Source of the DNA: Magnetospirillum sp. SS-4
GTDB taxonomy: Bacteria; Pseudomonadota; Alphaproteobacteria; Rhodospirillales; Magnetospirillaceae
Assembly (NCBI RefSeq): GCF_902729425.1
Contig: NZ_CACVCH010000013.1
Span: 62,001-126,000 of the forward strand
Direction: 5' to 3'
Length of the DNA stretch: 64,000 nucleotides
The position numbers and the translations under genes were made by a program. Under the pieces are notes generated by a model. The model saw nothing but the letters and a program-made list of their open reading frames with translations, ran no database searches and was not told the DNA's origin. Positions 1 to 64,000 of this stretch are shown piece by piece; position 1 is the first letter of the stretch, and every line of letters begins with the position of its first letter.

Positions 1-806
1 CTGGGACGCCAGCGATTCGGCCGAGCCCTTGCCGACGTCGCCGAAGCCGGCGACCACGGCGACCTTGCCGGCCATCATCACGTCGGTGGCGCGGCGGATG
101 CCATCGACCAGCGATTCGCGGCAGCCGTACTTGTTGTCGAACTTGGACTTGGTGACCGAGTCGTTGACGTTGATGGCCGGCCACAGCAGGGTGCCCTTCT
201 TTTCCATCTCGTAGAGACGGTGGACGCCGGTGGTGGTCTCCTCGGTGACGCCGCGGATGGCGGTGCCGTTGCGGGTGTAGAAGGTCTTGTCGGTCTCCAG
301 GCGCTTCTTGATGGAGGCGAACAGGACGTCCTCTTCCTCGCAGGTCGGATTGGCGATCACCGAAATGTCCTTCTCGGCACGCATGCCGAGATGGATCAGC
401 AAGGTGGCGTCGCCGCCGTCGTCCAGGATCATGTTGGGGCAGCCGCCGTCGGCCCACTCGAAGATGCGATGTGTGTAGTCCCAGTACTCCACCAGCGATT
501 CACCCTTGTAGGCGAACACCGGGATGCCGGCCGCGGCGATGGCGGCGGCGGCGTGGTCCTGGGTCGAATAGATGTTGCACGACGCCCAGCGGATGTCGGC
601 GCCCAGGGCCGCCAAGGTCTCGATCAGCACGCCGGTCTGGATGGTCATGTGCAGGGAGCCGGCGATGCGGGCACCCTTCAGCGGCTGCGACGGCCCAAAT
701 TCCTGGCGGATCGCCATCAGGCCGGGCATCTCGATCTCGGCGATGGTCAGTTCCTTGCGGCCCCAATCGGCCAGCTTGATATCGGCAACGTGAAAGTCGG
801 TCATGA
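1..806 (-). CDS. ahcY: Adenosylhomocysteinase, N-terminal 268 residues (C-terminus beyond the window)
   Basis: Hydrolyses S-adenosylhomocysteine to homocysteine and adenosine in the cytosol, so it recycles the product of every SAM-dependent methylation. I translated the minus strand directly. The ATG at 804-806 opens [15 protein letters not shown], preceded by a purine-rich AGGGACG. Family segments follow in order: [58 protein letters not shown] and, at the window edge, the NAD-binding [15 protein letters not shown]. The frame is open to base 1, so about 200 C-terminal residues are missing. The upstream region carries a promoter with an embedded palindrome. Identity is very secure. Confidence 0.97.
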
Positions 807-870
807 TCGTCCCTTGGGCTATGAATGGCATGCTGCGCCGTATGTAGCAGCCTCCCGCCCAGAACGCAAT

Positions 871-898
871 ATCATATAAAGATATCTTTATGTATTAA
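871..898 (-). promoter_or_regulatory. Probable sigma-70 promoter of ahcY with embedded operator
   Basis: Read on the minus strand, TTAATA (893-898) and TATGAT (871-876) are 16 nt apart, a reasonable -35/-10 pair about 65 nt before the ahcY start. A perfect 16-bp palindrome, ATAAAGATATCTTTAT (876-891), fills the spacer and touches the -10. That is a classical position for a repressor. ArsR-family SAH-responsive regulators (SahR type) control SAM-cycle genes in proteobacteria. Assigning this site to such a regulator is inference. Confidence 0.6.
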
Positions 899-905
899 TG
901 TGAAA

Positions 906-2075
906 TCAGGCCAGGGTGGCGTTGAAGACCGTCTCCCACAGCGGCAGGCCAGGATCATCGGGATGACGCATGTAATGGGCGACGAATGCGGCATAGGCGG
1001 CGCGGTCGTGGTCCAGCAGGCCGGCCAAGGGGACGGATTCGGGATCGTCTTGCGATCGCGCCGGCGTTCCCAGGGCGCGGGCGATGCTGTCGACGGCGAT
1101 GGGGTACATGGAATGGCAGTTCAGCATGTCCTGGCTGGCGAACAGGCCGATGGGCTTGTTCAGGGCCGCCGCGATGCCGAGGGCGGTGCTCACATAGCCG
1201 AGAACGAGCCGGCTTTGGGCGATCAATTCGGCGGTGCGGCCGAACAGGACCCGCCGGCCGGGATAGGCGAAGGGCTTGTCGCCGTAATCGGCGCGGGGAT
1301 GGGCGGCGATCACCACCTCGAGGCCATATTCCGCCTCGATACGGCGAAACAGGCCCTCAAGCTGACGGTAATGCAATGCCGGATCCGGCGCCCGGTAGCC
1401 CATGGCGATGGTATCGGGATGGAAGGGCAGATACTGGTCGAGATAGACGGCCTGGGGCAGATCGGCCGCCGCCTCGGACGGCACGGCGCGCAGCAAGGTG
1501 TCGTAATCCCAGCTGTGGGTGGCGATGACCTTGGTGTCGGGGCCGACCAGATTGTTGCGGATCGAGGCCGCCGCCAGCGACCCGTGAACGACGTGGGCGG
1601 CGTGATGGATGCCGAGCAGGGGCGGCGGCATCCGGGTCAGAAGCGAGGTCAGGGGATCGAACGACCGCAACCGGCGGATCAGGGCGCCGAGGCGGCCCGT
1701 CTGCATGGATGGCGCCGTGAACGGTATGGGCTGGGGGGCCATGACCAGATAGGGGGCTCCGACCTTGCCCAGGGCATGAAAGACCGGCAGCACCAGACGA
1801 GACAGACCCGATGACGAAATTCCGGCGACCACCAGATCCGCCTTGCGGGCGATCCGGGCCAATTCCGGCAACTGGCGACGATGGGACAGCCGGCGAATGT
1901 CAAGGTCGGGAACGTCGGGACCGAACCGGACGGCGTTGTCCAGATTGGGGTGCAGCATCTCGCTGAGATCAAAAAGCGTCACCGAAAAGCCGCGGGCGAG
2001 GGCGATGTCGATGCCGAAGCGCTCCATGTCGCGCTTCGCCAGGGGCCGCTTCACGATGATGACGATGCGTTTCAT
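906..2075 (-). CDS. Putative surface-sugar transferase, GT-B-like, candidate nonulosonate transferase
   Basis: Encodes 389 residues from the ATG at 2073-2075. I prefer this start because AAAGG lies just upstream and the compact MKRIVIIVKRPLAKRD strand follows; an in-frame ATG at 2168 would add 31 poorly structured residues. I do not recognise a named family. The C-terminal half looks like a GT-B nucleotide-sugar domain: YLDQYLPFHPD near 211-221, an HP dipeptide in VVIAAHPRADY (259-260), and a Ser-Thr pair in GYVSTALGIAAALNKPIG (296-297). HP and S/T pairs of this kind are the CMP-binding motifs of bacterial sialyltransferases. The gene is divergent from neuC/B/D/A, which supports but does not prove transfer of the CMP-sugar made next door. 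Confidence 0.55.
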   Translation of the reverse strand: MKRIVIIVKRPLAKRDMERFGIDIALARGFSVTLFDLSEMLHPNLDNAVRFGPDVPDLDIRRLSHRRQLPELARIARKADLVVAGISSSGLSRLVLPVFHALGKVGAPYLVMAPQPIPFTAPSMQTGRLGALIRRLRSFDPLTSLLTRMPPPLLGIHHAAHVVHGSLAAASIRNNLVGPDTKVIATHSWDYDTLLRAVPSEAAADLPQAVYLDQYLPFHPDTIAMGYRAPDPALHYRQLEGLFRRIEAEYGLEVVIAAHPRADYGDKPFAYPGRRVLFGRTAELIAQSRLVLGYVSTALGIAAALNKPIGLFASQDMLNCHSMYPIAVDSIARALGTPARSQDDPESVPLAGLLDHDRAAYAAFVAHYMRHPDDPGLPLWETVFNATLA

Positions 2076-2235
2076 GGTGCCTTTGATCAGCATGCGAAAG
2101 GCGTCGGTTCTGGCAATTCCGGCCGGAATCGAAGCGTGCCCAGTACCAGTCGCCGGCTCCGGTGTCAACGTCCCCCACAGGCCTTCGCAGGGTCTTCCAC
2201 CGACCCGTCGCGTCTGATGGTTTACCCGCCCGACC

Positions 2236-3501
2236 GTGATGGATAGAGTGTTCCCCGGCCTGCGTCCACGCCATGCGCGGCATCAATCGGAGGTCCCTGC
2301 CCTGCCCTTTTCCCCGACACCGGCTCCGGCCCACCGCACCATCTGCGTGGTCACCGGCTCGCGCGCCGAATACGGTCTGCTGTTGCCGCTGATGAGGACG
2401 ATCGAGGCGGATTCGGCATTGGACCTGCGGCTGGTGGTAACCGGCAGCCATCTGTCGGCACGGTTCGGCGCCACCGCCGCCGCCATCGAGGCCGACGGCC
2501 TCGTCATCGACGCCCGCGTCGACCTGGAACTGGCCGGCGATTCCCCCCGGGAAACCGCCCGCGCCATGGCCCTGGGACTGACCGGCATGGCCGAGGCGTT
2601 CGAACGGCAGCGCCCCCACCTGGTGGTGGTGCTGGGCGACCGCTACGAGATTCTGGCCGCCGCCCAGGCGGCCATGCTGCTGCGGATTCCCATCGCCCAC
2701 ATTCATGGCGGCGAGGCCAGCGAGGGCGCCATGGACGAAGCCATCCGCCACGCGCTGACCAAGATGGCGCATCTGCATTTCGCCGCCGCCGAGCCCTATC
2801 GCCGCCGCATCGTCCAGATGGGAGAGCGGCCCGAGCGGGTCTTCACCGTCGGCGCCATGGCGCTGGACGCCTTGGCGGCGCTGCCGGCCATGCCGAGGGC
2901 CGAGCTGGAGCAAAGGCTTGGCCTGCCCGAAGGCGCTCCCTTCTTCCTGGTCACCTATCACCCCGTCACCCTGGAGAACGGCGATCCCGGCCACGCGATG
3001 GAGGCCCTGGCGGCGGCGCTGGACGCCTTTCCCGACCATCATGTCATCGCCACCGGCGTCAATGCCGATCCCGGCCACGATTCGGTGTCCCGCGTCATCG
3101 ACCGCTGGTGCAAGGCCCGCCCCGGCCGGGTGCGGGCGGCAACGTCGCTGGGCCTGTCGCTCTATGCCGCCGCCATGGACGCGGCGGCGGCGGTGGTGGG
3201 CAATTCGTCCAGCGGCATCATCGAGGCACCGTTCCTGAAAACCCCCACCGTCAACATCGGCCGCCGCCAGCAGGGCCGGCTGCGGGCCGCCTCGGTGATC
3301 GACTGCGCCGAGACCGAGGCCGATATCCGCGCCGCGCTGATCCGGGCGCTGGCCCCCGCCTTCCGCGCCGAGGCCGCCCGCGCGCCCTATCCGTTCGGCA
3401 CGCCCGGCGCCGCCGCCCGAATCGCCGAGGCGCTGCGAACCGTCCAACTGGACGGCCTGCTGATCAAGACATTCTTCGACCTGCCGGGAGACTGGGCATG
3501 A
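2236..3501 (+). CDS. neuC: Hydrolysing NDP-GlcNAc-type 2-epimerase (NeuC/LegG family)
   Basis: Releases NDP and inverts C2 of an NDP-HexNAc to give the ManNAc-type precursor of a nonulosonic acid. Signatures: VVTGSRAEYGLLLPL near the N-terminus, HIHGGEASEGAMDEAIRHAL, and GNSSSGIIEAP near the C-terminus. The most upstream ATG (2236) gives 421 residues, about 30-40 more than usual, and the extra N-terminus is proline-rich. A GGAGGT at 2290-2295 sits 6-7 nt before an in-frame CTG at 2302, which may be the true start. The stop overlaps the neuB start (ATGA). The substrate could be UDP-GlcNAc (sialic acid route) or a GDP-linked bacillosamine-type sugar (legionaminic route); the neighbouring PtmE-like gene favours the latter. 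Confidence 0.9.
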   Translation: MMDRVFPGLRPRHARHQSEVPALPFSPTPAPAHRTICVVTGSRAEYGLLLPLMRTIEADSALDLRLVVTGSHLSARFGATAAAIEADGLVIDARVDLELAGDSPRETARAMALGLTGMAEAFERQRPHLVVVLGDRYEILAAAQAAMLLRIPIAHIHGGEASEGAMDEAIRHALTKMAHLHFAAAEPYRRRIVQMGERPERVFTVGAMALDALAALPAMPRAELEQRLGLPEGAPFFLVTYHPVTLENGDPGHAMEALAAALDAFPDHHVIATGVNADPGHDSVSRVIDRWCKARPGRVRAATSLGLSLYAAAMDAAAAVVGNSSSGIIEAPFLKTPTVNIGRRQQGRLRAASVIDCAETEADIRAALIRALAPAFRAEAARAPYPFGTPGAAARIAEALRTVQLDGLLIKTFFDLPGDWA

Positions 3502-4586
3502 GCGTGCTGGTGATCGCCGAGGCCGGCGTCAATCACAACGGCGACCTCGACCGCGCCCTGGAACTGGTGGACGCCGCCGCCGACGCCGGGGCCGACGTGG
3601 TCAAGTTCCAGACGTTCAAGGCCGGCGCCATCGTCACCGACGCCGCCGGCAAGGCGGAGTATCAACAGCGGGCCACCGGCGCGAAAGAGAGCCAGCGCGA
3701 CATGCTGGCCCGGCTGGAACTGGACGAGGCGGCCCACCACGCCCTGCTGGAAGGCTGTCGCCGACGCGGCATCCGCTTTCTCTCGACGCCGTTCGATTTC
3801 CCCAGCCTGCGCCTGCTGACCGAGGGCCTGGGACTCGACACCATCAAGATCCCCTCGGGCGAGATCACCAACGCGCCCCTGATCCTGGCCGCGGCGCGGA
3901 CCAGGGCCAGGATCATCCTGTCCACCGGCGCCAGCACACTGGACGAGGTGGAGCAGGCGCTGGGCGTCCTGGCCTTCGGCTACACCCAACCGCCCGACGC
4001 GATGCCGGGGATCGAGGCGTTCCGCGCCGTCCATGCCGGCGAGGCCGGCCGCGCCGCCCTGTCGGCGCATGTGCGCCTGATGCATTGCACCAGCGAGTAT
4101 CCGGCCCCCTATGCCGAGGTCAATCTGCGCGCCATGGATACGCTGCGCCGGGCCTTCGGCCTGCCGGTGGGACTGTCGGACCATACCGAGGGCATCGCCG
4201 TGGCCATCGCCGCCGTCGCCATGGGCGCCGATTCGATCGAGAAGCATTTCACCCTCGACAAATCGCTGCCCGGCCCCGACCATCGCATGTCGCTGGATCC
4301 CGCCGAGTTGGCGGCCCTGGTCGCCGGCATCCGGCAGGTGGAGGCGGCGCTGGGGGACGGCCGCAAGCAGCCGGGTCCGGCCGAATTGCGCAACCGTCCG
4401 GTCATCCGCAAGGCGCTGGTGGCGGCCCGGCCCATCGCCAGGGGCGCCGTGATCGGCCCCGACGACGTGACCGCCAAGCGGATTTCAGCCGAGGGGATGT
4501 CGCCGATGCTATGGTGGAGCCTGGTGGGCAGTGTCGCCCGCCGCGACTTCACTCCGGACCAGCCGCTGGAGATGGAGCCGTCATGA
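3498..4586 (+). CDS. neuB: Nonulosonic acid synthase (NeuB/LegI family)
   Basis: Condenses phosphoenolpyruvate with a ManNAc-type aldose to form a nine-carbon 2-keto acid. The protein has 362 residues, normal for the family. The NeuB barrel opens with VIAEAGVNHNGDL and continues with VKFQTFKAG, FLSTPFDFPS, IKIPSGEITN, LMHCTSEYP and GADSIEKHFTLDKSLPGPDH, which carries the conserved metal and phosphate ligands. A C-terminal SAF (antifreeze-like) domain starts around RNRPVIRKALVAARPI, as in true synthases. Start ATG overlaps the neuC stop by 4 nt and the stop overlaps the neuD start, so the three genes are translationally coupled. Sequence alone does not separate Neu5Ac, legionaminate and pseudaminate synthases. 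Confidence 0.93.
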   Translation: MSVLVIAEAGVNHNGDLDRALELVDAAADAGADVVKFQTFKAGAIVTDAAGKAEYQQRATGAKESQRDMLARLELDEAAHHALLEGCRRRGIRFLSTPFDFPSLRLLTEGLGLDTIKIPSGEITNAPLILAAARTRARIILSTGASTLDEVEQALGVLAFGYTQPPDAMPGIEAFRAVHAGEAGRAALSAHVRLMHCTSEYPAPYAEVNLRAMDTLRRAFGLPVGLSDHTEGIAVAIAAVAMGADSIEKHFTLDKSLPGPDHRMSLDPAELAALVAGIRQVEAALGDGRKQPGPAELRNRPVIRKALVAARPIARGAVIGPDDVTAKRISAEGMSPMLWWSLVGSVARRDFTPDQPLEMEPS

Positions 4587-5206
4587 GCACCATCGTCATC
4601 GTCGGAGCCGGCGGTCACGGCAAGGTGCTGGCCGATGCCCTGCTGGCGCGGGGCGAGGCGGTGGCCGGCTTTGTCGACGCCGATTCCCGATTGCACGGCC
4701 AGACCGTGCTGGGCCTGCCGGTGCTGGGCGGCGACGACCGCATCCTGCCGGGCTGGCTGCTGGTCAACGGCATCGGCTCGGTCGCCGACCCAGGCCTGCG
4801 GATGCGGGTGGAGCGGAGCTTCGGCCAACGCGGCTTTTGCTTCCTCACCGTCATTCATCCGGCGGCATCGGTGGCGCGGGGGGTTTCGTCGGGCGAGGGC
4901 TGCCAGATCATGGCCGGCGCCGTGATTCAGGCCGACGCGACGCTGGGGCGCGGCGTCATCGTCAATACCCGCGCCTCGGTGGATCACGACTGCCGCCTGG
5001 GCGATTTCGTTCATATCGCGCCCGGCGCGACCCTGTCGGGAGGCGTCGACGTGGGCGAGGCCAGCCATATCGGCACCGGCGCGGTGGTGGTCGAGGGCGT
5101 GCGCATCGGCCGCGGCTGCCTGGTGGCGGCCGGAGCGGTGGTGGTCCGGGAGGTGCCCGACGGCGCCAGGGTGGCCGGACTTCCCGCCAGGGCGATGACG
5201 CCATGA
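4583..5206 (+). CDS. neuD: NeuD/PglD-like sugar O- or N-acyltransferase
   Basis: A 207-residue acetyl-CoA-dependent acyltransferase. The N-terminal Rossmann-like sugar-binding domain starts with IVIVGAGGHGKVLADALL. The rest is a left-handed beta-helix of hexapeptide repeats (HPAASVARGVSSGEG, VNTRASVDHDCRLGD, HIGTGAVVVEGVRIG). The His in SVDHDC is the usual catalytic base of PglD/NeuD enzymes. Such proteins either O-acetylate sialic acid or N-acetylate the 4-amino group of bacillosamine-type intermediates; in a legionaminic pathway this one would fit the LegH step (inference). It overlaps both neighbours by 4 nt (ATGA). Confidence 0.88.
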   Translation: MSTIVIVGAGGHGKVLADALLARGEAVAGFVDADSRLHGQTVLGLPVLGGDDRILPGWLLVNGIGSVADPGLRMRVERSFGQRGFCFLTVIHPAASVARGVSSGEGCQIMAGAVIQADATLGRGVIVNTRASVDHDCRLGDFVHIAPGATLSGGVDVGEASHIGTGAVVVEGVRIGRGCLVAAGAVVVREVPDGARVAGLPARAMTP

Positions 5207-5895
5207 TCGACGGCCTGTCGGTCCTGGCCCTGATCACCGCGCGCGGCGGCTCCAAGGGCCTGCCGGGCAAGAACGTCCGCCCGCTGGGTGGCAAGCCGCT
5301 GGTGGCCTGGAGCGTCGAGCAGGCCAGGACGGCGACGCTGGTCGACCGGGTGGTGATCTCGTCCGACGACGCCGCCATCATCGACGCGGCGGTAACGGCG
5401 GGGGCCGAGGCTCCGTTCGTGCGCCCGGCCGCGCTGGCCGACGATTCGGCGTCCTCGGCCGACGCGGTCCGCCACGCCCTGGGCGCGCTGGACCGGACCT
5501 ACGACCTGCTGGCGCTGTTGCAGCCGACATCGCCATTGCGCCTCGCCGCCGACGTCGACGCCTGCATCCGCAAGGTGGCGGAAACGGGCGCGCCATCCTG
5601 CGTCGGCGTCACTCCGGCGGCCAAGCCGCCCTGGTGGATGCAGACCATGGACGAGCATTGCCGGCTGTCGCCGCTGCTGCCGCCCATCCAGGGGGGCCGG
5701 CGCCAGGACCTGCCGGTGGTCTATGTCCCCAACGGCGCCGTCTACGTGGTGCGGGTGCCGTGGTTCCTGGAACACGGCGCCTTTCTGGGCGAGGGCAGCC
5801 TCGGCTACGTCATGCCGGCGGAGCGGTCGGTCGACATCGACTCCCTGCTGGATTTCCGGCTGGCCGAGGCGGTGCTGGCGGATTCGAAGACTTGA
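5203..5895 (+). CDS. neuA: CMP-nonulosonate cytidylyltransferase (NeuA/LegF family)
   Basis: Activates the nine-carbon acid with CTP to give the CMP-sugar donor. The 230-residue protein has the nucleotide-binding signature ITARGGSKGLPGKNVR, the substrate loop LLQPTSPLR, YVPNGAVYVV, and a C-terminal metal-binding VDIDSLLDFRLAE. The length matches single-domain CMP-Neu5Ac/CMP-Leg synthetases with no fused esterase. The start overlaps the neuD stop, which ends a coupled C-B-D-A block. A different gene at 63.4 kb encodes a second, KdsB-like cytidylyltransferase, so the window holds activation steps for two acidic sugars. Confidence 0.93.
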   Translation: MIDGLSVLALITARGGSKGLPGKNVRPLGGKPLVAWSVEQARTATLVDRVVISSDDAAIIDAAVTAGAEAPFVRPAALADDSASSADAVRHALGALDRTYDLLALLQPTSPLRLAADVDACIRKVAETGAPSCVGVTPAAKPPWWMQTMDEHCRLSPLLPPIQGGRRQDLPVVYVPNGAVYVVRVPWFLEHGAFLGEGSLGYVMPAERSVDIDSLLDFRLAEAVLADSKT

Positions 5896-5945
5896 TGCCT
5901 CCTGGCACATGGTCTACCAGAGGATAGACGGAGGAGACGAATACC

Positions 5946-6833
5946 GTGGAACAGCAGGAACAGACTAGGAATTATTTCCGGGCCGCCGCCGATGACTGGC
6001 AAGCCAAGGCCACCGGCTATTCCGGTCGCTACAGCCTGATTGATGACCGCAACCGTGCTGCCCTGGCGGTAGCCGGGTCCATGACGGGTACCCGGAGGTT
6101 TCTCGATGTCGGCTGCGGCACAGGCCAATTGGTGATTGCCGCCGCACGAAACGGCCTGTTAGCCGAAGGCATCGATTTTGCCGATGAGATGATCGGCCAG
6201 TGCGAGATCAACCGCCAGGAAGCCGACGTAACCGCGACGTTTAGCGCCGGATCCGTCTTCGAAACCGAGTTCGAAGACTCCGCCTATGACATCATCAGCG
6301 CCCAGGGACTGATCGAGTACTTCTCTCCCGAGCAGATGACCGACTTCTTCCGGCGTTGCCATCGCATGCTGAAGCCAGGCGGCGCCTTGGCGGTGGGATC
6401 GCGCAACCGCCTGTTCAACGCGGTGTCCCTGAACGATTTCACCCGCATTGAAGCTGAATTAGGCACTCTGAACGCATTGGTCGCCGAAGCGATCACACTT
6501 CATGGCAGCGCTACTCAGGAAGAGGCCTTTCTGGCACTGCGTCGTCACGAGCGCATCGACCCTCAGCCAAACACTCATCCCGTAACCGGCATTCCGGTCG
6601 ATTCCCGCTATCAGTACTCCCCGGCGGATCTGATCTATCGCCTGCGTCAATGCGGCTTTTCTCCATCCACGCTGTATCCGGTCCATCTCCACGCCCTGCC
6701 CCTGGCGATGAAGGCTGAAAATCCTGACCTTCATTCCCAGTTCGCCCATGTCCTGTCCGACCTGACCATGCGCGATCAACGAGTGGTGCCCTATAGCTCC
6801 ACCTTTGTCCTGGACGTCAGGAAGGAGTGCTGA
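5946..6833 (+). CDS. SAM-dependent methyltransferase, class I
   Basis: A 295-residue methyltransferase. The start is GTG at 5946 with GAGGAG at 5931-5936. The SAM site is FLDVGCGTGQLVIAAA (motif I), followed by GIDFADEMIG and, at motif II/III, YDIISAQGLIEYF and HRMLKPGGALAVGSRNR. The sequence after residue 170 is not a standard part of the fold and probably forms the acceptor site. The gene starts 50 nt after neuA and its stop shares a base with the following deacetylase (TGATG). A sugar or lipid-linked glycan acceptor is likely from context, but the actual substrate cannot be read from the sequence. Codon use is less GC-biased than in the neu genes before it. Confidence 0.85.
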   Translation: MEQQEQTRNYFRAAADDWQAKATGYSGRYSLIDDRNRAALAVAGSMTGTRRFLDVGCGTGQLVIAAARNGLLAEGIDFADEMIGQCEINRQEADVTATFSAGSVFETEFEDSAYDIISAQGLIEYFSPEQMTDFFRRCHRMLKPGGALAVGSRNRLFNAVSLNDFTRIEAELGTLNALVAEAITLHGSATQEEAFLALRRHERIDPQPNTHPVTGIPVDSRYQYSPADLIYRLRQCGFSPSTLYPVHLHALPLAMKAENPDLHSQFAHVLSDLTMRDQRVVPYSSTFVLDVRKEC

Positions 6834-7768
6834 TGCCGCTCACCATCGTCATGTACCATTACGTCCGCGATCTTGAGCGGTCGCGCTTTCCCGCCATCAA
6901 GGGCCGGACCCTGGCGGACTTCCGACGCCAACTCGACCATATTGCCAAGGCCTATCGAGTTGTGAGGGTGGACGAGGTGGTGGCTGCGTTGAAGGGCGAG
7001 ACCACCCTGCCCGATAATGCCGCGTGGCTGACTTTCGACGATGGCTACCTTGACCATTACACTAATGTTTTTCCACTGCTGTATGAGCGTGGCTGGCAAG
7101 GATCATTCTTTCCACCGGTAAAGACAATACGGGAAAGAGACCTGCTAGATGTTAACAAGATTCATTACATCTTGGCCGCAAGCAAAAATACTACACTCAT
7201 AATCGATATGATTAGAGACTTCATTGACCAGAACCAAGAAAATGGTCGTTTTGACGATTATTGGAGTGAACTCGCGCATCCATCTAGATTCGACCCTGCT
7301 GATGTTATATTTATCAAGAGGCTCCTGCAGCATCGCCTTCCTGAAACTATCCGAAACCAGCTGACGCAATCGCTATTCAGCCATTTCGTATCCGAGGACA
7401 CCAAGGCCTTTGCATCAGAACTTTACATGACCGAGGATCAATTGCGGACCATGATTGGCTGCGGCATGTACGTGGGCAGTCACGGCGCGGGTCACTACTG
7501 GCTCGATCGCCTGCCGGCCGAACGCCAGGCGATCGAGATCGACGCCTCACTAGGCTTCCTGGCCGAGCTGGGAGCCCCCACCACTGATTGGGTGATGTGC
7601 TATCCTTACGGCGCCCATAACGGCGACACCAGATCGTTGCTGGGTATGCGCGGATGCGCCGCAGCGCTGACCACCCAGGCGGCAGTGGCCCACATTGGCG
7701 AACACTCGCCCCTGGCATTACCGCGTCTGGACACCAACGACCTGCCCCCATCGCGCCAGATCGCCTGA
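6833..7768 (+). CDS. Polysaccharide deacetylase (NodB homology domain)
   Basis: A 311-residue carbohydrate esterase family 4-type protein, predicted to remove N- or O-acetyl groups from a glycan. The first motif, LTFDDGYLDHY, has the Asp-Asp catalytic base and metal ligand. The metal-binding HxxxH-type motif corresponds to GSHGAGHYWLD, and YPYGAHN is the downstream conserved Tyr-Pro-Tyr-Gly. I chose the ATG at 6833 because GGAAGGAG precedes it by a few bases and it is coupled to the preceding stop. No signal peptide is evident, so it may act in the cytosol on an intermediate. Bases about 7100-7370 are conspicuously AT-rich and encode an unusual insert between the two catalytic motifs. Confidence 0.88.
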   Translation: MPLTIVMYHYVRDLERSRFPAIKGRTLADFRRQLDHIAKAYRVVRVDEVVAALKGETTLPDNAAWLTFDDGYLDHYTNVFPLLYERGWQGSFFPPVKTIRERDLLDVNKIHYILAASKNTTLIIDMIRDFIDQNQENGRFDDYWSELAHPSRFDPADVIFIKRLLQHRLPETIRNQLTQSLFSHFVSEDTKAFASELYMTEDQLRTMIGCGMYVGSHGAGHYWLDRLPAERQAIEIDASLGFLAELGAPTTDWVMCYPYGAHNGDTRSLLGMRGCAAALTTQAAVAHIGEHSPLALPRLDTNDLPPSRQIA

Positions 7769-7780
7769 GAGAGCCCGCCC

Positions 7781-8854
7781 ATGAAGAACTGGTCGAATAT
7801 CCTGGTCGGTCCTGACAGCCCGATCATCGACGTCATCAAGATCCTGGACCTGTCGGCCGCCCAGATCATCCTGGTGGTGGACCAGGAGCGTCATCTGCTG
7901 GGCACCATCACCGACGGCGACATCCGCCGCGCCATCCTCAGAGGCGAGAAGCTGGAAGAGCCGGCGGCCAAGGTGATGAACCGCGGCCCGCTGGTCACCA
8001 CGCCGCAATCCTCGCGCCAGGACCGCCTGGCGCTGATCCGCTCGCGCAGGCTGCGCCATCTGCCGGTGGTGGACCAGGACGGCGTGCTGCTGGGCCTGGA
8101 GACCGAGGACGAATTGCTGGCCGGGGACGAGTTGCCCAACTGGGCGGTCCTCATGGTGGGCGGGCTGGGCGAGCGGCTGAGACCACTGACCGCCACCACG
8201 CCCAAGCCGCTGCTGCCGGTGGGCGGGCGGCCGCTGCTGGAAACCATCCTGGTGCAATTAGCCGGTTGCGGCATCCGCCGCGTCTATCTGGCGGTCAATT
8301 ACATGGCGGAGAAGTTCGAGGCCGCGTTCGGCGACGGCTCGCGCCTCGGTCTCGACATCCGCTACCTGCGCGAAGACGGCAGGCTCGGCACCGCCGGCGC
8401 CCTGGCGGCACTGCCCGAACAGCCGGAAGCGCCGCTGGTGGTGATGAACGGCGACGTGCTGACCTCGGTCAATTACCGGGCGCTGCTGGACTTCCATGCC
8501 GAACAGCGGGCCGACGCCACCATGTGCGTCCGCGAATACGACATCGAGGTGCCCTACGGCGTGGTCGAGGTCGAGAACTCACGGGTGCGGGCGTTGCAGG
8601 AAAAGCCGGTGCTGACCCATTTCATCAACGCCGGCATCTATGTGCTGGCCCCCCGGATGCTGGCGCGGCTGGAACCGGGCCGGCCCTGCGACATGCCTGC
8701 CCTGCTGCAACGGGCGATGGACGACGGCCGGCCGGTGGTGGCGTTTCCCATTCGGGAATACTGGCTCGACATCGGCCGCATGGACGATTTCGCCAAGGCC
8801 AACGGCGACTTCCACAAAGTGTTCAGCGACCCGGAGAAGGACTTGAGTCCATGA
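7781..8854 (+). CDS. ptmE: CBS-domain sugar-1-phosphate nucleotidyltransferase (PtmE-like)
   Basis: The 357-residue protein has two CBS repeats (about 1-115) followed by a nucleotidyltransferase domain. That domain has the pyrophosphorylase signature LMVGGLGERLRPLTATTPKP (about 124-143), the metal-binding NGD in VVMNGDVLT (223-225) and EYWLDIGRMDDFAKAN near the end. This architecture is that of Campylobacter PtmE, the glucosamine-1-phosphate guanylyltransferase that feeds GDP-linked precursors into legionaminic acid synthesis. Next to neuC/B/D/A homologues, that is the best guess here. A mannose- or glucose-1-phosphate nucleotidyltransferase is the alternative. Its stop overlaps the galE-like start. 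Confidence 0.8.
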   Translation: MKNWSNILVGPDSPIIDVIKILDLSAAQIILVVDQERHLLGTITDGDIRRAILRGEKLEEPAAKVMNRGPLVTTPQSSRQDRLALIRSRRLRHLPVVDQDGVLLGLETEDELLAGDELPNWAVLMVGGLGERLRPLTATTPKPLLPVGGRPLLETILVQLAGCGIRRVYLAVNYMAEKFEAAFGDGSRLGLDIRYLREDGRLGTAGALAALPEQPEAPLVVMNGDVLTSVNYRALLDFHAEQRADATMCVREYDIEVPYGVVEVENSRVRALQEKPVLTHFINAGIYVLAPRMLARLEPGRPCDMPALLQRAMDDGRPVVAFPIREYWLDIGRMDDFAKANGDFHKVFSDPEKDLSP

Positions 8855-9840
8855 CGTCCCCCATCCTGGTGGCCGGCGGGGCCGGCTATATCGGCAGCCA
8901 TGTGGCGCTGGCGCTGGCCGATGCCGGCCGCAAGGTCGTGGTGCTGGACGACCTGTCCACCGGCCGGCGCGATCTGGTGCCGGCGGGCGCCGTCTTCGTC
9001 CAGGGCGACGTGGGCGACGCCGGCCTGGTTCGCCGCATCCTGGCCGAGCACGGCTGCGACGGCGTCATGATGTTCGCCGGCTCCATCATCGTCTCGGAAT
9101 CGTTTCAGGCGCCGCTGCCCTATTGGCGCAACAACGTCGGAGCCGGCTTCGCCTTCCTCGACGCCTGCGTCGCCGCCGGAATCAGGCATTTCGTCTATTC
9201 CTCCACCGCCGCCGTCTATGGCGAGCCCGACCGTCTGCCGGTGCCCGAGGGGGCGGCGCTGCGCCCCATCAGCCCCTATGGCCGCTCCAAGCTGGCGCTG
9301 GAATGGGCGCTGGCCGATGCCTGCTCGACCGGGGCCTGCTCGACCGGGACCATGCGCTTTGCCGCGCTGCGCTATTTCAACGTCGCCGGCGCCGATGCCG
9401 CCATGCGCAGCGGCCAAGTGTCGCCGGTGGCGACCCATCTCATCAAGATCGCGGTGGAGGCGGCGACGGGAAAGCGCCCCGGCCTCGCCATCTACGGCGA
9501 CGACTACCCGACGCCGGACGGCACCTGCATCCGCGACTATATCCACGTTTCCGATCTGGCCGAGGCCCATGTGCGGGCGCTGGGGCACCTGGAGGCCGGC
9601 GGCGACTCGCTGATCGCCAATTGCGGCTATGGCCGGGGCTATTCGGTGCGGGACGTGCTGGACGCGGTCGAGCACGTCGCCGGCAAGCGGCTCGATATCC
9701 GGACCGAGGGCCGCCGGCGCGGCGATCCCCCCGCCCTGGTGGCGGATTCGTCGCTGCTGAAGCGGGTGCTGGGCTGGAGCCCCCGGCACGACGATCTCGA
9801 CCTGATGATCCGTTCGGCCCTGGACTGGGAGGCCCGGTGA
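8851..9840 (+). CDS. galE: UDP-glucose 4-epimerase (GalE-like)
   Basis: A 329-residue extended short-chain dehydrogenase that interconverts UDP-Glc/UDP-Gal or the N-acetyl forms. NAD-binding ILVAGGAGYIGSHVALALA at the N-terminus, STAAVYG with the catalytic Ser/Thr, YGRSK with Tyr and Lys of the YxxxK motif, RYFNVAGAD, DGTCIRDYIHVSDLAEAH and a C-terminal DPPALVADSSLLKRVLGW follow the GalE order. A perfect 15-bp in-frame tandem duplication (9319-9333 and 9334-9348) repeats ACSTG in the loop after the catalytic helix. The start overlaps the preceding stop (ATGA), so it belongs to the nonulosonate operon. Confidence 0.92.
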   Translation: MTSPILVAGGAGYIGSHVALALADAGRKVVVLDDLSTGRRDLVPAGAVFVQGDVGDAGLVRRILAEHGCDGVMMFAGSIIVSESFQAPLPYWRNNVGAGFAFLDACVAAGIRHFVYSSTAAVYGEPDRLPVPEGAALRPISPYGRSKLALEWALADACSTGACSTGTMRFAALRYFNVAGADAAMRSGQVSPVATHLIKIAVEAATGKRPGLAIYGDDYPTPDGTCIRDYIHVSDLAEAHVRALGHLEAGGDSLIANCGYGRGYSVRDVLDAVEHVAGKRLDIRTEGRRRGDPPALVADSSLLKRVLGWSPRHDDLDLMIRSALDWEAR

Positions 9841-9898
9841 CGATGTCCGGCTCCCGACCCGGCCCCGGCGGGCGGAATGCCCGCCAAGGCCGCCCGAT

Positions 9899-10549
9899 AT
9901 GACCATCCGGCGCCACGACGTCACCCTGGCCTTCGGCGGTGGCGTCCCCCCGTGGCCGGGCGAGCCGGCCCCGGTCATCACCCGGCTGTCTGACATGGAC
10001 AGGGGCGATGCCTGCACCGTCACCCGCATGGATTTCGTGGTGCATTACGGCACCCATCTCGACGCGCCGCTGCATTTCATCCCCGGCGGCAGCGACGTGG
10101 CCGGGCTGGATCTCGACATGCTGATGGGGCCGTGCCATGTGGCGCGGGTGCCGGATTTGGCCGACGCCGTCGGACCGGACGAGCTGGCCGGGCTGGATAT
10201 TCCCGCCGGCTGCCGCCGGCTGCTGTTGCGCACCCGCAATTCGGCGCTGTGGGACGACCCGGCCCGGCCGTTCTTCGAGGATTTCGTCGCCTTCACCCCC
10301 GAAGGCGCCGCCTGGGTGGTGGAGCGCGGCATCGGCCTGGTGGGAGTGGACTACCTGTCGGTGCAGCGATTTCACGATTCCGAGCCCACCACCCACCGCA
10401 TCCTGCTGGGAGCAGGCGTCATCGCGGTGGAGGGGCTGGACCTGCGCCACATCGAGCCCGGCGGCTACGATCTGGCCTGCCTGCCGCTGCGGCTGATCGG
10501 CGCCGACGGCTCACCCTGCCGGGTGGTGCTATCCCGAGGCGACGGCTGA
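9899..10549 (+). CDS. kynB: Cyclase-family metal hydrolase, kynurenine formamidase-like
   Basis: A 216-residue member of the putative cyclase family. The hallmark HYGTHLDAPLHF provides the His-x-Gly-Thr-His-x-Asp metal site near residue 50, and GVDYLSVQRF and LLGAGVIAVEGLDL match the later conserved parts. The length is typical of KynB, which hydrolyses N-formylkynurenine to kynurenine. Other family members open cyclic imides or isatin, so the substrate is uncertain and the symbol is tentative. It lies 58 nt after galE and converges, 13 nt apart, on the signalling operon. A role in glycan synthesis is not indicated. Confidence 0.75.
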   Translation: MTIRRHDVTLAFGGGVPPWPGEPAPVITRLSDMDRGDACTVTRMDFVVHYGTHLDAPLHFIPGGSDVAGLDLDMLMGPCHVARVPDLADAVGPDELAGLDIPAGCRRLLLRTRNSALWDDPARPFFEDFVAFTPEGAAWVVERGIGLVGVDYLSVQRFHDSEPTTHRILLGAGVIAVEGLDLRHIEPGGYDLACLPLRLIGADGSPCRVVLSRGDG

Positions 10550-10562
10550 GGAGCCCGGCCGG

Positions 10563-12101
10563 TCAGGCCCCCGGGGCGTCGGGAACGGTGAAGCGGAAGC
10601 GGCAGCCCTGGCCCGGCACGGATTCGACCCAGATACGGCCGCGATAGCGGTTGACCACCCGCTTGCACACGGCCAGCCCGATGCCGGTGCCGTCGGCCTC
10701 GCCACGGACATGCAGACGCTGGAATATCTGGAAGATGCGGTCGAAATATTGCGGCTCGATACCGATGCCGTTGTCCTCGACCGCGAAACTCCATTCCTCG
10801 TCCGCGTGCCCAACCAGGATGCGGATGCGGGGCGGCCGGTCGGGGTGGCGGTACTTGACGGCGTTGGCGATCAGGTTCTGGAACAGGCGGACGAATTCCA
10901 CCTCGTCGACGCACAGGTCCGGCATCCCGGCCGGCACCGTCACCTCGGCCCCGCTCTCGGTCAGGGCGACGGTGAGATTGGCCAGGGCGGTCTCCAACGC
11001 CCGGCCCAGCGGCACCGGCCGCTCCGGCGGGGCATTGCGGCCGATGCGGGCATAGTCCAGCAGGTCGAGGATCAGGTGGTCCATCCGCCGGGCGCCGTCC
11101 TTGGCGAAGGCGATGAATTCGCGGCATTCGTCGTCCAGCGTCGCCAGGATGCGGCGCTCCAGCAGGCCGAGGAAGCTGTTGACCATGCGCAGCGGCTCGC
11201 GCAGGTCGTGGGAGGCGACATAGGCGAACTGTTCCAGGTCGGCGTTGGAACGTTCCAGGTCGGCGGTCTTGCGCGCCAGTTCGGCCTGGACCTTCCGGCG
11301 GATGCTGATGTCGCGGGTGATGCCGCGATAACCGATCAGGGCGCCGTCGGCGTCATGGAACGGCAGCATGCTGCACTCGGTGTGGACGCGGCCACCGTCG
11401 GCGGCCTCCAGCACCAGTTCCATGCGATGGCTGCCGCCCAGCAGGGCGAGGCCGAGGCGCGAGGCGTCCTCGGGCCGGCACAGGGAGACCAGCGTCCGGC
11501 CCTCCAGCGCCGCCGGATCGAGGCCCAGCAGATCGAGGCTGCGCGGGCTGACATAGGTCAGGCGGCCGTCGCAATCGACCTCCCAGATCATGTCGGCGGT
11601 GTTTTCGACCAGATTGCGGAATTTCTGCTCGCTGACCCGCAGGCGGGCCTCGCCTTCCCGCAACGAGGCGGCCATGGCCTCCGAGCGCGCCAGTTCCGCC
11701 TCCAGCCCCTTGCGGGCCAGATAGAGTTCCAGGAACACGCCGACCTTGGACCGCAAGATGAAGTCGTCCACCGGCTTTTGGATATATTCCACCGCGCCGA
11801 CGCCATAGCCGCGCCGGCGGTGGATGTCGTCCGAGCACGACGCGGTGACGAAGATCAGCGGCACATGGGCGGTCTTGGGCTCGCCGCGCAGCAGTTCGGC
11901 CAGTTCGTAGCCGTCCATGCCCGGCATGTCCACGTCCACCAGGATCAGGGCGAATTCATGATCCAGGCACAGCGCCAGGGCGTCGTTGCCGTTGTCGGCC
12001 TCGATCAGCCGGGCGTCCACCCGCGCCAGCACCTTGCGCAGGGCCAGCAGGTTGGCCGGGCGGTTGTCCACCGCCAGGATCTTCGGCTTGGCCGGGCTCA
12101 T
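10563..12101 (-). CDS. Receiver-PAS-histidine kinase
   Basis: A 512-residue soluble signalling protein with no membrane segment. Domains in order: an N-terminal receiver (about 7-122; phospho-acceptor Asp56 in LILVDVDMPGMDG, Lys109 in YIQKP), a short coiled segment, PAS/PAC (about 160-268, with GYRGITRDISIRRKV), a HisKA-type dimerisation helix with His298 in VASHDLREPLRM, and a HATPase domain (NLIANAVKYRHPDRPP, VEDNGIGIEPQYFDRIF, GTGIGLAVCKRVV). The layout resembles bacteriophytochrome-type kinases with a receiver in front. The start overlaps the cheB stop by 4 nt, so it is the last gene of a four-gene operon and probably takes input from the upstream hybrid kinase (inference). Confidence 0.9.
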   Translation of the reverse strand: MSPAKPKILAVDNRPANLLALRKVLARVDARLIEADNGNDALALCLDHEFALILVDVDMPGMDGYELAELLRGEPKTAHVPLIFVTASCSDDIHRRRGYGVGAVEYIQKPVDDFILRSKVGVFLELYLARKGLEAELARSEAMAASLREGEARLRVSEQKFRNLVENTADMIWEVDCDGRLTYVSPRSLDLLGLDPAALEGRTLVSLCRPEDASRLGLALLGGSHRMELVLEAADGGRVHTECSMLPFHDADGALIGYRGITRDISIRRKVQAELARKTADLERSNADLEQFAYVASHDLREPLRMVNSFLGLLERRILATLDDECREFIAFAKDGARRMDHLILDLLDYARIGRNAPPERPVPLGRALETALANLTVALTESGAEVTVPAGMPDLCVDEVEFVRLFQNLIANAVKYRHPDRPPRIRILVGHADEEWSFAVEDNGIGIEPQYFDRIFQIFQRLHVRGEADGTGIGLAVCKRVVNRYRGRIWVESVPGQGCRFRFTVPDAPGA

Positions 12102-12721
12102 GACGTCGCCTCCAGCCGGGGCGGCGGACACAGCGAGACGATCAGGCCGGCGATCTCGTCGAGGGGCGCGACCCAGTCGGCGCCGCCGGCATCGATGGCG
12201 GATCGCGGCATCGTCGGGGCATGGGCGCCGGCGGGGTCCTGAACGATGCAAAGCCCGCCGGCCGCCTTGACCGCCGCCATGCCGGCGGCGCCGTCGCCAC
12301 TGGCCCCGGTCAGCAACACCGCCAGCAGGCCGCTGCCCCAGCTTTCGGCGGCGGCGCACAGGAAGACGTCGATGGACGGGCGGGAATTGTTGACCTTGGG
12401 GTCCACCGACAGGGCGAAGCCGTGGTCGGCCTCCACCAGCAGATGATAATCGGGCGGACAGACGTGGACGAAGCCGGCCACCGCCTTGCCGCGCTCCTTG
12501 GCCTCCACCACCGGCAGGCCGGAATGGCGGCCGATGGCCTCCAGCACCGGATTGTCCGGCGACGGCCCCATATGCGCCACCACCACCACCGGAACCGGCA
12601 GGCCGGCCGGCAGGCCGGGCAGGATATGGCGCAGGGCGTCCAGCCCGCCGGCGGAACAGCCGATGCCGACCGCCGCGATGGGAGAATGTCCGGACGGAAG
12701 GTGCGGGGACAGGGCCGACAT
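12098..12721 (-). CDS. cheB: Stand-alone CheB-type protein-glutamate methylesterase
   Basis: Removes methyl esters from glutamates of a receptor-like partner. The 207 residues hold only the catalytic domain with no receiver: IGCSAGGLDALRHIL contains the nucleophile Ser, VVVAHMGPSPD and VCPPDYHLLVE follow the substrate pocket, and VLLTGASGDGAAGM carries the catalytic Asp. Start ATG at 12719-12721 gives the expected length; a longer reading frame upstream overlaps cheR and is not needed. It lies 5 nt after cheR. Lack of a receiver means its activity is probably not set by CheA phosphorylation, as in other CheB domains paired with sensory kinases. Confidence 0.9.
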   Translation of the reverse strand: MSALSPHLPSGHSPIAAVGIGCSAGGLDALRHILPGLPAGLPVPVVVVAHMGPSPDNPVLEAIGRHSGLPVVEAKERGKAVAGFVHVCPPDYHLLVEADHGFALSVDPKVNNSRPSIDVFLCAAAESWGSGLLAVLLTGASGDGAAGMAAVKAAGGLCIVQDPAGAHAPTMPRSAIDAGGADWVAPLDEIAGLIVSLCPPPRLEATS

Positions 12722-12726
12722 CGCCG

Positions 12727-13557
12727 TCACCCCCGCTTCTTGTACAGGCGCAGGGCCGGATCGACAGCGGCGAACAGCGGGGCCGCGGCGGAAAAGGTCA
12801 CGTTTTCCTTGGTGCCCAGGCACAGGAAGCCGCCGCGCGACAGGCTGTCGGAGAACAGGCCCAGCACCCGGTCCTGGAGGACGCGGTCGAAATAGATCAG
12901 CACATTGCGGCAGACCACCAGACCGACCTCGCAGAACACGCCGTCGGCCACCAGGTTGTGATGGGCGAACGAGATGTGCTCCTTGATGGCCGCGTCGATC
13001 TTGGCGAAGCCGTAGCCCATGCTGAAATAGGAGGCCAGCGCCCCCTGGCCGCCGGCCTTCAGGTAGTTGTCGGAATATTTCTCGATGGCCTTGGCGGGAA
13101 AGATGCCGTCCTCGGCCTTGGCCAGGGCGATGTCGTTGATGTCGGTGGCGTAGATCTGCGTCTTGTGCAGCAGATCCGCCTCCTTCAGCAGGATGGCCAG
13201 GGAATAGACCTCCTCGCCGGTGGCGCAGCCGGCCTGCCAGATATTGATGCGGGGATGGGTGGCCAGCATGGGCAGCAAGGTATCGCGGATCGCCTTGAAC
13301 ACCGGTGGATCGCGAAACATCTCGGTCACCGGCACCGACAGGCCGGCCAGGATCTCGGGCAGCAGGGCGTCGTCGTGGAGTACCCTGGGCACCAGTTCGG
13401 CGATATGGGCGCAGCCCAGTTTCTGGGCCAGCCCGGTCATGCGCCGCTTCAGCGAGGCGCGGGCGTAATGGCGGAAATCGTAGCCGTGGCGCCGCGCCAG
13501 GGCTTCCAGCACCAGATCCATCTCGATGCCGTGGATGGAACTGGCCCTAGCCGGCAT
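12727..13557 (-). CDS. cheR: CheR-type protein-glutamate O-methyltransferase
   Basis: Methylates glutamates of a chemoreceptor or kinase coiled coil using SAM. The 276-residue protein has the small N-terminal helical domain (YDFRHYARASLKRRM) that normally contacts the receptor, the SAM-binding WQAGCATGEEVYSLAI, YATDINDIALAKA, and VVCRNVLIYFD near the C-terminus. The start overlaps the end of the hybrid kinase gene by 11 nt. With cheB downstream it forms an adaptation pair inside a kinase operon with no CheA, CheW or CheY gene nearby. Confidence 0.93.
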   Translation of the reverse strand: MPARASSIHGIEMDLVLEALARRHGYDFRHYARASLKRRMTGLAQKLGCAHIAELVPRVLHDDALLPEILAGLSVPVTEMFRDPPVFKAIRDTLLPMLATHPRINIWQAGCATGEEVYSLAILLKEADLLHKTQIYATDINDIALAKAEDGIFPAKAIEKYSDNYLKAGGQGALASYFSMGYGFAKIDAAIKEHISFAHHNLVADGVFCEVGLVVCRNVLIYFDRVLQDRVLGLFSDSLSRGGFLCLGTKENVTFSAAAPLFAAVDPALRLYKKRG

Positions 13558-16500
13558 CGGGTTCTCCCGGAAAATGCCCGGCCATCAGTTCCATCAGCCG
13601 TTCCAGGTCGACCGGCTTGGCCATGTAGTCGCTGGCGCCGGCCGCGATGCAGCGGTCGCGGTCGCCGGCCATGGCCTTGGCGGTCAGGGCGATGATGGGC
13701 AGACGGGCGTGGCGGGCATGCCCGCGGATGCGTTCCATGGTCTGATAGCCGTCCATTCCCGGCATCATGATGTCCATCAGGATGATGTCGACGCGGTCCT
13801 GGCCGTCAAGCTGCTTCAGCGCCTTGGCGCCGTCCTGGGCGATCAGGACCTTGAGCCCCCGGCCGCGCAGCACCTTGGACAGGGCGAAGGCGTTGCGCAT
13901 GTCGTCGTCGACCACCAGCGCCGTCCGCCCCGCCAGGGACCTGAACCGCGGTTCGGACGCCGTCGGCGCGACGGTCCTGTCGCGGTTCAGCCGGGCCTCG
14001 ACGCTGTGCAGGAACAAGGAGACCTCGTCGCGCAGACGTTCCGACGACCGCGAGCCCCGGATGATGATGCTGTCGGTGAATTCGCGCAGCCTCAGGGTCT
14101 GGTCCTGGGTCAGCTCGGCCGACGAATAGACGATCACCGCCGGCAGCCGGACACGCTCGCGCGTCATCCTTTCCAGCAGGGCGGCCCCGTCCATGTCGGG
14201 CAGACCGGGAGCGAGGATCACGCCGTCATAGGCATGCAGTTGAAGCAGGGCGAACGCCTCGGCGCCGCTGGCGCAATGGGTGATGTCGAGATCGAGCCCC
14301 GCCAGGATGGCGGCGATGGCCTCACGTTCCCCGGCGTCGCCGTCGACCAGCAGCAGATGGCGGCCATCGGCGGGAACCGCCGCCTGAAGCAGGCTTTCGA
14401 AGGCGCCCTCGATCTGGGCCTTGCTGACCGGCTTGGCGAGAAAGCCCACCGTGCCCGTCTCGCGGGCGCGGAGTTTCTCGTCGGCCGCCGAGATGACGTG
14501 AACGGGAATGTCGCGGGTCTCGGGCGCCCGCCGCAGGGCGTCGATCACGCCCCAGCCGTCCAGCCGGGGCAGGCCGATATCGAGCACGATGCCGGTGGGA
14601 CGGTGGCGCCTCGCCATCTCGACGCCGTCCAGCCCGTCCGAACAGGCCAGGGTGCGGAATCCCCGCTTGCGCGCCAGATCGCAGACGATATCGAGGAAAG
14701 GGGCGTCGTCCTCGATCACCAGCAACAGCGGCTGGTGCCCCGGCACGCCGGCCGGACGGGGCGGCAGGGCTGCCTCGACGGGCAGGATGGCGGGCGGCAG
14801 GATAGCGGGCGGCGGGGCGGCAGGCGGCCCCTGGGTCAGCGGCAGCACCAGGGTGAAGGTACTGCCGCCGCCGGTCTTGCTGTCCACCAGCACCTCGCCG
14901 CCCATCAGGCGGGCCAGCTGGCGCGAGATGGTCAGGCCGAGCCCGGTTCCGCCGAACTGGCGGGAAGTGCTGCCGTCCACCTGTTCGAAGGCGCGGAAGA
15001 TGCGGTCCTGATCGGACGGGGCGATGCCGACGCCGCTGTCGGTCACCGACAGGGCGAGACAGGAGCCGGGGGCGCCGCCGGGAACCGCCGCCGCCATCTC
15101 GGCCGGACCGGGATGGGCCAGCCGCACCCTCACCCCGCCGGCGGCGGTGAACTTGACGGCGTTGCCGACCAGATTGTTGACGATCTGCTCGATCTTGCCG
15201 CGATCGCCCACGAATTCCTCGGGCAGGCCGTCGGCGATCTCGACGGACAGCACCAGCCCCTTGTCCGCGGCCACCGGCTGGAAGCGGCGGCGAATGCCGG
15301 CGGCAAGGGCGGAAACGGCAATCTCGGCGGCGTTGACCCGCATCTTGCCGGCCTCGACCTTGGACAGGTCGAGGATGTCGTTGATCAGGCCAAGCAGGTG
15401 ATTGCCGCTTTCGAAGACGACCGAGGCCGATTCCACCTGATCGGGGGTCAGGTTGCCGTCCTCGTTGTCGGCCAGGGATTTGGACAGGATCAGCAGGCTG
15501 TTCAGCGGCGTGCGCAGTTCGTGGCTCATATTGGCGAGGAATTCCGACTTGTAGCGACTGGCCTGGTCCAGTTCGACGGCGCGGCGGTCGGCTTCGGCGC
15601 GGGCCTGTTCCAGGGACCGGCCGCGTTCCTCCAGCGCCTCGCCCTTCAGGCGCAGTTCCTCGTTGACGGCTTCCAGCGCCTCTTGCTGGATGCGCAGTTC
15701 CTCCTCGCCGGCGCGCAATTCCTCGTTGGCGGATTGCAGCGCCTCGCTCTGGACGCGCAGTTCCTCCTCGGACGAACGCAGCTGCTCGGCCTGGGCCTGG
15801 GTCTCGATCAGCAATTCGCGGGTACGGATATTGCGTTCCAGCACCTCCAGATTGAGGCCAAGCACCGGCAGCGCCTCTTCCAGAAAGGCCAGCCCCTGTT
15901 CGCTGAACGGGGCCAGCGAGGCCATCTCGACCACCGCCAGGACGCGGCCATGCGCCATCACCGGCGCCGCCATCGCCACGCGTGGCGCCGCCTGACCCAG
16001 GCCGGAACCGATGCGCAGGTAATTGGCCGGCAGGTCCTCCAGGAACAGCGGCGTCTTGGAAACGACGCATTGCCCGGCCAACCCTTCGCCGGGCGAGAAC
16101 ACCCCGGTGGTGCCGCCCCCCCAGCCGGCGGCCCCCCAGCCGGCGGCCATGGCGAAGCCGAAGCCGCCCTCGGCGCGGACATGGAACAAGGCGACGCCGC
16201 CCCCCAGTAGCGGCGTCAGGACGCCGAGCGCGGCGGCGGCGAAATCGGCCGTGGTCTCCGTCGTCTGGATGGCGGCGGACAGGCGGGCGACGCCGTCCTT
16301 GACCCAGCGCTGGCTGTCCAGCCGCCGGGCCGCGTGCTTGAACACCTCGACGGCGCGGGCCATCTCGACCACCTCGCCGCTGCCCTCGCGATTGGGAATC
16401 TCGGTGGAAAGGTCGCCGGCCGACAGCCGTCCCATGCTGACGCGCAACTGGTTCAGCGGCACCGTGATGGACCGGGTGATCAGCCAGGCGAGGCCATACC

Positions 16501-17101
16501 CCAGAATCAGCAGGGCGGCCAGGGTGAGGACGATGCGCAGGGCGGTCTCGTCGCGCTGGCTCTCGATGCGGCGATGGAAGTCAGCGGCCTTGCCAAGGGC
16601 GAAAGTGTAGGCGGCTTCCAGTTCGCGGCGCAGTTCGGTGTATTGCGGCCCGCCGAATTCGGCCGCGTTGGCGACGGCGTCGTCGAACCGGCCGCTGCGG
16701 GCCAGGAAGATGTTGCGCTCGCGGGTGGAGCGATAGCGGGCCAGCAGCTCCGTCACCCGCTGAATGGCTTCGACGTCTCCCAGATACTGGGACCGGATGA
16801 CGTCGAGGTTGCGATGGATATCGGCGTCGGTTTCCACCATCCGGGCGGCGATGCGCTCGACCTCGTCCTGGTCGCCGCTCCGAACCAGGGTCAGCATGTC
16901 GGCCCGCAGCCCGTTGATGTGGGTGCGCACCTGCATCAGGGCATTGGTCACCGCGAAGGGGTGGCGGTAGAGGTCCGACGCCGTCGCCGCCATCTCGGAC
17001 ATGGTGCGGTAGGCCATGCCCGCCATGATGGCGGTAAGCAGCAGCAGCGCCGCGAAACCGGCGGTCAGACGGGTGACGATTCGGGTCCGGGACGACAGCA
17101 C
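13547..17101 (-). CDS. Membrane hybrid histidine kinase with GAF and three receiver domains
   Basis: 1184 residues, GTG start at 17101 behind a GAGGAGGGGG ribosome site. TM1 (about 10-30), a periplasmic four-helix-bundle sensor (HPFAV at 47-51), TM2 (about 188-208), HAMP, GAF (about 280-420), a heptad-rich coil with EELR-type repeats (443-490), HisKA with His527 in SHELRTPLN, HATPase ending near 755, then three receivers. Receiver 1 (about 791-905) has Asp841 and Lys890. Receiver 2 (about 914-1035) has Ala964 where the phospho-acceptor is expected and lacks the KP motif. Receiver 3 (about 1059-1175) has Asp1110 and Lys1162. No HPt domain is visible. The coil next to co-transcribed cheR/cheB is a plausible methylation target (inference). 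Confidence 0.93.
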   Translation of the reverse strand: MLSSRTRIVTRLTAGFAALLLLTAIMAGMAYRTMSEMAATASDLYRHPFAVTNALMQVRTHINGLRADMLTLVRSGDQDEVERIAARMVETDADIHRNLDVIRSQYLGDVEAIQRVTELLARYRSTRERNIFLARSGRFDDAVANAAEFGGPQYTELRRELEAAYTFALGKAADFHRRIESQRDETALRIVLTLAALLILGYGLAWLITRSITVPLNQLRVSMGRLSAGDLSTEIPNREGSGEVVEMARAVEVFKHAARRLDSQRWVKDGVARLSAAIQTTETTADFAAAALGVLTPLLGGGVALFHVRAEGGFGFAMAAGWGAAGWGGGTTGVFSPGEGLAGQCVVSKTPLFLEDLPANYLRIGSGLGQAAPRVAMAAPVMAHGRVLAVVEMASLAPFSEQGLAFLEEALPVLGLNLEVLERNIRTRELLIETQAQAEQLRSSEEELRVQSEALQSANEELRAGEEELRIQQEALEAVNEELRLKGEALEERGRSLEQARAEADRRAVELDQASRYKSEFLANMSHELRTPLNSLLILSKSLADNEDGNLTPDQVESASVVFESGNHLLGLINDILDLSKVEAGKMRVNAAEIAVSALAAGIRRRFQPVAADKGLVLSVEIADGLPEEFVGDRGKIEQIVNNLVGNAVKFTAAGGVRVRLAHPGPAEMAAAVPGGAPGSCLALSVTDSGVGIAPSDQDRIFRAFEQVDGSTSRQFGGTGLGLTISRQLARLMGGEVLVDSKTGGGSTFTLVLPLTQGPPAAPPPAILPPAILPVEAALPPRPAGVPGHQPLLLVIEDDAPFLDIVCDLARKRGFRTLACSDGLDGVEMARRHRPTGIVLDIGLPRLDGWGVIDALRRAPETRDIPVHVISAADEKLRARETGTVGFLAKPVSKAQIEGAFESLLQAAVPADGRHLLLVDGDAGEREAIAAILAGLDLDITHCASGAEAFALLQLHAYDGVILAPGLPDMDGAALLERMTRERVRLPAVIVYSSAELTQDQTLRLREFTDSIIIRGSRSSERLRDEVSLFLHSVEARLNRDRTVAPTASEPRFRSLAGRTALVVDDDMRNAFALSKVLRGRGLKVLIAQDGAKALKQLDGQDRVDIILMDIMMPGMDGYQTMERIRGHARHARLPIIALTAKAMAGDRDRCIAAGASDYMAKPVDLERLMELMAGHFPGEPDAG

Positions 17102-17242
17102 CAGGGTCCCCCTCCTCGGGGCATGCGGGGCAGACCGCCATACATACCAAGGAATGGGTCGGGTTCGCTACAGGACAGGCGTCCGACGCGGATACATATT
17201 GCTCTCTCATAAATTGCAACGACCATCACATCCGGCATCGGA

Positions 17243-18928
17243 TCAGCGAGCCCGGATGCCGGCGATGAAGCGGGTCACCTCGTCCATCAGGTTCCCGGTC
17301 CGGTCGGACAATCCCCGCGACTGCTCCAGCACCTGATCCGACGCCAGTCCGGCCTGATGCGAGACCGAACTGACCCGCGCCACGTTTCCCACCACCAGGC
17401 CGGCGCCCCGCACCGCCGCCTCGACCCGGGCGGTGATCTCGCCGGCCGCCGCCTGCTGAAGCGTCACCGAATGGGTGATGGATTCCACCACATGGCTCAT
17501 GTCGACGATGATGCGGGCGATGTCTTGTATCGCCGTCACCGTTTCGGCGGTGGCGGCCTGGACCTGGGCGATCTGGCTGGAGATTTCGTGGGTCGCCCTG
17601 GACGTCTGGCTGGCCAGATGCTTGACCTCGCCCGCGACCACGGCGAAGCCCTTGCCGGCGTCGCCGGCCCTGGCGGCCTCGATGGTGGCGTTCAAGGCCA
17701 GCAGGTTGGTCTGGCCGGCGATGGAATTGATCAGCCCCACCACCTCGCCGATGCGGTCGGCAACGGCGGCCAGGCTCTGGACATTGGCCGAGGCGCCCTG
17801 GGCCTTGCCGACCGCGTCGGCGGTGGTGCTGGACGACGCCACCACCTGGCGCTCGATCTCGGCGATGGCGCCCGACATGCGCGTCACCGCGTCCACCACC
17901 GTCTGGACGTCGCCCGCCGCCGCCTTGGCGCTGTCCTCGGCGGCGGCGGCGCCGTCGGAGGCATCGGCGACGGCCGACGACATGGACGAGGCGGTCCGGC
18001 TCATCCGGGAAGCCTCGTCGGCCAGACTGGCGACCAGCGCCTTGACCGTCGCCTCGAACTCGCCGGCCAGGGCGGCGCGGGCCAGCCGCCGCTCCTCCGA
18101 GGCGCGGGCCTCGGCCTGACGGCGCTCCTCGGCCAGTTGCCGCATCTCGTTTGCGTTGCCGGCGAACACGCCGACGGCGCGGGCCATGTCGCCGATCTCG
18201 TCGCGACGGTCGAGACAGGGCACCGACACGGCCTCGTCGCCGCCGGAAGCCAGGGTGGTCATGCTGCGGCGCAGGCTTTCCAGCGGCCGGGTCAGGCTGC
18301 GGGTCGCCACCAGCGCCACCGCCAGCCCCACCGCGACCAGGACGGCGAACGCCCCCAGCAGCAGGACGGTGGCGTCTTGCTGCTGCGTCTGCGCCCGTTC
18401 CCGGAAATTGGCCGCGTCCTCGGTGGCCAGCCGGATGGCCGATCCCATCAATCCCTGGATGAGGGCGGCCTGCCTGGCGGCGGCCCCCTTGGTGAGATCG
18501 GCGCCCTCGACGCTGCGCCCCTCCTTCATCATGGCGACGATCTCCTTGCGGATCGGCCGCCACCGTTCGAGGGCGTCGCGCAGGTCGTCGAAGATGGCGG
18601 TATCGGCCAGGAAGCGGGCACGGGCAAGGTCGAGCCCGGCGATGACCACGGCCTCGGCCTGATCGATCGCCGCCTCGGCGACGGCGATGTCCTTGTCCTC
18701 GTAGGCCAGCGCCAGATCCTTCATGGAGCGGTGCATGGAAATGATGCCGGCATTGGCCTCGGCCAGCGCCGACGAGACCGTGAACGGATGGCGGTGCATC
18801 AATTCGGTCTGCGCCGAGATGGATCGCAGCTGACTCACCGACAGCACGCCGAGCCCGCCGGTGATCAGGATCATCAGGCCGAAGCCGGCGAACAGCCGGG
18901 CGCCGATCTTCATGTCAGCCAAGCGCAT
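17243..18928 (-). CDS. Methyl-accepting chemotaxis protein
   Basis: A 561-residue transmembrane chemoreceptor. Start ATG at 18926-18928 follows AAGGGGGG; an upstream in-frame start at 19021 would only add a non-membrane leader. TM1 (about 12-33), a four-helix periplasmic sensor containing [13 protein letters not shown]2 (about 190-212), HAMP, and a long cytoplasmic coiled coil. Its tip has [20 protein letters not shown] followed by [15 protein letters not shown], which binds CheA/CheW. The N-terminal sensor resembles that of the neighbouring hybrid kinase. No C-terminal CheR-tethering pentapeptide is seen. It is separated from that kinase gene by 141 nt, on the same strand and upstream of it. 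Confidence 0.95.
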
Positions 18929-19081
18929 GAGTTCCCCCCTTGCGGCGCGATGAACTCCGCCGCTCCGATGAAGCCTGATGATTGTCTGTTCGTTGTTGGA
19001 CGCCGGACCGATGGACGGCACGATGCGGCGGCCATTATGTTATGGCAGACAACAGTTGTTCATTGCAACTATATTCGGGGT

Positions 19082-21484
19082 CTACCGCGATTTCAGCATG
19101 GCGAACGGGGAATCGGGATTGTCCCTGGGCCGGCGATGGGGCCGGGGCCGGCGGCCCAGGCCGGCCATGACGGACCGGGCGGCGGCAGGCCCCAGCCCCA
19201 GCAGCGACAGCAGCAGGCGGCTGGGCTCGGCGGTTCCGGCCCGGGCCAGGGCGCGGGCCTCGGCGGCGACCCGTTCCAGGATATCGACCCGCACCGCCAC
19301 GCCCCCCACCGGGCGATAGCCAACGGCGTCCAGGAAGCCGGCGGCGGCCGCCTCGTCCACCATCACCGCCGGCCGGGGGCCGGGCGTCGCCGGAACCGGA
19401 ATCCGGTGACGGAGCCCCCACAGCAGGGCGCGGGTCCGCTGAGCCGGCGGCTTCAGCAGATCGGGCAGGAACACGCTTTCGGTGCCAAGGCGAACCCCCA
19501 GCCGGGCCAGCGCCTTGCGATCGGCTCCGCTCAGCGCCGTCACCTGGGGACCGGCCGATTCCCGCGTCACCGAGCCCAGCGCCTCGACCAATTGGTGCGC
19601 CAGCCCCCGCGCCGCGCCGGCCAGCGGCGCCTCGCGCAGGCGGACCAGCGGCGCCAGGTCGCGGGCGAGCAGGCCGTGAACCACCCCGGTCAAGCGGCGG
19701 CGCAGCCGGTCGCGGGCGGCGGCCTCCAGCAGGTCGGATTCGGCGGGCTCGGCCAGCGGGCGCAGCGGATCGCCAGTCGCCGCCAGCCGGGCGACGGCTT
19801 CGCCGCGCCATAGAACACCATCGGGGCCGAGGGTGAAAACCTCGTCGCCGTCCTGCATCAACTGATCGAGCCGGCGGGCGGTCTCGCGCTTCAGCGCCCG
19901 AAGCGCCGCGTTCTGCATGGTGCGGGCGGCCCCGGCGGTTTCGGCCCGGTCGGCGGCGAAGGTGAAGCCGGTCAGCCGCCCCACATACTGGCCCTCCACC
20001 CTGACCTCGCCATCGCCGGCGATCTCGGCCGCCATCTCCCCGTCGTCGCGCAGCCGCCGCGCCAGCACCGCCGTGCGCTTGTCGACGAAACGGCTGGTCA
20101 GGCGGTCGTGCAGGGCGTCGGACAGGCGATCCTCGACGGCGCGCGTCGTCTCCTGCCAGTGAGCGGGATCGGCGACCCAGTCCGGACGGTGCGACACATA
20201 GGTCCAGGTGCGGATGTTGGCGATGCGGCTTACGATGGCGTCGATCTCGCCATCGGCGCGGTCGATGCGGGCGATGGATTCGGCCAGCCAGTCGGCGGGC
20301 AGCCGCCCGGCCGGCGCGGTCAGGTGGCGAAAGACGCGCCCCAGCAGCCGGGTGTGGGATTCATCCATCACCTTGCGGAAATCGGGAATCCGGCAGACCT
20401 CCCACAGCAGCCGGACCCGCTCGGGATGATTGGCGAGGCGAAGAATCTCGGGGTCGGCGGCCAGTGCGGCCAGCGCCGTCTGGTCGTCGGCGTCGCGGGC
20501 GCGGATCAGTCCGGCCCGGTCGGGCTTACGTTCCAGACTGGCCAGCAACGCCGCCACCGAGGCGAAGCGCAGATCGGCATTGCGCCACGACAGCGCCTTC
20601 AGCGGCGGGAACCGGTGGTTCTCGATGGCTTCGGCCACGTCGGGGGCGATGATGCCGGCGTCAGCGGTGGTGCCGAAGCTGCCGTCGTTCATGTGGCGGC
20701 CGGCACGGCCGGCGATCTGGGCCAGTTCGGCGGGGTCCAGCGAACGGGGGGCGCGGCCGTCGAACTTGCGCAGGGCGGCGAAGGCCACATGGTCCACGTC
20801 CATGTTCAGCCCCATGCCGATGGCGTCGGTGGCGACGATGTAATCCACCTCGCCGGCCTGGTACATTCCCACCTGGGCGTTGCGGGTGCGGGGGCTGAGC
20901 GCGCCGAGGACCACCGCCGCGCCGCCGCGCGACCGCCGCACGAATTCGGCGGTGGCGTAGACCTCGGCGGCCGAGAACGCCACCACCACCGAGCGCGGCG
21001 GCAGCCGCGCCAGCTTGCGCGGGCCGGCATGGGTCAGGCTGGAAAAGCGCGGCCGGCTGACGAATTCCACCCCCGGCACCAGCCGGCGCAGCAGTGGCTT
21101 GATGGTCTCGGCCCCCAGGAACACGGTTTCCTGCCGGCCGCGGGCGTGCAGCAGCCGGTCGGTGAAGATGTGGCCGCGCTCGGCATCGGCGCACAATTGG
21201 ATCTCGTCCACCGCGACAAAGGCCACCGGCCGGTCCAGCGGCATGGATTCCACCGTGCAGACGAACCAGCGCGGACAGGGCGGCAGGATCTTCTCCTCGC
21301 CGGTGATCAGCGCCACCGCCCCGGCTCCCTTCAGACGGACGATGCGGTCATAGTTCTCGCGGGCCAGCAGCCGCAGCGGAAAGCCGATCATGCCCGAGGC
21401 ATGGCCCAGCATCCGCTCCAGCGCCAGATGGGTCTTTCCGGTATTGGTGGGGCCGAGAACGGCGAGAATGCGGCCGGCGGTCAT
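19082..21484 (-). CDS. SUV3/MgpS-like ATP-dependent RNA helicase
   Basis: An 800-residue superfamily 2 helicase of the type found across alphaproteobacteria and related to mitochondrial SUV3. Walker A is GPTNTGKTHLALE (11-23). The Walker B motif is DEIQ in FVAVDEIQLCAD (93-96), the SUV3 variant of DEAD. Later motifs include ATDAIGMGLNMDVDHVAF and QIAGRAGRH (motif VI). The C-terminal half contains the SUV3 C-terminal type region and an arginine-rich tail ending RRPRPHRRPRDNPDS. The start at 21484 puts Walker A at the usual position. The divergent sensor kinase gene begins 85 nt away. A role in RNA turnover or ribosome maintenance is inferred from the family. Confidence 0.88.
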   Translation of the reverse strand: MTAGRILAVLGPTNTGKTHLALERMLGHASGMIGFPLRLLARENYDRIVRLKGAGAVALITGEEKILPPCPRWFVCTVESMPLDRPVAFVAVDEIQLCADAERGHIFTDRLLHARGRQETVFLGAETIKPLLRRLVPGVEFVSRPRFSSLTHAGPRKLARLPPRSVVVAFSAAEVYATAEFVRRSRGGAAVVLGALSPRTRNAQVGMYQAGEVDYIVATDAIGMGLNMDVDHVAFAALRKFDGRAPRSLDPAELAQIAGRAGRHMNDGSFGTTADAGIIAPDVAEAIENHRFPPLKALSWRNADLRFASVAALLASLERKPDRAGLIRARDADDQTALAALAADPEILRLANHPERVRLLWEVCRIPDFRKVMDESHTRLLGRVFRHLTAPAGRLPADWLAESIARIDRADGEIDAIVSRIANIRTWTYVSHRPDWVADPAHWQETTRAVEDRLSDALHDRLTSRFVDKRTAVLARRLRDDGEMAAEIAGDGEVRVEGQYVGRLTGFTFAADRAETAGAARTMQNAALRALKRETARRLDQLMQDGDEVFTLGPDGVLWRGEAVARLAATGDPLRPLAEPAESDLLEAAARDRLRRRLTGVVHGLLARDLAPLVRLREAPLAGAARGLAHQLVEALGSVTRESAGPQVTALSGADRKALARLGVRLGTESVFLPDLLKPPAQRTRALLWGLRHRIPVPATPGPRPAVMVDEAAAAGFLDAVGYRPVGGVAVRVDILERVAAEARALARAGTAEPSRLLLSLLGLGPAAARSVMAGLGRRPRPHRRPRDNPDSPFAMLKSR

Positions 21485-21569
21485 GGCCCCGCCACTGTGC
21501 TCCAGGCTTTCCCGCCGGGCAAGGGCGGTATAGTCTGACTCCCTGTTCAACCCATCGGTCAAGATCACG

Positions 21570-23318
21570 GTGAGCGACGACACACCACCTTGCGCGCCGA
21601 CGGCCCCGCCCCGGACCGAGCGGCCGCCGGCCGAGCTGCGGCGGATACTGCGCCTGCTGGTCGGGCTGGTCCTGGCGCTGATGATCGGCGGAACCGTCAG
21701 CGTCCTGGCCCATCTCCGCACCGTCGCCCTGGAAGAGGCGGCCGCCAGCACCCAGGGACTGGCCCGGCTGTTCGACGATCACCTGGGCCGGACCCTGTCG
21801 GTCAGCGATTCCATTCTCCAGCGCATGGTCCGGATCGGCGAGGCCCACGCCGCCGGTGAAATGTCGTCGCTTCAGGTACGGGCCGAACTGCTGGCCCTGC
21901 GCGAGACCCTGCCGGAACGGGGCGAACTGCTGATGGCCGACGCCGACGGCCACGTCGTGGCCGCCACCGCCCCGACCCCGGCCCAGGCGGTCACCCTGGC
22001 CGACCGAAACTGGTTCCGCACCCTGGCCGGGGGCACCGAAATGGTGGTGGGGCCGCTGATCACCGGCCGCTATTCCGGAAACCTGATCTTCAGCCTCAAC
22101 CGCCGCATCGCCGGCCGCGACGGGCGGTTTCTCGGCGTGGTCAGCGTCGGCATCGACGCCGCCTTCTTCACCGATTTCTACAACAGCCTGGCCCTGGGAC
22201 AGGGCGGCTATGTCGCCAGCGCCAATTTCGACGGCGAGGTGGTGCTGCGCCAGCCCCACCCGGAACGCCATGTCGGCCGCACGGTGAAGACCGGCACGGT
22301 GCTGGACGCGGCCAGGCGGGCGCCGTCCGGCACCGTCCGCGCCGTCTTGCCGCTGGACGGGGTCGAACGGGTGGTCTCGTTCCGGGTACTGTCCCGCTTC
22401 GGCATCCTGGTCAACGCCGGCATGAGCATCGACGAGGTGCTGGCGCCCTGGCGCCATGCCGCGCTGCTGCTGGGGCTGGCCCTGGCGGCGGCCTGCATGG
22501 GCGTGCTGGGGCTCGCCCTGCTGGCGTTCCGGGGCATCCGCCGCGAGGAGGCCATGATGGACGGCCTGGAGGCCGCCGTGCGCGAGCGCACCGTGGAGGC
22601 CGAACAGCGCGCCGAGGAGGCGCGGCAGGCCAACGACAGCAAGACCCGCTTTCTCGCCGCCGCCAGCCATGACCTGCGCCAGCCGCTCCAGGCCGCCGGC
22701 ATGTTCGCCGAGGTTCTGGCCACCCGCTTGGATTCCCCCGCCGACCTCAAGGTGGTGGACAAGCTGCGCCAGTGCATCGAGGCCACCAATTCGCTGCTGA
22801 CCTCCCTGCTGGACGTCTCGACCCTGGAGGCCGGCCGCGTCACCCCGACCGTCTCCACCTTCGCGGTGCTGCCGCTGCTGCGCGGACTGGCCGAACAGAT
22901 CGAGCCCGAGGCCTCGGCCCGGGGCCTGTCGGTGCGGGTCGCCGCCACCTCGGCGACCATCCGCACCGATCCGGTGCTGCTGGAACGGCTGTTGCGCAAT
23001 CTGGTGGTCAACGCCGTCCACCACACCCGGTCGGGCGGCATCCTGCTGGGTTGCCGCCACCGCGCCGGCGACCTCGTCCTCCAGATCTGGGACACCGGCA
23101 TCGGCATTCCCGCCGACATGCACCGGGCCATTTTCGACGATTTCGTCCGCGGCGACGCCGCCGCTCCGGGCGGCGGCCTCGGCCTGGGCCTGGGCGTGGT
23201 GCGGCGCATGGCGGCGCTGCTGGGACTTCGCCTGGAGCTGCGTTCGCGCCCCGGGCGGGGATCGTGTTTCGCGGTGGTGGCGCCAAATGCTGGCCGGCCG
23301 CCCCGGTCGGAGCTATAA
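21570..23318 (+). CDS. Membrane sensor histidine kinase with dCache-like sensor
   Basis: 582 residues. TM1 lies about 27-47, followed by a long periplasmic domain of double-Cache type (ADADGHVVAATAPTPA, LADRNWFRTLAGG, FLGVVSVGIDAAFFTDFY), TM2 about 290-312, a short coil, HisKA with AASHDLRQPLQAAGMF, and HATPase (NLVVNAVHHTRSGGIL, IWDTGIGIPADMHRAIF, GLGLGLGVVRRMA). The SHDLRQPLQA form of the H-box is common in orphan hybrid kinases paired with LuxR-type regulators, but no response regulator is adjacent. The start is GTG at 21570 with no convincing ribosome site, so the N-terminus is tentative. It precedes yicC by 30 nt. Confidence 0.87.
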   Translation: MSDDTPPCAPTAPPRTERPPAELRRILRLLVGLVLALMIGGTVSVLAHLRTVALEEAAASTQGLARLFDDHLGRTLSVSDSILQRMVRIGEAHAAGEMSSLQVRAELLALRETLPERGELLMADADGHVVAATAPTPAQAVTLADRNWFRTLAGGTEMVVGPLITGRYSGNLIFSLNRRIAGRDGRFLGVVSVGIDAAFFTDFYNSLALGQGGYVASANFDGEVVLRQPHPERHVGRTVKTGTVLDAARRAPSGTVRAVLPLDGVERVVSFRVLSRFGILVNAGMSIDEVLAPWRHAALLLGLALAAACMGVLGLALLAFRGIRREEAMMDGLEAAVRERTVEAEQRAEEARQANDSKTRFLAAASHDLRQPLQAAGMFAEVLATRLDSPADLKVVDKLRQCIEATNSLLTSLLDVSTLEAGRVTPTVSTFAVLPLLRGLAEQIEPEASARGLSVRVAATSATIRTDPVLLERLLRNLVVNAVHHTRSGGILLGCRHRAGDLVLQIWDTGIGIPADMHRAIFDDFVRGDAAAPGGGLGLGLGVVRRMAALLGLRLELRSRPGRGSCFAVVAPNAGRPPRSEL

Positions 23319-23348
23319 CCACCCGGTCAACGATTCGAGGAGAGGCCC

Positions 23349-24248
23349 GTGACCGTCGCCAGCATGACCGGCTATGCCCGTGCCGAGGGGCGCGACGCCC
23401 AGACCGCCTGGGTGTGGGAGGCGAAAAGCGTCAATGGCCGCGGCCTGGACCTGCGCTGCCGTCTGGCCCCCGGCCACGACGCCCTGGAAGTGGTGGCCCG
23501 CGAGGCCGCCGCCCGGCGGCTGAAACGCGGCAACGTCCAGCTGTCGCTGTCGGTCAGCCGCATTGCCGAACAGGCGCCCATGCAGGTCAACACCCAGATG
23601 CTGGCCCAGCTTCTGTCCATGTGCAAGGAATGGGAGGGCCGCTTTCCCGGCGTGGCGCCGGCCCGGCTCGACGGCCTGCTGGCGCTGAAGGGGGTGCTGG
23701 AACCGGTGGTCGATGCCGAGCAGGGCGATTCCGAGGCCACCCGCCAGACCCGCGAGGCCGCCATGAGGGCGACCCTGGACTCCATGCTGGACCAGCTGGC
23801 CGCCATGCGCGAGAGTGAGGGCGGGCGCATCGGCGCGGTGCTGACCGGCCAGACCGACGAGATCGCCGCCCTGGCCGACAAGGCCGGGCAATGCGCCGCC
23901 TTGCGGCCCGAGGCCATCCGCGAGCGGTTTCAGGCGCAGTTGAAGGCGGTGCTGGAGGCCGCCCCCACCCTGGCCGAGGACCGGGTGGCGCAAGAGGTGG
24001 CCCTGCTGGTGCTCAAGGCCGACGTGCGCGAGGAACTGGACCGCCTCAAGGCCCATGTGGCGGCGGCGCGCGAACTGATCGGCCAGGGCGGCGCCATCGG
24101 CCGCAAGCTCGACTTTCTCGCCCAGGAATTCAACCGCGAGGCCAATACCCTGTGCTCCAAGTCGTCGGACGTCGAGCTGACCCGCATCGGTCTCGACCTC
24201 AAGGCGGTCATCGACCAGTTCAAGGAACAGGTCCAGAATATCGAGTAG
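23349..24248 (+). CDS. yicC: YicC family endoribonuclease
   Basis: 299 residues, GTG start at 23349 preceded by GAGGAGAGG. N-terminal MTVASMTGYARAEG and VWEAKSVNGRGLDLRCRLAP match the YicC N-terminal domain. The C-terminal block GRKLDFLAQEFNREANTLCSK followed by LTRIGLDLKAVIDQFKEQVQNIE-type ending is the DUF1732 signature. The protein is a cytosolic stress-related endoribonuclease. It is followed 6 nt later by gmk, an arrangement conserved in many proteobacteria, which supports both calls. Confidence 0.95.
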   Translation: MTVASMTGYARAEGRDAQTAWVWEAKSVNGRGLDLRCRLAPGHDALEVVAREAAARRLKRGNVQLSLSVSRIAEQAPMQVNTQMLAQLLSMCKEWEGRFPGVAPARLDGLLALKGVLEPVVDAEQGDSEATRQTREAAMRATLDSMLDQLAAMRESEGGRIGAVLTGQTDEIAALADKAGQCAALRPEAIRERFQAQLKAVLEAAPTLAEDRVAQEVALLVLKADVREELDRLKAHVAAARELIGQGGAIGRKLDFLAQEFNREANTLCSKSSDVELTRIGLDLKAVIDQFKEQVQNIE

Positions 24249-24254
24249 GACGCC

Positions 24255-24902
24255 ATGACCACCGAACCTTCCCCCCTGATCGGCCGCCGCGGCCTGATGC
24301 TGGTGATGTCGTCGCCGTCCGGCGCCGGCAAGAGCACCATTTCCCGCGCCCTCCTGCAACGCGATTCCGGCATTTCCATGTCGGTCTCGGCCACCACCCG
24401 GCCGCCCCGCCCCGGCGAGGTCGACGGCCAGGACTATTATTTCGTCCCGGTGGAACGGTTCCAGGCCCAGGTCCGGGACGGCGAATTCCTGGAACACGCC
24501 CGGGTGTTCGACAATTACTACGGCACCCCGCGCGGACCGGTGGAAGCCATCCTGCGCCAGGGCCGCGACGTGCTGTTCGACATCGACTGGCAGGGCACCC
24601 AGCAGGTGCGCGACGCCGCCCGCGCCGATCTGGTGTCGGTGTTCGTGCTGCCGCCGTCGGTGGCGGAACTGGAACGCCGGCTGCACGCCCGCGCCCAGGA
24701 CAGCGCCGAGGTGGTGGCCAAGCGCATGGCCAAGGCCGGCGACGAGATGAGCCATTGGCCGGAATACGACTACATCATAGTCAATCAGGACCTGGAGCGT
24801 TCCATCGCCAGCGTCCAGGCCATCCTGACCGCCGAACGGCTGAAGCGCGACCGTCAGGTCGGGCTGCCCGACTTCGTCACCCGCCTGCGGGGGATGGAGT
24901 AG
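24255..24902 (+). CDS. gmk: Guanylate kinase
   Basis: Phosphorylates GMP to GDP with ATP. The 215-residue protein has the P-loop MSSPSGAGKSTISRALL, the GMP-binding SVSATTRPPRPGEVDGQDYY (the S, R and Y contacts), GEFLEHARVFDNYYGTP and FDIDWQGTQQVR, and the C-terminal YDYIIVNQDLERS. It is 6 nt after yicC and presumably co-transcribed. Its 3' end overlaps the convergent kinase-fusion gene by 26 nt. Confidence 0.97.
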   Translation: MTTEPSPLIGRRGLMLVMSSPSGAGKSTISRALLQRDSGISMSVSATTRPPRPGEVDGQDYYFVPVERFQAQVRDGEFLEHARVFDNYYGTPRGPVEAILRQGRDVLFDIDWQGTQQVRDAARADLVSVFVLPPSVAELERRLHARAQDSAEVVAKRMAKAGDEMSHWPEYDYIIVNQDLERSIASVQAILTAERLKRDRQVGLPDFVTRLRGME

Positions 24903-26424
24903 GAGCCAGGCCGAGGGCGGCGCGGCCGGCGGCCAGGGTGACGTCCTTGGGCGGCGAGGAATCGACGCGGGTCCAGGCGATGTCCCCCAGGTCGTAGCTC
25001 CGCTGCCGCTCCAGCACCTCGGGCGTGGCGTCGGAGACGTTGGCCTTGCGCTCGACGATGCGCCGCGCCGCCAGATCGGGCGGCGCCTCCAGCCACAGGC
25101 CGTCGAAGCGCACCCCCGCCCGCCGGGCGACCGCCTCGATGGCGGCGCGCTGCTCGGGCCGGGCGAACACCGCGTCCGCCACCACCGAATGGCCGGCCGC
25201 CAGCAGGCGGGCACAGGTATCGTACAGCGCCCGGTAGGTTCGCTCGGTGACCTCGACGGCATACCCGTCGGGGCCGAGGCGGTCGTGGATGGAAACTCCC
25301 ATCAGGTGCTTTCTCAGGGAATCGCTGCGCACCACCGCCGCTCCCGGCACCCCCAGGAACGGCGCCAGCTCGCGGCCCATGCGCGACTTGCCGCTGCCCG
25401 AAAGGCCGCCCACCGCCAGCAGCCGGGGCGGGGGCGGCTCCAGATAGGCCTGCGCCGCGTCCAGGTATTCCACGGCGTCGGCCGCCAGCCGTTCCGCCGC
25501 CCCGGCCCCGGCGTGCACGGCCATGGCGGCCGAGACATGGGCGCGGATGGCGGCGCGGACCGACAGGAACAGCGGCAACGCCGCCACCCCGTCGAAGTCG
25601 CCCGACAGGTCAAGGTAGTGGTTCATCACCCAGCTGGCGGCCCGGCGGTTGCCGCGCCGGTCCAGGTCCATCAGCAGGAAGGCCAGATCGTAGAACACGT
25701 CGATGCAGGCGATGTCCTCGGAAAACTCGATGGCGTCGAACAGGACCGGGCGGCCCAGGTAAAGACAGATATTGCCGAGGTGGAGATCGCCGTGGCAGTG
25801 GCGCACCAGCCCGGCCTCGCGCCGGGCCTCCAGCAGCGGCCCCAGCCGGGCCACCGCCGCGCGCGAGGCCTCGGTCAGCCGGTCCACCGCCCCGGCGGCG
25901 AGGATGGCCGGAACATGGGGCAGCATGGAGGCGCGATTGGTGTCGACGGTCCAGGCCAGTCCGGCGGTTCCACCCTTGTCCGGACGGCGGGGCGCGGCGG
26001 AATGGAAAGCGAACACCGCCTCGGTCAGGCGGTTGGCCAGGGCGCGGTCCAGTTCGCCGCGCCGGGCCAGCCGGTCGAACAGGCCGTCCTGGTCGAAACG
26101 GTTCATCTCCACCACCCAGTCGATGACCTCGCCATCACCGTCCAGGCCGACCCGCCCGTCGGGACGGCGCGTCAGCGGCCGGACCCCCAGATAGAGATCG
26201 GGGGCGGCGCGGCGGTTGATCTCGAACTCGGCGTCGCAAGCCGCCTTGCGCGCCGCCAGCGCGGTGAAGTCGAGGAACGGCAGCCACACCGCCTTCTTCA
26301 GTTTGAAGGCGCGATCTCCGGCCAGAAAGACCGCCGAGATATGAGTGTCGATGCGCTGGACGGCGGCACCGCCATGGCTGGCGGGATCGGACAGGAAGGC
26401 GACGGCCTCGGCCTGGGTTTCCAC
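24877..26424 (-). CDS. Bifunctional aminoglycoside-phosphotransferase-like / AAA kinase fusion
   Basis: 515 residues. The N-terminal half (about 1-330) is an APH-type kinase fold: FKLKKAVWLPFLDF around the ATP-contact lysine, the Brenner-like HCHGDLHLGNICLYLG, and FDAIEFSEDIACIDVFYDLA with the metal-binding Asp. The C-terminal half is a P-loop kinase of the gluconate/zeta-toxin type (VGGLSGSGKSRMGRELAPFL) with VVADAVFARPEQR. Proteins with this two-domain layout are widespread in proteobacteria next to dcd or gmk but have no settled substrate. Resistance to aminoglycosides should not be assumed. It lies 4 nt downstream of dcd, on the same strand. Confidence 0.8.
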   Translation of the reverse strand: METQAEAVAFLSDPASHGGAAVQRIDTHISAVFLAGDRAFKLKKAVWLPFLDFTALAARKAACDAEFEINRRAAPDLYLGVRPLTRRPDGRVGLDGDGEVIDWVVEMNRFDQDGLFDRLARRGELDRALANRLTEAVFAFHSAAPRRPDKGGTAGLAWTVDTNRASMLPHVPAILAAGAVDRLTEASRAAVARLGPLLEARREAGLVRHCHGDLHLGNICLYLGRPVLFDAIEFSEDIACIDVFYDLAFLLMDLDRRGNRRAASWVMNHYLDLSGDFDGVAALPLFLSVRAAIRAHVSAAMAVHAGAGAAERLAADAVEYLDAAQAYLEPPPPRLLAVGGLSGSGKSRMGRELAPFLGVPGAAVVRSDSLRKHLMGVSIHDRLGPDGYAVEVTERTYRALYDTCARLLAAGHSVVADAVFARPEQRAAIEAVARRAGVRFDGLWLEAPPDLAARRIVERKANVSDATPEVLERQRSYDLGDIAWTRVDSSPPKDVTLAAGRAALGLAPTPSPAGG

Positions 26425-26428
26425 CGCG

Positions 26429-26983
26429 CTACAGCCGGGGCAGGGTGACGCCCTTCTGGCCCTGATACTTGCCGGAACGGTCGCCGTAGGAGGTCTCGCA
26501 CACCGTGTCGCCCCTGAGGAAGATGAACTGACAGGCGCCCTCGTTGGCGTAGATCTTGGCCGGCAGCGGCGTGGTGTTGGAGAATTCCAGGGTAACGTGG
26601 CCTTCCCACTCCGGCTCCAGCGGCGTCACGTTGACGATGATGCCGCAGCGGGCGTAGGTGGACTTGCCCAGGCAGATCACCAGCACGTCGCGGGGGATGC
26701 GGAAATATTCCACCGTGCGCGCCAGGGCGAAGCTGTTGGGGGGAATGACGCAGACATCGGTCTCGCGGTCGACGAAGCTCTGCTGCGAGAACGACTTGGG
26801 ATCGACCACCGCCGAATCGACATTGGTGAAGATCTTGAACTCGCGGCTGACGCGGGCGTCGTAGCCGTAGGACGACAGGCCGTAGGAGATGACGCCTTCG
26901 CGTTGCAGCTTCTCGGTGAACGGCTCGATCATGCCGCGCTTGATGGCCTGTTCGCGAATCCAGGTGTCGGGCATGACGGACAT
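26429..26983 (-). CDS. dcd: dCTP deaminase
   Basis: Deaminates dCTP to dUTP for thymidylate synthesis. The 184-residue protein starts [20 protein letters not shown] at 26983, behind GGGGAGCG. Conserved parts are [60 protein letters not shown] with the catalytic region, and the C-terminal [11 protein letters not shown] that closes over the nucleotide. The length is that of the trimeric alphaproteobacterial enzyme without a dUTPase fusion. Confidence 0.96.
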
Positions 26984-27086
26984 GGCGGCGCTCCCCAAAG
27001 TGTTGACCGGTTGTAGCGCATGGCCCCGCCGCCGACAAGCGCCAGGGGGAAAGCGATCCCGCCCGCCCTTTCCCGCCGCCGGGCGG

Positions 27087-28301
27087 CTACGGCCGCTGGC
27101 CCCGCAGCAGGCGCGGCAGGTCGCCGGCCAGTCCCATGGCGTGACGCATCAGGAACCGCCTGGCCGGGGGCAACCGGTTGACGGCGGCAAGGCCAAGGCG
27201 GCGCGCCAGCCTGACCGGCCCGATCGCGTTGGAGAACAGGCGGTCCAGCGAATCGGTCACCCCCAACATCAGCATGGTGTCGAATCGGCGCCAGCGCTGA
27301 TAGCGCTCCAGCACGTCGGCGGAGCCGATGTCGAGGCCGAGGCGGGCGGCGTCGACCACCACCTCGGCCAGGGCGCAGATGTCGCGGATTCCCATGTTCA
27401 TGCCCTGGCCGGCGATGGGATGCATGCCGTGGGCGGCGTCGCCGACCAGGGCAAGGCGGCGGCCGATCATGGTCTCGGCCCAGTGCAGGGACAGCGGATG
27501 ATGAAAGCGGGCGCCCTCCAGCCGGATTTCGCCCAGGAAGCCGCCGACGCGCCGGCTCAGTTCAGCCAGGAAGGCCTCGTCGTCCAGGCCGCAGAGGGCG
27601 GCGGCAAGGTCGCGGCGCTCGGTCCAGACGATGCCGCTGCGGTCGCCGGCCAGCGGCAGGATGGCGAAGGGGCCGGCCGGCAGGAAGCATTCGTGGGCGA
27701 CGCCGTGGTGAGGATGCTGATGGGCGATGACGCAGACAATGCCGCTTTCGGCGTAGTCGCGGCGGATGATCCGCAATCCGGCGCCGTCGCGGGTGGCCGA
27801 ATCGCGGCCATCGGCCGCCACCGCCAGCGCCGCGCGGACGGTCCGGCCGTCCTCGAGTTCGGCTTCGACCCGCCGGGACGACCGCTCCAGCCGCCGAATC
27901 CGCGCCGGCGCCAGCAAGGAGACGGCGGGATCGGCCCGCATGCGTTCGAGGATGGCGCGGCGCAGGTCGGGAGCGGGCACGATCCAGCCCAGGGGATGGT
28001 CGCCGACCTCCCGATGGTCGTAATGCAGGAACAGCGGCGAGGAGGCGTCGGTCACCCGGATGTCCAGGATGGCCCCGGCAGCGGCGGCCATGCCGTCCCA
28101 GGCGCCCACCGCCCCGATCGCCCGCCGCGAGCTGTAGGATACGGCGATGGCGCGGGGGTCGGCGCCGGGGCGGCCCAGCACCTCGGGCGTCGCCACCTCG
28201 ACCACCGTCACCGTCAGTCCCGCCTGGGCCAGGGCCGCCGCCAGCAGCCCGCCGACGGGACCGCCACCGGCGATCAGGACGTCGCAGTCCCCGTCAGCCA
28301 T
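27087..28301 (-). CDS. ubiH: UbiH/UbiF/COQ6-family FAD monooxygenase
   Basis: A 404-residue flavin hydroxylase of the ubiquinone-biosynthesis family. FAD-binding [20 protein letters not shown] at the N-terminus, [15 protein letters not shown] (DG motif), and [20 protein letters not shown] (second FAD motif with the family-specific HPxAGQGxN) are clear. The C-terminal arginine-rich tail may contact the membrane. It is the last gene of the ftsK-lolA-ubiH series, with its start overlapping the lolA end by 8 nt. Which ring position it hydroxylates cannot be decided from sequence, so the symbol is provisional. Confidence 0.87.
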
Positions 28302-28950
28302 CGTGAAGGTTCAGCTTCGGCTTGGTGAATTTGGGGTCCTGGAAGCGGAACAGCTTGGGGTCCAGGGTCAGGCCGCTCTGGGCCTCGAACAGCGACACGG
28401 TGGTGATCTGGTTCTGGGAATCCCGGATCTGCCACTGGCGCAGGGCGAACGGACGGTCGGAAAACACCAGGGTGATCTCGCCGGCCGCCGGGTCCTCGGC
28501 CGCCACCAGCGAGACCCGGACCACGCCGGGCTGGCGGGCGACGCGGGTCACCGCCACATCGCCGCCGGTCAGCCTGACGTCGGCCCGCACCAGGATTCCG
28601 GCCGGAGTCGAGTCGAGCGGAATGTAGCTGGGGTCGAGCTGCGAATCGTGGACGATCAGGAAGGTTCCGTCGGCCACCACCAGCAGCGGGCTGGGCGGGT
28701 CGTATTGCAGCCGCATCCGGCCGGGCCGCGACAGATAGGCGTCGCCCTCGGCGGTGGCGCCATTGGGCGACATCTGGAGAAAGCGGGCCTTCAGGGTGGT
28801 GATGCCGTTGAGATAGGCCTCGGCGCGGGCGACGTCGGCCTTGTCCTGCTCGGACAGGGCGGCCGGCTTCGGTCCGGCGGCATCGGCGGCCGCCCCCCAC
28901 CAGGCCAGCAGCGCCAGGGTCAGCACGGCCAGTCGTCGCGTCATGCTCAT
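28294..28950 (-). CDS. lolA: Outer-membrane lipoprotein carrier protein
   Basis: Periplasmic chaperone that ferries lipoproteins from LolCDE to the outer membrane. 218 residues from the ATG at 28950, one base after the ftsK stop; the adjacent ATG at 28944 is equally possible. A signal peptide (MTRRLAVLTLALLAWWGAAADAA-like, cleaved around residue 24) is followed by a LolA fold: LKARFLQMSPNGATAEGDAY, RPGRMRLQYDPPSPLLVVAD and FSDRPFALRQWQIRDSQNQI. Location next to ftsK is conserved in many proteobacteria. Confidence 0.92.
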   Translation of the reverse strand: MSMTRRLAVLTLALLAWWGAAADAAGPKPAALSEQDKADVARAEAYLNGITTLKARFLQMSPNGATAEGDAYLSRPGRMRLQYDPPSPLLVVADGTFLIVHDSQLDPSYIPLDSTPAGILVRADVRLTGGDVAVTRVARQPGVVRVSLVAAEDPAAGEITLVFSDRPFALRQWQIRDSQNQITTVSLFEAQSGLTLDPKLFRFQDPKFTKPKLNLHDG

Positions 28951-28951
28951 C

Positions 28952-31360
28952 TCAGTACTCTTCCTTGCCGCCACGGGCCAGAATCTCGCGCTTGCCCGCA
29001 TGGTTGGGTCTGCTGATCACGCCCTCGGCCTCCATGCGCTCGACCAGGCGGGCGGCGCGATTGTAGCCGATCTGAAGCTGGCGCTGCACGAAACTGGTGG
29101 AGACCTTGCCCTCCCGGATCACCACCGCCACCGCCTGATCGTAGATATCCTCGCCGCCGTCACCGCCGCCGCCGCCGGCCGGACCGAACTCGGCCTCCTC
29201 GTCCTCGGTGACCGCCTCGATATAGGAAGGCTCGCCCTGGGAGCGCAGATGCTCCACCACCTTCTCCACCTCCTCGTCCGAGACGAAGGGGCCGTGCACG
29301 CGGGTGATGCGGCCGCCGGACGCCATGTAGAGCATGTCGCCCTGGCCCAGCAGCTGCTCGGCGCCCTGCTCGCCCAGGATGGTGCGGCTGTCGATCTTGG
29401 AGGTGACCTGGAACGAGATGCGGGTGGGGAAATTGGCCTTGATGGTGCCGGTGATGACGTCCACCGACGGCCGCTGGGTCGCCATCAGGATATGGATGCC
29501 GGCGGCGCGGGCCATCTGGGCCAGGCGCTGCACCGCCGCCTCGATGTCCTTGCCGGCCACCAGCATCAGGTCGGCCATCTCGTCGACGATGACGACGATG
29601 AAGGGCAGCGGCTCCAGCGCCAGGATCTGGTCCTCGTAGGTCGGCTTGCCGGTTTCGGGATCGAAGCCGGTCTGCACCGTGCGGGTCAGCACCTCGCCCC
29701 TGGTCCGGGCCTCGCCCAGGCGGTGATTGTAGCCGGCGATGTTGCGCACGCCGAGCTGGCTCATGGCGCGATAGCGGTCCTCCATCTCGCGCACCGCCCA
29801 TTTCAGGGCGACCACCGCCTTGCCCGGCTCGGTCACCACCGGGGCCAGCAGGTGGGGAATGCCGTCGTAGACCGACAGTTCCAGCATCTTGGGATCGATC
29901 ATGATGATGCGGCACTCTTCCGGGGTCAGGCGGTAGAGCAGCGACAGGATCATGGTGTTGATGGCCACCGACTTGCCCGAGCCGGTGGTGCCGGCGATCA
30001 GCAGATGCGGCATGCGCGCCAGATCGACCATCACCGGAGCGCCGCCGATGTCCTTGCCCAGCACCAGGGTCAGCTTGGCCGAGGCCTTCTCGAACTGCTC
30101 CGCCGCCAGCAATTCGCGCAGGAACACCACTTCGCGGCGGGAATTGGGCATCTCGATGCCGATGACGCTGCGCCCCGGAACGGTGGCGATGCGCACCGAC
30201 AGGGCGCTCATGGACCGCGCGATGTCGTCGGCCAGCCCGATCACCCGGCTGGTCTTGGTGCCCGGCGCCGGCTCCAGCTCGTACAGCGTCACCACCGGCC
30301 CCGGACGGACCTTGACGATCTTGCCGTTGACGCCGAAATCCTCCAGCACCGATTCCAGCATCCTGGCGTTCTGGGTCAGGGAATCCTGGCTCATGCGGAT
30401 GCCGGTCTGGTCGGGAGTATGGGCCAGCAGCGACAGGGGCGGCAGTTCGTAGCCGGAAGCGGACGGCGGGGCACCCAGGTCCAGGGTGCCCTGGCGGGCG
30501 GCGCGTTCCCGCTTGCCCGGCGGCGCGGGCGGACGCTTGGGCTGGACCAGCGATCCCTGGGGGTAGCCCTGGAGAGGGGCGTCGTCATCGGCCGAGGACG
30601 GCGGAGGCGGGACGAAGACCTCGTCGTCGTCGTCCTCGTCCCCGTCGTCGCGACGGGAGGGGGAATGGAAGGCCGGTTCGGTCCGGCGCGGCGGCGGCGC
30701 ATCGTCGGCGGCGGGCGGACGGCGCAGGGCGGTGGCGGCATGGCCGGTGGCCACCGCCATGTCCAGCGAACGGCGGCCCAGCGTCGCCCAGTCGCCGCCG
30801 CTGAGGCCGATGACGTAGACGGTGCCGGCCAGGGCCAGGACCACGGCGGCCGGCCCGGCGATCCAGGTGATTTCCGGCGGCAGGATCAGGGCGAGGCCGG
30901 CATTGAGCAGATGCCCCAGGGCGCCGCCCGGCCCGGCGGGCAGCACGGCCGCCTCGGGAACCGGCAAGGCGGCCAGCGCCAGCGCCCAGACCACCATCGA
31001 CGGCGCCAGCAGCGCCAGCCGCCAGGGCCAGCCGATGGGCAGGCGGACATGGACCAGTACCAGCACCCCCCAGACCAGGGCGGCGGCGGCAGGCAGCACG
31101 GCGCCCCAGCCGACCGCCTGATAGAGGAAGTCGGCCAGATAGGCGCCCGGCCGGCCCATGACGTTGACCACCAGACCATCGGCGGCGGTATTGAACGAGG
31201 GATCGTGGGGATCGGCGGTGACCAGGGCCGCCAGCATCGCCAGCCCCAGGGCCAGCAGCGCCAGGCCGCCGGACTGGATCAGGCGGCGGCGCAGGAATTC
31301 GGCGGTGCCGCGCGGCAGGAAGCCGCTGCTGAGTCTGGCCTTGCGCGACGGAACCGCCAT
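28952..31360 (-). CDS. ftsK: DNA translocase FtsK
   Basis: Couples chromosome segregation with division. 802 residues: four hydrophobic segments in the first 200 residues, a proline-rich linker (about 205-290), then the motor. Walker A is [16 protein letters not shown] (about 455-470). The Walker B region is [19 protein letters not shown]. It also has [20 protein letters not shown] and the C-terminal winged-helix gamma domain ([20 protein letters not shown]) that reads KOPS. The linker is short compared with enterobacterial FtsK, normal for alphaproteobacteria. It is 6 nt after the dapC-like gene and directly abuts lolA. Confidence 0.97.
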
Positions 31361-31366
31361 CGCCGC

Positions 31367-32566
31367 CTACCCGCCCAGCACGGCGACGATGCGCCTCAAG
31401 GCGATCTCGGTGGTGGCGAGGTCGTGGACCAGGGCGACCCGGATGAAGCGGCCGCCGGGATTGCCGTCCTCGGAATCCTCGGCCGCCAGATAGGCGCCGG
31501 GCAGCACCCGGATGTTGGCCTCGCGCCACAGGCGGATGGCGGCGGCCTCGCCGTCGCCCACGTCCAGCCACAGGAAAAAACCGCCGGCCGGGCGATAGAA
31601 GCCGAATCGCCGGCCCAGGATCGCCTCGGCAAGGTCCAGCTTGGCCCGGTAGAGATCGCGGGTCTTCTCCACATGGCTCTCGTCGCGCCACAAGGCGGCG
31701 GCGGCGGCGGCCACCGGCAGCGGCATGGCGGCCCCACCATAGGAGCGCAGCCGCGAGAACGCCCGGATGACGGTCTCGTCGCCGGCGACGAAGCCCGAAC
31801 GCAGGCCGGGCACGTTGGACCGCTTGGACAGAGAGTTGAACACCAGCACGTTGGCCAGTCCCTCGCCCAGGGCGGCGCAGGTTCCCAGCACCCCCGGCGG
31901 CGGCGCCTTGTCCCATATCTCGGAATAGCACTCGTCGGCGGCCAGCACGAAGCCGTAGCGCCGCGCCGCCTTGACCGAACGTTCCAGCAGGGCGGCGTCA
32001 GCCACCGTGCCCTGGGGATTGGCGGGACTGCACAGATAGGCCAGGGCGGTGCGCTCCAGCGCCTCGGCCGGCAGGGCGGAAAAATCCGGCTGGCTGACCG
32101 AACCGTCCTGGCCGGGCACGAATACCGGCTCGGCCCCGGCCATGACCGCGGCCCCGGCATAGACCTGATAGAACGGATTGGGCAGCAGAACCAGCGGCCG
32201 CTTGCCGCCCCGGTCGCCACAGACCGCCTGGGCGATCAGGTAAAGCGCCTCGCGGGTGCCGGCCACCGGCAGGATCGACCGTTCCGGATCGATCAGGCCG
32301 GCGGGCAGGCCATAGCGGCGGGCGGCCCAGTCGGCCACCGCCTGGCGGAAATCGGCCGGGCCGTTGGCGGGGGGATACTTGCCCCACAGATGGGCGTTGG
32401 CCGCCACGGTCTCGGCCACCAGGGCCGGCGGCGCGTGCTGAGGCTCGCCGATGGACATGACGATGGTGTCGGAGGCGGGTGCGCCGCCCAGCAGCTTGGC
32501 CAGTCTGGCGAAAGGGTAGTCCGGCAGGGTGTCGAGGCGGTCGTCGAGATGGGGCTGGAGGATCAT
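31367..32566 (-). CDS. dapC: Class I/II aminotransferase, succinyldiaminopimelate aminotransferase-like
   Basis: A 399-residue PLP enzyme of fold type I, probably the succinyl-DAP aminotransferase of lysine and peptidoglycan precursor synthesis. Signatures: LLPNPFYQVYAGAAVMAGAE, CSPANPQGTVAD, FVLAADECYSEIWD, and the PLP-lysine motif FNSLSKRSNVPGLRSGFVAG. I chose the ATG at 32566. The longer frame begins with TTG at 32599 and adds only 11 residues; neither has a strong ribosome site. Its position before ftsK suggests a housekeeping role. Related N-acetylornithine/LL-DAP aminotransferases are alternatives. Confidence 0.85.
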   Translation of the reverse strand: MILQPHLDDRLDTLPDYPFARLAKLLGGAPASDTIVMSIGEPQHAPPALVAETVAANAHLWGKYPPANGPADFRQAVADWAARRYGLPAGLIDPERSILPVAGTREALYLIAQAVCGDRGGKRPLVLLPNPFYQVYAGAAVMAGAEPVFVPGQDGSVSQPDFSALPAEALERTALAYLCSPANPQGTVADAALLERSVKAARRYGFVLAADECYSEIWDKAPPPGVLGTCAALGEGLANVLVFNSLSKRSNVPGLRSGFVAGDETVIRAFSRLRSYGGAAMPLPVAAAAAALWRDESHVEKTRDLYRAKLDLAEAILGRRFGFYRPAGGFFLWLDVGDGEAAAIRLWREANIRVLPGAYLAAEDSEDGNPGGRFIRVALVHDLATTEIALRRIVAVLGG

Positions 32567-32663
32567 GGCACCATGGCGGGCGATGGGAGTGGAGGACAAG
32601 GCCGGAGCGCCGAGTTATACCGCATTTGTTCTGGAGAGGATAAGCAAAAACAGGCGCGCGCCC

Positions 32664-32711
32664 GGGGGCGCAGCCCCCATCTAGAGACCAGGGGCGCAGC
32701 CCCCGTCTAGA
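32664..32711 (-). terminator. Tandem GC-rich hairpin repeats, terminator-like
   Basis: Two copies of a near-identical unit lie head to tail. The first hairpin is GGGGGC-GCA-GCCCCC (32664-32678) followed by ATCTAGAGA; the second is GGGGC-GCA-GCCCC (32691-32703) followed by GTCTAGAGA. The second unit runs into the stop codon of the J-domain gene. On the minus strand the pair is followed by a GC stretch and TTTTTG, so it may end the J-domain transcript. It also resembles dispersed GC-rich repeats of Magnetospirillum-type genomes. Confidence 0.6.
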
Positions 32712-33486
32712 GATAGGCGCGCAGCAGTTCCATGGCCTGATTCAGCTGACTCATGCGGTGATGGTCGCCATGGTTGCTGTCGGGGTGGTGGATGGTGGCC
32801 AGCATGCGGAACTTGGCCCGGAGCGTCCGGCCGTCCGGCCGTTCGCCGGGGGGGAAGCCGAGGACGTGCAGGGCTTCCTCGCGGGTCTGGACGCCATCGG
32901 GCAGCGGCTCGAACGCCAGCACGCTGATGATCGCCTTCAACCGCTCGATCTCCTCGGCGGCCTGGGCCAGCTTCTGGCTCTGTTCGCGGCGGCGCTCCAC
33001 CTTGGGATAGGCCTCGGCGGCGGCATGCTGCCGGACCTGGGATTCATCCGGCGGAGGGTCCCGCCGGACTTCCGGCCGGGGCGGCGGCGGCGGCGGCGCG
33101 GCGGGATCGTCCAGGCGCACGCGCAATCCGCCCTGATCCAGCGCCAGCGCCATGCCCAGCGCCCGGCGGATGGTCTCGACCGCGTAACCCGGCGCCATGC
33201 GCACCTGAAGCCTGGGCTTGCGCCGCCACGGCCGTCCCTTGGCCGGACCGGACTTCAAGATGACCGTCTCGCGATCCTCGGGCGTGGGTTCGCCAGGATC
33301 GGCGAAGGCGGCGATGACCTCGCCCGGCATCACCAGCAGCACCGAGCGGGCGACATCCCCCACATTGACCTTGCGGCGCCCCGCCAGCCGGTCGATGGCG
33401 TCACGGAACGCGCTCGAACACGGAACCGTGTAGGAATGCTTGACGGTGGCGGCGCCGGCGATGGCGGATTGGTCGTGATCTCTCAT
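32707..33486 (-). CDS. J-domain protein (DnaJ-like C-terminal domain)
   Basis: 259 residues. The last 60 residues form a J domain: LHVLGFPPGERPDGRTLRAK, then the essential HPD in TIHHPDSNHGDHHRM, then LNQAMELLRAYL. It should therefore stimulate a DnaK-type ATPase. The N-terminal 110 residues (SYTVPCSSAFRDAIDRLAGR and VLLVMPGEVIAAFADPGEP) are unrecognised and may bind the client. A proline run (about 130-145) and a charged helix (ERRREQSQKLAQAAEEIERL) link them. Rhodospirillaceae genomes carry similar proteins with an unknown client. Confidence 0.75.
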   Translation of the reverse strand: MRDHDQSAIAGAATVKHSYTVPCSSAFRDAIDRLAGRRKVNVGDVARSVLLVMPGEVIAAFADPGEPTPEDRETVILKSGPAKGRPWRRKPRLQVRMAPGYAVETIRRALGMALALDQGGLRVRLDDPAAPPPPPPRPEVRRDPPPDESQVRQHAAAEAYPKVERRREQSQKLAQAAEEIERLKAIISVLAFEPLPDGVQTREEALHVLGFPPGERPDGRTLRAKFRMLATIHHPDSNHGDHHRMSQLNQAMELLRAYL

Positions 33487-33543
33487 GGCGATGGCCGTGT
33501 CGCGGTCCTGGCTGTCGGGGAACGTCCTTGCCCTGGGGCAACG

Positions 33544-33571
33544 AATATGCCCGATGCCGCCGACCGGTCAA
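33544..33571 (-). promoter_or_regulatory. Candidate sigma-70 promoter of the J-domain gene
   Basis: On the minus strand TTGACC (33566-33571) and CATATT (33544-33549) are separated by 16 nt, ending 58 nt before the J-domain start codon. Five of six -35 bases and four of six -10 bases match the consensus. Confidence 0.45.
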
Positions 33572-33785
33572 CTGCCAATGTTGGCCGCTAAGAAAAAACA
33601 TTAGCTCACCGATTTAACCGCCTTTAAATAACCAATTTTTAACAAGTACATCTTAATCCGGCCATGTAATGCCAAGCACCGACGCCGATAACGCCCGGAA
33701 TGGCGCCGGTGGCGGCGGAAGATAAATATCTTTTGTAAAACAAGTGGATAGCCCGGATTGGCGGTCGTTGCGAATCCGATTCATC

Positions 33786-33814
33786 TTGAAATTTCGAGCA
33801 ATCCAGGCTATACG
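33786..33814 (+). promoter_or_regulatory. Candidate sigma-70 promoter of the FlaG-like gene
   Basis: TTGAAA (33786-33791), a 17-nt spacer and TATACG (33809-33814), with a second TATAAG just downstream (33815-33820). The -10 lies about 38 nt before the start at 33852, inside the AT-rich region. Confidence 0.55.
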
Positions 33815-33851
33815 TATAAGCAGTAAAAGAACCGTTTTCAGGCAGAACGCC

Positions 33852-34268
33852 ATGTTCGTCGGCAGCCCAGCAGAGCGCGGATACGCCTACACTCCCCTCA
33901 GTGGACGGGGCGAGGCGGTTGCTGCTGCCGTTTCTCCGGCCGCTTCGGGCGCGGCCGCCGCTGCGGACGCCGTTCCGCTGATCAATCCCGCCATCAATTA
34001 CGATTACCGCTCGGGCATCGCCGTGCTGGAAATCCGCGACCCCGACACCGGCGAGGTCGAAGTCCAGTATCCCTCCAAGAAAGTGGTCCAGGAATACATC
34101 CGCCAGGGCGCCGCCTCCAAGGATGCGCCCCACCCCACGCCGGCGCCCGATCAGGCCGCCGCGCCCCCGGTGGCCGCGCTGTCTCCCGTCGCCGCGCCGG
34201 CGACGGCCGCGCCCACGGCCCCGGCGCCCGCCTCTCCCGAACCCGCCCATACCGACCAGACGGCGTAG
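33852..34268 (+). CDS. Small FlaG-like protein
   Basis: 138 residues from the ATG at 33852 (MFVGSPAERGYAYTPLSGRG). The middle part, YDYRSGIAVLEIRDPDTGEV followed by EVQYPSKKVVQEYIRQG, matches the core of FlaG-type flagellar proteins, where a short hydrophobic strand is followed by D-x-x-TGEV and a Pro. The N-terminus is alanine-rich and the C-terminal 45 residues are a low-complexity Pro/Ala tail. No other flagellar gene is nearby. The family link rests on one short motif. It may regulate filament length or be an unrelated small protein. Confidence 0.55.
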   Translation: MFVGSPAERGYAYTPLSGRGEAVAAAVSPAASGAAAAADAVPLINPAINYDYRSGIAVLEIRDPDTGEVEVQYPSKKVVQEYIRQGAASKDAPHPTPAPDQAAAPPVAALSPVAAPATAAPTAPAPASPEPAHTDQTA

Positions 34269-34286
34269 GCCGCGCGCCCACGCCTT

Positions 34287-35261
34287 CTACCGCCCGCATG
34301 CCGCCAGGGCCGGCGGCAAACGCTGGGCGAATGCCTCGCCCCAGCGTTCGGCCTCGGGCACGGTCAGGTGGTTGCCGTCGAAGCTGGCATAGCCTTCGGC
34401 GGGAACATCCACCAGCGGGCTGCCGATGGCGGCGGCCATGCGGCGCACCACCTCGGGATTCGCCTCGATGGACGGCACCGCCGTCAGGATCAGGCAGCCG
34501 CCGCGCTCCTCCACCATGCGCCTGAACTCGCGCCCGGTGGCGACGATATGGTCCAGGCCGCGCGGCTCGCCGGTGGCCGGCTTCATCACCGGAAACGAAT
34601 CACGGGCGAAGTCCACCGTCAGGGCGCGGCCGTTGAGGCGCGAGCGGTACTGCGCCATGTGGCGGCCGCAGATCATGTCGCTGAACCGGTTGGGCTCGTC
34701 GCGGCACCAGCGGCGGTGCAGGTCGAGCACCCTGGACTTCAGCTCGTATTCCAGCGTCACCTCGGGATGGCCCGACACCACCCGCCGCCCCCACAGATTG
34801 ATGGAGTTGAAGAAGAAGTAATCGGCGTTGACCACCACCAGGCGCGGCCGGAGGTCCAGCTTCTGGACCACCATCTTGGCGAACAGGTCCCATTCGCCGT
34901 TGATGGACGCATTGAAGGTCTTCAGGCCGCGATCCTCGAACGGGCGGCGCACCGCCTCGGCCGAGAACGCGATCACCGCCCGGCTGTTGCCCAGGAACAC
35001 CACGTCGGCCGCCTTCAGGTTGGCCACCGCCGCCGGCTCCTTGTCGAGCCACAGGGCGGCGTGCTCGTAATCGCCAAAGGCGCGGTCGGCGCAGGTGCCC
35101 ATGTAGAATTCCGCCGAATAGCCAGCGGGCGAACAGCGGAATACCCAGAAATTCGACGACAGCCGCCCGTCGACGGCGCTGCCGGCCAGGGCCAGCACCA
35201 GGGCGACGGCGCCCCAGCCCAGCAGAATGCGCAGATAGCGGACCGGATCGGCTTTGATCAT
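34287..35261 (-). CDS. Membrane-anchored SGNH-hydrolase-like protein
   Basis: 324 residues with one N-terminal TM helix (about 9-29) and the rest outside the cytoplasm. VVFLGNSRAVIAFSAEAVRR resembles SGNH block I (G-N-S in place of G-D-S), and FDGNHLTVPEAERWGEAFA near the end supplies the DxxH pair of block V. It follows the MBOAT gene by one base, as AlgJ/AlgX-type helpers follow AlgI. It may complete transfer or removal of O-acetyl groups on an exported polysaccharide. Function is inferred from motifs and position. Confidence 0.65.
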   Translation of the reverse strand: MIKADPVRYLRILLGWGAVALVLALAGSAVDGRLSSNFWVFRCSPAGYSAEFYMGTCADRAFGDYEHAALWLDKEPAAVANLKAADVVFLGNSRAVIAFSAEAVRRPFEDRGLKTFNASINGEWDLFAKMVVQKLDLRPRLVVVNADYFFFNSINLWGRRVVSGHPEVTLEYELKSRVLDLHRRWCRDEPNRFSDMICGRHMAQYRSRLNGRALTVDFARDSFPVMKPATGEPRGLDHIVATGREFRRMVEERGGCLILTAVPSIEANPEVVRRMAAAIGSPLVDVPAEGYASFDGNHLTVPEAERWGEAFAQRLPPALAACGR

Positions 35262-35262
35262 C

Positions 35263-36798
35263 TCAGAACTGCCAGTAAATGAATTCGACGGGTTGCATGG
35301 ACTGCACGAAGGCGATGCAACCCACCACGATCATCGCCACCGCCCAGGCGGCGTTGGGAGACCACGCCACCCGCCGGGCCAGGTGTCCGGGTCTGGGCTG
35401 TTCGCCCAGGGCGGGCTGGTGGGCGTGCAGCCATTCCTGGGTGTTGGGCAGCACCAGCGCCAACCCCAGCACCAGCAGCGTCACCGCCAGCTGGTGGAAG
35501 CCCAGGAAGTAGGGCAGCGCCCGCTCGCTCACCGACACCGGCCCCAGCAGCGGCGCCAGCCTGTTCGCCACCGCTTCCAGGCCGGGGGTGACCACGAACC
35601 GGCCCTCGGCCACGATCAGGCCGTGAAACACGTTCATGGCCGCCTCGAAGCTGGCGGCGCGGAAGAACACCCAGGCCAGCATCACCGCCAGGAAGGTCAG
35701 CCCCCACCCGGCGGCGCGGTAGGCAAAGGCCGGACCCGGCGCCCGCATCCCCGCCGTCAGCTTGCGCCACAGGTGATTGATCACCAGGAACAGGCCGTGC
35801 AGGCCGCCCCAGACGGCGAAGGTCCAGTTGGCCCCGTGCCACAATCCACCCAGCAGCATGACGACCAGCAGATTGGCCATGCGCCGCCCTTCGCCATGAC
35901 GGTTGCCGCCCAGCGGAACGTAGAGATAGTCGCGCAGGAACCGGGACAAGGTGATGTGCCAGCGCCGCCAGAATTCGATGATGCTGGTGGCCTTGTAGGG
36001 CGAGGCGAAATTGGCGGGGAAGCGCAGGCCGAACATCCGCCCCAGCCCCAGCGCCATGTCGGAATAGCCCGAGAAGTCGAAGTAAATCTGAAGGGTATAG
36101 GCCAGGGTTCCCGACCACGCCTCCAGGACGGTGATGGGGTTGCCGGCCGCCGCGCCGTCGAACATGGGGGTGGCGTAGCGGGCCATGGATTCGGCGATCA
36201 CCACCTTCTTGAACAGCCCGATGATGAACAAGGTCAGTCCCACCGCCACGTTCCCGGCGTCCAGGCCGGCCCGGCGCGCCTGATACTGGGGCAGGAACTC
36301 GGCGTGATGGATGATGGGGCCGGCGATCAGCTGGGGAAAGAACAGGACAAACAGCGAGAATTCCAGGATGTCGTAAGGCTTGGTCTCGCCCCGCCAGCAA
36401 TCCACCAGATAGGCGATCTTCTGGAAGGTGAAGAACGAGATGCCCAGCGGCAGCGCCACCGTGACGATGAAGCCGTCCAGGCCGGTCAGATCGGCGAAGG
36501 TGCGGGAAAACAGCCCGGCATACTTGAACCAGCCCAGCGTCCCCAGGTTGAAGGCCAGACCCAGCGCCAGCACGGCGCGCGAGCGGGTCTCGGCCAGGGA
36601 GCGGCCCAGCCGGTAATTGACCAGGGTCGAGCCCAGGATCAGGGCCAGATAGGCCATGTCCCACCAGCCGTAGAACACCATGGAGCACAGCACCAGCCAG
36701 CCGGTGCCGGCGCGGCGGCCGAACCGGCCGCACAGGGCGTAGCCCCCCAGGGTGGCGGGCAGGAACACCAGCATGAACAGGTAGGAATTGAACAGCAT
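35263..36798 (-). CDS. MBOAT O-acyltransferase, AlgI-like
   Basis: A 511-residue polytopic membrane protein of the AlgI/PatA/DltB class that moves acyl groups from the cytoplasm to a surface glycan. The N-terminus MLFNSYLFMLVFLPATLGGY is typical. Other conserved parts are FFPQLIAGPIIHHAEFLPQ, YFDFSGYSDMALGLGRMFG, FWRRWHITLSRFLRDYLYVP and GGLWHGANWTFAVWGGLHG with the catalytic His (about residue 319). It sits between SGNH-like genes with gaps of 1 and 3 nt, so these proteins very likely work together on O-acetylation of the glycan made by this operon. Confidence 0.92.
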   Translation of the reverse strand: MLFNSYLFMLVFLPATLGGYALCGRFGRRAGTGWLVLCSMVFYGWWDMAYLALILGSTLVNYRLGRSLAETRSRAVLALGLAFNLGTLGWFKYAGLFSRTFADLTGLDGFIVTVALPLGISFFTFQKIAYLVDCWRGETKPYDILEFSLFVLFFPQLIAGPIIHHAEFLPQYQARRAGLDAGNVAVGLTLFIIGLFKKVVIAESMARYATPMFDGAAAGNPITVLEAWSGTLAYTLQIYFDFSGYSDMALGLGRMFGLRFPANFASPYKATSIIEFWRRWHITLSRFLRDYLYVPLGGNRHGEGRRMANLLVVMLLGGLWHGANWTFAVWGGLHGLFLVINHLWRKLTAGMRAPGPAFAYRAAGWGLTFLAVMLAWVFFRAASFEAAMNVFHGLIVAEGRFVVTPGLEAVANRLAPLLGPVSVSERALPYFLGFHQLAVTLLVLGLALVLPNTQEWLHAHQPALGEQPRPGHLARRVAWSPNAAWAVAMIVVGCIAFVQSMQPVEFIYWQF

Positions 36799-36801
36799 GG
36801 G

Positions 36802-37830
36802 TCAGCTCTTTCCCCGCAGCAGGCCGTCGACGTAAGGCGCGATCGCCGAGGCGGGCGGATGGTAGTAATCGGTCCAGTCGTTGGGCTCGCCGGACGTTCC
36901 CAGCACCGGCGCCAGGGCGCATTCCAGCCCCTCGCGGGCGCAGGCTTCGACGAACGCCTTGCGCAATGCCATGGGAGCCGGGCGGGCCTTGGCGTTGAAA
37001 TGGGCGGCGGCGGCGGGTTCCAGCGGCAATTCCGCCACCACCACCCGAGGTCGTCCCGGCAAGGTGGCGAGGCGGTGCAGATCATGGGCGATGAACGAGG
37101 CCAGCACCTGCGGTTGGTCGGGCAGGTCGGCCGGAACCGGGGGCAGGCCGGGCCGCGCCGCCGTCATCGGGCCGGCGGCGCCATCGGCCTTGAACCTGCC
37201 CCAGACCAGCTGGTCGCCGGGGTCGAAAACCGGAAACAGCCCGGCGAACACCATGGAAACGTGCTCGGCCACCGTGCGGGGGGACAGCGACAGCAGCCAC
37301 AGCGTCGCCTCCTGCCGGGCCAGGCGCGCCGCCATGCGCAGCCAGTCGCGGCCCGGCACCCGGGGATCGTCGAAGCTGCCGGCCAGCAGGCGGGCCATGT
37401 CCGGCCAGCGCTGGCCAAGCGGCAGCATCTGCACCTGCTGGGTGAAGTGCTCGAAATTCTCCACCAGCACCACCAGGGTCGGCGCCAGGGCGCCGGCGGC
37501 GGCCAGGGACTGGGCCAACGATGCCGAACCGCCCAGCGACGAGCCCGGCACCGCCATGCTGAAGACGCGGCCATGCGACGCCAGTTCCGCCTGTCCCAGC
37601 GCCAAGGTGGCGTTATCGCCGAAGATCAGGACGTCGAACGGGCCGGATTCCCGGACATGGCGCAGCTTGTGGGCGATCAGGTGGGGATTGGATTGCAGCA
37701 TCAGCCGCGCCAGCCGCCGGTCCTGGCCGGGGGCGAAGGGATCGGGGCCGACGGCGCCCCAGTTCTGGAAGGCCGCGAGTCCCAGCAGCGGCACCGCCGC
37801 CGCCAGGAAAAGCCGGCGCAGCAGCCTCAT
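36802..37830 (-). CDS. SGNH-like protein lacking the usual nucleophile
   Basis: 342 residues with an N-terminal signal or anchor (RRLFLAAAVPLLGLAAFQ). VLIFGDNATLALGQAELASH aligns with SGNH block I but reads G-D-N instead of G-D-S, so the nucleophilic Ser is missing there. The C-terminal DWTDYYHPPASAIAPYVDGL retains a D-x-x-H pair. The overall size and position match AlgX/AlgJ-like partners of MBOAT proteins. It could be a non-catalytic glycan-binding partner. The start overlaps the preceding SGNH gene by 4 nt. Confidence 0.6.
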   Translation of the reverse strand: MRLLRRLFLAAAVPLLGLAAFQNWGAVGPDPFAPGQDRRLARLMLQSNPHLIAHKLRHVRESGPFDVLIFGDNATLALGQAELASHGRVFSMAVPGSSLGGSASLAQSLAAAGALAPTLVVLVENFEHFTQQVQMLPLGQRWPDMARLLAGSFDDPRVPGRDWLRMAARLARQEATLWLLSLSPRTVAEHVSMVFAGLFPVFDPGDQLVWGRFKADGAAGPMTAARPGLPPVPADLPDQPQVLASFIAHDLHRLATLPGRPRVVVAELPLEPAAAAHFNAKARPAPMALRKAFVEACAREGLECALAPVLGTSGEPNDWTDYYHPPASAIAPYVDGLLRGKS

Positions 37831-38915
37831 CGGCCGAGGCCCAGTTCCACCAGCCGGGCCGCCGCCGCCTCGCCGGCCAGACGATGCCCCAACGCCGACC
37901 AGTGACCGTCATGGGCGAAATGGATGGCGCCGACGCCATGGGGCCGGAACAGCGGCATCGGATCGACGGCGGCAATGCCCCGTTCCGACAAAAGCCTGAC
38001 CATGTCCTGACGCTGGCGGCGATAGAACGGATCATCGTCCATCAGGTCCTGGCGGGCGGGAATGATCACCACCACCAGCGGCGTTGCCGGCGGCAGCATG
38101 TCGCGCAACCGCCCGACCTCGTCGGCGGCGGAGACCAGCACCGCGTCCATGCGGCCTTCCTCGAACATGCGCTTGCCGTGATTGGGGGCGTCGATCAGCC
38201 TCAGTTCAATCAACAGGGTCTGGAGGCCGCCGACCCGCTTGACCGACACCGCCATGAAATTGTACAGCGCCGAAATCCGGGTCAGGCCGTGCTTGAACCA
38301 GATCAGCGGCGGCGGACGCAGCCCCCCGCCGCCGGCCTCGACCGGCGCCAGCGCATGCCGCCCCATGCAGTCGTAATCCATCACGTCGTTCTCGATGGTG
38401 AGACCGACCACCACCGCCCTGGGCCGCGCCTCGGCCGGCATGCGGGCGATCAGGGTGCGATAGCCGCACACATCGGTGCCGGGGCTGGCGACGTCGTACC
38501 ACGGCAGGTCGAGGGCCTTGCCGGCCACCGCCCCCATGATCTGGTCGCGCTCCACCCCCCAGCCGAAGGTGAAGGAATCGCCCACCGCCCACAGCCGGCC
38601 GGCGGCGGCGGTCTCGGGCTCGTCGTTGCGCAGGCCGAAGGAATTGATCCGCACATGGCTGCGGAAATCGCCGTTGTTTTGCGAGAACCAGCCGTCGAAC
38701 CCGGGCCGGCCGATGGGAACGTCCGGCCAGCCGGCGACCTTGGCGACGGTGATGAAGCGCGACGAATCGAACTCGTCCCAGCGCGGAAACATCACCCGCG
38801 CCGCCACCTCGGCCAGCCCGACCGCCAGGATCAGGCCGAACAGGACGGCCAGCAGGTTGCCAAGGACCGAGCCCCCCTCCGGGCGCCGCGCCGCGCCGCG
38901 CCGGCGCCGGCTCAT
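37827..38915 (-). CDS. SGNH/GDSL hydrolase-like exported protein
   Basis: 362 residues: a basic N-terminus, one TM helix (about 18-38), then an exported domain. Block I is intact in LWAVGDSFTFGWGVERDQIM, and block V in HFAHDGHWSALGHRLAGE carries the Asp and His. FDSSRFITVAKVAGW and RINSFGLRND match the N-terminal part of the larger SGNH family found in surface glycan loci. Start ATG at 38915 overlaps the dehydrogenase stop (ATGA). It is likely an acetyl-esterase or acetyltransferase acting on the exported polymer. Confidence 0.75.
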   Translation of the reverse strand: MSRRRRGAARRPEGGSVLGNLLAVLFGLILAVGLAEVAARVMFPRWDEFDSSRFITVAKVAGWPDVPIGRPGFDGWFSQNNGDFRSHVRINSFGLRNDEPETAAAGRLWAVGDSFTFGWGVERDQIMGAVAGKALDLPWYDVASPGTDVCGYRTLIARMPAEARPRAVVVGLTIENDVMDYDCMGRHALAPVEAGGGGLRPPPLIWFKHGLTRISALYNFMAVSVKRVGGLQTLLIELRLIDAPNHGKRMFEEGRMDAVLVSAADEVGRLRDMLPPATPLVVVIIPARQDLMDDDPFYRRQRQDMVRLLSERGIAAVDPMPLFRPHGVGAIHFAHDGHWSALGHRLAGEAAAARLVELGLGR

Positions 38916-39970
38916 GGCGCCTCTCCGGGAATCCGGTCGGTCAGGCCCCAGCGCGCCTTCCACTGGGGATCGGCGCAATAGATGCGGTAGACCATCTCCA
39001 TGGTCTTCAGCGCCTCCTCGGACGAGCCGTTGACGATGGCCGAGCCCGAGCGCACCGCATCGGCGAATTCGGCGATCTCGTCGGCCCAGCTGGGATCGTG
39101 GTTGTAGCGGGTGGTCTGCTCCTTGGGGTCGCCGGCGTCCTGGGGATGCGCCCAGGCCACCGTCAGGGTCTCGGCGCCGTAGGACTTGGAACCCGACAAG
39201 ATGCCCGCCAGCACGATGGTGCCGCCCGACAGGGTGATCTCCAGGTTGAAGCGGTGCCGCCACTGGGTGGCCGAGCTGTGCAGCATGGCGACCACGCCGG
39301 ATTTCGAGCGCATCAGGGCAAAGGCGTTGTCCTCGACGTCGTGCTTCCAGAAATCGTTGGACACGAAGGAATGGATGTCGTCGAACTCGCCGCCGAACAG
39401 CCGGATCAGATCGACCATGTGGATGCCCTGGTCCAGCAGGACGCCGCCGCCGGCGATGGTGCGCTTGGTCCGCCAGTGGTCGGGCGAACGGAAATCGATG
39501 ATGGTGGACTTGCCGTAGACGCCGCGCAGGTTCAGCACCCGGCCCAGTTCGCCCGACTGGACCAGCGCCAGGGCGTCGCGGACCGAATCGTGATAGCGGT
39601 GGTTGAAGCCGTATTTGAGCTTCAGGCCGGGATGGCGCGCCTCGGCCGCCCGGACTGCGGCGATATCGGCCAGATCGCGGCCCGGCGGCTTCTCGCAGAA
39701 GACGTGCAGCCCCCGCTCCAGCCCGGCGATGGTAACCTCGGCGGCGATGTCGTTGGTCAGGCAGACGAACAGCGCATCCAGCCGCTCGGCCTCCAGCAGG
39801 CGCTGGTAATGGCCGTAGTGGCGGACACCGTCGGCGAAGGCACCCTCGCCGTCCAGCCGGCGGTCGCACACCGCCGCCGTCTCCATGTGGGGATGCTGGT
39901 CGATGAACTGGCGGCGGCGCTGGCCGACCACGCCATAGCCGGCGATGCCCACCCGCAGGCGGTCAGCCAT
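38912..39970 (-). CDS. Gfo/Idh/MocA-family sugar dehydrogenase
   Basis: A 352-residue NAD(P)-dependent oxidoreductase. The Rossmann motif is VGIAGYGVVGQRRRQFIDQ, the family EKP motif is in VFCEKPPGRDL, and the substrate domain has GGGVLLDQGIHMVDLIRLFG with the conserved D-x-x-x-H. It overlaps the following SGNH gene by 4 nt and the preceding dehydrogenase gene by 8 nt. It probably oxidises or reduces a nucleotide-linked sugar or inositol-like residue; the substrate is not readable. Confidence 0.85.
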   Translation of the reverse strand: MADRLRVGIAGYGVVGQRRRQFIDQHPHMETAAVCDRRLDGEGAFADGVRHYGHYQRLLEAERLDALFVCLTNDIAAEVTIAGLERGLHVFCEKPPGRDLADIAAVRAAEARHPGLKLKYGFNHRYHDSVRDALALVQSGELGRVLNLRGVYGKSTIIDFRSPDHWRTKRTIAGGGVLLDQGIHMVDLIRLFGGEFDDIHSFVSNDFWKHDVEDNAFALMRSKSGVVAMLHSSATQWRHRFNLEITLSGGTIVLAGILSGSKSYGAETLTVAWAHPQDAGDPKEQTTRYNHDPSWADEIAEFADAVRSGSAIVNGSSEEALKTMEMVYRIYCADPQWKARWGLTDRIPGEAP

Positions 39971-41078
39971 GGGCGGGAATCCGGTAAAGATCGGATATGG
40001 CCTCGTCGGGTCGGCCCAGCCGGTTCGACTGCTCGGGCGAGTCCACCGTCACCCAGCCGCCGCCGGCCTCGTCCGAGCGATAGAAGGCGTGCAGCAGCTT
40101 CAAGGTCGCCAGGCAATCGGCGCGGCTGACCGGATAGGGCGCGCCCTGGTGGAAGCTGGCGGCGATGTCCCTGTACATCTGGGCATGGCCATAGCCGTAG
40201 ACCGCGCCATGGCCCTCGATGCCCTTGAAATCCTCGGAATGAAGGGCGCAGGCGGTGGGATCGGGGGTGAACACCTGCAATTCGTTGACGGCGATGCCGC
40301 CGATCTGGGCCAGCCCCTTCTCGCCGACGATGGAGATGGACGCCTCGAAATCGTCGGGCCGGGCCGCCGTGGTCACTTCCAGCACGCCCACCGCCTTTCC
40401 GGCATAGCGCAAGGTCGCCACCACGGTGTCCTCCACCTCGATGTCGGCGCCCAAGGTCCGCATGGTGGCGGAAACCTGATCGACCTCGCCACCCAGGTGG
40501 CGCAGCAGGTCGACATGGTGGATGCCCTGGTTGGTCAGCGCGCCGCCGTCATGGCTGAAGGTGCCGCGCCAGGGCGCCAGGTCGTAATAGCGCTGCGGCC
40601 GACACCAGCGCACCCGCACGCTCATGATGCGGATGGCGCCCAGCTCGCCGTCGGCCAGGGCCTGCCTGACGCGGGCCACCGCCTTGTTGTGGCGGTTCTG
40701 GAACACCGGGAAGATCCCCAGGCCCAGCCGGTCGGCGGTCTCCCACGCCTTCTCCAGCTGCTCGGGGCGCATCATGGTGGGCTTTTCCAGGATGATGTGC
40801 TTGCCGAAGCGCTCCATCATCTCCAGCCCGTGCTCGGAATGCATGCCGGACGGCGTGATCACCGCCACCACCGCCACCTCGGGATGCTCGGCCAGCATGC
40901 GGCGGTAATCGGTGTAGCAGGGAACCCCGAACTCGTCGCCATAGGCCCGGGCCTTGTCGAGGACGAGATCGCAGACGGCGGCCAGTTCGACGCCGCCGGT
41001 GGCGACGATGGAACGGGCGTGGTGGCCGGCGATGCGGCCGCAGCCCACCAGCGCGACTTTGACGGTATTACTGGTCAT
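39963..41078 (-). CDS. Gfo/Idh/MocA-family sugar dehydrogenase (second copy)
   Basis: 371 residues. Rossmann motif VALVGCGRIAGHHARSIVAT, EKP in IILEKPTMMRPEQL, and GGALTNQGIHHVDLLRHLGG with the catalytic H-x-x-D region. The N-terminal and EKP regions resemble WbpB/WlbA, which oxidise UDP-N-acetylglucosaminuronate at C3, but no partner aminotransferase of the WbpE type lies alongside. Together with the next gene it would provide two successive redox steps on a sugar. Confidence 0.85.
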   Translation of the reverse strand: MTSNTVKVALVGCGRIAGHHARSIVATGGVELAAVCDLVLDKARAYGDEFGVPCYTDYRRMLAEHPEVAVVAVITPSGMHSEHGLEMMERFGKHIILEKPTMMRPEQLEKAWETADRLGLGIFPVFQNRHNKAVARVRQALADGELGAIRIMSVRVRWCRPQRYYDLAPWRGTFSHDGGALTNQGIHHVDLLRHLGGEVDQVSATMRTLGADIEVEDTVVATLRYAGKAVGVLEVTTAARPDDFEASISIVGEKGLAQIGGIAVNELQVFTPDPTACALHSEDFKGIEGHGAVYGYGHAQMYRDIAASFHQGAPYPVSRADCLATLKLLHAFYRSDEAGGGWVTVDSPEQSNRLGRPDEAISDLYRIPAHG

Positions 41079-41099
41079 GCGATGTCCCCTGCTTCGCGG

Positions 41100-42710
41100 C
41101 TAAGGGTCAATATCACCAAACAGCAGGGATTTCCAGGTCGCCACGTCCGGCGGACTGAGCACCCGGGCGTAGTCCAGCGGCGCGGGCGGCGGCGTGGCCG
41201 CCAGCGCCCCGGGCAACTCGTCCGGCGTCACCGCCACCGCCTTGATGCCGGCCGGCAGGATGTCCACCGCCAGCCGGTCGTCGGGCAGCAACCGGAAGGT
41301 GGGCAGCCCCAGCAGCAGCCCCTCCAGGCTGGAGGTGCCGGTGGCGGCGATCACCGCCGACAGGGCGGCGTGGCCGGCGATGCCGGTGTCGGTGCGCTCC
41401 AGATTGGCTTCCTCGGCGAAGTCGAGCGGGTACATGGGATGCGGCTTGACCAGCACGCGGCGGCCGCCCCGCGCCAGCCGCCGCCCCGCCTCCACCTGCA
41501 TCCGGGCGATGGCGGGAATCGCCGACAGCGGCACGAACACCGGCGCATCGGCGGCATAACGTCCGCCGGCGACCGGCGGCAACCGCCACGCCCCGGCGAC
41601 GGCGATGCGCCCGGCCGGCACGTCCCAGGCCACCAGTTCGTCACGGTAGGCGGGACCGTCGGCGATCACCTCGTCGGGCAGGCTGTCCAGCCCGTCCACA
41701 TTGGCACGCGGCGAGTAATTGATCTGATGCGGTCCGATCACGGTGTGCTGATAGCCCAGGCTGCGCACCGCCAGCGGACGGGCGGCGCGGCAGAGATCGC
41801 GTTCCCAGGCGTGATTCTCCCACGGCCAGCACACCGAGGCGGGCCGGGCCGAGCGAAGAAACCGCCGCTGGCAATGCATCTGCCAGGCATTCATGGCGGG
41901 GCCGCCACCGGAATTCTCGCGCGATGCCGCCCGACGCACCAGCCAACCGAATTCGCCGGCCGTGTCGGCGGCGGTGGGCCGCCACGCCTGGACCGGCATG
42001 GAGAGCGCGAACCAGGGCGAGCCCCAGCCGTGCAGCGAGGCGGTGCGGCCGTCCCCGGCCAGCTCGGCCGCCCGGCCGGGCGGACAGTCGCAGTGCAGCA
42101 GGCGCTTCAGGGCCGGCAGCTCGCGCATCAGGGTGCCAAAATAGACGTCGAAGCCGTCGGCGCGGCTGCCGGGATGGCCGTAGACCAGCAGCACCGCCGA
42201 GCCCGGCGGAAGCGCCGGCCGCAGCCGCCGGGTCCTCGCCACCGCCACCACCAGCCGCAGCGCCAGCTTGCCCCGCGCCAGGAAACCGCGGATGGCCCGC
42301 CGCCATGTCGGCAGGACCAGCGGCGGCGGCGTTCCGGCCGTCACGCCGGGACGGGACGCGATCTGGCGAAAGGTCCAGGGATCGTCGCAGACCATCAGGC
42401 AGGGCTCGGGCAGCGCCGCCAGCTCGCGGGCCAGCAGGTCCCAGGCCAGCATCAGGCCGAAATCCGAGCCGAAGGCGCCGCAGGCGACGCCGTGCGACAA
42501 TTCCGCCGTGGGGGTGCGCCCCAGCCGGCGGGCCAGGCTCCACCACGTCTCGCGGCAATCCTCGAACGCCGCTTCCAGCCGGTGGGCCAGGCGCGGCAGC
42601 TTGCGGGCGGGATCGAGCCCGGAGACATCGGACTCGGTCACCGCCAGCCAGTGGCGCCACTGGCCGTCGACGGACGGCAGGTCGCCGGATGTGCGGAGCA
42701 GGATGGTCAT
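41100..42710 (-). CDS. Putative GT-B-like surface glycan transferase
   Basis: 536 residues, no signal peptide, family not recognised with certainty. The C-terminal half has SLGYQHTVIGPHQINYSPRA, RVLVKPHPMYPLDFAEEANL with an HP pair (424-425), and ATGTSSLEGLLLGLPTFRLL with a Ser-Ser pair (460-461). This pattern occurs in polysialyltransferase-like and capsule-type transferases and is similar in layout to the protein at 906-2075. It is the first gene of the seven-gene minus-strand operon, 21 nt before the first dehydrogenase, and starts 56 nt from the divergent methyltransferase gene. Confidence 0.55.
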   Translation of the reverse strand: MTILLRTSGDLPSVDGQWRHWLAVTESDVSGLDPARKLPRLAHRLEAAFEDCRETWWSLARRLGRTPTAELSHGVACGAFGSDFGLMLAWDLLARELAALPEPCLMVCDDPWTFRQIASRPGVTAGTPPPLVLPTWRRAIRGFLARGKLALRLVVAVARTRRLRPALPPGSAVLLVYGHPGSRADGFDVYFGTLMRELPALKRLLHCDCPPGRAAELAGDGRTASLHGWGSPWFALSMPVQAWRPTAADTAGEFGWLVRRAASRENSGGGPAMNAWQMHCQRRFLRSARPASVCWPWENHAWERDLCRAARPLAVRSLGYQHTVIGPHQINYSPRANVDGLDSLPDEVIADGPAYRDELVAWDVPAGRIAVAGAWRLPPVAGGRYAADAPVFVPLSAIPAIARMQVEAGRRLARGGRRVLVKPHPMYPLDFAEEANLERTDTGIAGHAALSAVIAATGTSSLEGLLLGLPTFRLLPDDRLAVDILPAGIKAVAVTPDELPGALAATPPPAPLDYARVLSPPDVATWKSLLFGDIDP

Positions 42711-42766
42711 TTACAAAAGGGTTGTGGCATAGTGCCGGCCCCCGCGCAAGGTGGCGAAGGATTACG

Positions 42767-43723
42767 ATGATGGGCTCTCAGGCGTTCTTCCGGCAGGTGC
42801 TTCAGGCGATCGGTGAGGCCGATTGCGACGGTCTGATGTCGGACAAGGGAGCCGCCGTGCTGGGCGGCCTGTCGGGCCGCGCCACCGTCGGCCTGTTGCA
42901 GCGTCTGGCCGGACTGGTCGGGAACCGCGACAGCCTGTGCTATCTGGAAATCGGCGTGTTTCAGGGGCTGTCCTTGCTGTCGGTGGCCATCGAGCATCCC
43001 GGCTTCGCCTGCTTCGGCATCGACAATTTCTCGATCCTGGACCCCAAGGGCGAGAATCTGGGCATCGTCCGGGAGCGGACGCGGCGGCTGAACGCCACCA
43101 ACGCCCACCTGATCAACCAGGATTACGAGGCGGCGCTGGAAGGCCTGCCCGGCCATATCGGCGAGCGCAAGGTGGCGGTGTTCTTCATCGACGGCGCCCA
43201 CGACTACCGCAGCCAGCTGATGGCGCTGCTGCTGATCCGCCCCTATCTGTCCGAACGCGCGGTGATCGTCGTCGACGACGCCAATTACTTCGACGTGCGG
43301 CAAAGCACCCGCGATTTCCTGATCTCGCATCCCGAGTTCAAGATGGTGTTCGAGGCCTATTCCCCCGGCCATCCCGCCAATCTGGACCAGCCCACCCGCG
43401 AGAGGCAGGAGGCCGGCTGGCTGAACGGCGTCAACGTGCTGGTGCTCGATCACGAGAACGTGCTGCCGGTGATGCTGCCGCGCGTCGAGCCGCTGGCCCG
43501 CGACCTCTACGTCAACGAATGGCTGGTCCACCGCCACCGCTATGCCGAGCTGGCGCCCCAGGCGCTGGACGCCGCCGCCGCCATGGTCGAGGGCCGCGAG
43601 CCCGACGCCGCCGGATTGCGCGCCGCCGCCGAGGCCGGCAAGGATGCGTTCCAGGCCCGCCATCCCGACCGCAACCTGCATTGCGACGGGCTGCCGGACA
43701 GGCGCTTCACGGCATGGAAATAG
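42767..43723 (+). CDS. Class I SAM-dependent methyltransferase (TylF/Methyltransf_24-like)
   Basis: 318 residues from ATG 42767, with GAAGGA 5 nt upstream; a second in-frame ATG follows immediately. YLEIGVFQGLSLLSVAIEH is the SAM motif, FGIDNFSILDPKG binds the ribose, and VAVFFIDGAHDYRSQLM and VIVVDDANYFDVRQSTRDFL are the metal-dependent motif of this methyltransferase group. A sugar acceptor is likely from its position between two glycan clusters. It precedes the radical SAM cluster by 90 nt that contain a promoter, so it may be transcribed separately. Confidence 0.85.
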   Translation: MMGSQAFFRQVLQAIGEADCDGLMSDKGAAVLGGLSGRATVGLLQRLAGLVGNRDSLCYLEIGVFQGLSLLSVAIEHPGFACFGIDNFSILDPKGENLGIVRERTRRLNATNAHLINQDYEAALEGLPGHIGERKVAVFFIDGAHDYRSQLMALLLIRPYLSERAVIVVDDANYFDVRQSTRDFLISHPEFKMVFEAYSPGHPANLDQPTRERQEAGWLNGVNVLVLDHENVLPVMLPRVEPLARDLYVNEWLVHRHRYAELAPQALDAAAAMVEGREPDAAGLRAAAEAGKDAFQARHPDRNLHCDGLPDRRFTAWK

Positions 43724-43732
43724 CCAAGTTCA

Positions 43733-43762
43733 TTGACGTTCACAACATGAACACGGTATACA
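43733..43762 (+). promoter_or_regulatory. Sigma-70-type promoter of the radical SAM cluster
   Basis: TTGACG (43733-43738), an 18-nt spacer and TATACA (43757-43762) match the consensus well. A start site near 43769 would leave a leader of about 45 nt before the ATG at 43814. Confidence 0.65.
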
Positions 43763-43813
43763 GGGCGCCATCGGAAGCGGCTAGAATCCGACTGTCTGCC
43801 TGAAAGCGATCCC

Positions 43814-44881
43814 ATGAGCGGCGTACTGTATTCCAACCTTAAATTCCTGCGATTTCGGGATCAGCTCGACGCCCTTGCCACCGGCACCGTGGCCGCACCG
43901 GTCCATATCCGCATCAAGCCTATCAACCATTGCAACCACCACTGCTGGTACTGCGCCTATCGCACCGACGACCTCAAGCTGGGCGAGGACATGGACGAGA
44001 AGGACGTCATCCCCAGGGACAAGATGGTCGAGATCGCAGACGATATCGTCTCCATGGGGGTCAAGGCGGTGACCTTTTCCGGCGGTGGCGAGCCGCTGCT
44101 GTACAAGCCCCTGCCCGAGGTGATCGACCAGCTGGCGGCTGGCGGAGTGCGGGTGGCGACCCTGACCAACGGCTCCAACCTCAAGGGCCGGGTGGCCGAG
44201 GCACTGGCCCGCCACGCCACCTGGGTGCGGGTGTCCATCGACGCCTGGGACGACGAGTCCTATGTCAGATCGAGGGGCGCCAAACCGGGTGAGTTCTCGC
44301 GGCTGATGGACAACATGAAGGCGTTCGTCGCCACCGGCACCAGATGCGTGCTGGGGGTGTCGTTCATCACCGGCAAGGACAATTACCACCGGCTGCACGA
44401 GGTCTGCTCGCGCTTCAAGGATATCGGCGTCAACCATGTCAAGCTGTCGGCCGCCGTGGTCGGCAATTCAGTGGACGAGAACAACCGCTATCACCATGAG
44501 TTCGCCACGGGGGCGCGGGCCGAGATCGACCGGTGCCTGGCCCTGAACGGCGATAGCTTCACGGTGCTGGATCATTTCCACGAGATGGAAAGCCGGTTCG
44601 AGAAGAACTACACCCGCTGTCCGTTCCTTCAGTTCCTGACGGTGATCGGGGCGGACCAGACCGTCTATACCTGCCAGGACAAGGCCTATACCAAGTCGGG
44701 AACGCTGGGCTCGATCAAGAACCGCTCATTCCGCGACTACTGGTTCTCGGAAGAGAACCGTCGCGCCCTGGCCGAATTCGATCCGTCCAGGCTGTGCAAG
44801 CATCACTGCGTGTCCCACGCCAAGAATCTGGCGCTCACGCAATATCTGGCCGTTGATCCGGAACATGGACAATTCGTGTGA
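43814..44881 (+). CDS. Radical SAM protein with SPASM-like C-terminus
   Basis: 355 residues. The [4Fe-4S] motif CNHHCWYC (Cys40, Cys44, Cys47) is the canonical CX3CX2C, followed by the SAM-contact motif VTFSGGGEPLLY. The C-terminal part has further cysteines (CPFLQFLTVIG, YTCQDKAYT, CKHHCVSH) with GTLGSIKNRSFRDYW between them, as in SPASM or twitch domains that bind auxiliary clusters. Substrate unknown; a small peptide or sugar-linked substrate is possible. It is the first gene of a long co-directional cluster. Confidence 0.88.
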   Translation: MSGVLYSNLKFLRFRDQLDALATGTVAAPVHIRIKPINHCNHHCWYCAYRTDDLKLGEDMDEKDVIPRDKMVEIADDIVSMGVKAVTFSGGGEPLLYKPLPEVIDQLAAGGVRVATLTNGSNLKGRVAEALARHATWVRVSIDAWDDESYVRSRGAKPGEFSRLMDNMKAFVATGTRCVLGVSFITGKDNYHRLHEVCSRFKDIGVNHVKLSAAVVGNSVDENNRYHHEFATGARAEIDRCLALNGDSFTVLDHFHEMESRFEKNYTRCPFLQFLTVIGADQTVYTCQDKAYTKSGTLGSIKNRSFRDYWFSEENRRALAEFDPSRLCKHHCVSHAKNLALTQYLAVDPEHGQFV

Positions 44882-44915
44882 TACCCTCCTGTTCCGCCTG
44901 AAGAAAGCCGAGCCG

Positions 44916-47006
44916 ATGTCGAAGCGCGTTTACTTCGCCGATCTGACCCATTGCGGAACAATCACCAATGCCGACACCTTCCCCTATGGGGTCGGTTGTG
45001 TCGCCGCCTATGCCAAAACCATCTTCGGTGACGCGATCGAGCTTGATATCTTCAAGTTCCCCGCCGAGTTGGACGCGGCCATGGCCGGCAATCCGCCCGA
45101 TATCCTGTGCATCACCAATTATGCCTGGAACGCCAACCTCTCCATGACGGTGGCCGACATGGCGCGGGCCGCCCACCCCCACATGACCATCGTCATGGGG
45201 GGGCCGAATATCTGTATCACTCCGGAAGGACGCCGCCGGTTCCTGGAGGAGCATGCCTCCATCGATTTCTACGCAAAATTCGAAGGTGAACGTGCTTTCG
45301 CGGGGCTGTTCAAGACTCTGGTCGAGACCGGCATGGACAAGTCGGCACTGCGTGCCTCCGGCCGGTTGCTGGACAACATGCTCTACCTGACGCCTGATGG
45401 CGCATATGTCGAGGGTCCGGAAAAGCGGATCATGGATTACGCCGAGATGCCGTCCCCCTATCTCATGGGGCTGATGGACAAGTTTTTCGACCAGGAATTG
45501 CGGCCGGTTCTGGAATTCACCCGGGGCTGCCCCTATGCCTGTACCTTCTGCACCGATTCCCATGCCCATCGCAGTAAGGTGGTGCGCAAGCGGCCTGATC
45601 TGGCCCGCGCCGAGATGGAATACGTGGCGGCCCACGTCAAAACCGCCACCGACATGTTGCTGACCGACCTGAATTTCGGTCAGTATCCCGAAGACATCAC
45701 CTTTGCCCATATCATTCGCGACACCATCGATAAATTTGGATGGCCCAAGGCCATGCTGGTAGCCGGTGGCAAGAGCCATGGTGAGCGCGTCATGGAATGC
45801 GTCAAGATCGTCAATGGCAGCGACCTCGGCGTCATCAAGTTCTGCTCGTCGGTCCAGTCCACCGATGACACCGTACTGGACGCCATCAGCCGCAAGAACC
45901 TACCTGTGGACAAGGTGCGCGAGATCATGGACTCGGCCAATGCCGAGGAGGGCTTCACCGAATACTTCACCGAAATCATCCTCGGACTGCCCATGGACAG
46001 TGTCGAGTGCCACTATAACTCGTTGCGCGACACTATCGACAAGGTGGGCATGAACATCGTCAATGTTCACCAGCTGACCCTGCTGCAGGGCTCGCCCATG
46101 GCGCTGCCGGAGCAGCGCCGGCGCTACCAACTGGACCCGCGCTACCGGGTGTTCGTCGGCTGCGTCGGCATGTATCACCTGTTCGGTCAGGATATCGGCA
46201 TCGCCGAAATCGAGGAGGTGGTGGTCTCCAACAGCACCATGACATTCTCTGAATGGCTGGATTGCCGGGTCATGAGCCTGCTGGTGAAGACCTATATCGA
46301 CCGAGATTATTTTGTCGAGGTGTTCGGCCTGATCCGCCGTCTCGGCCTATCATCGGTCGACCTGTTGCGGATCGTCAAGGACGAGACTTTCCCGCGATAT
46401 CCCGGCCTGACTGCCCTGGTCGATGGCTACCTGCACAAAACCCAGGAGCCGTTGCACCCCACCTTGGCCGCCGCACTGGACTATGTCACCCGTCCCGACA
46501 CCATCGCGAAATTCCGCACCGGCGAATTGGGCGGCAACGAATTGCTGTTCTATCGGGTCAAAGCTTATCTGGACCATACCGACGAGTTGCACGATGCTCT
46601 GCGGGATGCGGCCCTGCTGCTGTTGAAGCGTCACGACCTGCTGGACGATGATCTGGCTACCTATCTGGACGAAGCCACCCGCTTCAGTCGGTTGCGCAAG
46701 TTCGATCCCCGCACCTATACCGAGGATCTGTTCGACCGGTTCAGCTATGACTTCCAGGCGGCCAAAGCCAAGGGTTTCAAGGTGATGCCCCGTGAAATCC
46801 AGATCAAGCCCCGCGAGGCCCGGCTCTATTTCACCGACAGCGCCAATGTGGCCATCGACTACGCCATCAGGGCCTGGGTTCGCCCCAAGAGTGATGTCAC
46901 CGAAATCAAACACAACACCGATGCTCAGACCATGTTCGGCTTCGGCAAGCTGTTTCATTACAGCAATCTGAGGGTGCTGTGCCGTTCGCTGGAGTGGGTT
47001 CGCTAG
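44916..47006 (+). CDS. Radical SAM protein with B12-binding-like N-terminal domain
   Basis: 696 residues from the ATG at 44916; an upstream in-frame ATG (44853) overlaps the previous gene and seems less likely. Residues about 1-135 match the B12-binding-like fold (ILCITNYAWNANLSMTVADM, IVMGGPNICITPEGRRRFLE), but no DxHxxG base-off motif is visible. The radical SAM core has RGCPYACTFCTDSH (Cys205, Cys209, Cys212). About 250 residues follow the core with no recognised domain, including an EIQIKPREARLYF segment. Family members do methyl transfer, ring contraction or C-C bond formation. The reaction here is unknown. Confidence 0.85.
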   Translation: MSKRVYFADLTHCGTITNADTFPYGVGCVAAYAKTIFGDAIELDIFKFPAELDAAMAGNPPDILCITNYAWNANLSMTVADMARAAHPHMTIVMGGPNICITPEGRRRFLEEHASIDFYAKFEGERAFAGLFKTLVETGMDKSALRASGRLLDNMLYLTPDGAYVEGPEKRIMDYAEMPSPYLMGLMDKFFDQELRPVLEFTRGCPYACTFCTDSHAHRSKVVRKRPDLARAEMEYVAAHVKTATDMLLTDLNFGQYPEDITFAHIIRDTIDKFGWPKAMLVAGGKSHGERVMECVKIVNGSDLGVIKFCSSVQSTDDTVLDAISRKNLPVDKVREIMDSANAEEGFTEYFTEIILGLPMDSVECHYNSLRDTIDKVGMNIVNVHQLTLLQGSPMALPEQRRRYQLDPRYRVFVGCVGMYHLFGQDIGIAEIEEVVVSNSTMTFSEWLDCRVMSLLVKTYIDRDYFVEVFGLIRRLGLSSVDLLRIVKDETFPRYPGLTALVDGYLHKTQEPLHPTLAAALDYVTRPDTIAKFRTGELGGNELLFYRVKAYLDHTDELHDALRDAALLLLKRHDLLDDDLATYLDEATRFSRLRKFDPRTYTEDLFDRFSYDFQAAKAKGFKVMPREIQIKPREARLYFTDSANVAIDYAIRAWVRPKSDVTEIKHNTDAQTMFGFGKLFHYSNLRVLCRSLEWVR

Positions 47007-47015
47007 GTGCCGGCC

Positions 47016-48206
47016 ATGTTGAAACGGATTCAACACGTCATCGGCAGAGCGTTGGCCAAGACGCTTTCTTATTTGTTCATCCTGCCGGTTCTATATCTGA
47101 TCGAGCCGTTCTGGAGAATTCGCCTGACCCATCTGTGGGTGGCCCGGTTCGGTCCCTTGGCCTACAATACCCATGTGTTCGTCGGCACCCGTATTCTGGA
47201 GGGACCCGAACCGCGCACCACCCGTCTCTTTTTCGGAGCTCGCCCGGCCAATCAGCCGCTATTCACCATGTGGAAGCGCATTCTGCCGATCATCGAAAAC
47301 CCGATCCTGTCGGCTTTTTATCACTATGCCGGCCCCACCTTGTCGAAAACCCGCTTCTTCCGGCCACTGCCCAACAACTATCATGACCACCGCCCCCTCA
47401 ATGTCGGCCCCGTCCTGTCGTTCTCGAAGGCAGAGGAAGAGCGTGGTCAATCATTGCTGAGGGATATGGGCCTGACCCCCGACGATTGGTTCGTGGTCTT
47501 TCAAAGTCGTGACGCCAGTTTTCACGCCCAGACCGGCCTGGGCGACAGTGGAACCCACCGGCTATGCTCCATCGATGGGTTCATGGCTGCGGCCGGGGAA
47601 ATCACCCGGCGCGGCGGCTATGCCATTCGCATCGGGGCCGGCCTCAACACTCCCCTGCCGGAAAACGGTAATTCCCGCATCATCGACTATGCCACCCGGT
47701 TCCGGCGCGACTGGGCCGATATCTACCTTCTTGGAAAGTGCCGTTTTCTTCTGGCTCCCGGCACCGGTACCGTGTTCGTGCCAGGCTTGTTCGGCAGACC
47801 AGTGGCGCAGAGCAACATGCTGCCCTATATCCCCAATCCCATGGGCCGCCACAGCCTGTACACCACCAAATTGCTAAAGGATGCCAGGACAGGCCGGATT
47901 CTGAATTTTGCCGAATTGTACGAGATGGGTGCTTTCAATTTTTTCCATCCTCACGAAGCCATGCTGAGATTTCCGCGGGAACTGGACGAGTATGGCTTGA
48001 TCGCGGTCGACAACGATGAGGAGGAGATCCTGGGACTGTGCCTCGACATGATCGCACAATTGGATGGCAATCCGGTGAATCCGGAGGCGGCAAGACTGCA
48101 ACGCCTGTACAAGACCCAGTTTCTGAACCAAGCCACCGACATTGACCTGATCCCGGATCTAGCGCCAAGCTTTGCCCTGAAATACCGCTATCTGATCGAA
48201 GCCTGA
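47016..48206 (+). CDS. TIGR04372-like putative glycosyltransferase
   Basis: 396 residues from the ATG at 47016, preceded by AGGTG; an in-frame GTG at 47007 is the alternative. A hydrophobic N-terminal stretch (LSYLFILPVLYLIEPFW) suggests membrane association. WFVVFQSRDASFHAQTGLGD, GGYAIRIGAGLNTPLPENGN and RFLLAPGTGTVFVPGLFGRP follow the pattern of TIGR04372 proteins found in surface-glycan clusters: a nucleotide-sugar-binding middle part and a Gly-Thr-rich loop. The assignment rests on remembered motif layout rather than a search. Confidence 0.65.
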   Translation: MLKRIQHVIGRALAKTLSYLFILPVLYLIEPFWRIRLTHLWVARFGPLAYNTHVFVGTRILEGPEPRTTRLFFGARPANQPLFTMWKRILPIIENPILSAFYHYAGPTLSKTRFFRPLPNNYHDHRPLNVGPVLSFSKAEEERGQSLLRDMGLTPDDWFVVFQSRDASFHAQTGLGDSGTHRLCSIDGFMAAAGEITRRGGYAIRIGAGLNTPLPENGNSRIIDYATRFRRDWADIYLLGKCRFLLAPGTGTVFVPGLFGRPVAQSNMLPYIPNPMGRHSLYTTKLLKDARTGRILNFAELYEMGAFNFFHPHEAMLRFPRELDEYGLIAVDNDEEEILGLCLDMIAQLDGNPVNPEAARLQRLYKTQFLNQATDIDLIPDLAPSFALKYRYLIEA

Positions 48207-48208
48207 TC

Positions 48209-49381
48209 ATGGCAACGGACAACCCCGCCGAGATGAACACGACCATGGATCCGAGCAAGGATATTCTCCCCCCCAATATCGTGATGGCGGACAGCTTTTC
48301 ACCATTCAAGCCCAGCCCCCAACGCGGTCTGATGAAATATGTCCGGGCAGGCTTCGGTATCATCAAGCTGGCTCTGATCCGCCGCGCCCTGAACGATGAC
48401 CTTGTCTATGAGCGCTATATCCGCGAGAACCTAGCGCGGCTGTTCGTCGCCAACACCACCATATGCAATGCTCGCTGTGTTTTCTGCCCGCAACAGTTTC
48501 ACGTCGACAAGAAACAGGCGATGCCGTTCGATATCTTCGCCGATGCCATCGAGAACTTCGTGGCTCATGGCGGCCGGTTGGTGACTCTGAACTCCAACAA
48601 TGGCGATCCCCTGGCGGATCCCGGCCTGATCGACAAAATTCGCCATGCACGCAAGGTCGGGTTGCCCGTCCTGAACTTCAGCACCAACGGCATCCTGCTG
48701 AGCCGCGGCACCCTGGTCCAGGACATCGCCGCCCTGGTGGACGAGATCGACATCAGCCTGCCGGGTTTTGACCGCGAGGATTACAAGCGGGTCTACGGCG
48801 TTGACCGGGCCGAGGCGGTGCTGGACGGGCTGATCAAGCTGATCGAGGCCAAACGCGCAGCCAACAGTCCCCTCCGTATCCTGCTGGCGTTGCGCATTGA
48901 TAGGCCGCTGGAAGAGGTAATGGCCGACGAGGGCATGCGCCAACTTAAACCATATCTCGACGATGGCACCGTGGTGATCGATCCCGATCAAATCTACAGC
49001 GAGATGGAGACCTGGTCCGATCAGATCACCGCCGAAAGCCTGCCCGGCATCATGACGTTGCGTACCGACGTGCCGGTCCGGACCCGGCCCTGCAAGCGCA
49101 TGATGAACGATGTCTTCCTGCTGGCCGATGGTCAGGTCCGTATCTGTGCCTGCCGCATCAAGCTCTCCAATTACGATGAACTGGTGATCGGCGACACCCG
49201 CACCCAGCCATTGGCCGACATCGTCCACGGCCCCGCCCATCGGGCCTTGCTGCAGCGGGTCGCGGCGGGGGACTGGCCCGAGGTCTGCCAGGATTGCACC
49301 TTGTATCAGGCCCAGGACTTGCCGCGCCAAACATGGCTGGCCATGGCGTGGGATCTGCTGGGTGGATTATTCCGGCGATGA
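48209..49381 (+). CDS. Radical SAM protein with SPASM-like domain
   Basis: 390 residues. CNARCVFC (Cys86, Cys90, Cys93) is the CX3CX2C cluster motif, and VTLNSNNGDPLADPGL holds a variant of the GGEPL motif (NNGDPL). The C-terminal segment has CKRMMNDVFLLADGQVRICA, IGDTRTQPLADI and VCQDCTLYQ, the pattern of SPASM auxiliary-cluster domains. About 75 residues precede the cluster motif, more than usual. The stop overlaps the ABC transporter start (ATGA). It is the third radical SAM enzyme in the cluster and is not close to either of the other two outside the core. Confidence 0.87.
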   Translation: MATDNPAEMNTTMDPSKDILPPNIVMADSFSPFKPSPQRGLMKYVRAGFGIIKLALIRRALNDDLVYERYIRENLARLFVANTTICNARCVFCPQQFHVDKKQAMPFDIFADAIENFVAHGGRLVTLNSNNGDPLADPGLIDKIRHARKVGLPVLNFSTNGILLSRGTLVQDIAALVDEIDISLPGFDREDYKRVYGVDRAEAVLDGLIKLIEAKRAANSPLRILLALRIDRPLEEVMADEGMRQLKPYLDDGTVVIDPDQIYSEMETWSDQITAESLPGIMTLRTDVPVRTRPCKRMMNDVFLLADGQVRICACRIKLSNYDELVIGDTRTQPLADIVHGPAHRALLQRVAAGDWPEVCQDCTLYQAQDLPRQTWLAMAWDLLGGLFRR

Positions 49382-51189
49382 TTACCCTTCTGCGCCAGGC
49401 CTTTTCCATGATGAGGCCGGCATTGCGCTGGCGGTGGGGCATGATCGTTGCCTCCGCCCTGGTGGGGGCCGCCCTGGAAACCGTCGGCACCGGCGCCGTG
49501 TTCGGCGTCATCACTGTCATCGCCGATCCCAGCCAGATCCATCGCATACCAATGATCGGTGACACCCTGTCGGCTCTTGCCGCCCGCAATCCCGCTCAGG
49601 CACCGCTGATCATCGGCATTGGCGTCATCATCTTCTTCATCGCCAAGAACCTGTTCATGTTCACCCATTCCTACTGGGCCGAACGGACATGCATGGACAG
49701 CGTCGTCGCCGGTGCCGGCCAATTGCTGAAGGGCTATCTTCGCGCCCCGTTCCAGCTCTATTTTCAGCGCAATCCCGCCGAACTGACCCGCAATCTGTCG
49801 CGCACCATCGATGATGTGTTTGGCGGCGTGGTGCGATCCACCGTAGGATTAGTGGCGGAGGGTTTCGTCCTGCTGGCCCTGCTGGCGGTCCTGCTCGTGG
49901 CGCAGCCGGCAGCGACCGCCATTGCCGCCCTCACCATCGGCACTTCCATGATCCTGGTATCCGCCATCTCCAAACGGGTGCTGATCACCCGTGGCCGCCG
50001 GGTCCAGGCCCTGGCCACTCAGATTCTTCAAGGTGCCCAGGAAGCCATCGGCGCCGCCAAGGACATCCGCATCCTGGGTCGGGAGGATTTCTTCTGGTCA
50101 CGGTTTATCGGACGGCGGCGTGAAAGCGCCGACCTCCAGCGCCTGACCCTGGCGCTGCTGGAAATGCCGCGTCTTGCGCTTGAAACTGCCATGGTCATCG
50201 GATTGGTGAACGTTGCCCTGGTTCTCGCCATGCAAGGAGAATCCGCCTCGGTGGTCCCGACTCTGGGGCTGTTCGGCTATGTGGGGTTCCGAATCCTGCC
50301 CTCGGTAACCCGCCTGCTGAGCCACGTCGGTCATATCCGCCAGTTCAGCGGCGCCGTCGAGGTGATCTGGGCGGATTATTCCGCCCTGTGCGCTCCTGAT
50401 CTCCATGCGCAACCGGATGAGCCGCCGATGCCGTTCGAGCGGGAATTGCGTCTGTCCGGCATCAGCTACGCCTATCCGGGAGGGCGCGGCACCGTCCTGG
50501 ATGCTATCGATCTGGTGGTACCGGTGCATGCCTCCATCGGCATTGTCGGGTCATCGGGTGCCGGGAAGAGTACCTTGGTGGACATCATCCTGGGATTATT
50601 GGCCCCTAGTTCGGGGCAGGTGCTGGTGGACGAAAAGGATATCGCCGGCCATATGCGCAGCTGGCAACGCCGCATCGGCTATGTCCCCCAGAGCATCTAC
50701 CTGACCGATGATTCACTGCGCAACAACATCGCCTTCGGCATTCCCATCGAATCCATCAACGAGGAGCGTCTGCGCGAGGCCGCCGCCATGGCCAGCGTCC
50801 TGGAGTTCATCGAATCGCTGCCGGAGGGGTTCGACACCATGGTCGGAGACCGAGGCCTCCTGCTGTCGGGCGGACAGCGCCAGCGCATCGGCATTGCCCG
50901 TGCGCTGTACCATCAGCCCGAATTGCTGATCTTCGACGAGGCTACCTCGGCGCTGGACAGCGAGACCGAACGCGAGGTCGCCACCGCCATCGATTCCCTG
51001 GCCGGATGCAAGACAGTAATCATGGTCGCCCACCGCCTAACCACCTTGACTCGCTGCGACAGCCTTGTATTTCTAAAGCAAGGTCGACTCGCCGCCACCG
51101 GGACCATGGCCGAACTGATCGAGCGGGACGAGGATTTTCGCCGCCTGGCGGCAAGCTCGGGCGTCTTGCATTCCCACACAGGAGCCTGA
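49378..51189 (+). CDS. ABC transporter, fused permease and ATPase, PglK-like flippase
   Basis: 603 residues: six TM helices in the first 330 residues, then one ATPase domain. Walker A GIVGSSGAGKSTLVDIILG (about 390), Q-loop VPQSIYLTDDSLRNNIAFG, signature LLSGGQRQRIGIARAL (about 496), Walker B LLIFDEATSALDS (about 519), and AHRLTTL as the switch His. The SSGAGKST loop and DDSLRNNIAFG are characteristic of PglK/MsbA-like half-transporters in glycan loci, which flip lipid-linked oligosaccharides. It is translationally coupled to the radical SAM gene before it. Confidence 0.9.
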   Translation: MITLLRQAFSMMRPALRWRWGMIVASALVGAALETVGTGAVFGVITVIADPSQIHRIPMIGDTLSALAARNPAQAPLIIGIGVIIFFIAKNLFMFTHSYWAERTCMDSVVAGAGQLLKGYLRAPFQLYFQRNPAELTRNLSRTIDDVFGGVVRSTVGLVAEGFVLLALLAVLLVAQPAATAIAALTIGTSMILVSAISKRVLITRGRRVQALATQILQGAQEAIGAAKDIRILGREDFFWSRFIGRRRESADLQRLTLALLEMPRLALETAMVIGLVNVALVLAMQGESASVVPTLGLFGYVGFRILPSVTRLLSHVGHIRQFSGAVEVIWADYSALCAPDLHAQPDEPPMPFERELRLSGISYAYPGGRGTVLDAIDLVVPVHASIGIVGSSGAGKSTLVDIILGLLAPSSGQVLVDEKDIAGHMRSWQRRIGYVPQSIYLTDDSLRNNIAFGIPIESINEERLREAAAMASVLEFIESLPEGFDTMVGDRGLLLSGGQRQRIGIARALYHQPELLIFDEATSALDSETEREVATAIDSLAGCKTVIMVAHRLTTLTRCDSLVFLKQGRLAATGTMAELIERDEDFRRLAASSGVLHSHTGA

Positions 51190-51194
51190 GGGGC

Positions 51195-51860
51195 ATGGGC
51201 CAGGAAATCGACTTCCTCGGACGCTTCCACAACGCCACCAAGCGCGATTACGTGCAGCGGGTGGTCGAACACGACAAGGCGGAATGCGCCGCCATCGCCA
51301 AGCAATGGGGCTTTGACTATTGGGACGGCGACCGCAGTCACGGCTTCGGCGGCATGCGGTATGACGGCCGCTGGCTGCCACTGGCCGAGGACATGGTCAA
51401 GCATTACGGCCTGAAGGCGGGAGATAAAGTTCTCGACATCGGCTGTGGCAAGGCCTTCCTACTGTACGAGCTCACCCGCGCCTGCGCCGGGCTGGAGGTG
51501 GCCGGGCTGGATATCTCGCAATACGGCATCGACAATGCCAAGGAGGAGGTGCGTCCATTCCTCCATCAGGGCAACGCCACCAGCCTGCCTTGGCCCGATG
51601 CCAGCTTTGACTTGGTGATATCCATCAACACCTTCCATAACCTCCAGGTTCACGAGCTGGACCAAGCGTTGCGGGAGATGCAGCGGGTCAGCAAGGACAA
51701 GGCCTATCTGTGCGTCGAAAGTTATCGTAGCGAATGCGAGAAGGCCAATCTGCTGTACTGGCAGCTCACCTGTGAAAGCTTTCACCGGCCGGAAGGCTGG
51801 CGTTTCTTGTTCGACATGGCCGGATATACCGGCGATTGGGGATTTATCACCTTCGCATGA
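51195..51860 (+). CDS. SAM-dependent methyltransferase (Methyltransf_11-like)
   Basis: 221 residues. Motif I is VLDIGCGKAFLLYELTRACA, the acidic ribose contact is in GLDISQYGIDNAKEEV, and motif IV is DLVISINTFHNLQVHELDQA. The C-terminus (TCESFHRPEGWRFLFDMAGY) is distinctive. The start follows GAGGGG a few bases downstream of the flippase stop, and the stop overlaps the reductase start (ATGA). It probably methylates a sugar or lipid intermediate of the cluster product. Confidence 0.85.
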   Translation: MGQEIDFLGRFHNATKRDYVQRVVEHDKAECAAIAKQWGFDYWDGDRSHGFGGMRYDGRWLPLAEDMVKHYGLKAGDKVLDIGCGKAFLLYELTRACAGLEVAGLDISQYGIDNAKEEVRPFLHQGNATSLPWPDASFDLVISINTFHNLQVHELDQALREMQRVSKDKAYLCVESYRSECEKANLLYWQLTCESFHRPEGWRFLFDMAGYTGDWGFITFA

Positions 51861-52735
51861 GCAAGCTTGTCATCCTCGGCGCCTCCAGCTCGGTGGGCCG
51901 CCACCTGTGGAACCACCTCGGCCCCGAGCGTGCCATCGGTACCTATCGCGCCAATCCGATTGCCGGCGGACGGCCCTTCGACTCGGTCACGCAACGCGCG
52001 ACCGATATCCTTCGCCCTGGCGAGGCCAGTCATGCCGCCATCCTGCTGGCCGATCCACAGCCTGATTCCTGTATCAAGGACCCGGAGGCATCGCGGCGCC
52101 TCAATGTCACCGCCATGACCCGGCTGTGTCAGGACCTGTGGGCACTGGGCATTACCCCCATCTTCGCTTCCACCGAATTCGTGTTCGATGGTGCCGGGGG
52201 TGAGTATACCGAGGAGGATGAGGCCCGGCCGATCCTGCTCTACGGACGGCAGAAGAAGGAAGTGGAGGATTTCCTGGCCTGCTCCGGTCGACCCCATGTC
52301 ATCCTGCGCTTCGCCAAGGTGTATGGCGACCGCCCCGGCGATGGCACCATCTTCACCGTCTGGGCCGCCCAATTGCTGTCCGGAACCCGGACCATGCGCT
52401 GCGCCTCCGACCAGGCATTTTCACCGGTATTCGTCGGTGATGTCGGCGATGCCATCGTCCGGGCGGCGGAACGGAACCTGGCCGGCCTGTTCCACCTGTC
52501 GGGCAATCATCGCTTCAATCGGCTGGAATTGCTGGAGATGACGATAGCGGCCATCCGCCGTCGCCGGCCGCTGGATCTTGAGATCCAGCCCTGCTCCATC
52601 GACGACTTTAACCTGCCCGAACCCCGTCCCAAGGATGTGTCCATGCGCTCGGACAAGCTGGCGGCGGCGGCCGGCCTGGTATTTGCCGATACCGAAGCCA
52701 AGGTCGATCGCATCGTGGCGGACACGCTGGGATGA
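51857..52735 (+). CDS. RmlD-like sugar-nucleotide reductase/epimerase
   Basis: A 292-residue extended SDR. The N-terminal LVILGASSSVGRHLWNHLG binds NAD(P), FASTEFVFDGAGGEYTEED and YGRQKKEVEDFL hold the Thr and YxxxK catalytic residues, and FAKVYGDRPGDGTIFTVWAA and FSPVFVGDVGDAIVRAAE match the dTDP-4-dehydrorhamnose reductase fold. The nucleotide-binding glycine pattern is GASSSVG rather than GxxGxxG, as in RmlD. It is coupled at both ends to its neighbours. Confidence 0.8.
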   Translation: MSKLVILGASSSVGRHLWNHLGPERAIGTYRANPIAGGRPFDSVTQRATDILRPGEASHAAILLADPQPDSCIKDPEASRRLNVTAMTRLCQDLWALGITPIFASTEFVFDGAGGEYTEEDEARPILLYGRQKKEVEDFLACSGRPHVILRFAKVYGDRPGDGTIFTVWAAQLLSGTRTMRCASDQAFSPVFVGDVGDAIVRAAERNLAGLFHLSGNHRFNRLELLEMTIAAIRRRRPLDLEIQPCSIDDFNLPEPRPKDVSMRSDKLAAAAGLVFADTEAKVDRIVADTLG

Positions 52736-53967
52736 AATTGAAGCCACTGCTATTCCTGGCTGTGATCTGGGGGGGGCTGTTCGCCTTGGTCGAGGCCGGC
52801 AGTTGGATGGTGTTGAAGGTGGCCAATGCCCGTCACCCAAGCGACAATCCCCTGGTTACCGAGTATCTGGCCCGCGGCCATCCCCTGTTCGTCGACAATG
52901 AGGATTTGCGGATTCAAAGTCAGGAATTCTTCTATCACCCTTTCCTCGGCTATGAGCAGGCGCGCAACCACGTCACCATCAGACCCAGCCCGGAATACAC
53001 CGGACATATCGGCGTAGATGCGGCGGGATTTGTCCATACCGGTGATCCTGAACGTAATCCCAAGCGACTGGCCGAGCCGAAGGGGCGTTCTTACCGCGTG
53101 GTTTTCCTTGGTGGTTCGACCATGTTCGGACTAGGGTCGTCCCGCAACCAAACCACCATTCCCGCCTATTTTGAGGCCCTGCTGCATCAGGCTTGGCCGG
53201 GAGTGGAGTTCCTGGTTCTGAATGCCGGGGTCCAGGGCTATCAGAGCACCCAGGAGCGGGTCGCCTACGAGCTTTACCTGGACGGGCTGGAGCCCGACCT
53301 GGTGATCGCCCTGGATGGCACCAACGACGCCATGTTCCCAGCCGATCTAGCGGTGTGGAAGCCCTATTTCAGCACCACCTCGCTGGTGGATAATGCCCGC
53401 TTCGTCAGCCTGCACAAACCCTCGGTCAATCTGGCCAGCACCATCCAGGCCCTGATTACGTTTCCCGAACCTCTGGCCTCGCTGGCCCTGTTGCGTCGGG
53501 TGATCAGCCGTCTACCGGGAGGGCCGCAACCACGCCACGACCAGCCCGGCATCTATCATCCAGAAGCGGCGGTTCAACTGCACGGCAATCTCAAATCATT
53601 AGCCCGTCAATTGACGAGCGACCACCGCCTGGGTCTGTTCGTACTTCAGCCCTATCTTGGCCATGCTAAGCCCAACCTGACCGAAGGCGAACGCGCCATC
53701 GTCGACGGCTATGGCGGTCGGATCGAAGTCTTCAACCGTCACTTCTCAGATTTTGCAGCCCTGTACCATGATCTTGATCAACACTTCTCCGGCTCAGGAC
53801 TACTATTCATCGATCTGCGAACAGTATTTTCCGACACACCGAATCTGATCTATCACAGTCTTGCCCATTATAATGATACCGGCAATAAAATGCTTGCCGA
53901 TGTCATGTTCACCCGAGTCCAGGCAGATATGGCGGCGGATCTCGGGACAAAAGGATTGCTGCCATGA
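52732..53967 (+). CDS. SGNH/GDSL-hydrolase-like exported protein (copy 1)
   Basis: 411 residues with an N-terminal TM helix (LLFLAVIWGGLFALVEAGSW). All SGNH blocks are visible: block I VVFLGGSTMFGLGSSRNQ (Ser about 128), the Gly/Asn region NAGVQGYQSTQERVAYELYL, block III ALDGTNDAMF (Asn about 197), and a C-terminal His in LAHYNDTGNKMLAD. It is an exported acyl-ester hydrolase or transferase, probably acting on the cluster glycan. The stop overlaps a tandem paralogue. Confidence 0.8.
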   Translation: MKLKPLLFLAVIWGGLFALVEAGSWMVLKVANARHPSDNPLVTEYLARGHPLFVDNEDLRIQSQEFFYHPFLGYEQARNHVTIRPSPEYTGHIGVDAAGFVHTGDPERNPKRLAEPKGRSYRVVFLGGSTMFGLGSSRNQTTIPAYFEALLHQAWPGVEFLVLNAGVQGYQSTQERVAYELYLDGLEPDLVIALDGTNDAMFPADLAVWKPYFSTTSLVDNARFVSLHKPSVNLASTIQALITFPEPLASLALLRRVISRLPGGPQPRHDQPGIYHPEAAVQLHGNLKSLARQLTSDHRLGLFVLQPYLGHAKPNLTEGERAIVDGYGGRIEVFNRHFSDFAALYHDLDQHFSGSGLLFIDLRTVFSDTPNLIYHSLAHYNDTGNKMLADVMFTRVQADMAADLGTKGLLP

Positions 53968-55205
53968 CCGCTTGGCTCAAGGGCTGGCGGTTGATCGCCG
54001 GCATGCTCCTGCTGGCCTTCGTTTTGGAGGCGGGATCATGGGCAGCGCTTCGGTTCTGGTTCATGCTGCGCCCCACCGACAATCCTAGAGTTGTCGAATA
54101 CATGCGGCGCGGCCATCCGCTTCTGACCGACAACGAGGATCTTCGTGCCGCTGAAATCGGCATCCAGCTCGATGGTTATCTTGGGTATCGCCTGCTCCCC
54201 AGCTACGTCTCACCACGTGTCAACCGGCAGTATGTCAGCATTATCGAAACCGATGCGGCCGGCTTCGTGCATAACGGTGACCGTGATGCCAACCCCCGCC
54301 TTCTGGCTGATCCGAAGGCAAAAATCTATCGGATACTGGTTCTCGGCTGTTCAGCGGTGTATGGCGCAGCCAATACTACCAATGCCGCCACCTTGCCGGC
54401 ACGGCTGGAGGCACGGCTGAAAGCGCGTTGGCCGCAGGTTCCGTTTCAGGTTATTAATGCTGGAGTCCTCGGCTATCAATCAACACAAGAACGCCTGTCC
54501 TATGAACTCTATCTCCGCGAGCTGAAGCCGAGCGCGGCGATCGATGTCACCGGCAATTGCGACGCCAAATACAGCGCCCAATTGCCGGTCTTCATCCCCC
54601 ATTGGTCGGCGAGCCTGCCTCTGACCAGTGAGAGCTATCTTGATTATTTCCGCCCTGAACCATCGGCTCGTATCTTTGTATCTAATCTGATCCAGTTCCC
54701 CGAGCCCCTCTACAGCCTAGCCGTCCTCCACCGAATCATTGCTCGTTTTGGCGGCGGCACTACTTATACCACCGCCACCGCTTATTATTACCATCCCGAG
54801 GCGGCGCAGCAGTTCACACGCAACATGGAAGGACTGTCGCGGGATTTCATCGCCGACGACGTGCTTGGCCTGTTTGCCCTGCAGCCCCATCTCGGTGGCA
54901 AGAAAGCCGAACTGGGCTCCCGTGAGCGCGAGGTCTTGGCCGAAAATAAGGAGTGGGCCGATGCTCTCCAGCGGCATCAACTCGATCTGGCCGGCGCGTT
55001 CCAGACCCTGGCGAAGCGCCATGCCGGGCAACGCCTGCGCTTCATCGACTTCTCCGATGCCTTCGATGGCGTGAACGAACAGACCTTCGAAACCTTCACC
55101 CATCCCAACGATCTTGGCAGCGATCTACTGGCCCAGAGGATTGAGGAGCGATTCGGGGCGGCACTGCAGACGGACCTGATCGCCAGGGGCTGGTTGCGCC
55201 CATGA
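53964..55205 (+). CDS. SGNH/GDSL-hydrolase-like exported protein (copy 2, diverged)
   Basis: 413 residues, clearly paralogous to the preceding protein. They share NP-x-V-x-EY-x-x-RGHPL-x-x-DNEDLR, NAG-x-x-GYQSTQER and YHPEAA in the same order. Block I reads LVLGCSAVYGAANTTN (Ser kept), but block III reads DVTGNCDAKY, so the conserved GTND of copy 1 has become GNCD and the oxyanion-hole Asn is displaced. The C-terminal THPNDLGSDLLAQ keeps the His. Catalysis may be weakened or changed. The gene body around 54.2-55.0 kb is visibly lower in GC than flanking core genes. Both ends overlap neighbours. Confidence 0.78.
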   Translation: MTAWLKGWRLIAGMLLLAFVLEAGSWAALRFWFMLRPTDNPRVVEYMRRGHPLLTDNEDLRAAEIGIQLDGYLGYRLLPSYVSPRVNRQYVSIIETDAAGFVHNGDRDANPRLLADPKAKIYRILVLGCSAVYGAANTTNAATLPARLEARLKARWPQVPFQVINAGVLGYQSTQERLSYELYLRELKPSAAIDVTGNCDAKYSAQLPVFIPHWSASLPLTSESYLDYFRPEPSARIFVSNLIQFPEPLYSLAVLHRIIARFGGGTTYTTATAYYYHPEAAQQFTRNMEGLSRDFIADDVLGLFALQPHLGGKKAELGSREREVLAENKEWADALQRHQLDLAGAFQTLAKRHAGQRLRFIDFSDAFDGVNEQTFETFTHPNDLGSDLLAQRIEERFGAALQTDLIARGWLRP

Positions 55206-57091
55206 GCGGGTTCGTCGCCCTGATTATGGCAGCCTCCAGCCTGGGCTGGGGGGCTTTGGCGCTGCGTCTGGCAGGGGGCTTTGGTGGTCTGGCATGGCGC
55301 GAACGGATGGCATGGTCATTCGGACTCGGCATGGGCGTGCTGGGATGGCTTGGCTTTTTCGCCGCCCTGTCCGGTCATCCCGATCCGATATTCTTCACCC
55401 TGATCGTCGCGGCCGGCCTGCCGGGACTGTATTGGCTGCACCAGTCCGATATATCGCCGGAACCTTTCACCCTCTGGACTTGGATGATGCTGGCCCTCGG
55501 CACCGTCGTGCTGGCGGGCGACCTGATCGAGGGGCTGGCTCCGCCGACCGATGCCGACAGTCTGGCCTATCACTTCGCCATTCCACGCCGGATTTTGCAG
55601 GATCACCATCTGATCTTCGTGCCGCGTGCCGCCGATGGCGCCATACCGCTACTGCAACAGATGACCTATCTTGCCGCCCTGGCCCTGGGGGGTGAGCAGG
55701 CCATGACACTGTGGTGCGGCCTGTCCGGCTGGGCGGCCGTTCTGTTGACCTATGCCACCGCGCGCCGGCACCTGTCACGCGACTGGTCCTTAACCGCCGC
55801 GCTGGCCGTGGCCACCCTGCCTGCCTTCCTTTATGGTGCCGGATCAGGACAGGTGGAGACGCGGATGGCCACCTTCGTCACCATCGCCGTCATCGCCGTC
55901 ATGGATTGTCGTCGGCAGGGTGGATTGGGACTGGCGGTAATTGCCGGATTGGCTGTCGGCTTTTCCATGGCCAGCAAGTATCCTGGCCTGCTGGTGGCCT
56001 TGCTGTGCGGCCTGGCCCTGCTCGCCCAGCGTGGCGGATTGGTCCGGGCAAGTGTCCTGACCGTGGTCGCCTGCACCGCAGGATTGCAGTGGTATGCCTG
56101 GAACTGGTGGAATATCGGCGATCCCGTTTTTCCCATGCTCTACGGCATCATTCCCTATCCCGCCGACGCCCCTTGGAATGCCCTCCAGAATGCCGCCTTC
56201 AAGGAATGGGCCACCGAAGTGGAATCCCCGATGTCTCGGGGAATATTGGATATCCTGGTCTATCCGCTACGGGTGACCTTCCTGCCTCCCGCTGCATTGG
56301 ATTCCGGACGGACCGGCCTGGGCGTGTTGCCGATACTACTGCTGCCCTTCGCCATGGCCGGGGCCTGGAGGAACCGGAACCATTCTATCGTCCGCAACTG
56401 GCTAGTCGCTGCCTTCATCTGTTTGGGATTCTACCTGCTGTGGTCGGTGTTCGGAGCATCGCAAAGAATTCGGCACTATCTGCCGTTCATGCCACTGGTC
56501 ATCGTCGGCTTGCTGGCCGCCGCCCTCCAAACCAAGAGTCGCCTTCCCCTGATGGTGGCGGTGGCAGCCACCTTGCTGCTGCAATCGGTCGCACAGCTTA
56601 TGTTTGTTCGCAATGCCGCCGCTCATATCCTATCCCGGGAATCCAGGATGGAATATCTGGAACGCAATGTCGGCCTCGCCTTCGCCGTCACCTGGGCCAA
56701 TGCAAATCTGCCGGACACGGCCAAGATCATGATTAATGCCCGACAATGGCTCTACCTGCTGGATCGGCCAACATTGTTCGTGACCAAGGTACAAGCTGCG
56801 GAGGTCGAAGTTCGACCCGACAATGCCGACGTTTCCATCTTCTGGCGGCAGATGCGGAGGCATGAAATCACCCACGCCATCTTGCCCAATGCCGATCTCT
56901 CCTTGCGCACCTCCGACCAAGATCCTCTCTACCTCCTGATGGCCGGTGTGGTCGCCACCGGCTGCGGCCGGATCGTCGAGACTCTGACCGGTCCCGACGC
57001 GGTGATAAGCCGGACCATGGGAAACCGCGGTGACCGCATGGTTCATGTGCCGGTAGTCGAGCTGGTTCCCACCGGCTGCCCACTGGAGTGA
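55202..57091 (+). CDS. Polytopic GT-C-like membrane glycosyltransferase
   Basis: 629 residues with roughly ten or more TM helices in the first 470 and a soluble C-terminal domain of about 150. GLAPPTDADSLAYHFAIPRR provides an acidic D-x-D-type motif in the first extracytoplasmic loop, the usual catalytic site of GT-C enzymes (ArnT, PMT, Alg families) that use polyprenyl-phosphate sugars. ASKYPGLLVALLCGLALLAQ and IRHYLPFMPLVIVGLLAAAL are TM helices. It is coupled to the SGNH pair. Acceptor and donor are unknown. Confidence 0.72.
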   Translation: MSGFVALIMAASSLGWGALALRLAGGFGGLAWRERMAWSFGLGMGVLGWLGFFAALSGHPDPIFFTLIVAAGLPGLYWLHQSDISPEPFTLWTWMMLALGTVVLAGDLIEGLAPPTDADSLAYHFAIPRRILQDHHLIFVPRAADGAIPLLQQMTYLAALALGGEQAMTLWCGLSGWAAVLLTYATARRHLSRDWSLTAALAVATLPAFLYGAGSGQVETRMATFVTIAVIAVMDCRRQGGLGLAVIAGLAVGFSMASKYPGLLVALLCGLALLAQRGGLVRASVLTVVACTAGLQWYAWNWWNIGDPVFPMLYGIIPYPADAPWNALQNAAFKEWATEVESPMSRGILDILVYPLRVTFLPPAALDSGRTGLGVLPILLLPFAMAGAWRNRNHSIVRNWLVAAFICLGFYLLWSVFGASQRIRHYLPFMPLVIVGLLAAALQTKSRLPLMVAVAATLLLQSVAQLMFVRNAAAHILSRESRMEYLERNVGLAFAVTWANANLPDTAKIMINARQWLYLLDRPTLFVTKVQAAEVEVRPDNADVSIFWRQMRRHEITHAILPNADLSLRTSDQDPLYLLMAGVVATGCGRIVETLTGPDAVISRTMGNRGDRMVHVPVVELVPTGCPLE

Positions 57092-57186
57092 CCCCCGCCA
57101 AGATGGACAAAATCGCCCGGTTGGGGCACTCTCCCGCCACCCCCTGCCACTCCATGGTGCGACCCGCCCCTTAGCAAGGATAGCCG

Positions 57187-57741
57187 ATGCCCGCTTCCGC
57201 CTCTTTCGTTGCGCTGAACGATCCGGAGACCTGCTGGAAGGATCTCAACGCCAAGTCGACCGGCTATTTCGCCAAGCGTCAGCAGATCTGCCTGACCCGC
57301 GACGTGGTTGAGGAGATCAAGCGCTCCGCCCTGGAAACCGGCGTCAATTGCCGGCTGTCGCTGCACACCTCGCCGGAAGAAGAATTCCACGAGATGATCA
57401 TCTTCCAGCACCGCGACCAGTATTACCGGCCAAAGAAGCATATCCGCCCAAAATCATTCCATATGATCGAAGGCGAGATGGCGGTATTCGTGTTCAATGA
57501 TGACGGGAGCGTGATCGATGCCCAGATCGTCAATACAACCACCAACCTGATCTACCGGGTCGGGGCCAACCTTTTCCATACCGACGTGCCGCTGACTCCT
57601 TATGTAGTGCACCATGAAAGCACCTTGGGGCCATTTCTCGGTAAGTCTGATCACACCTTCGCCCCCTTCTCGCCGCCCGCCGACGACAAGGAGGCCTATC
57701 TCAAGTTCCGCGACGGGCTGTTGAAGCTGGTCGGACGCTGA
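57187..57741 (+). CDS. WbuC-like cupin metalloprotein
   Basis: 184 residues, ATG at 57187 after AAGGA. SLHTSPEEEFHEMIIFQHR and HIRPKSFHMIEGEMAVFVFN carry the His and Glu ligands of a cupin barrel, and FHTDVPLTPYVVHHES closes it. The arrangement resembles WbuC, a small cupin found in O-antigen clusters. Family role is unclear; isomerase, lyase or epimerase activity on a sugar is possible. A 95-nt gap separates it from the GT-C gene. I saw no promoter or terminator there, so read-through is likely. Confidence 0.75.
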   Translation: MPASASFVALNDPETCWKDLNAKSTGYFAKRQQICLTRDVVEEIKRSALETGVNCRLSLHTSPEEEFHEMIIFQHRDQYYRPKKHIRPKSFHMIEGEMAVFVFNDDGSVIDAQIVNTTTNLIYRVGANLFHTDVPLTPYVVHHESTLGPFLGKSDHTFAPFSPPADDKEAYLKFRDGLLKLVGR

Positions 57742-57760
57742 TATTCAGGAGTTCCATGGC

Positions 57761-58888
57761 ATGAAGAAGGCATTGGTCATCGGCGGCGGCTTCGCCGGCC
57801 TCAGCGCCGCCCATCTGCTGTCACTACAGGGCGGTTGGGACATCACCATCGTGGAGAACGGTCCCTGGCTGGGTGGCGGCTGCAAGACCCTGTGGTATGG
57901 CGGCCACCCCTATACCTTCGGGCCACGCCACTTCCTGACCCAGAATGTGCCGGTATTCGACTATCTGAACAAGTATTGTCCACTGCGCCGCTGTAACGAT
58001 CACGTCTTCCTGACCTATGTGGAGAAGGACGCCCAGTTCTATAACTACCCCATCCACATCGACGACGTCGCCCGCATGCCGGAAAAGACGCAGATCGAGA
58101 CGGAACTGGCCGAGGCCAAGCAGATCAACGGCGCCGGCGCCGCCAAGGATTTCGAGGAATACTGGCTGGCCTCCATCGGCCGCACCCTCTATGATAAATT
58201 CGTCAACACCTACTCCAAGAAGATGTGGATGTTGGATGACAACAAGGTAATGGATGACTTCTCGTGGTCGCCCAAGGGCGTTGCCCTGAAGACCGGCCCG
58301 CGTCAGGCCTGGGATACCGCCATTTCCGCCTATCCCATTGCTCCCAACGGCTATGACGGCTATTTCGACATCGCCTCCACCGCCGATAACGTCACGGTGC
58401 TGCGGACCGATATCGAAAAATACGATCTGCCCAACAAGACGGTGGTGATCGACGGCGAGAGGCGGACCTATGACGCCATCGTCAATACCGCCTCTCCCGA
58501 CGTAGTGATGTACAACGAGTTCGGCGAGTTGCCCTATATCGGCCGCGACTTCATCAAGTTCGTGCTGCCCATCGCGCACGCTTTTCCCAAGGACGTCTAC
58601 TTCCTGTACTACGCCAGCAACGAGCCCTTTACCCGGCTGGTGGAGTACAAGCAGTTCACCCGTGTCAATTACGACTCCGATTCCACCATCATCGGCATGG
58701 AAATCCCGTCCAAGAATGGACGCTATTACCCGGTGCCGCTGAAGTCCGAATATGAACGCGCCCAGAAGTATTTCGACGCCATGGGCGAGAACGTGTTCTC
58801 CATCGGCCGAGCCGGCAGCTATCAGTACCGCGTCGACGTGGATGATTGCATCGCCCAGGCCATGGACGCGGTTGCCAAGCTGAAATAA
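57761..58888 (+). CDS. UDP-galactopyranose-mutase-like flavoprotein
   Basis: 375 residues. The FAD motif is ALVIGGGFAGLSAAHLLSLQ, followed by IVENGPWLGGGCKTLWYGG. GPRHFLTQNVPVFDYLN corresponds to the GPHIFHT segment of UDP-galactopyranose mutase, QFYNYPIHIDDV to its F-x-L-P-I-N loop, and VNTYSKKMWMLDDNK to the Y-T-x-K-x-W substrate segment. Several active-site positions differ from canonical Glf, so the substrate may not be UDP-Galp. It begins 20 nt after the cupin gene and 37 nt before the aminotransferase gene. Confidence 0.78.
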   Translation: MKKALVIGGGFAGLSAAHLLSLQGGWDITIVENGPWLGGGCKTLWYGGHPYTFGPRHFLTQNVPVFDYLNKYCPLRRCNDHVFLTYVEKDAQFYNYPIHIDDVARMPEKTQIETELAEAKQINGAGAAKDFEEYWLASIGRTLYDKFVNTYSKKMWMLDDNKVMDDFSWSPKGVALKTGPRQAWDTAISAYPIAPNGYDGYFDIASTADNVTVLRTDIEKYDLPNKTVVIDGERRTYDAIVNTASPDVVMYNEFGELPYIGRDFIKFVLPIAHAFPKDVYFLYYASNEPFTRLVEYKQFTRVNYDSDSTIIGMEIPSKNGRYYPVPLKSEYERAQKYFDAMGENVFSIGRAGSYQYRVDVDDCIAQAMDAVAKLK

Positions 58889-58925
58889 CCCAACCTCCCG
58901 GTCCCCTGATCACGAGAAGACAGAC

Positions 58926-60233
58926 ATGAGCCATATTCTCAAGAAATTCCCCAAGGACCCACCTGGTCCGGTTGTCACCAAGGCCGAGGGCGTCTACCTC
59001 CACACCGATGATGGGCGCAAGCTGCTGGACACCACCGGCGGCTGGACCTCGTGCGCGGCGCTTGGCTACTCGCACCCGGTGGTGCTGGAGGCCATGCGTG
59101 AGCAGATGTCCAAGTTCACCCATGTGGACTACAACATCTTCACCAATCCCATGCTGGAAGAACTGGCCGAGTTGCTGCTCTCCCAGGCGCCCAAGGGCAT
59201 GAACCGGGTCTACTTCGCCGGCAATGGCGGTTCGGAGGCCATGGAAGGGGCGCTGAAGCTGAGCTACCAGCTCCATTACGACGCCGGTAAGCGCGACAAG
59301 CAGTGGTATATCGGCCGCGACCAGTCGTTCTACGGCTCGACCATGCATTGCGCCGTGGTGTCCGAGTTGCCGGTGCTGAAGATGTACGAGCCGCTGCTGC
59401 CGATCCAGCGGGCGCTGGTGCCACAGCACAACCCCTACCTCAACATGCTGCCGGGCGAGAGCCTGGACGACTACGCCCGCCGCGGCGCCAAGGACCTGGA
59501 AGACAAGATCCTCGAGATCGGCGCCCACAGGGTTGCCGGCTTCGTCGGTGAAACCCAGTTGGGCTCGCTGGTTGGCGACGTACCGGCCGCGCCCGGTTAC
59601 TGGAAGTATATCCGCGAGGTCTGCGACCGCCACGACGTCCATCTCATCCTGGACGAAATCTATTGCGGCCTGGGCCGCAGCGGCAAGATCTACAACATCT
59701 CCAATGACGACGTGACGCCCGACTTCATCGTCATCGGCAAGAATCTGGGGGCCGGCCATGCCCCCATCAGCGCGGTGATCACCGACAATCGCCTGGAATC
59801 GGTGGTGTTGGGGCCGCACGGTTCGGGTCGCCTCAACCAGGGGCACACCCACCAAGGCTATTCCCTGGGTGCGGCGGCGGCGCTGGCGGTGCAGAAGATC
59901 GTTCACAGCCCGGAGATGCTCGCCCATATCAACAGCCTGGGCGCCCATATGCGCGGCCGGCTGGAAAGTGAGCTGGGCAACCATCCGTTCTTCCGCAACG
60001 TGCGTGGTCGCGGCCTGCTGTTCTCGATCGAGTACGATTGCAAGGACAAGAATGTGTTCGGCCTGACCTTGGCGAAAAACCTGAATGAGAAGCACTGCGT
60101 GCTGATCAATTCCAAGTGGCACCGGGTGTCGTTCACCCCGGCCTATATCCTGAGCCGCGAGCAGGCCGATTTCGTCCTGGACGGCTTTGTCGCCGAATTC
60201 AAGGCCATCGCCGAAACCTGGCCTCGGGATTAG
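58926..60233 (+). CDS. Class III PLP-dependent aminotransferase
   Basis: 435 residues. GVYLHTDDGRKLLDTTGGWT and CAALGYSHPVVLEAMREQM start the fold, VYFAGNGGSEAMEGALKL binds the PLP phosphate, LILDEIYCGLGRSGKIYN has the cofactor Asp, and FIVIGKNLGAGHAPISAVI has the Schiff-base Lys. Near the C-terminus are RNVRGRGLLFSIEYD and KNLNEKHCVLINSK. The family handles omega-amino acids, ornithine, glutamate-1-semialdehyde and some sugar-type substrates. In a glycan cluster it may introduce an amino group into an unusual sugar or its substituent. It is the last gene before a strong hairpin. Confidence 0.85.
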   Translation: MSHILKKFPKDPPGPVVTKAEGVYLHTDDGRKLLDTTGGWTSCAALGYSHPVVLEAMREQMSKFTHVDYNIFTNPMLEELAELLLSQAPKGMNRVYFAGNGGSEAMEGALKLSYQLHYDAGKRDKQWYIGRDQSFYGSTMHCAVVSELPVLKMYEPLLPIQRALVPQHNPYLNMLPGESLDDYARRGAKDLEDKILEIGAHRVAGFVGETQLGSLVGDVPAAPGYWKYIREVCDRHDVHLILDEIYCGLGRSGKIYNISNDDVTPDFIVIGKNLGAGHAPISAVITDNRLESVVLGPHGSGRLNQGHTHQGYSLGAAAALAVQKIVHSPEMLAHINSLGAHMRGRLESELGNHPFFRNVRGRGLLFSIEYDCKDKNVFGLTLAKNLNEKHCVLINSKWHRVSFTPAYILSREQADFVLDGFVAEFKAIAETWPRD

Positions 60234-60240
60234 CATTGCC

Positions 60241-60273
60241 TTCCTCTCCCCTGGCCAGACCGGGGGAGAGGAA
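60241..60273. terminator. Strong hairpin between convergent genes, probable bidirectional terminator
   Basis: TTCCTCTCCCC (60241-60251) pairs with GGGGAGAGGAA (60263-60273) over 11 bp, with an 11-nt loop. It lies in the 54 nt between the aminotransferase stop (60233) and the epimerase stop (60288) and can serve both transcripts. The trailing T-tract is weak on either side. Confidence 0.7.
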
Positions 60274-60287
60274 ATTTCCGAATCGGA

Positions 60288-61187
60288 TCAGATGTCGTCC
60301 TGGGCCATCATCATCTTGACGCCCTCGGCCAGCGACACCTTCGGCTCCCAGCCGAGATGCGCCTTGATCTTATCGACCTTGCCCAGGATGGCCGGCGGCT
60401 CGGGGCGCGGGTCGATGAACTGAATCTCACCACCGATCAACTGACACAGTTCCAGCAGCGTATGCTGTCTGCCGGTGGCGACGTTGTAGGCTTCGCCTGA
60501 ACGGTCGCTTTCCGCGCCCAGGATAAAGGCATTGATCACGTCGCTGATATAGGTGAAATCGCGAGTCTGCATGCCATCGCCCGTGACCGTCAGGGGCTGG
60601 CCGGCCCGGCTGCGACGAATGAAGAAGGCGATGGGACCACTGCCGCCACGCGGGCCATAGCCGTTGAACACCCGGAAGCTAAGGGTGGGAACCTTGAAGA
60701 ACCACGACCAGTGCTGACACACCTCTTCGCCCAGCCACTTGGACAGGGCATAGGGATTGTCGGGATTGATGGGGTGATCCTCGCCGGTCGGCGGCGTGGC
60801 GACGCCGTAGACCGCCGCCGAGGATGGGTTGATCACCTTCTTGTAGCCATGATGGCGGGCAGCTTCCAGTACCCGGATCATGGTGCCGACATTGGCCTCC
60901 AGGAACGGCTCCGGCGTCTTCATGGACTGCATGTGGTTGGGATTGCCGGCACAGTGAAAAGCGTAGTCGATACCGGCAAAGAACGTATCCTCGGCCGGAA
61001 TGTCCATCAGATTGCGCTCGACCTCCTCCAGATTGGCGTGAGAGCGTACCGCCGCTAGGCCACGGGCGAAATTGGCGCCGGGCAGGTCGAGAGCACGAAC
61101 GTGGTGGCCCTTGGCCAGCAGACCCTCAACGAGATGACTGCCGAGAAAACCAGCGGCGCCGGTGACAAGCGAAACGGGAGAGGACAT
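60288..61187 (-). CDS. NAD-dependent sugar-nucleotide epimerase/dehydratase
   Basis: 299 residues from the ATG at 61187, which follows GCAAGGAG. Rossmann motif LVTGAAGFLGSHLVEGLLAK, catalytic INPSSAAVYG, YALSKWLGEE (YxxxK), FRVFNGYGPRGG, and GMQTRDFTYISDVINAFIL with the substrate-binding Arg. This pattern matches the UDP-glucose 4-epimerase/dTDP-glucose dehydratase branch; TRDF-x-Y-x-x-D is typical of epimerases acting on UDP-sugars. It faces the aminotransferase across the terminator hairpin. A perfect 6-bp inverted repeat (AGCCCA-TCC-TGGGCT, 61221-61235) lies upstream, in the gap to the acetyltransferase. Confidence 0.85.
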   Translation of the reverse strand: MSSPVSLVTGAAGFLGSHLVEGLLAKGHHVRALDLPGANFARGLAAVRSHANLEEVERNLMDIPAEDTFFAGIDYAFHCAGNPNHMQSMKTPEPFLEANVGTMIRVLEAARHHGYKKVINPSSAAVYGVATPPTGEDHPINPDNPYALSKWLGEEVCQHWSWFFKVPTLSFRVFNGYGPRGGSGPIAFFIRRSRAGQPLTVTGDGMQTRDFTYISDVINAFILGAESDRSGEAYNVATGRQHTLLELCQLIGGEIQFIDPRPEPPAILGKVDKIKAHLGWEPKVSLAEGVKMMMAQDDI

Positions 61188-61264
61188 GATTTCTCCTTGC
61201 ACGGAACATCGGACTTGGGTAGCCCATCCTGGGCTGGGCGGTCAATAATCCTGGCGAATCGATC

Positions 61265-61804
61265 TCAGGCAGGGCAACCCGCAGCCAAGCCCATGCCGCC
61301 GACATTGGCGCCATCACGGTTGATGGCATAACGGAAGAAGGTTCGCTCCCACACGATGACCTCGCCCCGCCGGGTCATGCCGGCATTCTCCATCACCCGC
61401 ATGGAAGCGATGTTCTCGGGACGGGCGATGGCGATGATGGTTTCGAAGTTCTTTTGCGAAAATCCCCATTCTAGGGTGGCCCTGACCATCTCGGTCGCCA
61501 GGCCACGTCCCCAGAACGGACGATCGAGCAGATAGCCGCACTCGACCTCACCCAGAGGGTCCAGGAAGTCCAGACCGCAATGGCCAATGGCGGTCCCGCT
61601 GGCCTTATCTTCCACGCACCAGAAGCCGTAACCCTGGCTCTGCCACTTAGCGGCCTTGCGCTCCACCGATATGCGAGCGACATCGGGGGTCTTGGGGCCA
61701 TTCATATGTTCCATAACCACCGGGTCTGCATAGATACGCTGAAACTCCGGAATATCGGCGTCCTGGAATGCGCGCAAAATCAGACGTGCTGTCTCGATCA
61801 TCAT
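61265..61804 (-). CDS. GNAT acetyltransferase (RimJ/RimL-like)
   Basis: 179 residues. ETARLILRAFQDADIPEFQR is the opening of RimJ/RimL-type GNAT proteins, and GYLLDRPFWGRGLATEMVRA carries the acetyl-CoA pyrophosphate loop (R/Q-x-x-G-x-G/A). ARPENIASMRVMENAGM completes the domain. The start overlaps the dehydrogenase stop by 4 nt, so the gene is the last of the minus-strand set. In a glycan context it may N-acetylate an amino sugar, but amino-acid or protein acceptors are common in this family. Confidence 0.85.
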   Translation of the reverse strand: MMIETARLILRAFQDADIPEFQRIYADPVVMEHMNGPKTPDVARISVERKAAKWQSQGYGFWCVEDKASGTAIGHCGLDFLDPLGEVECGYLLDRPFWGRGLATEMVRATLEWGFSQKNFETIIAIARPENIASMRVMENAGMTRRGEVIVWERTFFRYAINRDGANVGGMGLAAGCPA

Positions 61805-62769
61805 TGGTCTTCCTTAAGCCCCGCCGCCCGCCACACCTCGGAGCCAGGCCGGGGAATTTCGGCGTTGCTCAGGCCGGCGATGGCGGCGCGGCCCATGGCG
61901 ATGACCGCCTCCTCGGCGCTGCCGCCGATATGGGGGGTGGCCAGCAGATTGGGCAGGGCGAGAAACTCGCGGTCGGCGGGCGGTTCGCCGGCGAAGACGT
62001 CGAGGCCGGCGCCCGCCAGCCGGCCGTCCGTCAGCATGGCCTTCAGCGCCGCCTCGTCCACCAGCCCGCCACGGGCGCAATTGATCAGGATGGCGTCGGG
62101 ACGCATCAGGGCGAGGCGCCCGGCCGACAGGATATTGGCGGTCGAGGCGTCCAGCGGCAGGTGCAGCGTCACCACGTCGGCGCGGCGCAGCAGGTCGTCG
62201 AGGCCGACCGCCTCGATGCCGTGGGCGGCGTAGAAATCGGGAAAATCCAGCAGGTCATGGGCCAGGACGCGGCAGCCGAACGCTTTGAGCAGCGGCGTCA
62301 GGTCCTTGCCGATATGGCCGCAGCCGACGATGCCGACAACGCGGTCCGACAGGTGGCGGCCCTGCAACTGGCGCCAGCCGCCGGCCCGGACCTCCAGATT
62401 GCCCTTGGGGACGTGGCGCAGCAGGGCGATGGCCATGGAGATGACCAGTTCCGAGACCGAGCGACGGTTGACGCCGCCGGTCCAGCCCAGCCGGACGCCG
62501 TGCCGGCGCATGGCGCCGAGGTCGAGCATGTCGAGGCCAACGCCGTACTTGCCGATCACCCTGAGTTCGGGCAGGGCGGCGAACACGCTTTCGTCCAGCC
62601 GCTCCAGGGCGGTGACGGCGCCGTCATGGCCCCTGAGGAAGGCGATCAGCTCGTCCCCCGCCAGGCTCTTGCCGGCGTCATTGAAGGTGGCGCCGGGAAA
62701 GCGCTCCAGCAATTCGGCGCGCAGCACCGGATGCCTGGAGAACGAGCGTGACGCCACAGCGATCCTCAT
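61801..62769 (-). CDS. D-isomer-specific 2-hydroxyacid dehydrogenase
   Basis: 322 residues from the ATG at 62769, coupled to the phosphatase stop. NAD-binding GIVGCGHIGKDLTPLLKAFG, VVTLHLPLDASTANIL, the catalytic ILINCARGGLVDEAAL with Arg, DVFAGEPPADREFLALPN with Glu and TPHIGGSAEEAV with His are all present. The fold is that of phosphoglycerate dehydrogenase without the ACT domain. With a phosphatase and a cytidylyltransferase upstream, a role in making a sugar acid for surface glycan is plausible, but a serine-pathway role remains possible. Confidence 0.85.
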   Translation of the reverse strand: MRIAVASRSFSRHPVLRAELLERFPGATFNDAGKSLAGDELIAFLRGHDGAVTALERLDESVFAALPELRVIGKYGVGLDMLDLGAMRRHGVRLGWTGGVNRRSVSELVISMAIALLRHVPKGNLEVRAGGWRQLQGRHLSDRVVGIVGCGHIGKDLTPLLKAFGCRVLAHDLLDFPDFYAAHGIEAVGLDDLLRRADVVTLHLPLDASTANILSAGRLALMRPDAILINCARGGLVDEAALKAMLTDGRLAGAGLDVFAGEPPADREFLALPNLLATPHIGGSAEEAVIAMGRAAIAGLSNAEIPRPGSEVWRAAGLKEDQ

Positions 62770-63431
62770 GACAGCATCTCCTCGATGACCGCCGGCAATT
62801 GGGCGAGGCTGGAAATCAGCCGGTCGGCGCCGAGGTCGGCCGGAGCCATGCGGGCATAGCCCCAATCCACCGCCACCACCGGCAGGCCGGCATTCCGCGC
62901 CGCCCGTACGTCGGTGATGGAATCGCCCACATAGAGCGCCGGTCGGCCCTCGGCCCCCATGCGGCGGATGGTTTCCAGGATGTGCTCGCCATCGGGCTTG
63001 CGGCGGGGAAAGTCGCCGCCCAGCACGGCGGCGAAATGCCTGGACAGGTCCAGCGCCTCCAGCACGATCTCGGTCATGCGGTGCGGCTTGTTGGTGCAGA
63101 TGCCCAGCAGGTCGCCCCTGGCCCGCAGGCCCTCCAGCAGCTCCGCCACCCCGTCATAGACCAGGGTGTGACCGGCGGGGCAGGCGCGGTAATGGGCGAG
63201 ATAGCGTTCCACCAGCGGCCCGACCCGGTCGGGCGCGGCGGCGGTTCCGGTGGCGGCCCAGGCGCGCTCGATCAGGGCGGTGGCGCCCTCGCCCACCAGA
63301 TCCTGCACCTGCGGCAGGCTCAGTTGCGGCCGCCCCTCCTCGGCCAGCAGCAGGTTGATCGCGGCGCGCACGTCGGGGGCGCTGTCGATCAGGGTGCCGT
63401 CCAGGTCGAAGACGATGGCGCGGCCGCTCAC
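62766..63431 (-). CDS. gph: HAD phosphatase, phosphoglycolate phosphatase-like
   Basis: 221 residues with a GTG start at 63431, one base after the stop of the cytidylyltransferase. HAD motif I IVFDLDGTLIDSAPDVRAA, motif II ICTNKPHRM, the Lys in GDFPRRKPDGEHIL, and motif IV YVGDSITDVRAARNAG. The helical cap in between matches Gph-type phosphoglycolate phosphatases. The neighbours suggest it may dephosphorylate a sugar-acid phosphate instead. The stop overlaps the dehydrogenase start. Confidence 0.83.
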   Translation of the reverse strand: MSGRAIVFDLDGTLIDSAPDVRAAINLLLAEEGRPQLSLPQVQDLVGEGATALIERAWAATGTAAAPDRVGPLVERYLAHYRACPAGHTLVYDGVAELLEGLRARGDLLGICTNKPHRMTEIVLEALDLSRHFAAVLGGDFPRRKPDGEHILETIRRMGAEGRPALYVGDSITDVRAARNAGLPVVAVDWGYARMAPADLGADRLISSLAQLPAVIEEMLS

Positions 63432-63432
63432 C

Positions 63433-64000
63433 TCAGTACGTGCCCCACAGCGGATCGGCCCGCATGTGGGCCTCGACGGTGGCGGCGTCGGCCGGGCTGT
63501 CCACCGAGAAGTAGTTGACCGCCGGATAGGGGGCGAGGCGCTGGAACCAGCCATTGTCGGGAATGCGGTTGGAATCGCAGGATTCCTTCTGCTCCAGCGG
63601 CGATTCCGGCGTCTCGGTGAACCAGCGCAGCGCCTCCCAGCGGAAGGCGAAGATGCCGCCGACCCGGCGGGCCTCCAGCCCGGCCGAGAAGGTCTTGGCA
63701 TAGGGAATCGGGCTGCGCGAGGTGTAGAGCACGTTGCCCTTCAGATCGTGGGCGATCTTCACGATATCGGGATTGCGCCACATCTCCTCGTCGGTGATGT
63801 GAACCCCCAGCATGGTGCCGCGCACCCCGGCATCGGCCTTGAACGGATCGATCACCGCCCGGATCATGTCGGGATGCAGCATGGGCTCGTCGCCCTGGAC
63901 GCAGGCGACAATGTCGTCATCGGCCAGTTCGATGCCGCATTTGCCGGCGGCCTCGGCGACCCGGTCCAGCGCCCTGGTATGGGTGTCCCTGGTCCAGATC
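63433..64000 (-). CDS. KdsB-like CMP-sugar cytidylyltransferase (5' end beyond the window)
   Basis: The C-terminal 188 residues are visible; the frame is open to base 64000. IACVQGDEPML-type sequence (VACVQGDEPMLHPDM) is the metal-binding core of KdsB enzymes, and YTSRSPIPYAK and FAFRWEALRWFTETPESPLE match their substrate region. After that the sequence departs from KdsB: ESCDSNRIPDNGWFQRLAPY replaces the usual LEQLR segment before FSVDSPADAATVEAHM (the D-T-P-E-D equivalent). It probably activates a 3-deoxy or other sugar acid with CTP. The downstream phosphatase and dehydrogenase start within 1-4 nt of each preceding stop. Confidence 0.8.
   Translation of the reverse strand, partial: IWTRDTHTRALDRVAEAAGKCGIELADDDIVACVQGDEPMLHPDMIRAVIDPFKADAGVRGTMLGVHITDEEMWRNPDIVKIAHDLKGNVLYTSRSPIPYAKTFSAGLEARRVGGIFAFRWEALRWFTETPESPLEQKESCDSNRIPDNGWFQRLAPYPAVNYFSVDSPADAATVEAHMRADPLWGTY

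Follow-up and report, generated by a model that had tools for sequence, protein, structure and literature searches.

The window analyzed here is a 64,000-nt stretch of contig C18 in the 4.53-Mb genome of Magnetospirillum sp. SS-4. Thirteen genes (g01–g13) occupy positions 43814–60233. All are on the plus strand and form open frames with GC3 > GC2; the coding-type GC3 and the presence of conserved relatives rule out a mis-called set of open reading frames. Five of the twelve junctions, namely, g04/g05, g06/g07, g07/g08, g08/g09 and g09/g10, are 4-nt overlaps. The remaining junctions are gaps of 2–95 nt, and the g02/g03 gap is reduced to 0 nt if g03 starts at GTG 47007. The GC content is 0.602 in the cluster versus 0.688 in the remainder of the window. 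The first-pass annotation of this DNA had described co-directional genes with 4-nt overlaps and a composition less GC-biased than the flanks, and all three features are present. A scan for promoters and terminators gave no useful signal (3 promoter-like sites versus 6.2 expected and 18 terminator-like sites versus 11.8 expected). The methyltransferase gene g00 (Methyltransf_24; 42767–43723, plus strand) is co-directional and ends 90 nt before g01; it may perhaps not belong to the block. Farther upstream, the minus strand at 34287–42710 encodes an MBOAT-like membrane protein (recognized by eye), a Gfo/Idh-type dehydrogenase and a protein whose match to TIGR04326 stays under the cut-off, which suggests that glycan genes begin upstream of the block.

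Three genes of the block encode radical SAM proteins, and the CxxxCxxC motif is present in all three translations. The cut-off of the radical SAM profile PF04055 (29.5 bits) is exceeded by g01 (rSAM1, 355 aa; 43814–44881), with 82.2 bits, and by g04 (rSAM2; 48209–49381), with 43.8 bits. In the B12-binding protein g02 (44916–47006), the radical SAM part scores 25.8 bits alone and 29.8 bits together with its neighbours in frame. A full SPASM set comprises about seven cysteines. The C-terminus of g01 scores 21.6 bits against SPASM (PF13186), marginal to the cut-off of 21.5. In an alignment of 15 sequences, from which L049 was left out, this region has four invariant cysteines and is more like a Twitch domain. 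The SPASM score of g04 is 36.7 bits, and a comparison of g04 with solved structures gave no match at E 0.05. The AlphaFold model of g01 has a pLDDT of 84.5, with residues 40–54, the loop that carries the cluster motif, poorly modelled. The closest solved fold to this model is DesII (E = 9.9e-17, TM 0.55–0.63), followed by SuiB and SkfB and, at rank 13, by BlsE. BlsE, MoaA and DesII are also among the matches in a sequence search, although weakly. The substrates of DesII and BlsE are nucleotide-linked sugars. Against the DesII model TIGR04426, g01 scores 39.4 bits, below the cut-off of 450; the likeness to DesII is thus confined to the fold of the predicted model. The best NCBIfam match of g01 is a tungsten-enzyme maturase model, at 78.7 bits far under the cut-off of 380. 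g02 matches TokK (3e-44) and CysS (1e-26) and aligns with the TokK/CysS/KedN5 C-methylases across residues ~55–408; its score against the KedN5 family NF033712 is 130 bits, below the cut-off of 700. The hopanoid enzymes HpnJ and HpnR are weak matches to g02.

The other genes of the block are all on the plus strand as well. g03 (47016, or GTG 47007, to 48206) is a glycosyltransferase of the TIGR04372 family (135 bits, cut-off 45). g05 (49378–51189) is an ABC exporter of the MsbA/PglK/HepA type and a probable flippase, with 260 bits against the PglK model NF050066, below its cut-off of 1000. It is followed by the SAM-dependent methyltransferase g06 (51195–51860) and by g07 (51857–52735), an SDR with an RmlD domain, which lies over the Pfam cut-off (PF04321, 115 bits) and below that of the RmlD model TIGR01214 (122 bits, cut-off 224). 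Both g08 (52732–53967) and g09 (53964–55205) have an N-terminal hydrophobic stretch; the former is an SGNH/GDSL protein (42.3 bits, cut-off 32.9) and the latter is weakly NonGDSL-like (26.1 bits, cut-off 80). g10 (55202–57091) is a PMT_2-type GT-C membrane glycosyltransferase (PF13231, 30.8 bits, cut-off 26.1) and g11 (57187–57741) a WbuC-family cupin (TIGR04366, 73.6 bits, cut-off 42). g12 (57761–58888) is a flavoprotein like UDP-galactopyranose mutase; its residues 5–372 align with 3hdq, and its score against TIGR00031 is 82.3 bits, below the cut-off of 303.75. The block ends with the class III aminotransferase g13 (58926–60233). The next two genes, on the minus strand, encode an NAD-dependent epimerase/dehydratase (g14, 60288–61202) and a GNAT-type acetyltransferase (g15, 61265–61804). 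The profile matches agree with the gene families that had been named from the letters, with g09 being only a weak NonGDSL match and the SPASM match of g01 marginal.

Glycan-type genes extend beyond the block on both sides. The earlier view that radical SAM enzymes are here part of a locus for a surface glycan is supported. The interval between the window and the cassette described below encodes an SDR of the GDP-mannose-dehydratase type, a fused nucleotidyltransferase/HAD protein and a GHMP kinase, which we take to be a GDP-heptose-like set, as well as a C-methyltransferase, a GT2, an O-antigen-ligase-type (Wzy_C) protein and an acyltransferase. Overall, the DNA resembles an O-antigen-type region, of which the block would be a variable part. 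The same interval contains a further pair of radical SAM genes at C18:128987–131498 (L022:2987–5498), next to sugar-nucleotide genes; a B12 domain is encoded by one of the pair.

Comparison with relatives shows how the block is put together. In genome G040, homologues of g01, the ABC exporter, g06 and g07 (84%, 45%, 85% and 69% identity) are found at C30:768–772 kb. Homologues of WbuC and Glf (90% and 91%) and then of the class III aminotransferase, epimerase and GNAT protein (63%, 58% and 64%) follow at 824–833 kb, in the gene order of the window and with other genes between Glf and the aminotransferase; the g14 homologue is thus beside those of g13 and g15. The two groups are ~52 kb apart, indicating that the thirteen genes join at least two modules, and g11–g15 look like a separate second module. 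Homologues of g05 (45–47%) lie between those of g01 and g06 in G040, G048 and G049. A different arrangement is found in Paramagnetospirillum caucaseum SO-1 (probably G034), of the same genus as SS-4, where one run contains an SDR, an HldE-like gene, another SDR, an APH kinase, transketolase halves, g01 (75%), a methyltransferase-like gene (41%), g04 (47%), g03 (49%), g06 (72%), an RmlD-type gene (32%), a B12 radical SAM gene of a PhpK-like group and WbuC, with two genes of no assigned family within the run. Thus, two SPASM-type and one B12 radical SAM enzymes recur together, the B12 family being different. The set of three radical SAM families is repeated loosely in this species, with homologues of g01 and g04 and a B12 gene from outside the g02 family. 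In NORP116 (L157/L085), a single stretch combines g01, the methyltransferase, a g02-like gene (33%), the class III aminotransferase (55%), WbuC and TIGR04372.

Around many g01 relatives the same neighbourhood recurs: a GalE-like SDR, an HldE-like fusion, a second SDR, a 203-aa protein, an APH kinase and a transketolase split in two genes, then g01 and the g06 methyltransferase. Members of TIGR04324 (2OG-Fe oxygenase) and TIGR04323 are often present in these cassettes; in that of L065 they score 295 and 170 bits, respectively, both above cut-off. In the HldE-like fusion of L065 and in its homologue in our genome, the RfaE transferase domain comes first and the PfkB kinase domain second, and the scores against HldE (NF008454) are 161 and 188 bits, respectively, below the cut-off of 521. 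By sequence alone, the 203-aa protein has only a weak link to phosphatases (phosphoserine phosphatase, E 0.068). The version from L104, however, is modelled as a HAD fold (pLDDT 93.4), and nearly all of its best 50 structural matches bear the names of HAD hydrolases, phosphatases or related enzymes; heptose-bisphosphate phosphatase ranks 40th. DFDNT, SHK and DDL residues are invariant in 13 relatives. A 523-aa frame of G034 (L064:12714–14282) belongs to the APH kinase group and has, in addition, a match to the SS-4 region for the HAD phosphatase; the two enzymes may be fused there.

In the SS-4 genome, the SDRs, HldE-like protein, phosphatase, APH kinase and transketolase halves are encoded at C18:145798–152726 on the opposite strand, beginning 19.8 kb past the end of the window; the closest homologues, those of G040 and G048, have 73–93% identity. 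g01 and g06 go with this nucleotide-sugar cassette, which lies mostly outside the window. TIGR04323 and TIGR04324 have no matches in our genome or in G034, whereas the same searches find both in G039, G040 and G048. These two genomes, SS-4 and P. caucaseum, are also those in which homologues of g04 and g03 separate g01 from the methyltransferase. The coincidence proves nothing, because it amounts to two cases and G043, G046 and G049 have g01 and likewise lack TIGR04324.

We searched 297 genomes of the order for g01 relatives at E 1e-60 or better and found them in 36, including our own; the best matches in the other 35 have 54–86% identity. g06 (at least 54% identity) is present in 31 of these 36 genomes versus 22 of the 261 others (Fisher 1e-22, in a test that ignores relatedness), and the HldE-like gene in 30 versus 37 (Fisher 6e-17, with the same disregard of relatedness). 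The association extends outside the genus, with g06 found in 20 and the HldE-like gene in 19 of 25 g01 genomes. Five of the 36 g01 genomes are devoid of the methyltransferase and six of the HldE-like gene. Matches to TIGR04324 exceed the cut-off in 15 of the 36, versus nine of the 261 others. The distance between g01 and g06 is below 7 kb in 25 of the 31 genomes having both, our own included. In the other 24 of these, 25 g01–methyltransferase pairs were measured; 18 of them are separated by no more than 53 nt, including one whose methyltransferase has 46% identity. In G043, G077, G080, G098, G111 and G114, the two genes are at least 41 kb apart or on separate contigs. Since 22 of the 297 genomes have the methyltransferase but not g01, g01 would be an optional extra step. 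In each of 16 such regions that we inspected, two or more further genes of the cassette type are present with an identity of 28% or higher; in one region, L202, gene calling missed the methyltransferase. g04 is rare, being found in three of the 297 genomes, all with g01 and, in G031, on another contig. For g02, the family (55 genomes) and plasmids were searched, and nothing homologous exceeded 35% identity.

In named genomes, 242 g01 relatives were confirmed, of which the best 80 were kept. Among these best 80 loci, 64 contain one or more members of a set of ten cassette genes, and 53 contain three or more; the methyltransferase is present in 49 and a transketolase half in 45. The remaining 16 carry no cassette gene, ten of them in stretches of at least 12 kb. 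At least three cassette genes were found, within the same best 80, in 26 of 36 loci from Alphaproteobacteria, 10 of 15 from Magnetococcales, four of five from Chlorobi, three of six from Betaproteobacteria, two of five from Elusimicrobia and the one locus from Kiritimatiellia, but not in the single Methylococcales or the single Nitrospinaceae locus. The phylum labels are those of the sequence-record names, and many of the loci are MAGs. The named loci overlap with the genomes of the order (e.g., L102 and G034), so that the two sets are not independent. Genes in relatives were called by a GC-frame script covering frames of at least 70–80 aa, which misplaces starts and misses genes; g01 itself is uncalled in four of the 80 loci. 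The idea that g01 generally has a DegT aminotransferase as its partner was rejected, since DegT genes (six in total) lie within two genes of g01 in just five of 76 loci. The corresponding neighbour group does not consist of radical SAM proteins, because its scanned member is DegT by Pfam and the group is without CxxxCxxC. The SS-4 genome has 16 DegT matches, none on the contig of the window. In several relatives, a PhpK-like B12 radical SAM gene follows methyltransferase and RmlD-type genes (L080:5330–7204).

Taken together, the data are consistent with a variable O-antigen-type part in which g01 and g06 tailor the product of a nucleotide-sugar pathway and g11–g15 supply a second residue, a reading to which we give an even chance. 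What the analysis shows are the gene families, their joint occurrence and the folds predicted for g01 and the phosphatase, whereas every substrate, the order of the reactions and the nucleotide are inferred. A transketolase, a C1 kinase, a phosphatase, a nucleotidyltransferase and SDRs together make a set similar in logic to heptose and octose activation, and for this reason we propose an NDP-activated, probably ADP-activated, higher-carbon sugar. The dedicated split transketolase would make a ketose phosphate, the HldE-like fusion would phosphorylate C1, the HAD phosphatase would remove the other phosphate and the RfaE-like domain would attach the nucleotide, with the two SDRs catalyzing epimerization or oxidation. 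g01 might then act on the sugar nucleotide by radical chemistry, through a rearrangement, deoxygenation or deamination, after which g06 would methylate the sugar and g07 reduce a keto group. g02 could add a C-methyl group to the cassette sugar or to a neighbouring building block. Sugar transfer would fall to g03 and g10, flipping of the lipid-linked glycan to g05, and g08 and g09 may act on the glycan at the membrane; the second residue from g11–g15 would probably be an amino-sugar. The more specific proposal is tentative, and we consider it rather doubtful in its full form: that the cassette makes a nucleotide-activated sugar of at least seven carbons via the split transketolase, that a DesII-like g01 removes or moves a group before methylation by g06, and that chemistry of the antibiotic type is thus used for surface polysaccharides in several phyla.

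Three other explanations have to be weighed. The first-pass annotation had taken the thirteen genes as one pathway around three radical SAM enzymes, which would successively modify a single glycan or carrier-linked molecule before flipping and transfer. The co-directional order with its five 4-nt overlaps, the P. caucaseum run with two SPASM-type and one B12 radical SAM genes and the gene content of the NORP116 stretch speak for such a pathway. Nevertheless, we regard it as unlikely, given that most of the g01 cassette is elsewhere on the contig, that the homologues of g01, g05, g06 and g07 and those of g11–g15 form distant groups in G040, that the B12 family varies between species, that g04 is rare and that g02 lacks homologues above 35% in the family genomes and plasmids searched.

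It is even less probable that g01 modifies a peptide or protein, as in RiPP biosynthesis or flagellin modification, and that the sugar genes reflect glycoprotein assembly. SuiB, SkfB and anSME are indeed among the top folds for g01, the first two above BlsE, and the tungsten-enzyme maturase is its best NCBIfam match; the recurring partners of g01 in several phyla, however, are sugar-phosphate, nucleotide-sugar and methyltransferase genes. Among the genes called, all of at least 70–80 aa, no conserved short gene for a precursor peptide stood out. The idea that the radical SAM enzymes modify lipids, either the carrier or those of the lipid A/hopanoid-like kind, with the sugar genes as bystanders, appears very improbable. 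The weak HpnJ and HpnR matches of g02 point in this direction, but TokK, CysS and KedN5-type enzymes are its best matches and the ten cassette families include no lipid-type gene. The tailoring of a nucleotide sugar within an O-antigen-type region is the reading we prefer.

The protein families of the block and the cassette are already known, and several described systems are close to parts of them. The ADP-heptose pathway consists of GmhA, HldE, GmhB and HldD, and the octose logic of lincosamides is a related comparison. Both share with the cassette the kinase–nucleotidyltransferase fusion, the HAD phosphatase and the SDRs, whereas the cassette differs in the reversed domain order of its HldE-like protein and in the added split transketolase and APH kinase. 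The sporadic carbohydrate cluster of NCBIfam (TIGR04323/TIGR04324) is similar in that both families are part of the cassettes of relatives; it is named by models whose names carry no function, and both families are absent from SS-4 and P. caucaseum SO-1. DesI and DesII deoxygenate a nucleotide sugar in the desosamine pathway. The fold of g01 and its occasional DegT neighbours recall this pair, but g01 is under the DesII cut-off and the aminotransferase on the contig of the window, g13, is of class III rather than DegT. The B12 radical SAM C-methylases TokK, CysS and KedN5 serve the formation of antibiotics; g02 aligns with them, yet reaches 130 of 700 bits and is located in a glycan locus. The open-licence PubMed Central literature, where absence is not absence in print, yielded no paper on this gene set and no described product, in line with the earlier statement that no characterized pathway has it. 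If our reading is right, a widespread nucleotide-sugar pathway gets a defined gene list (SDRs, HldE-like protein, HAD phosphatase, APH kinase, split transketolase, methyltransferase and an optional radical SAM enzyme), which would make rebuilding in vitro possible, and radical SAM sugar chemistry would be extended from antibiotics to surface polysaccharides. Across its 4.5 Mb, the SS-4 genome (G000) has 45 radical SAM domain matches.
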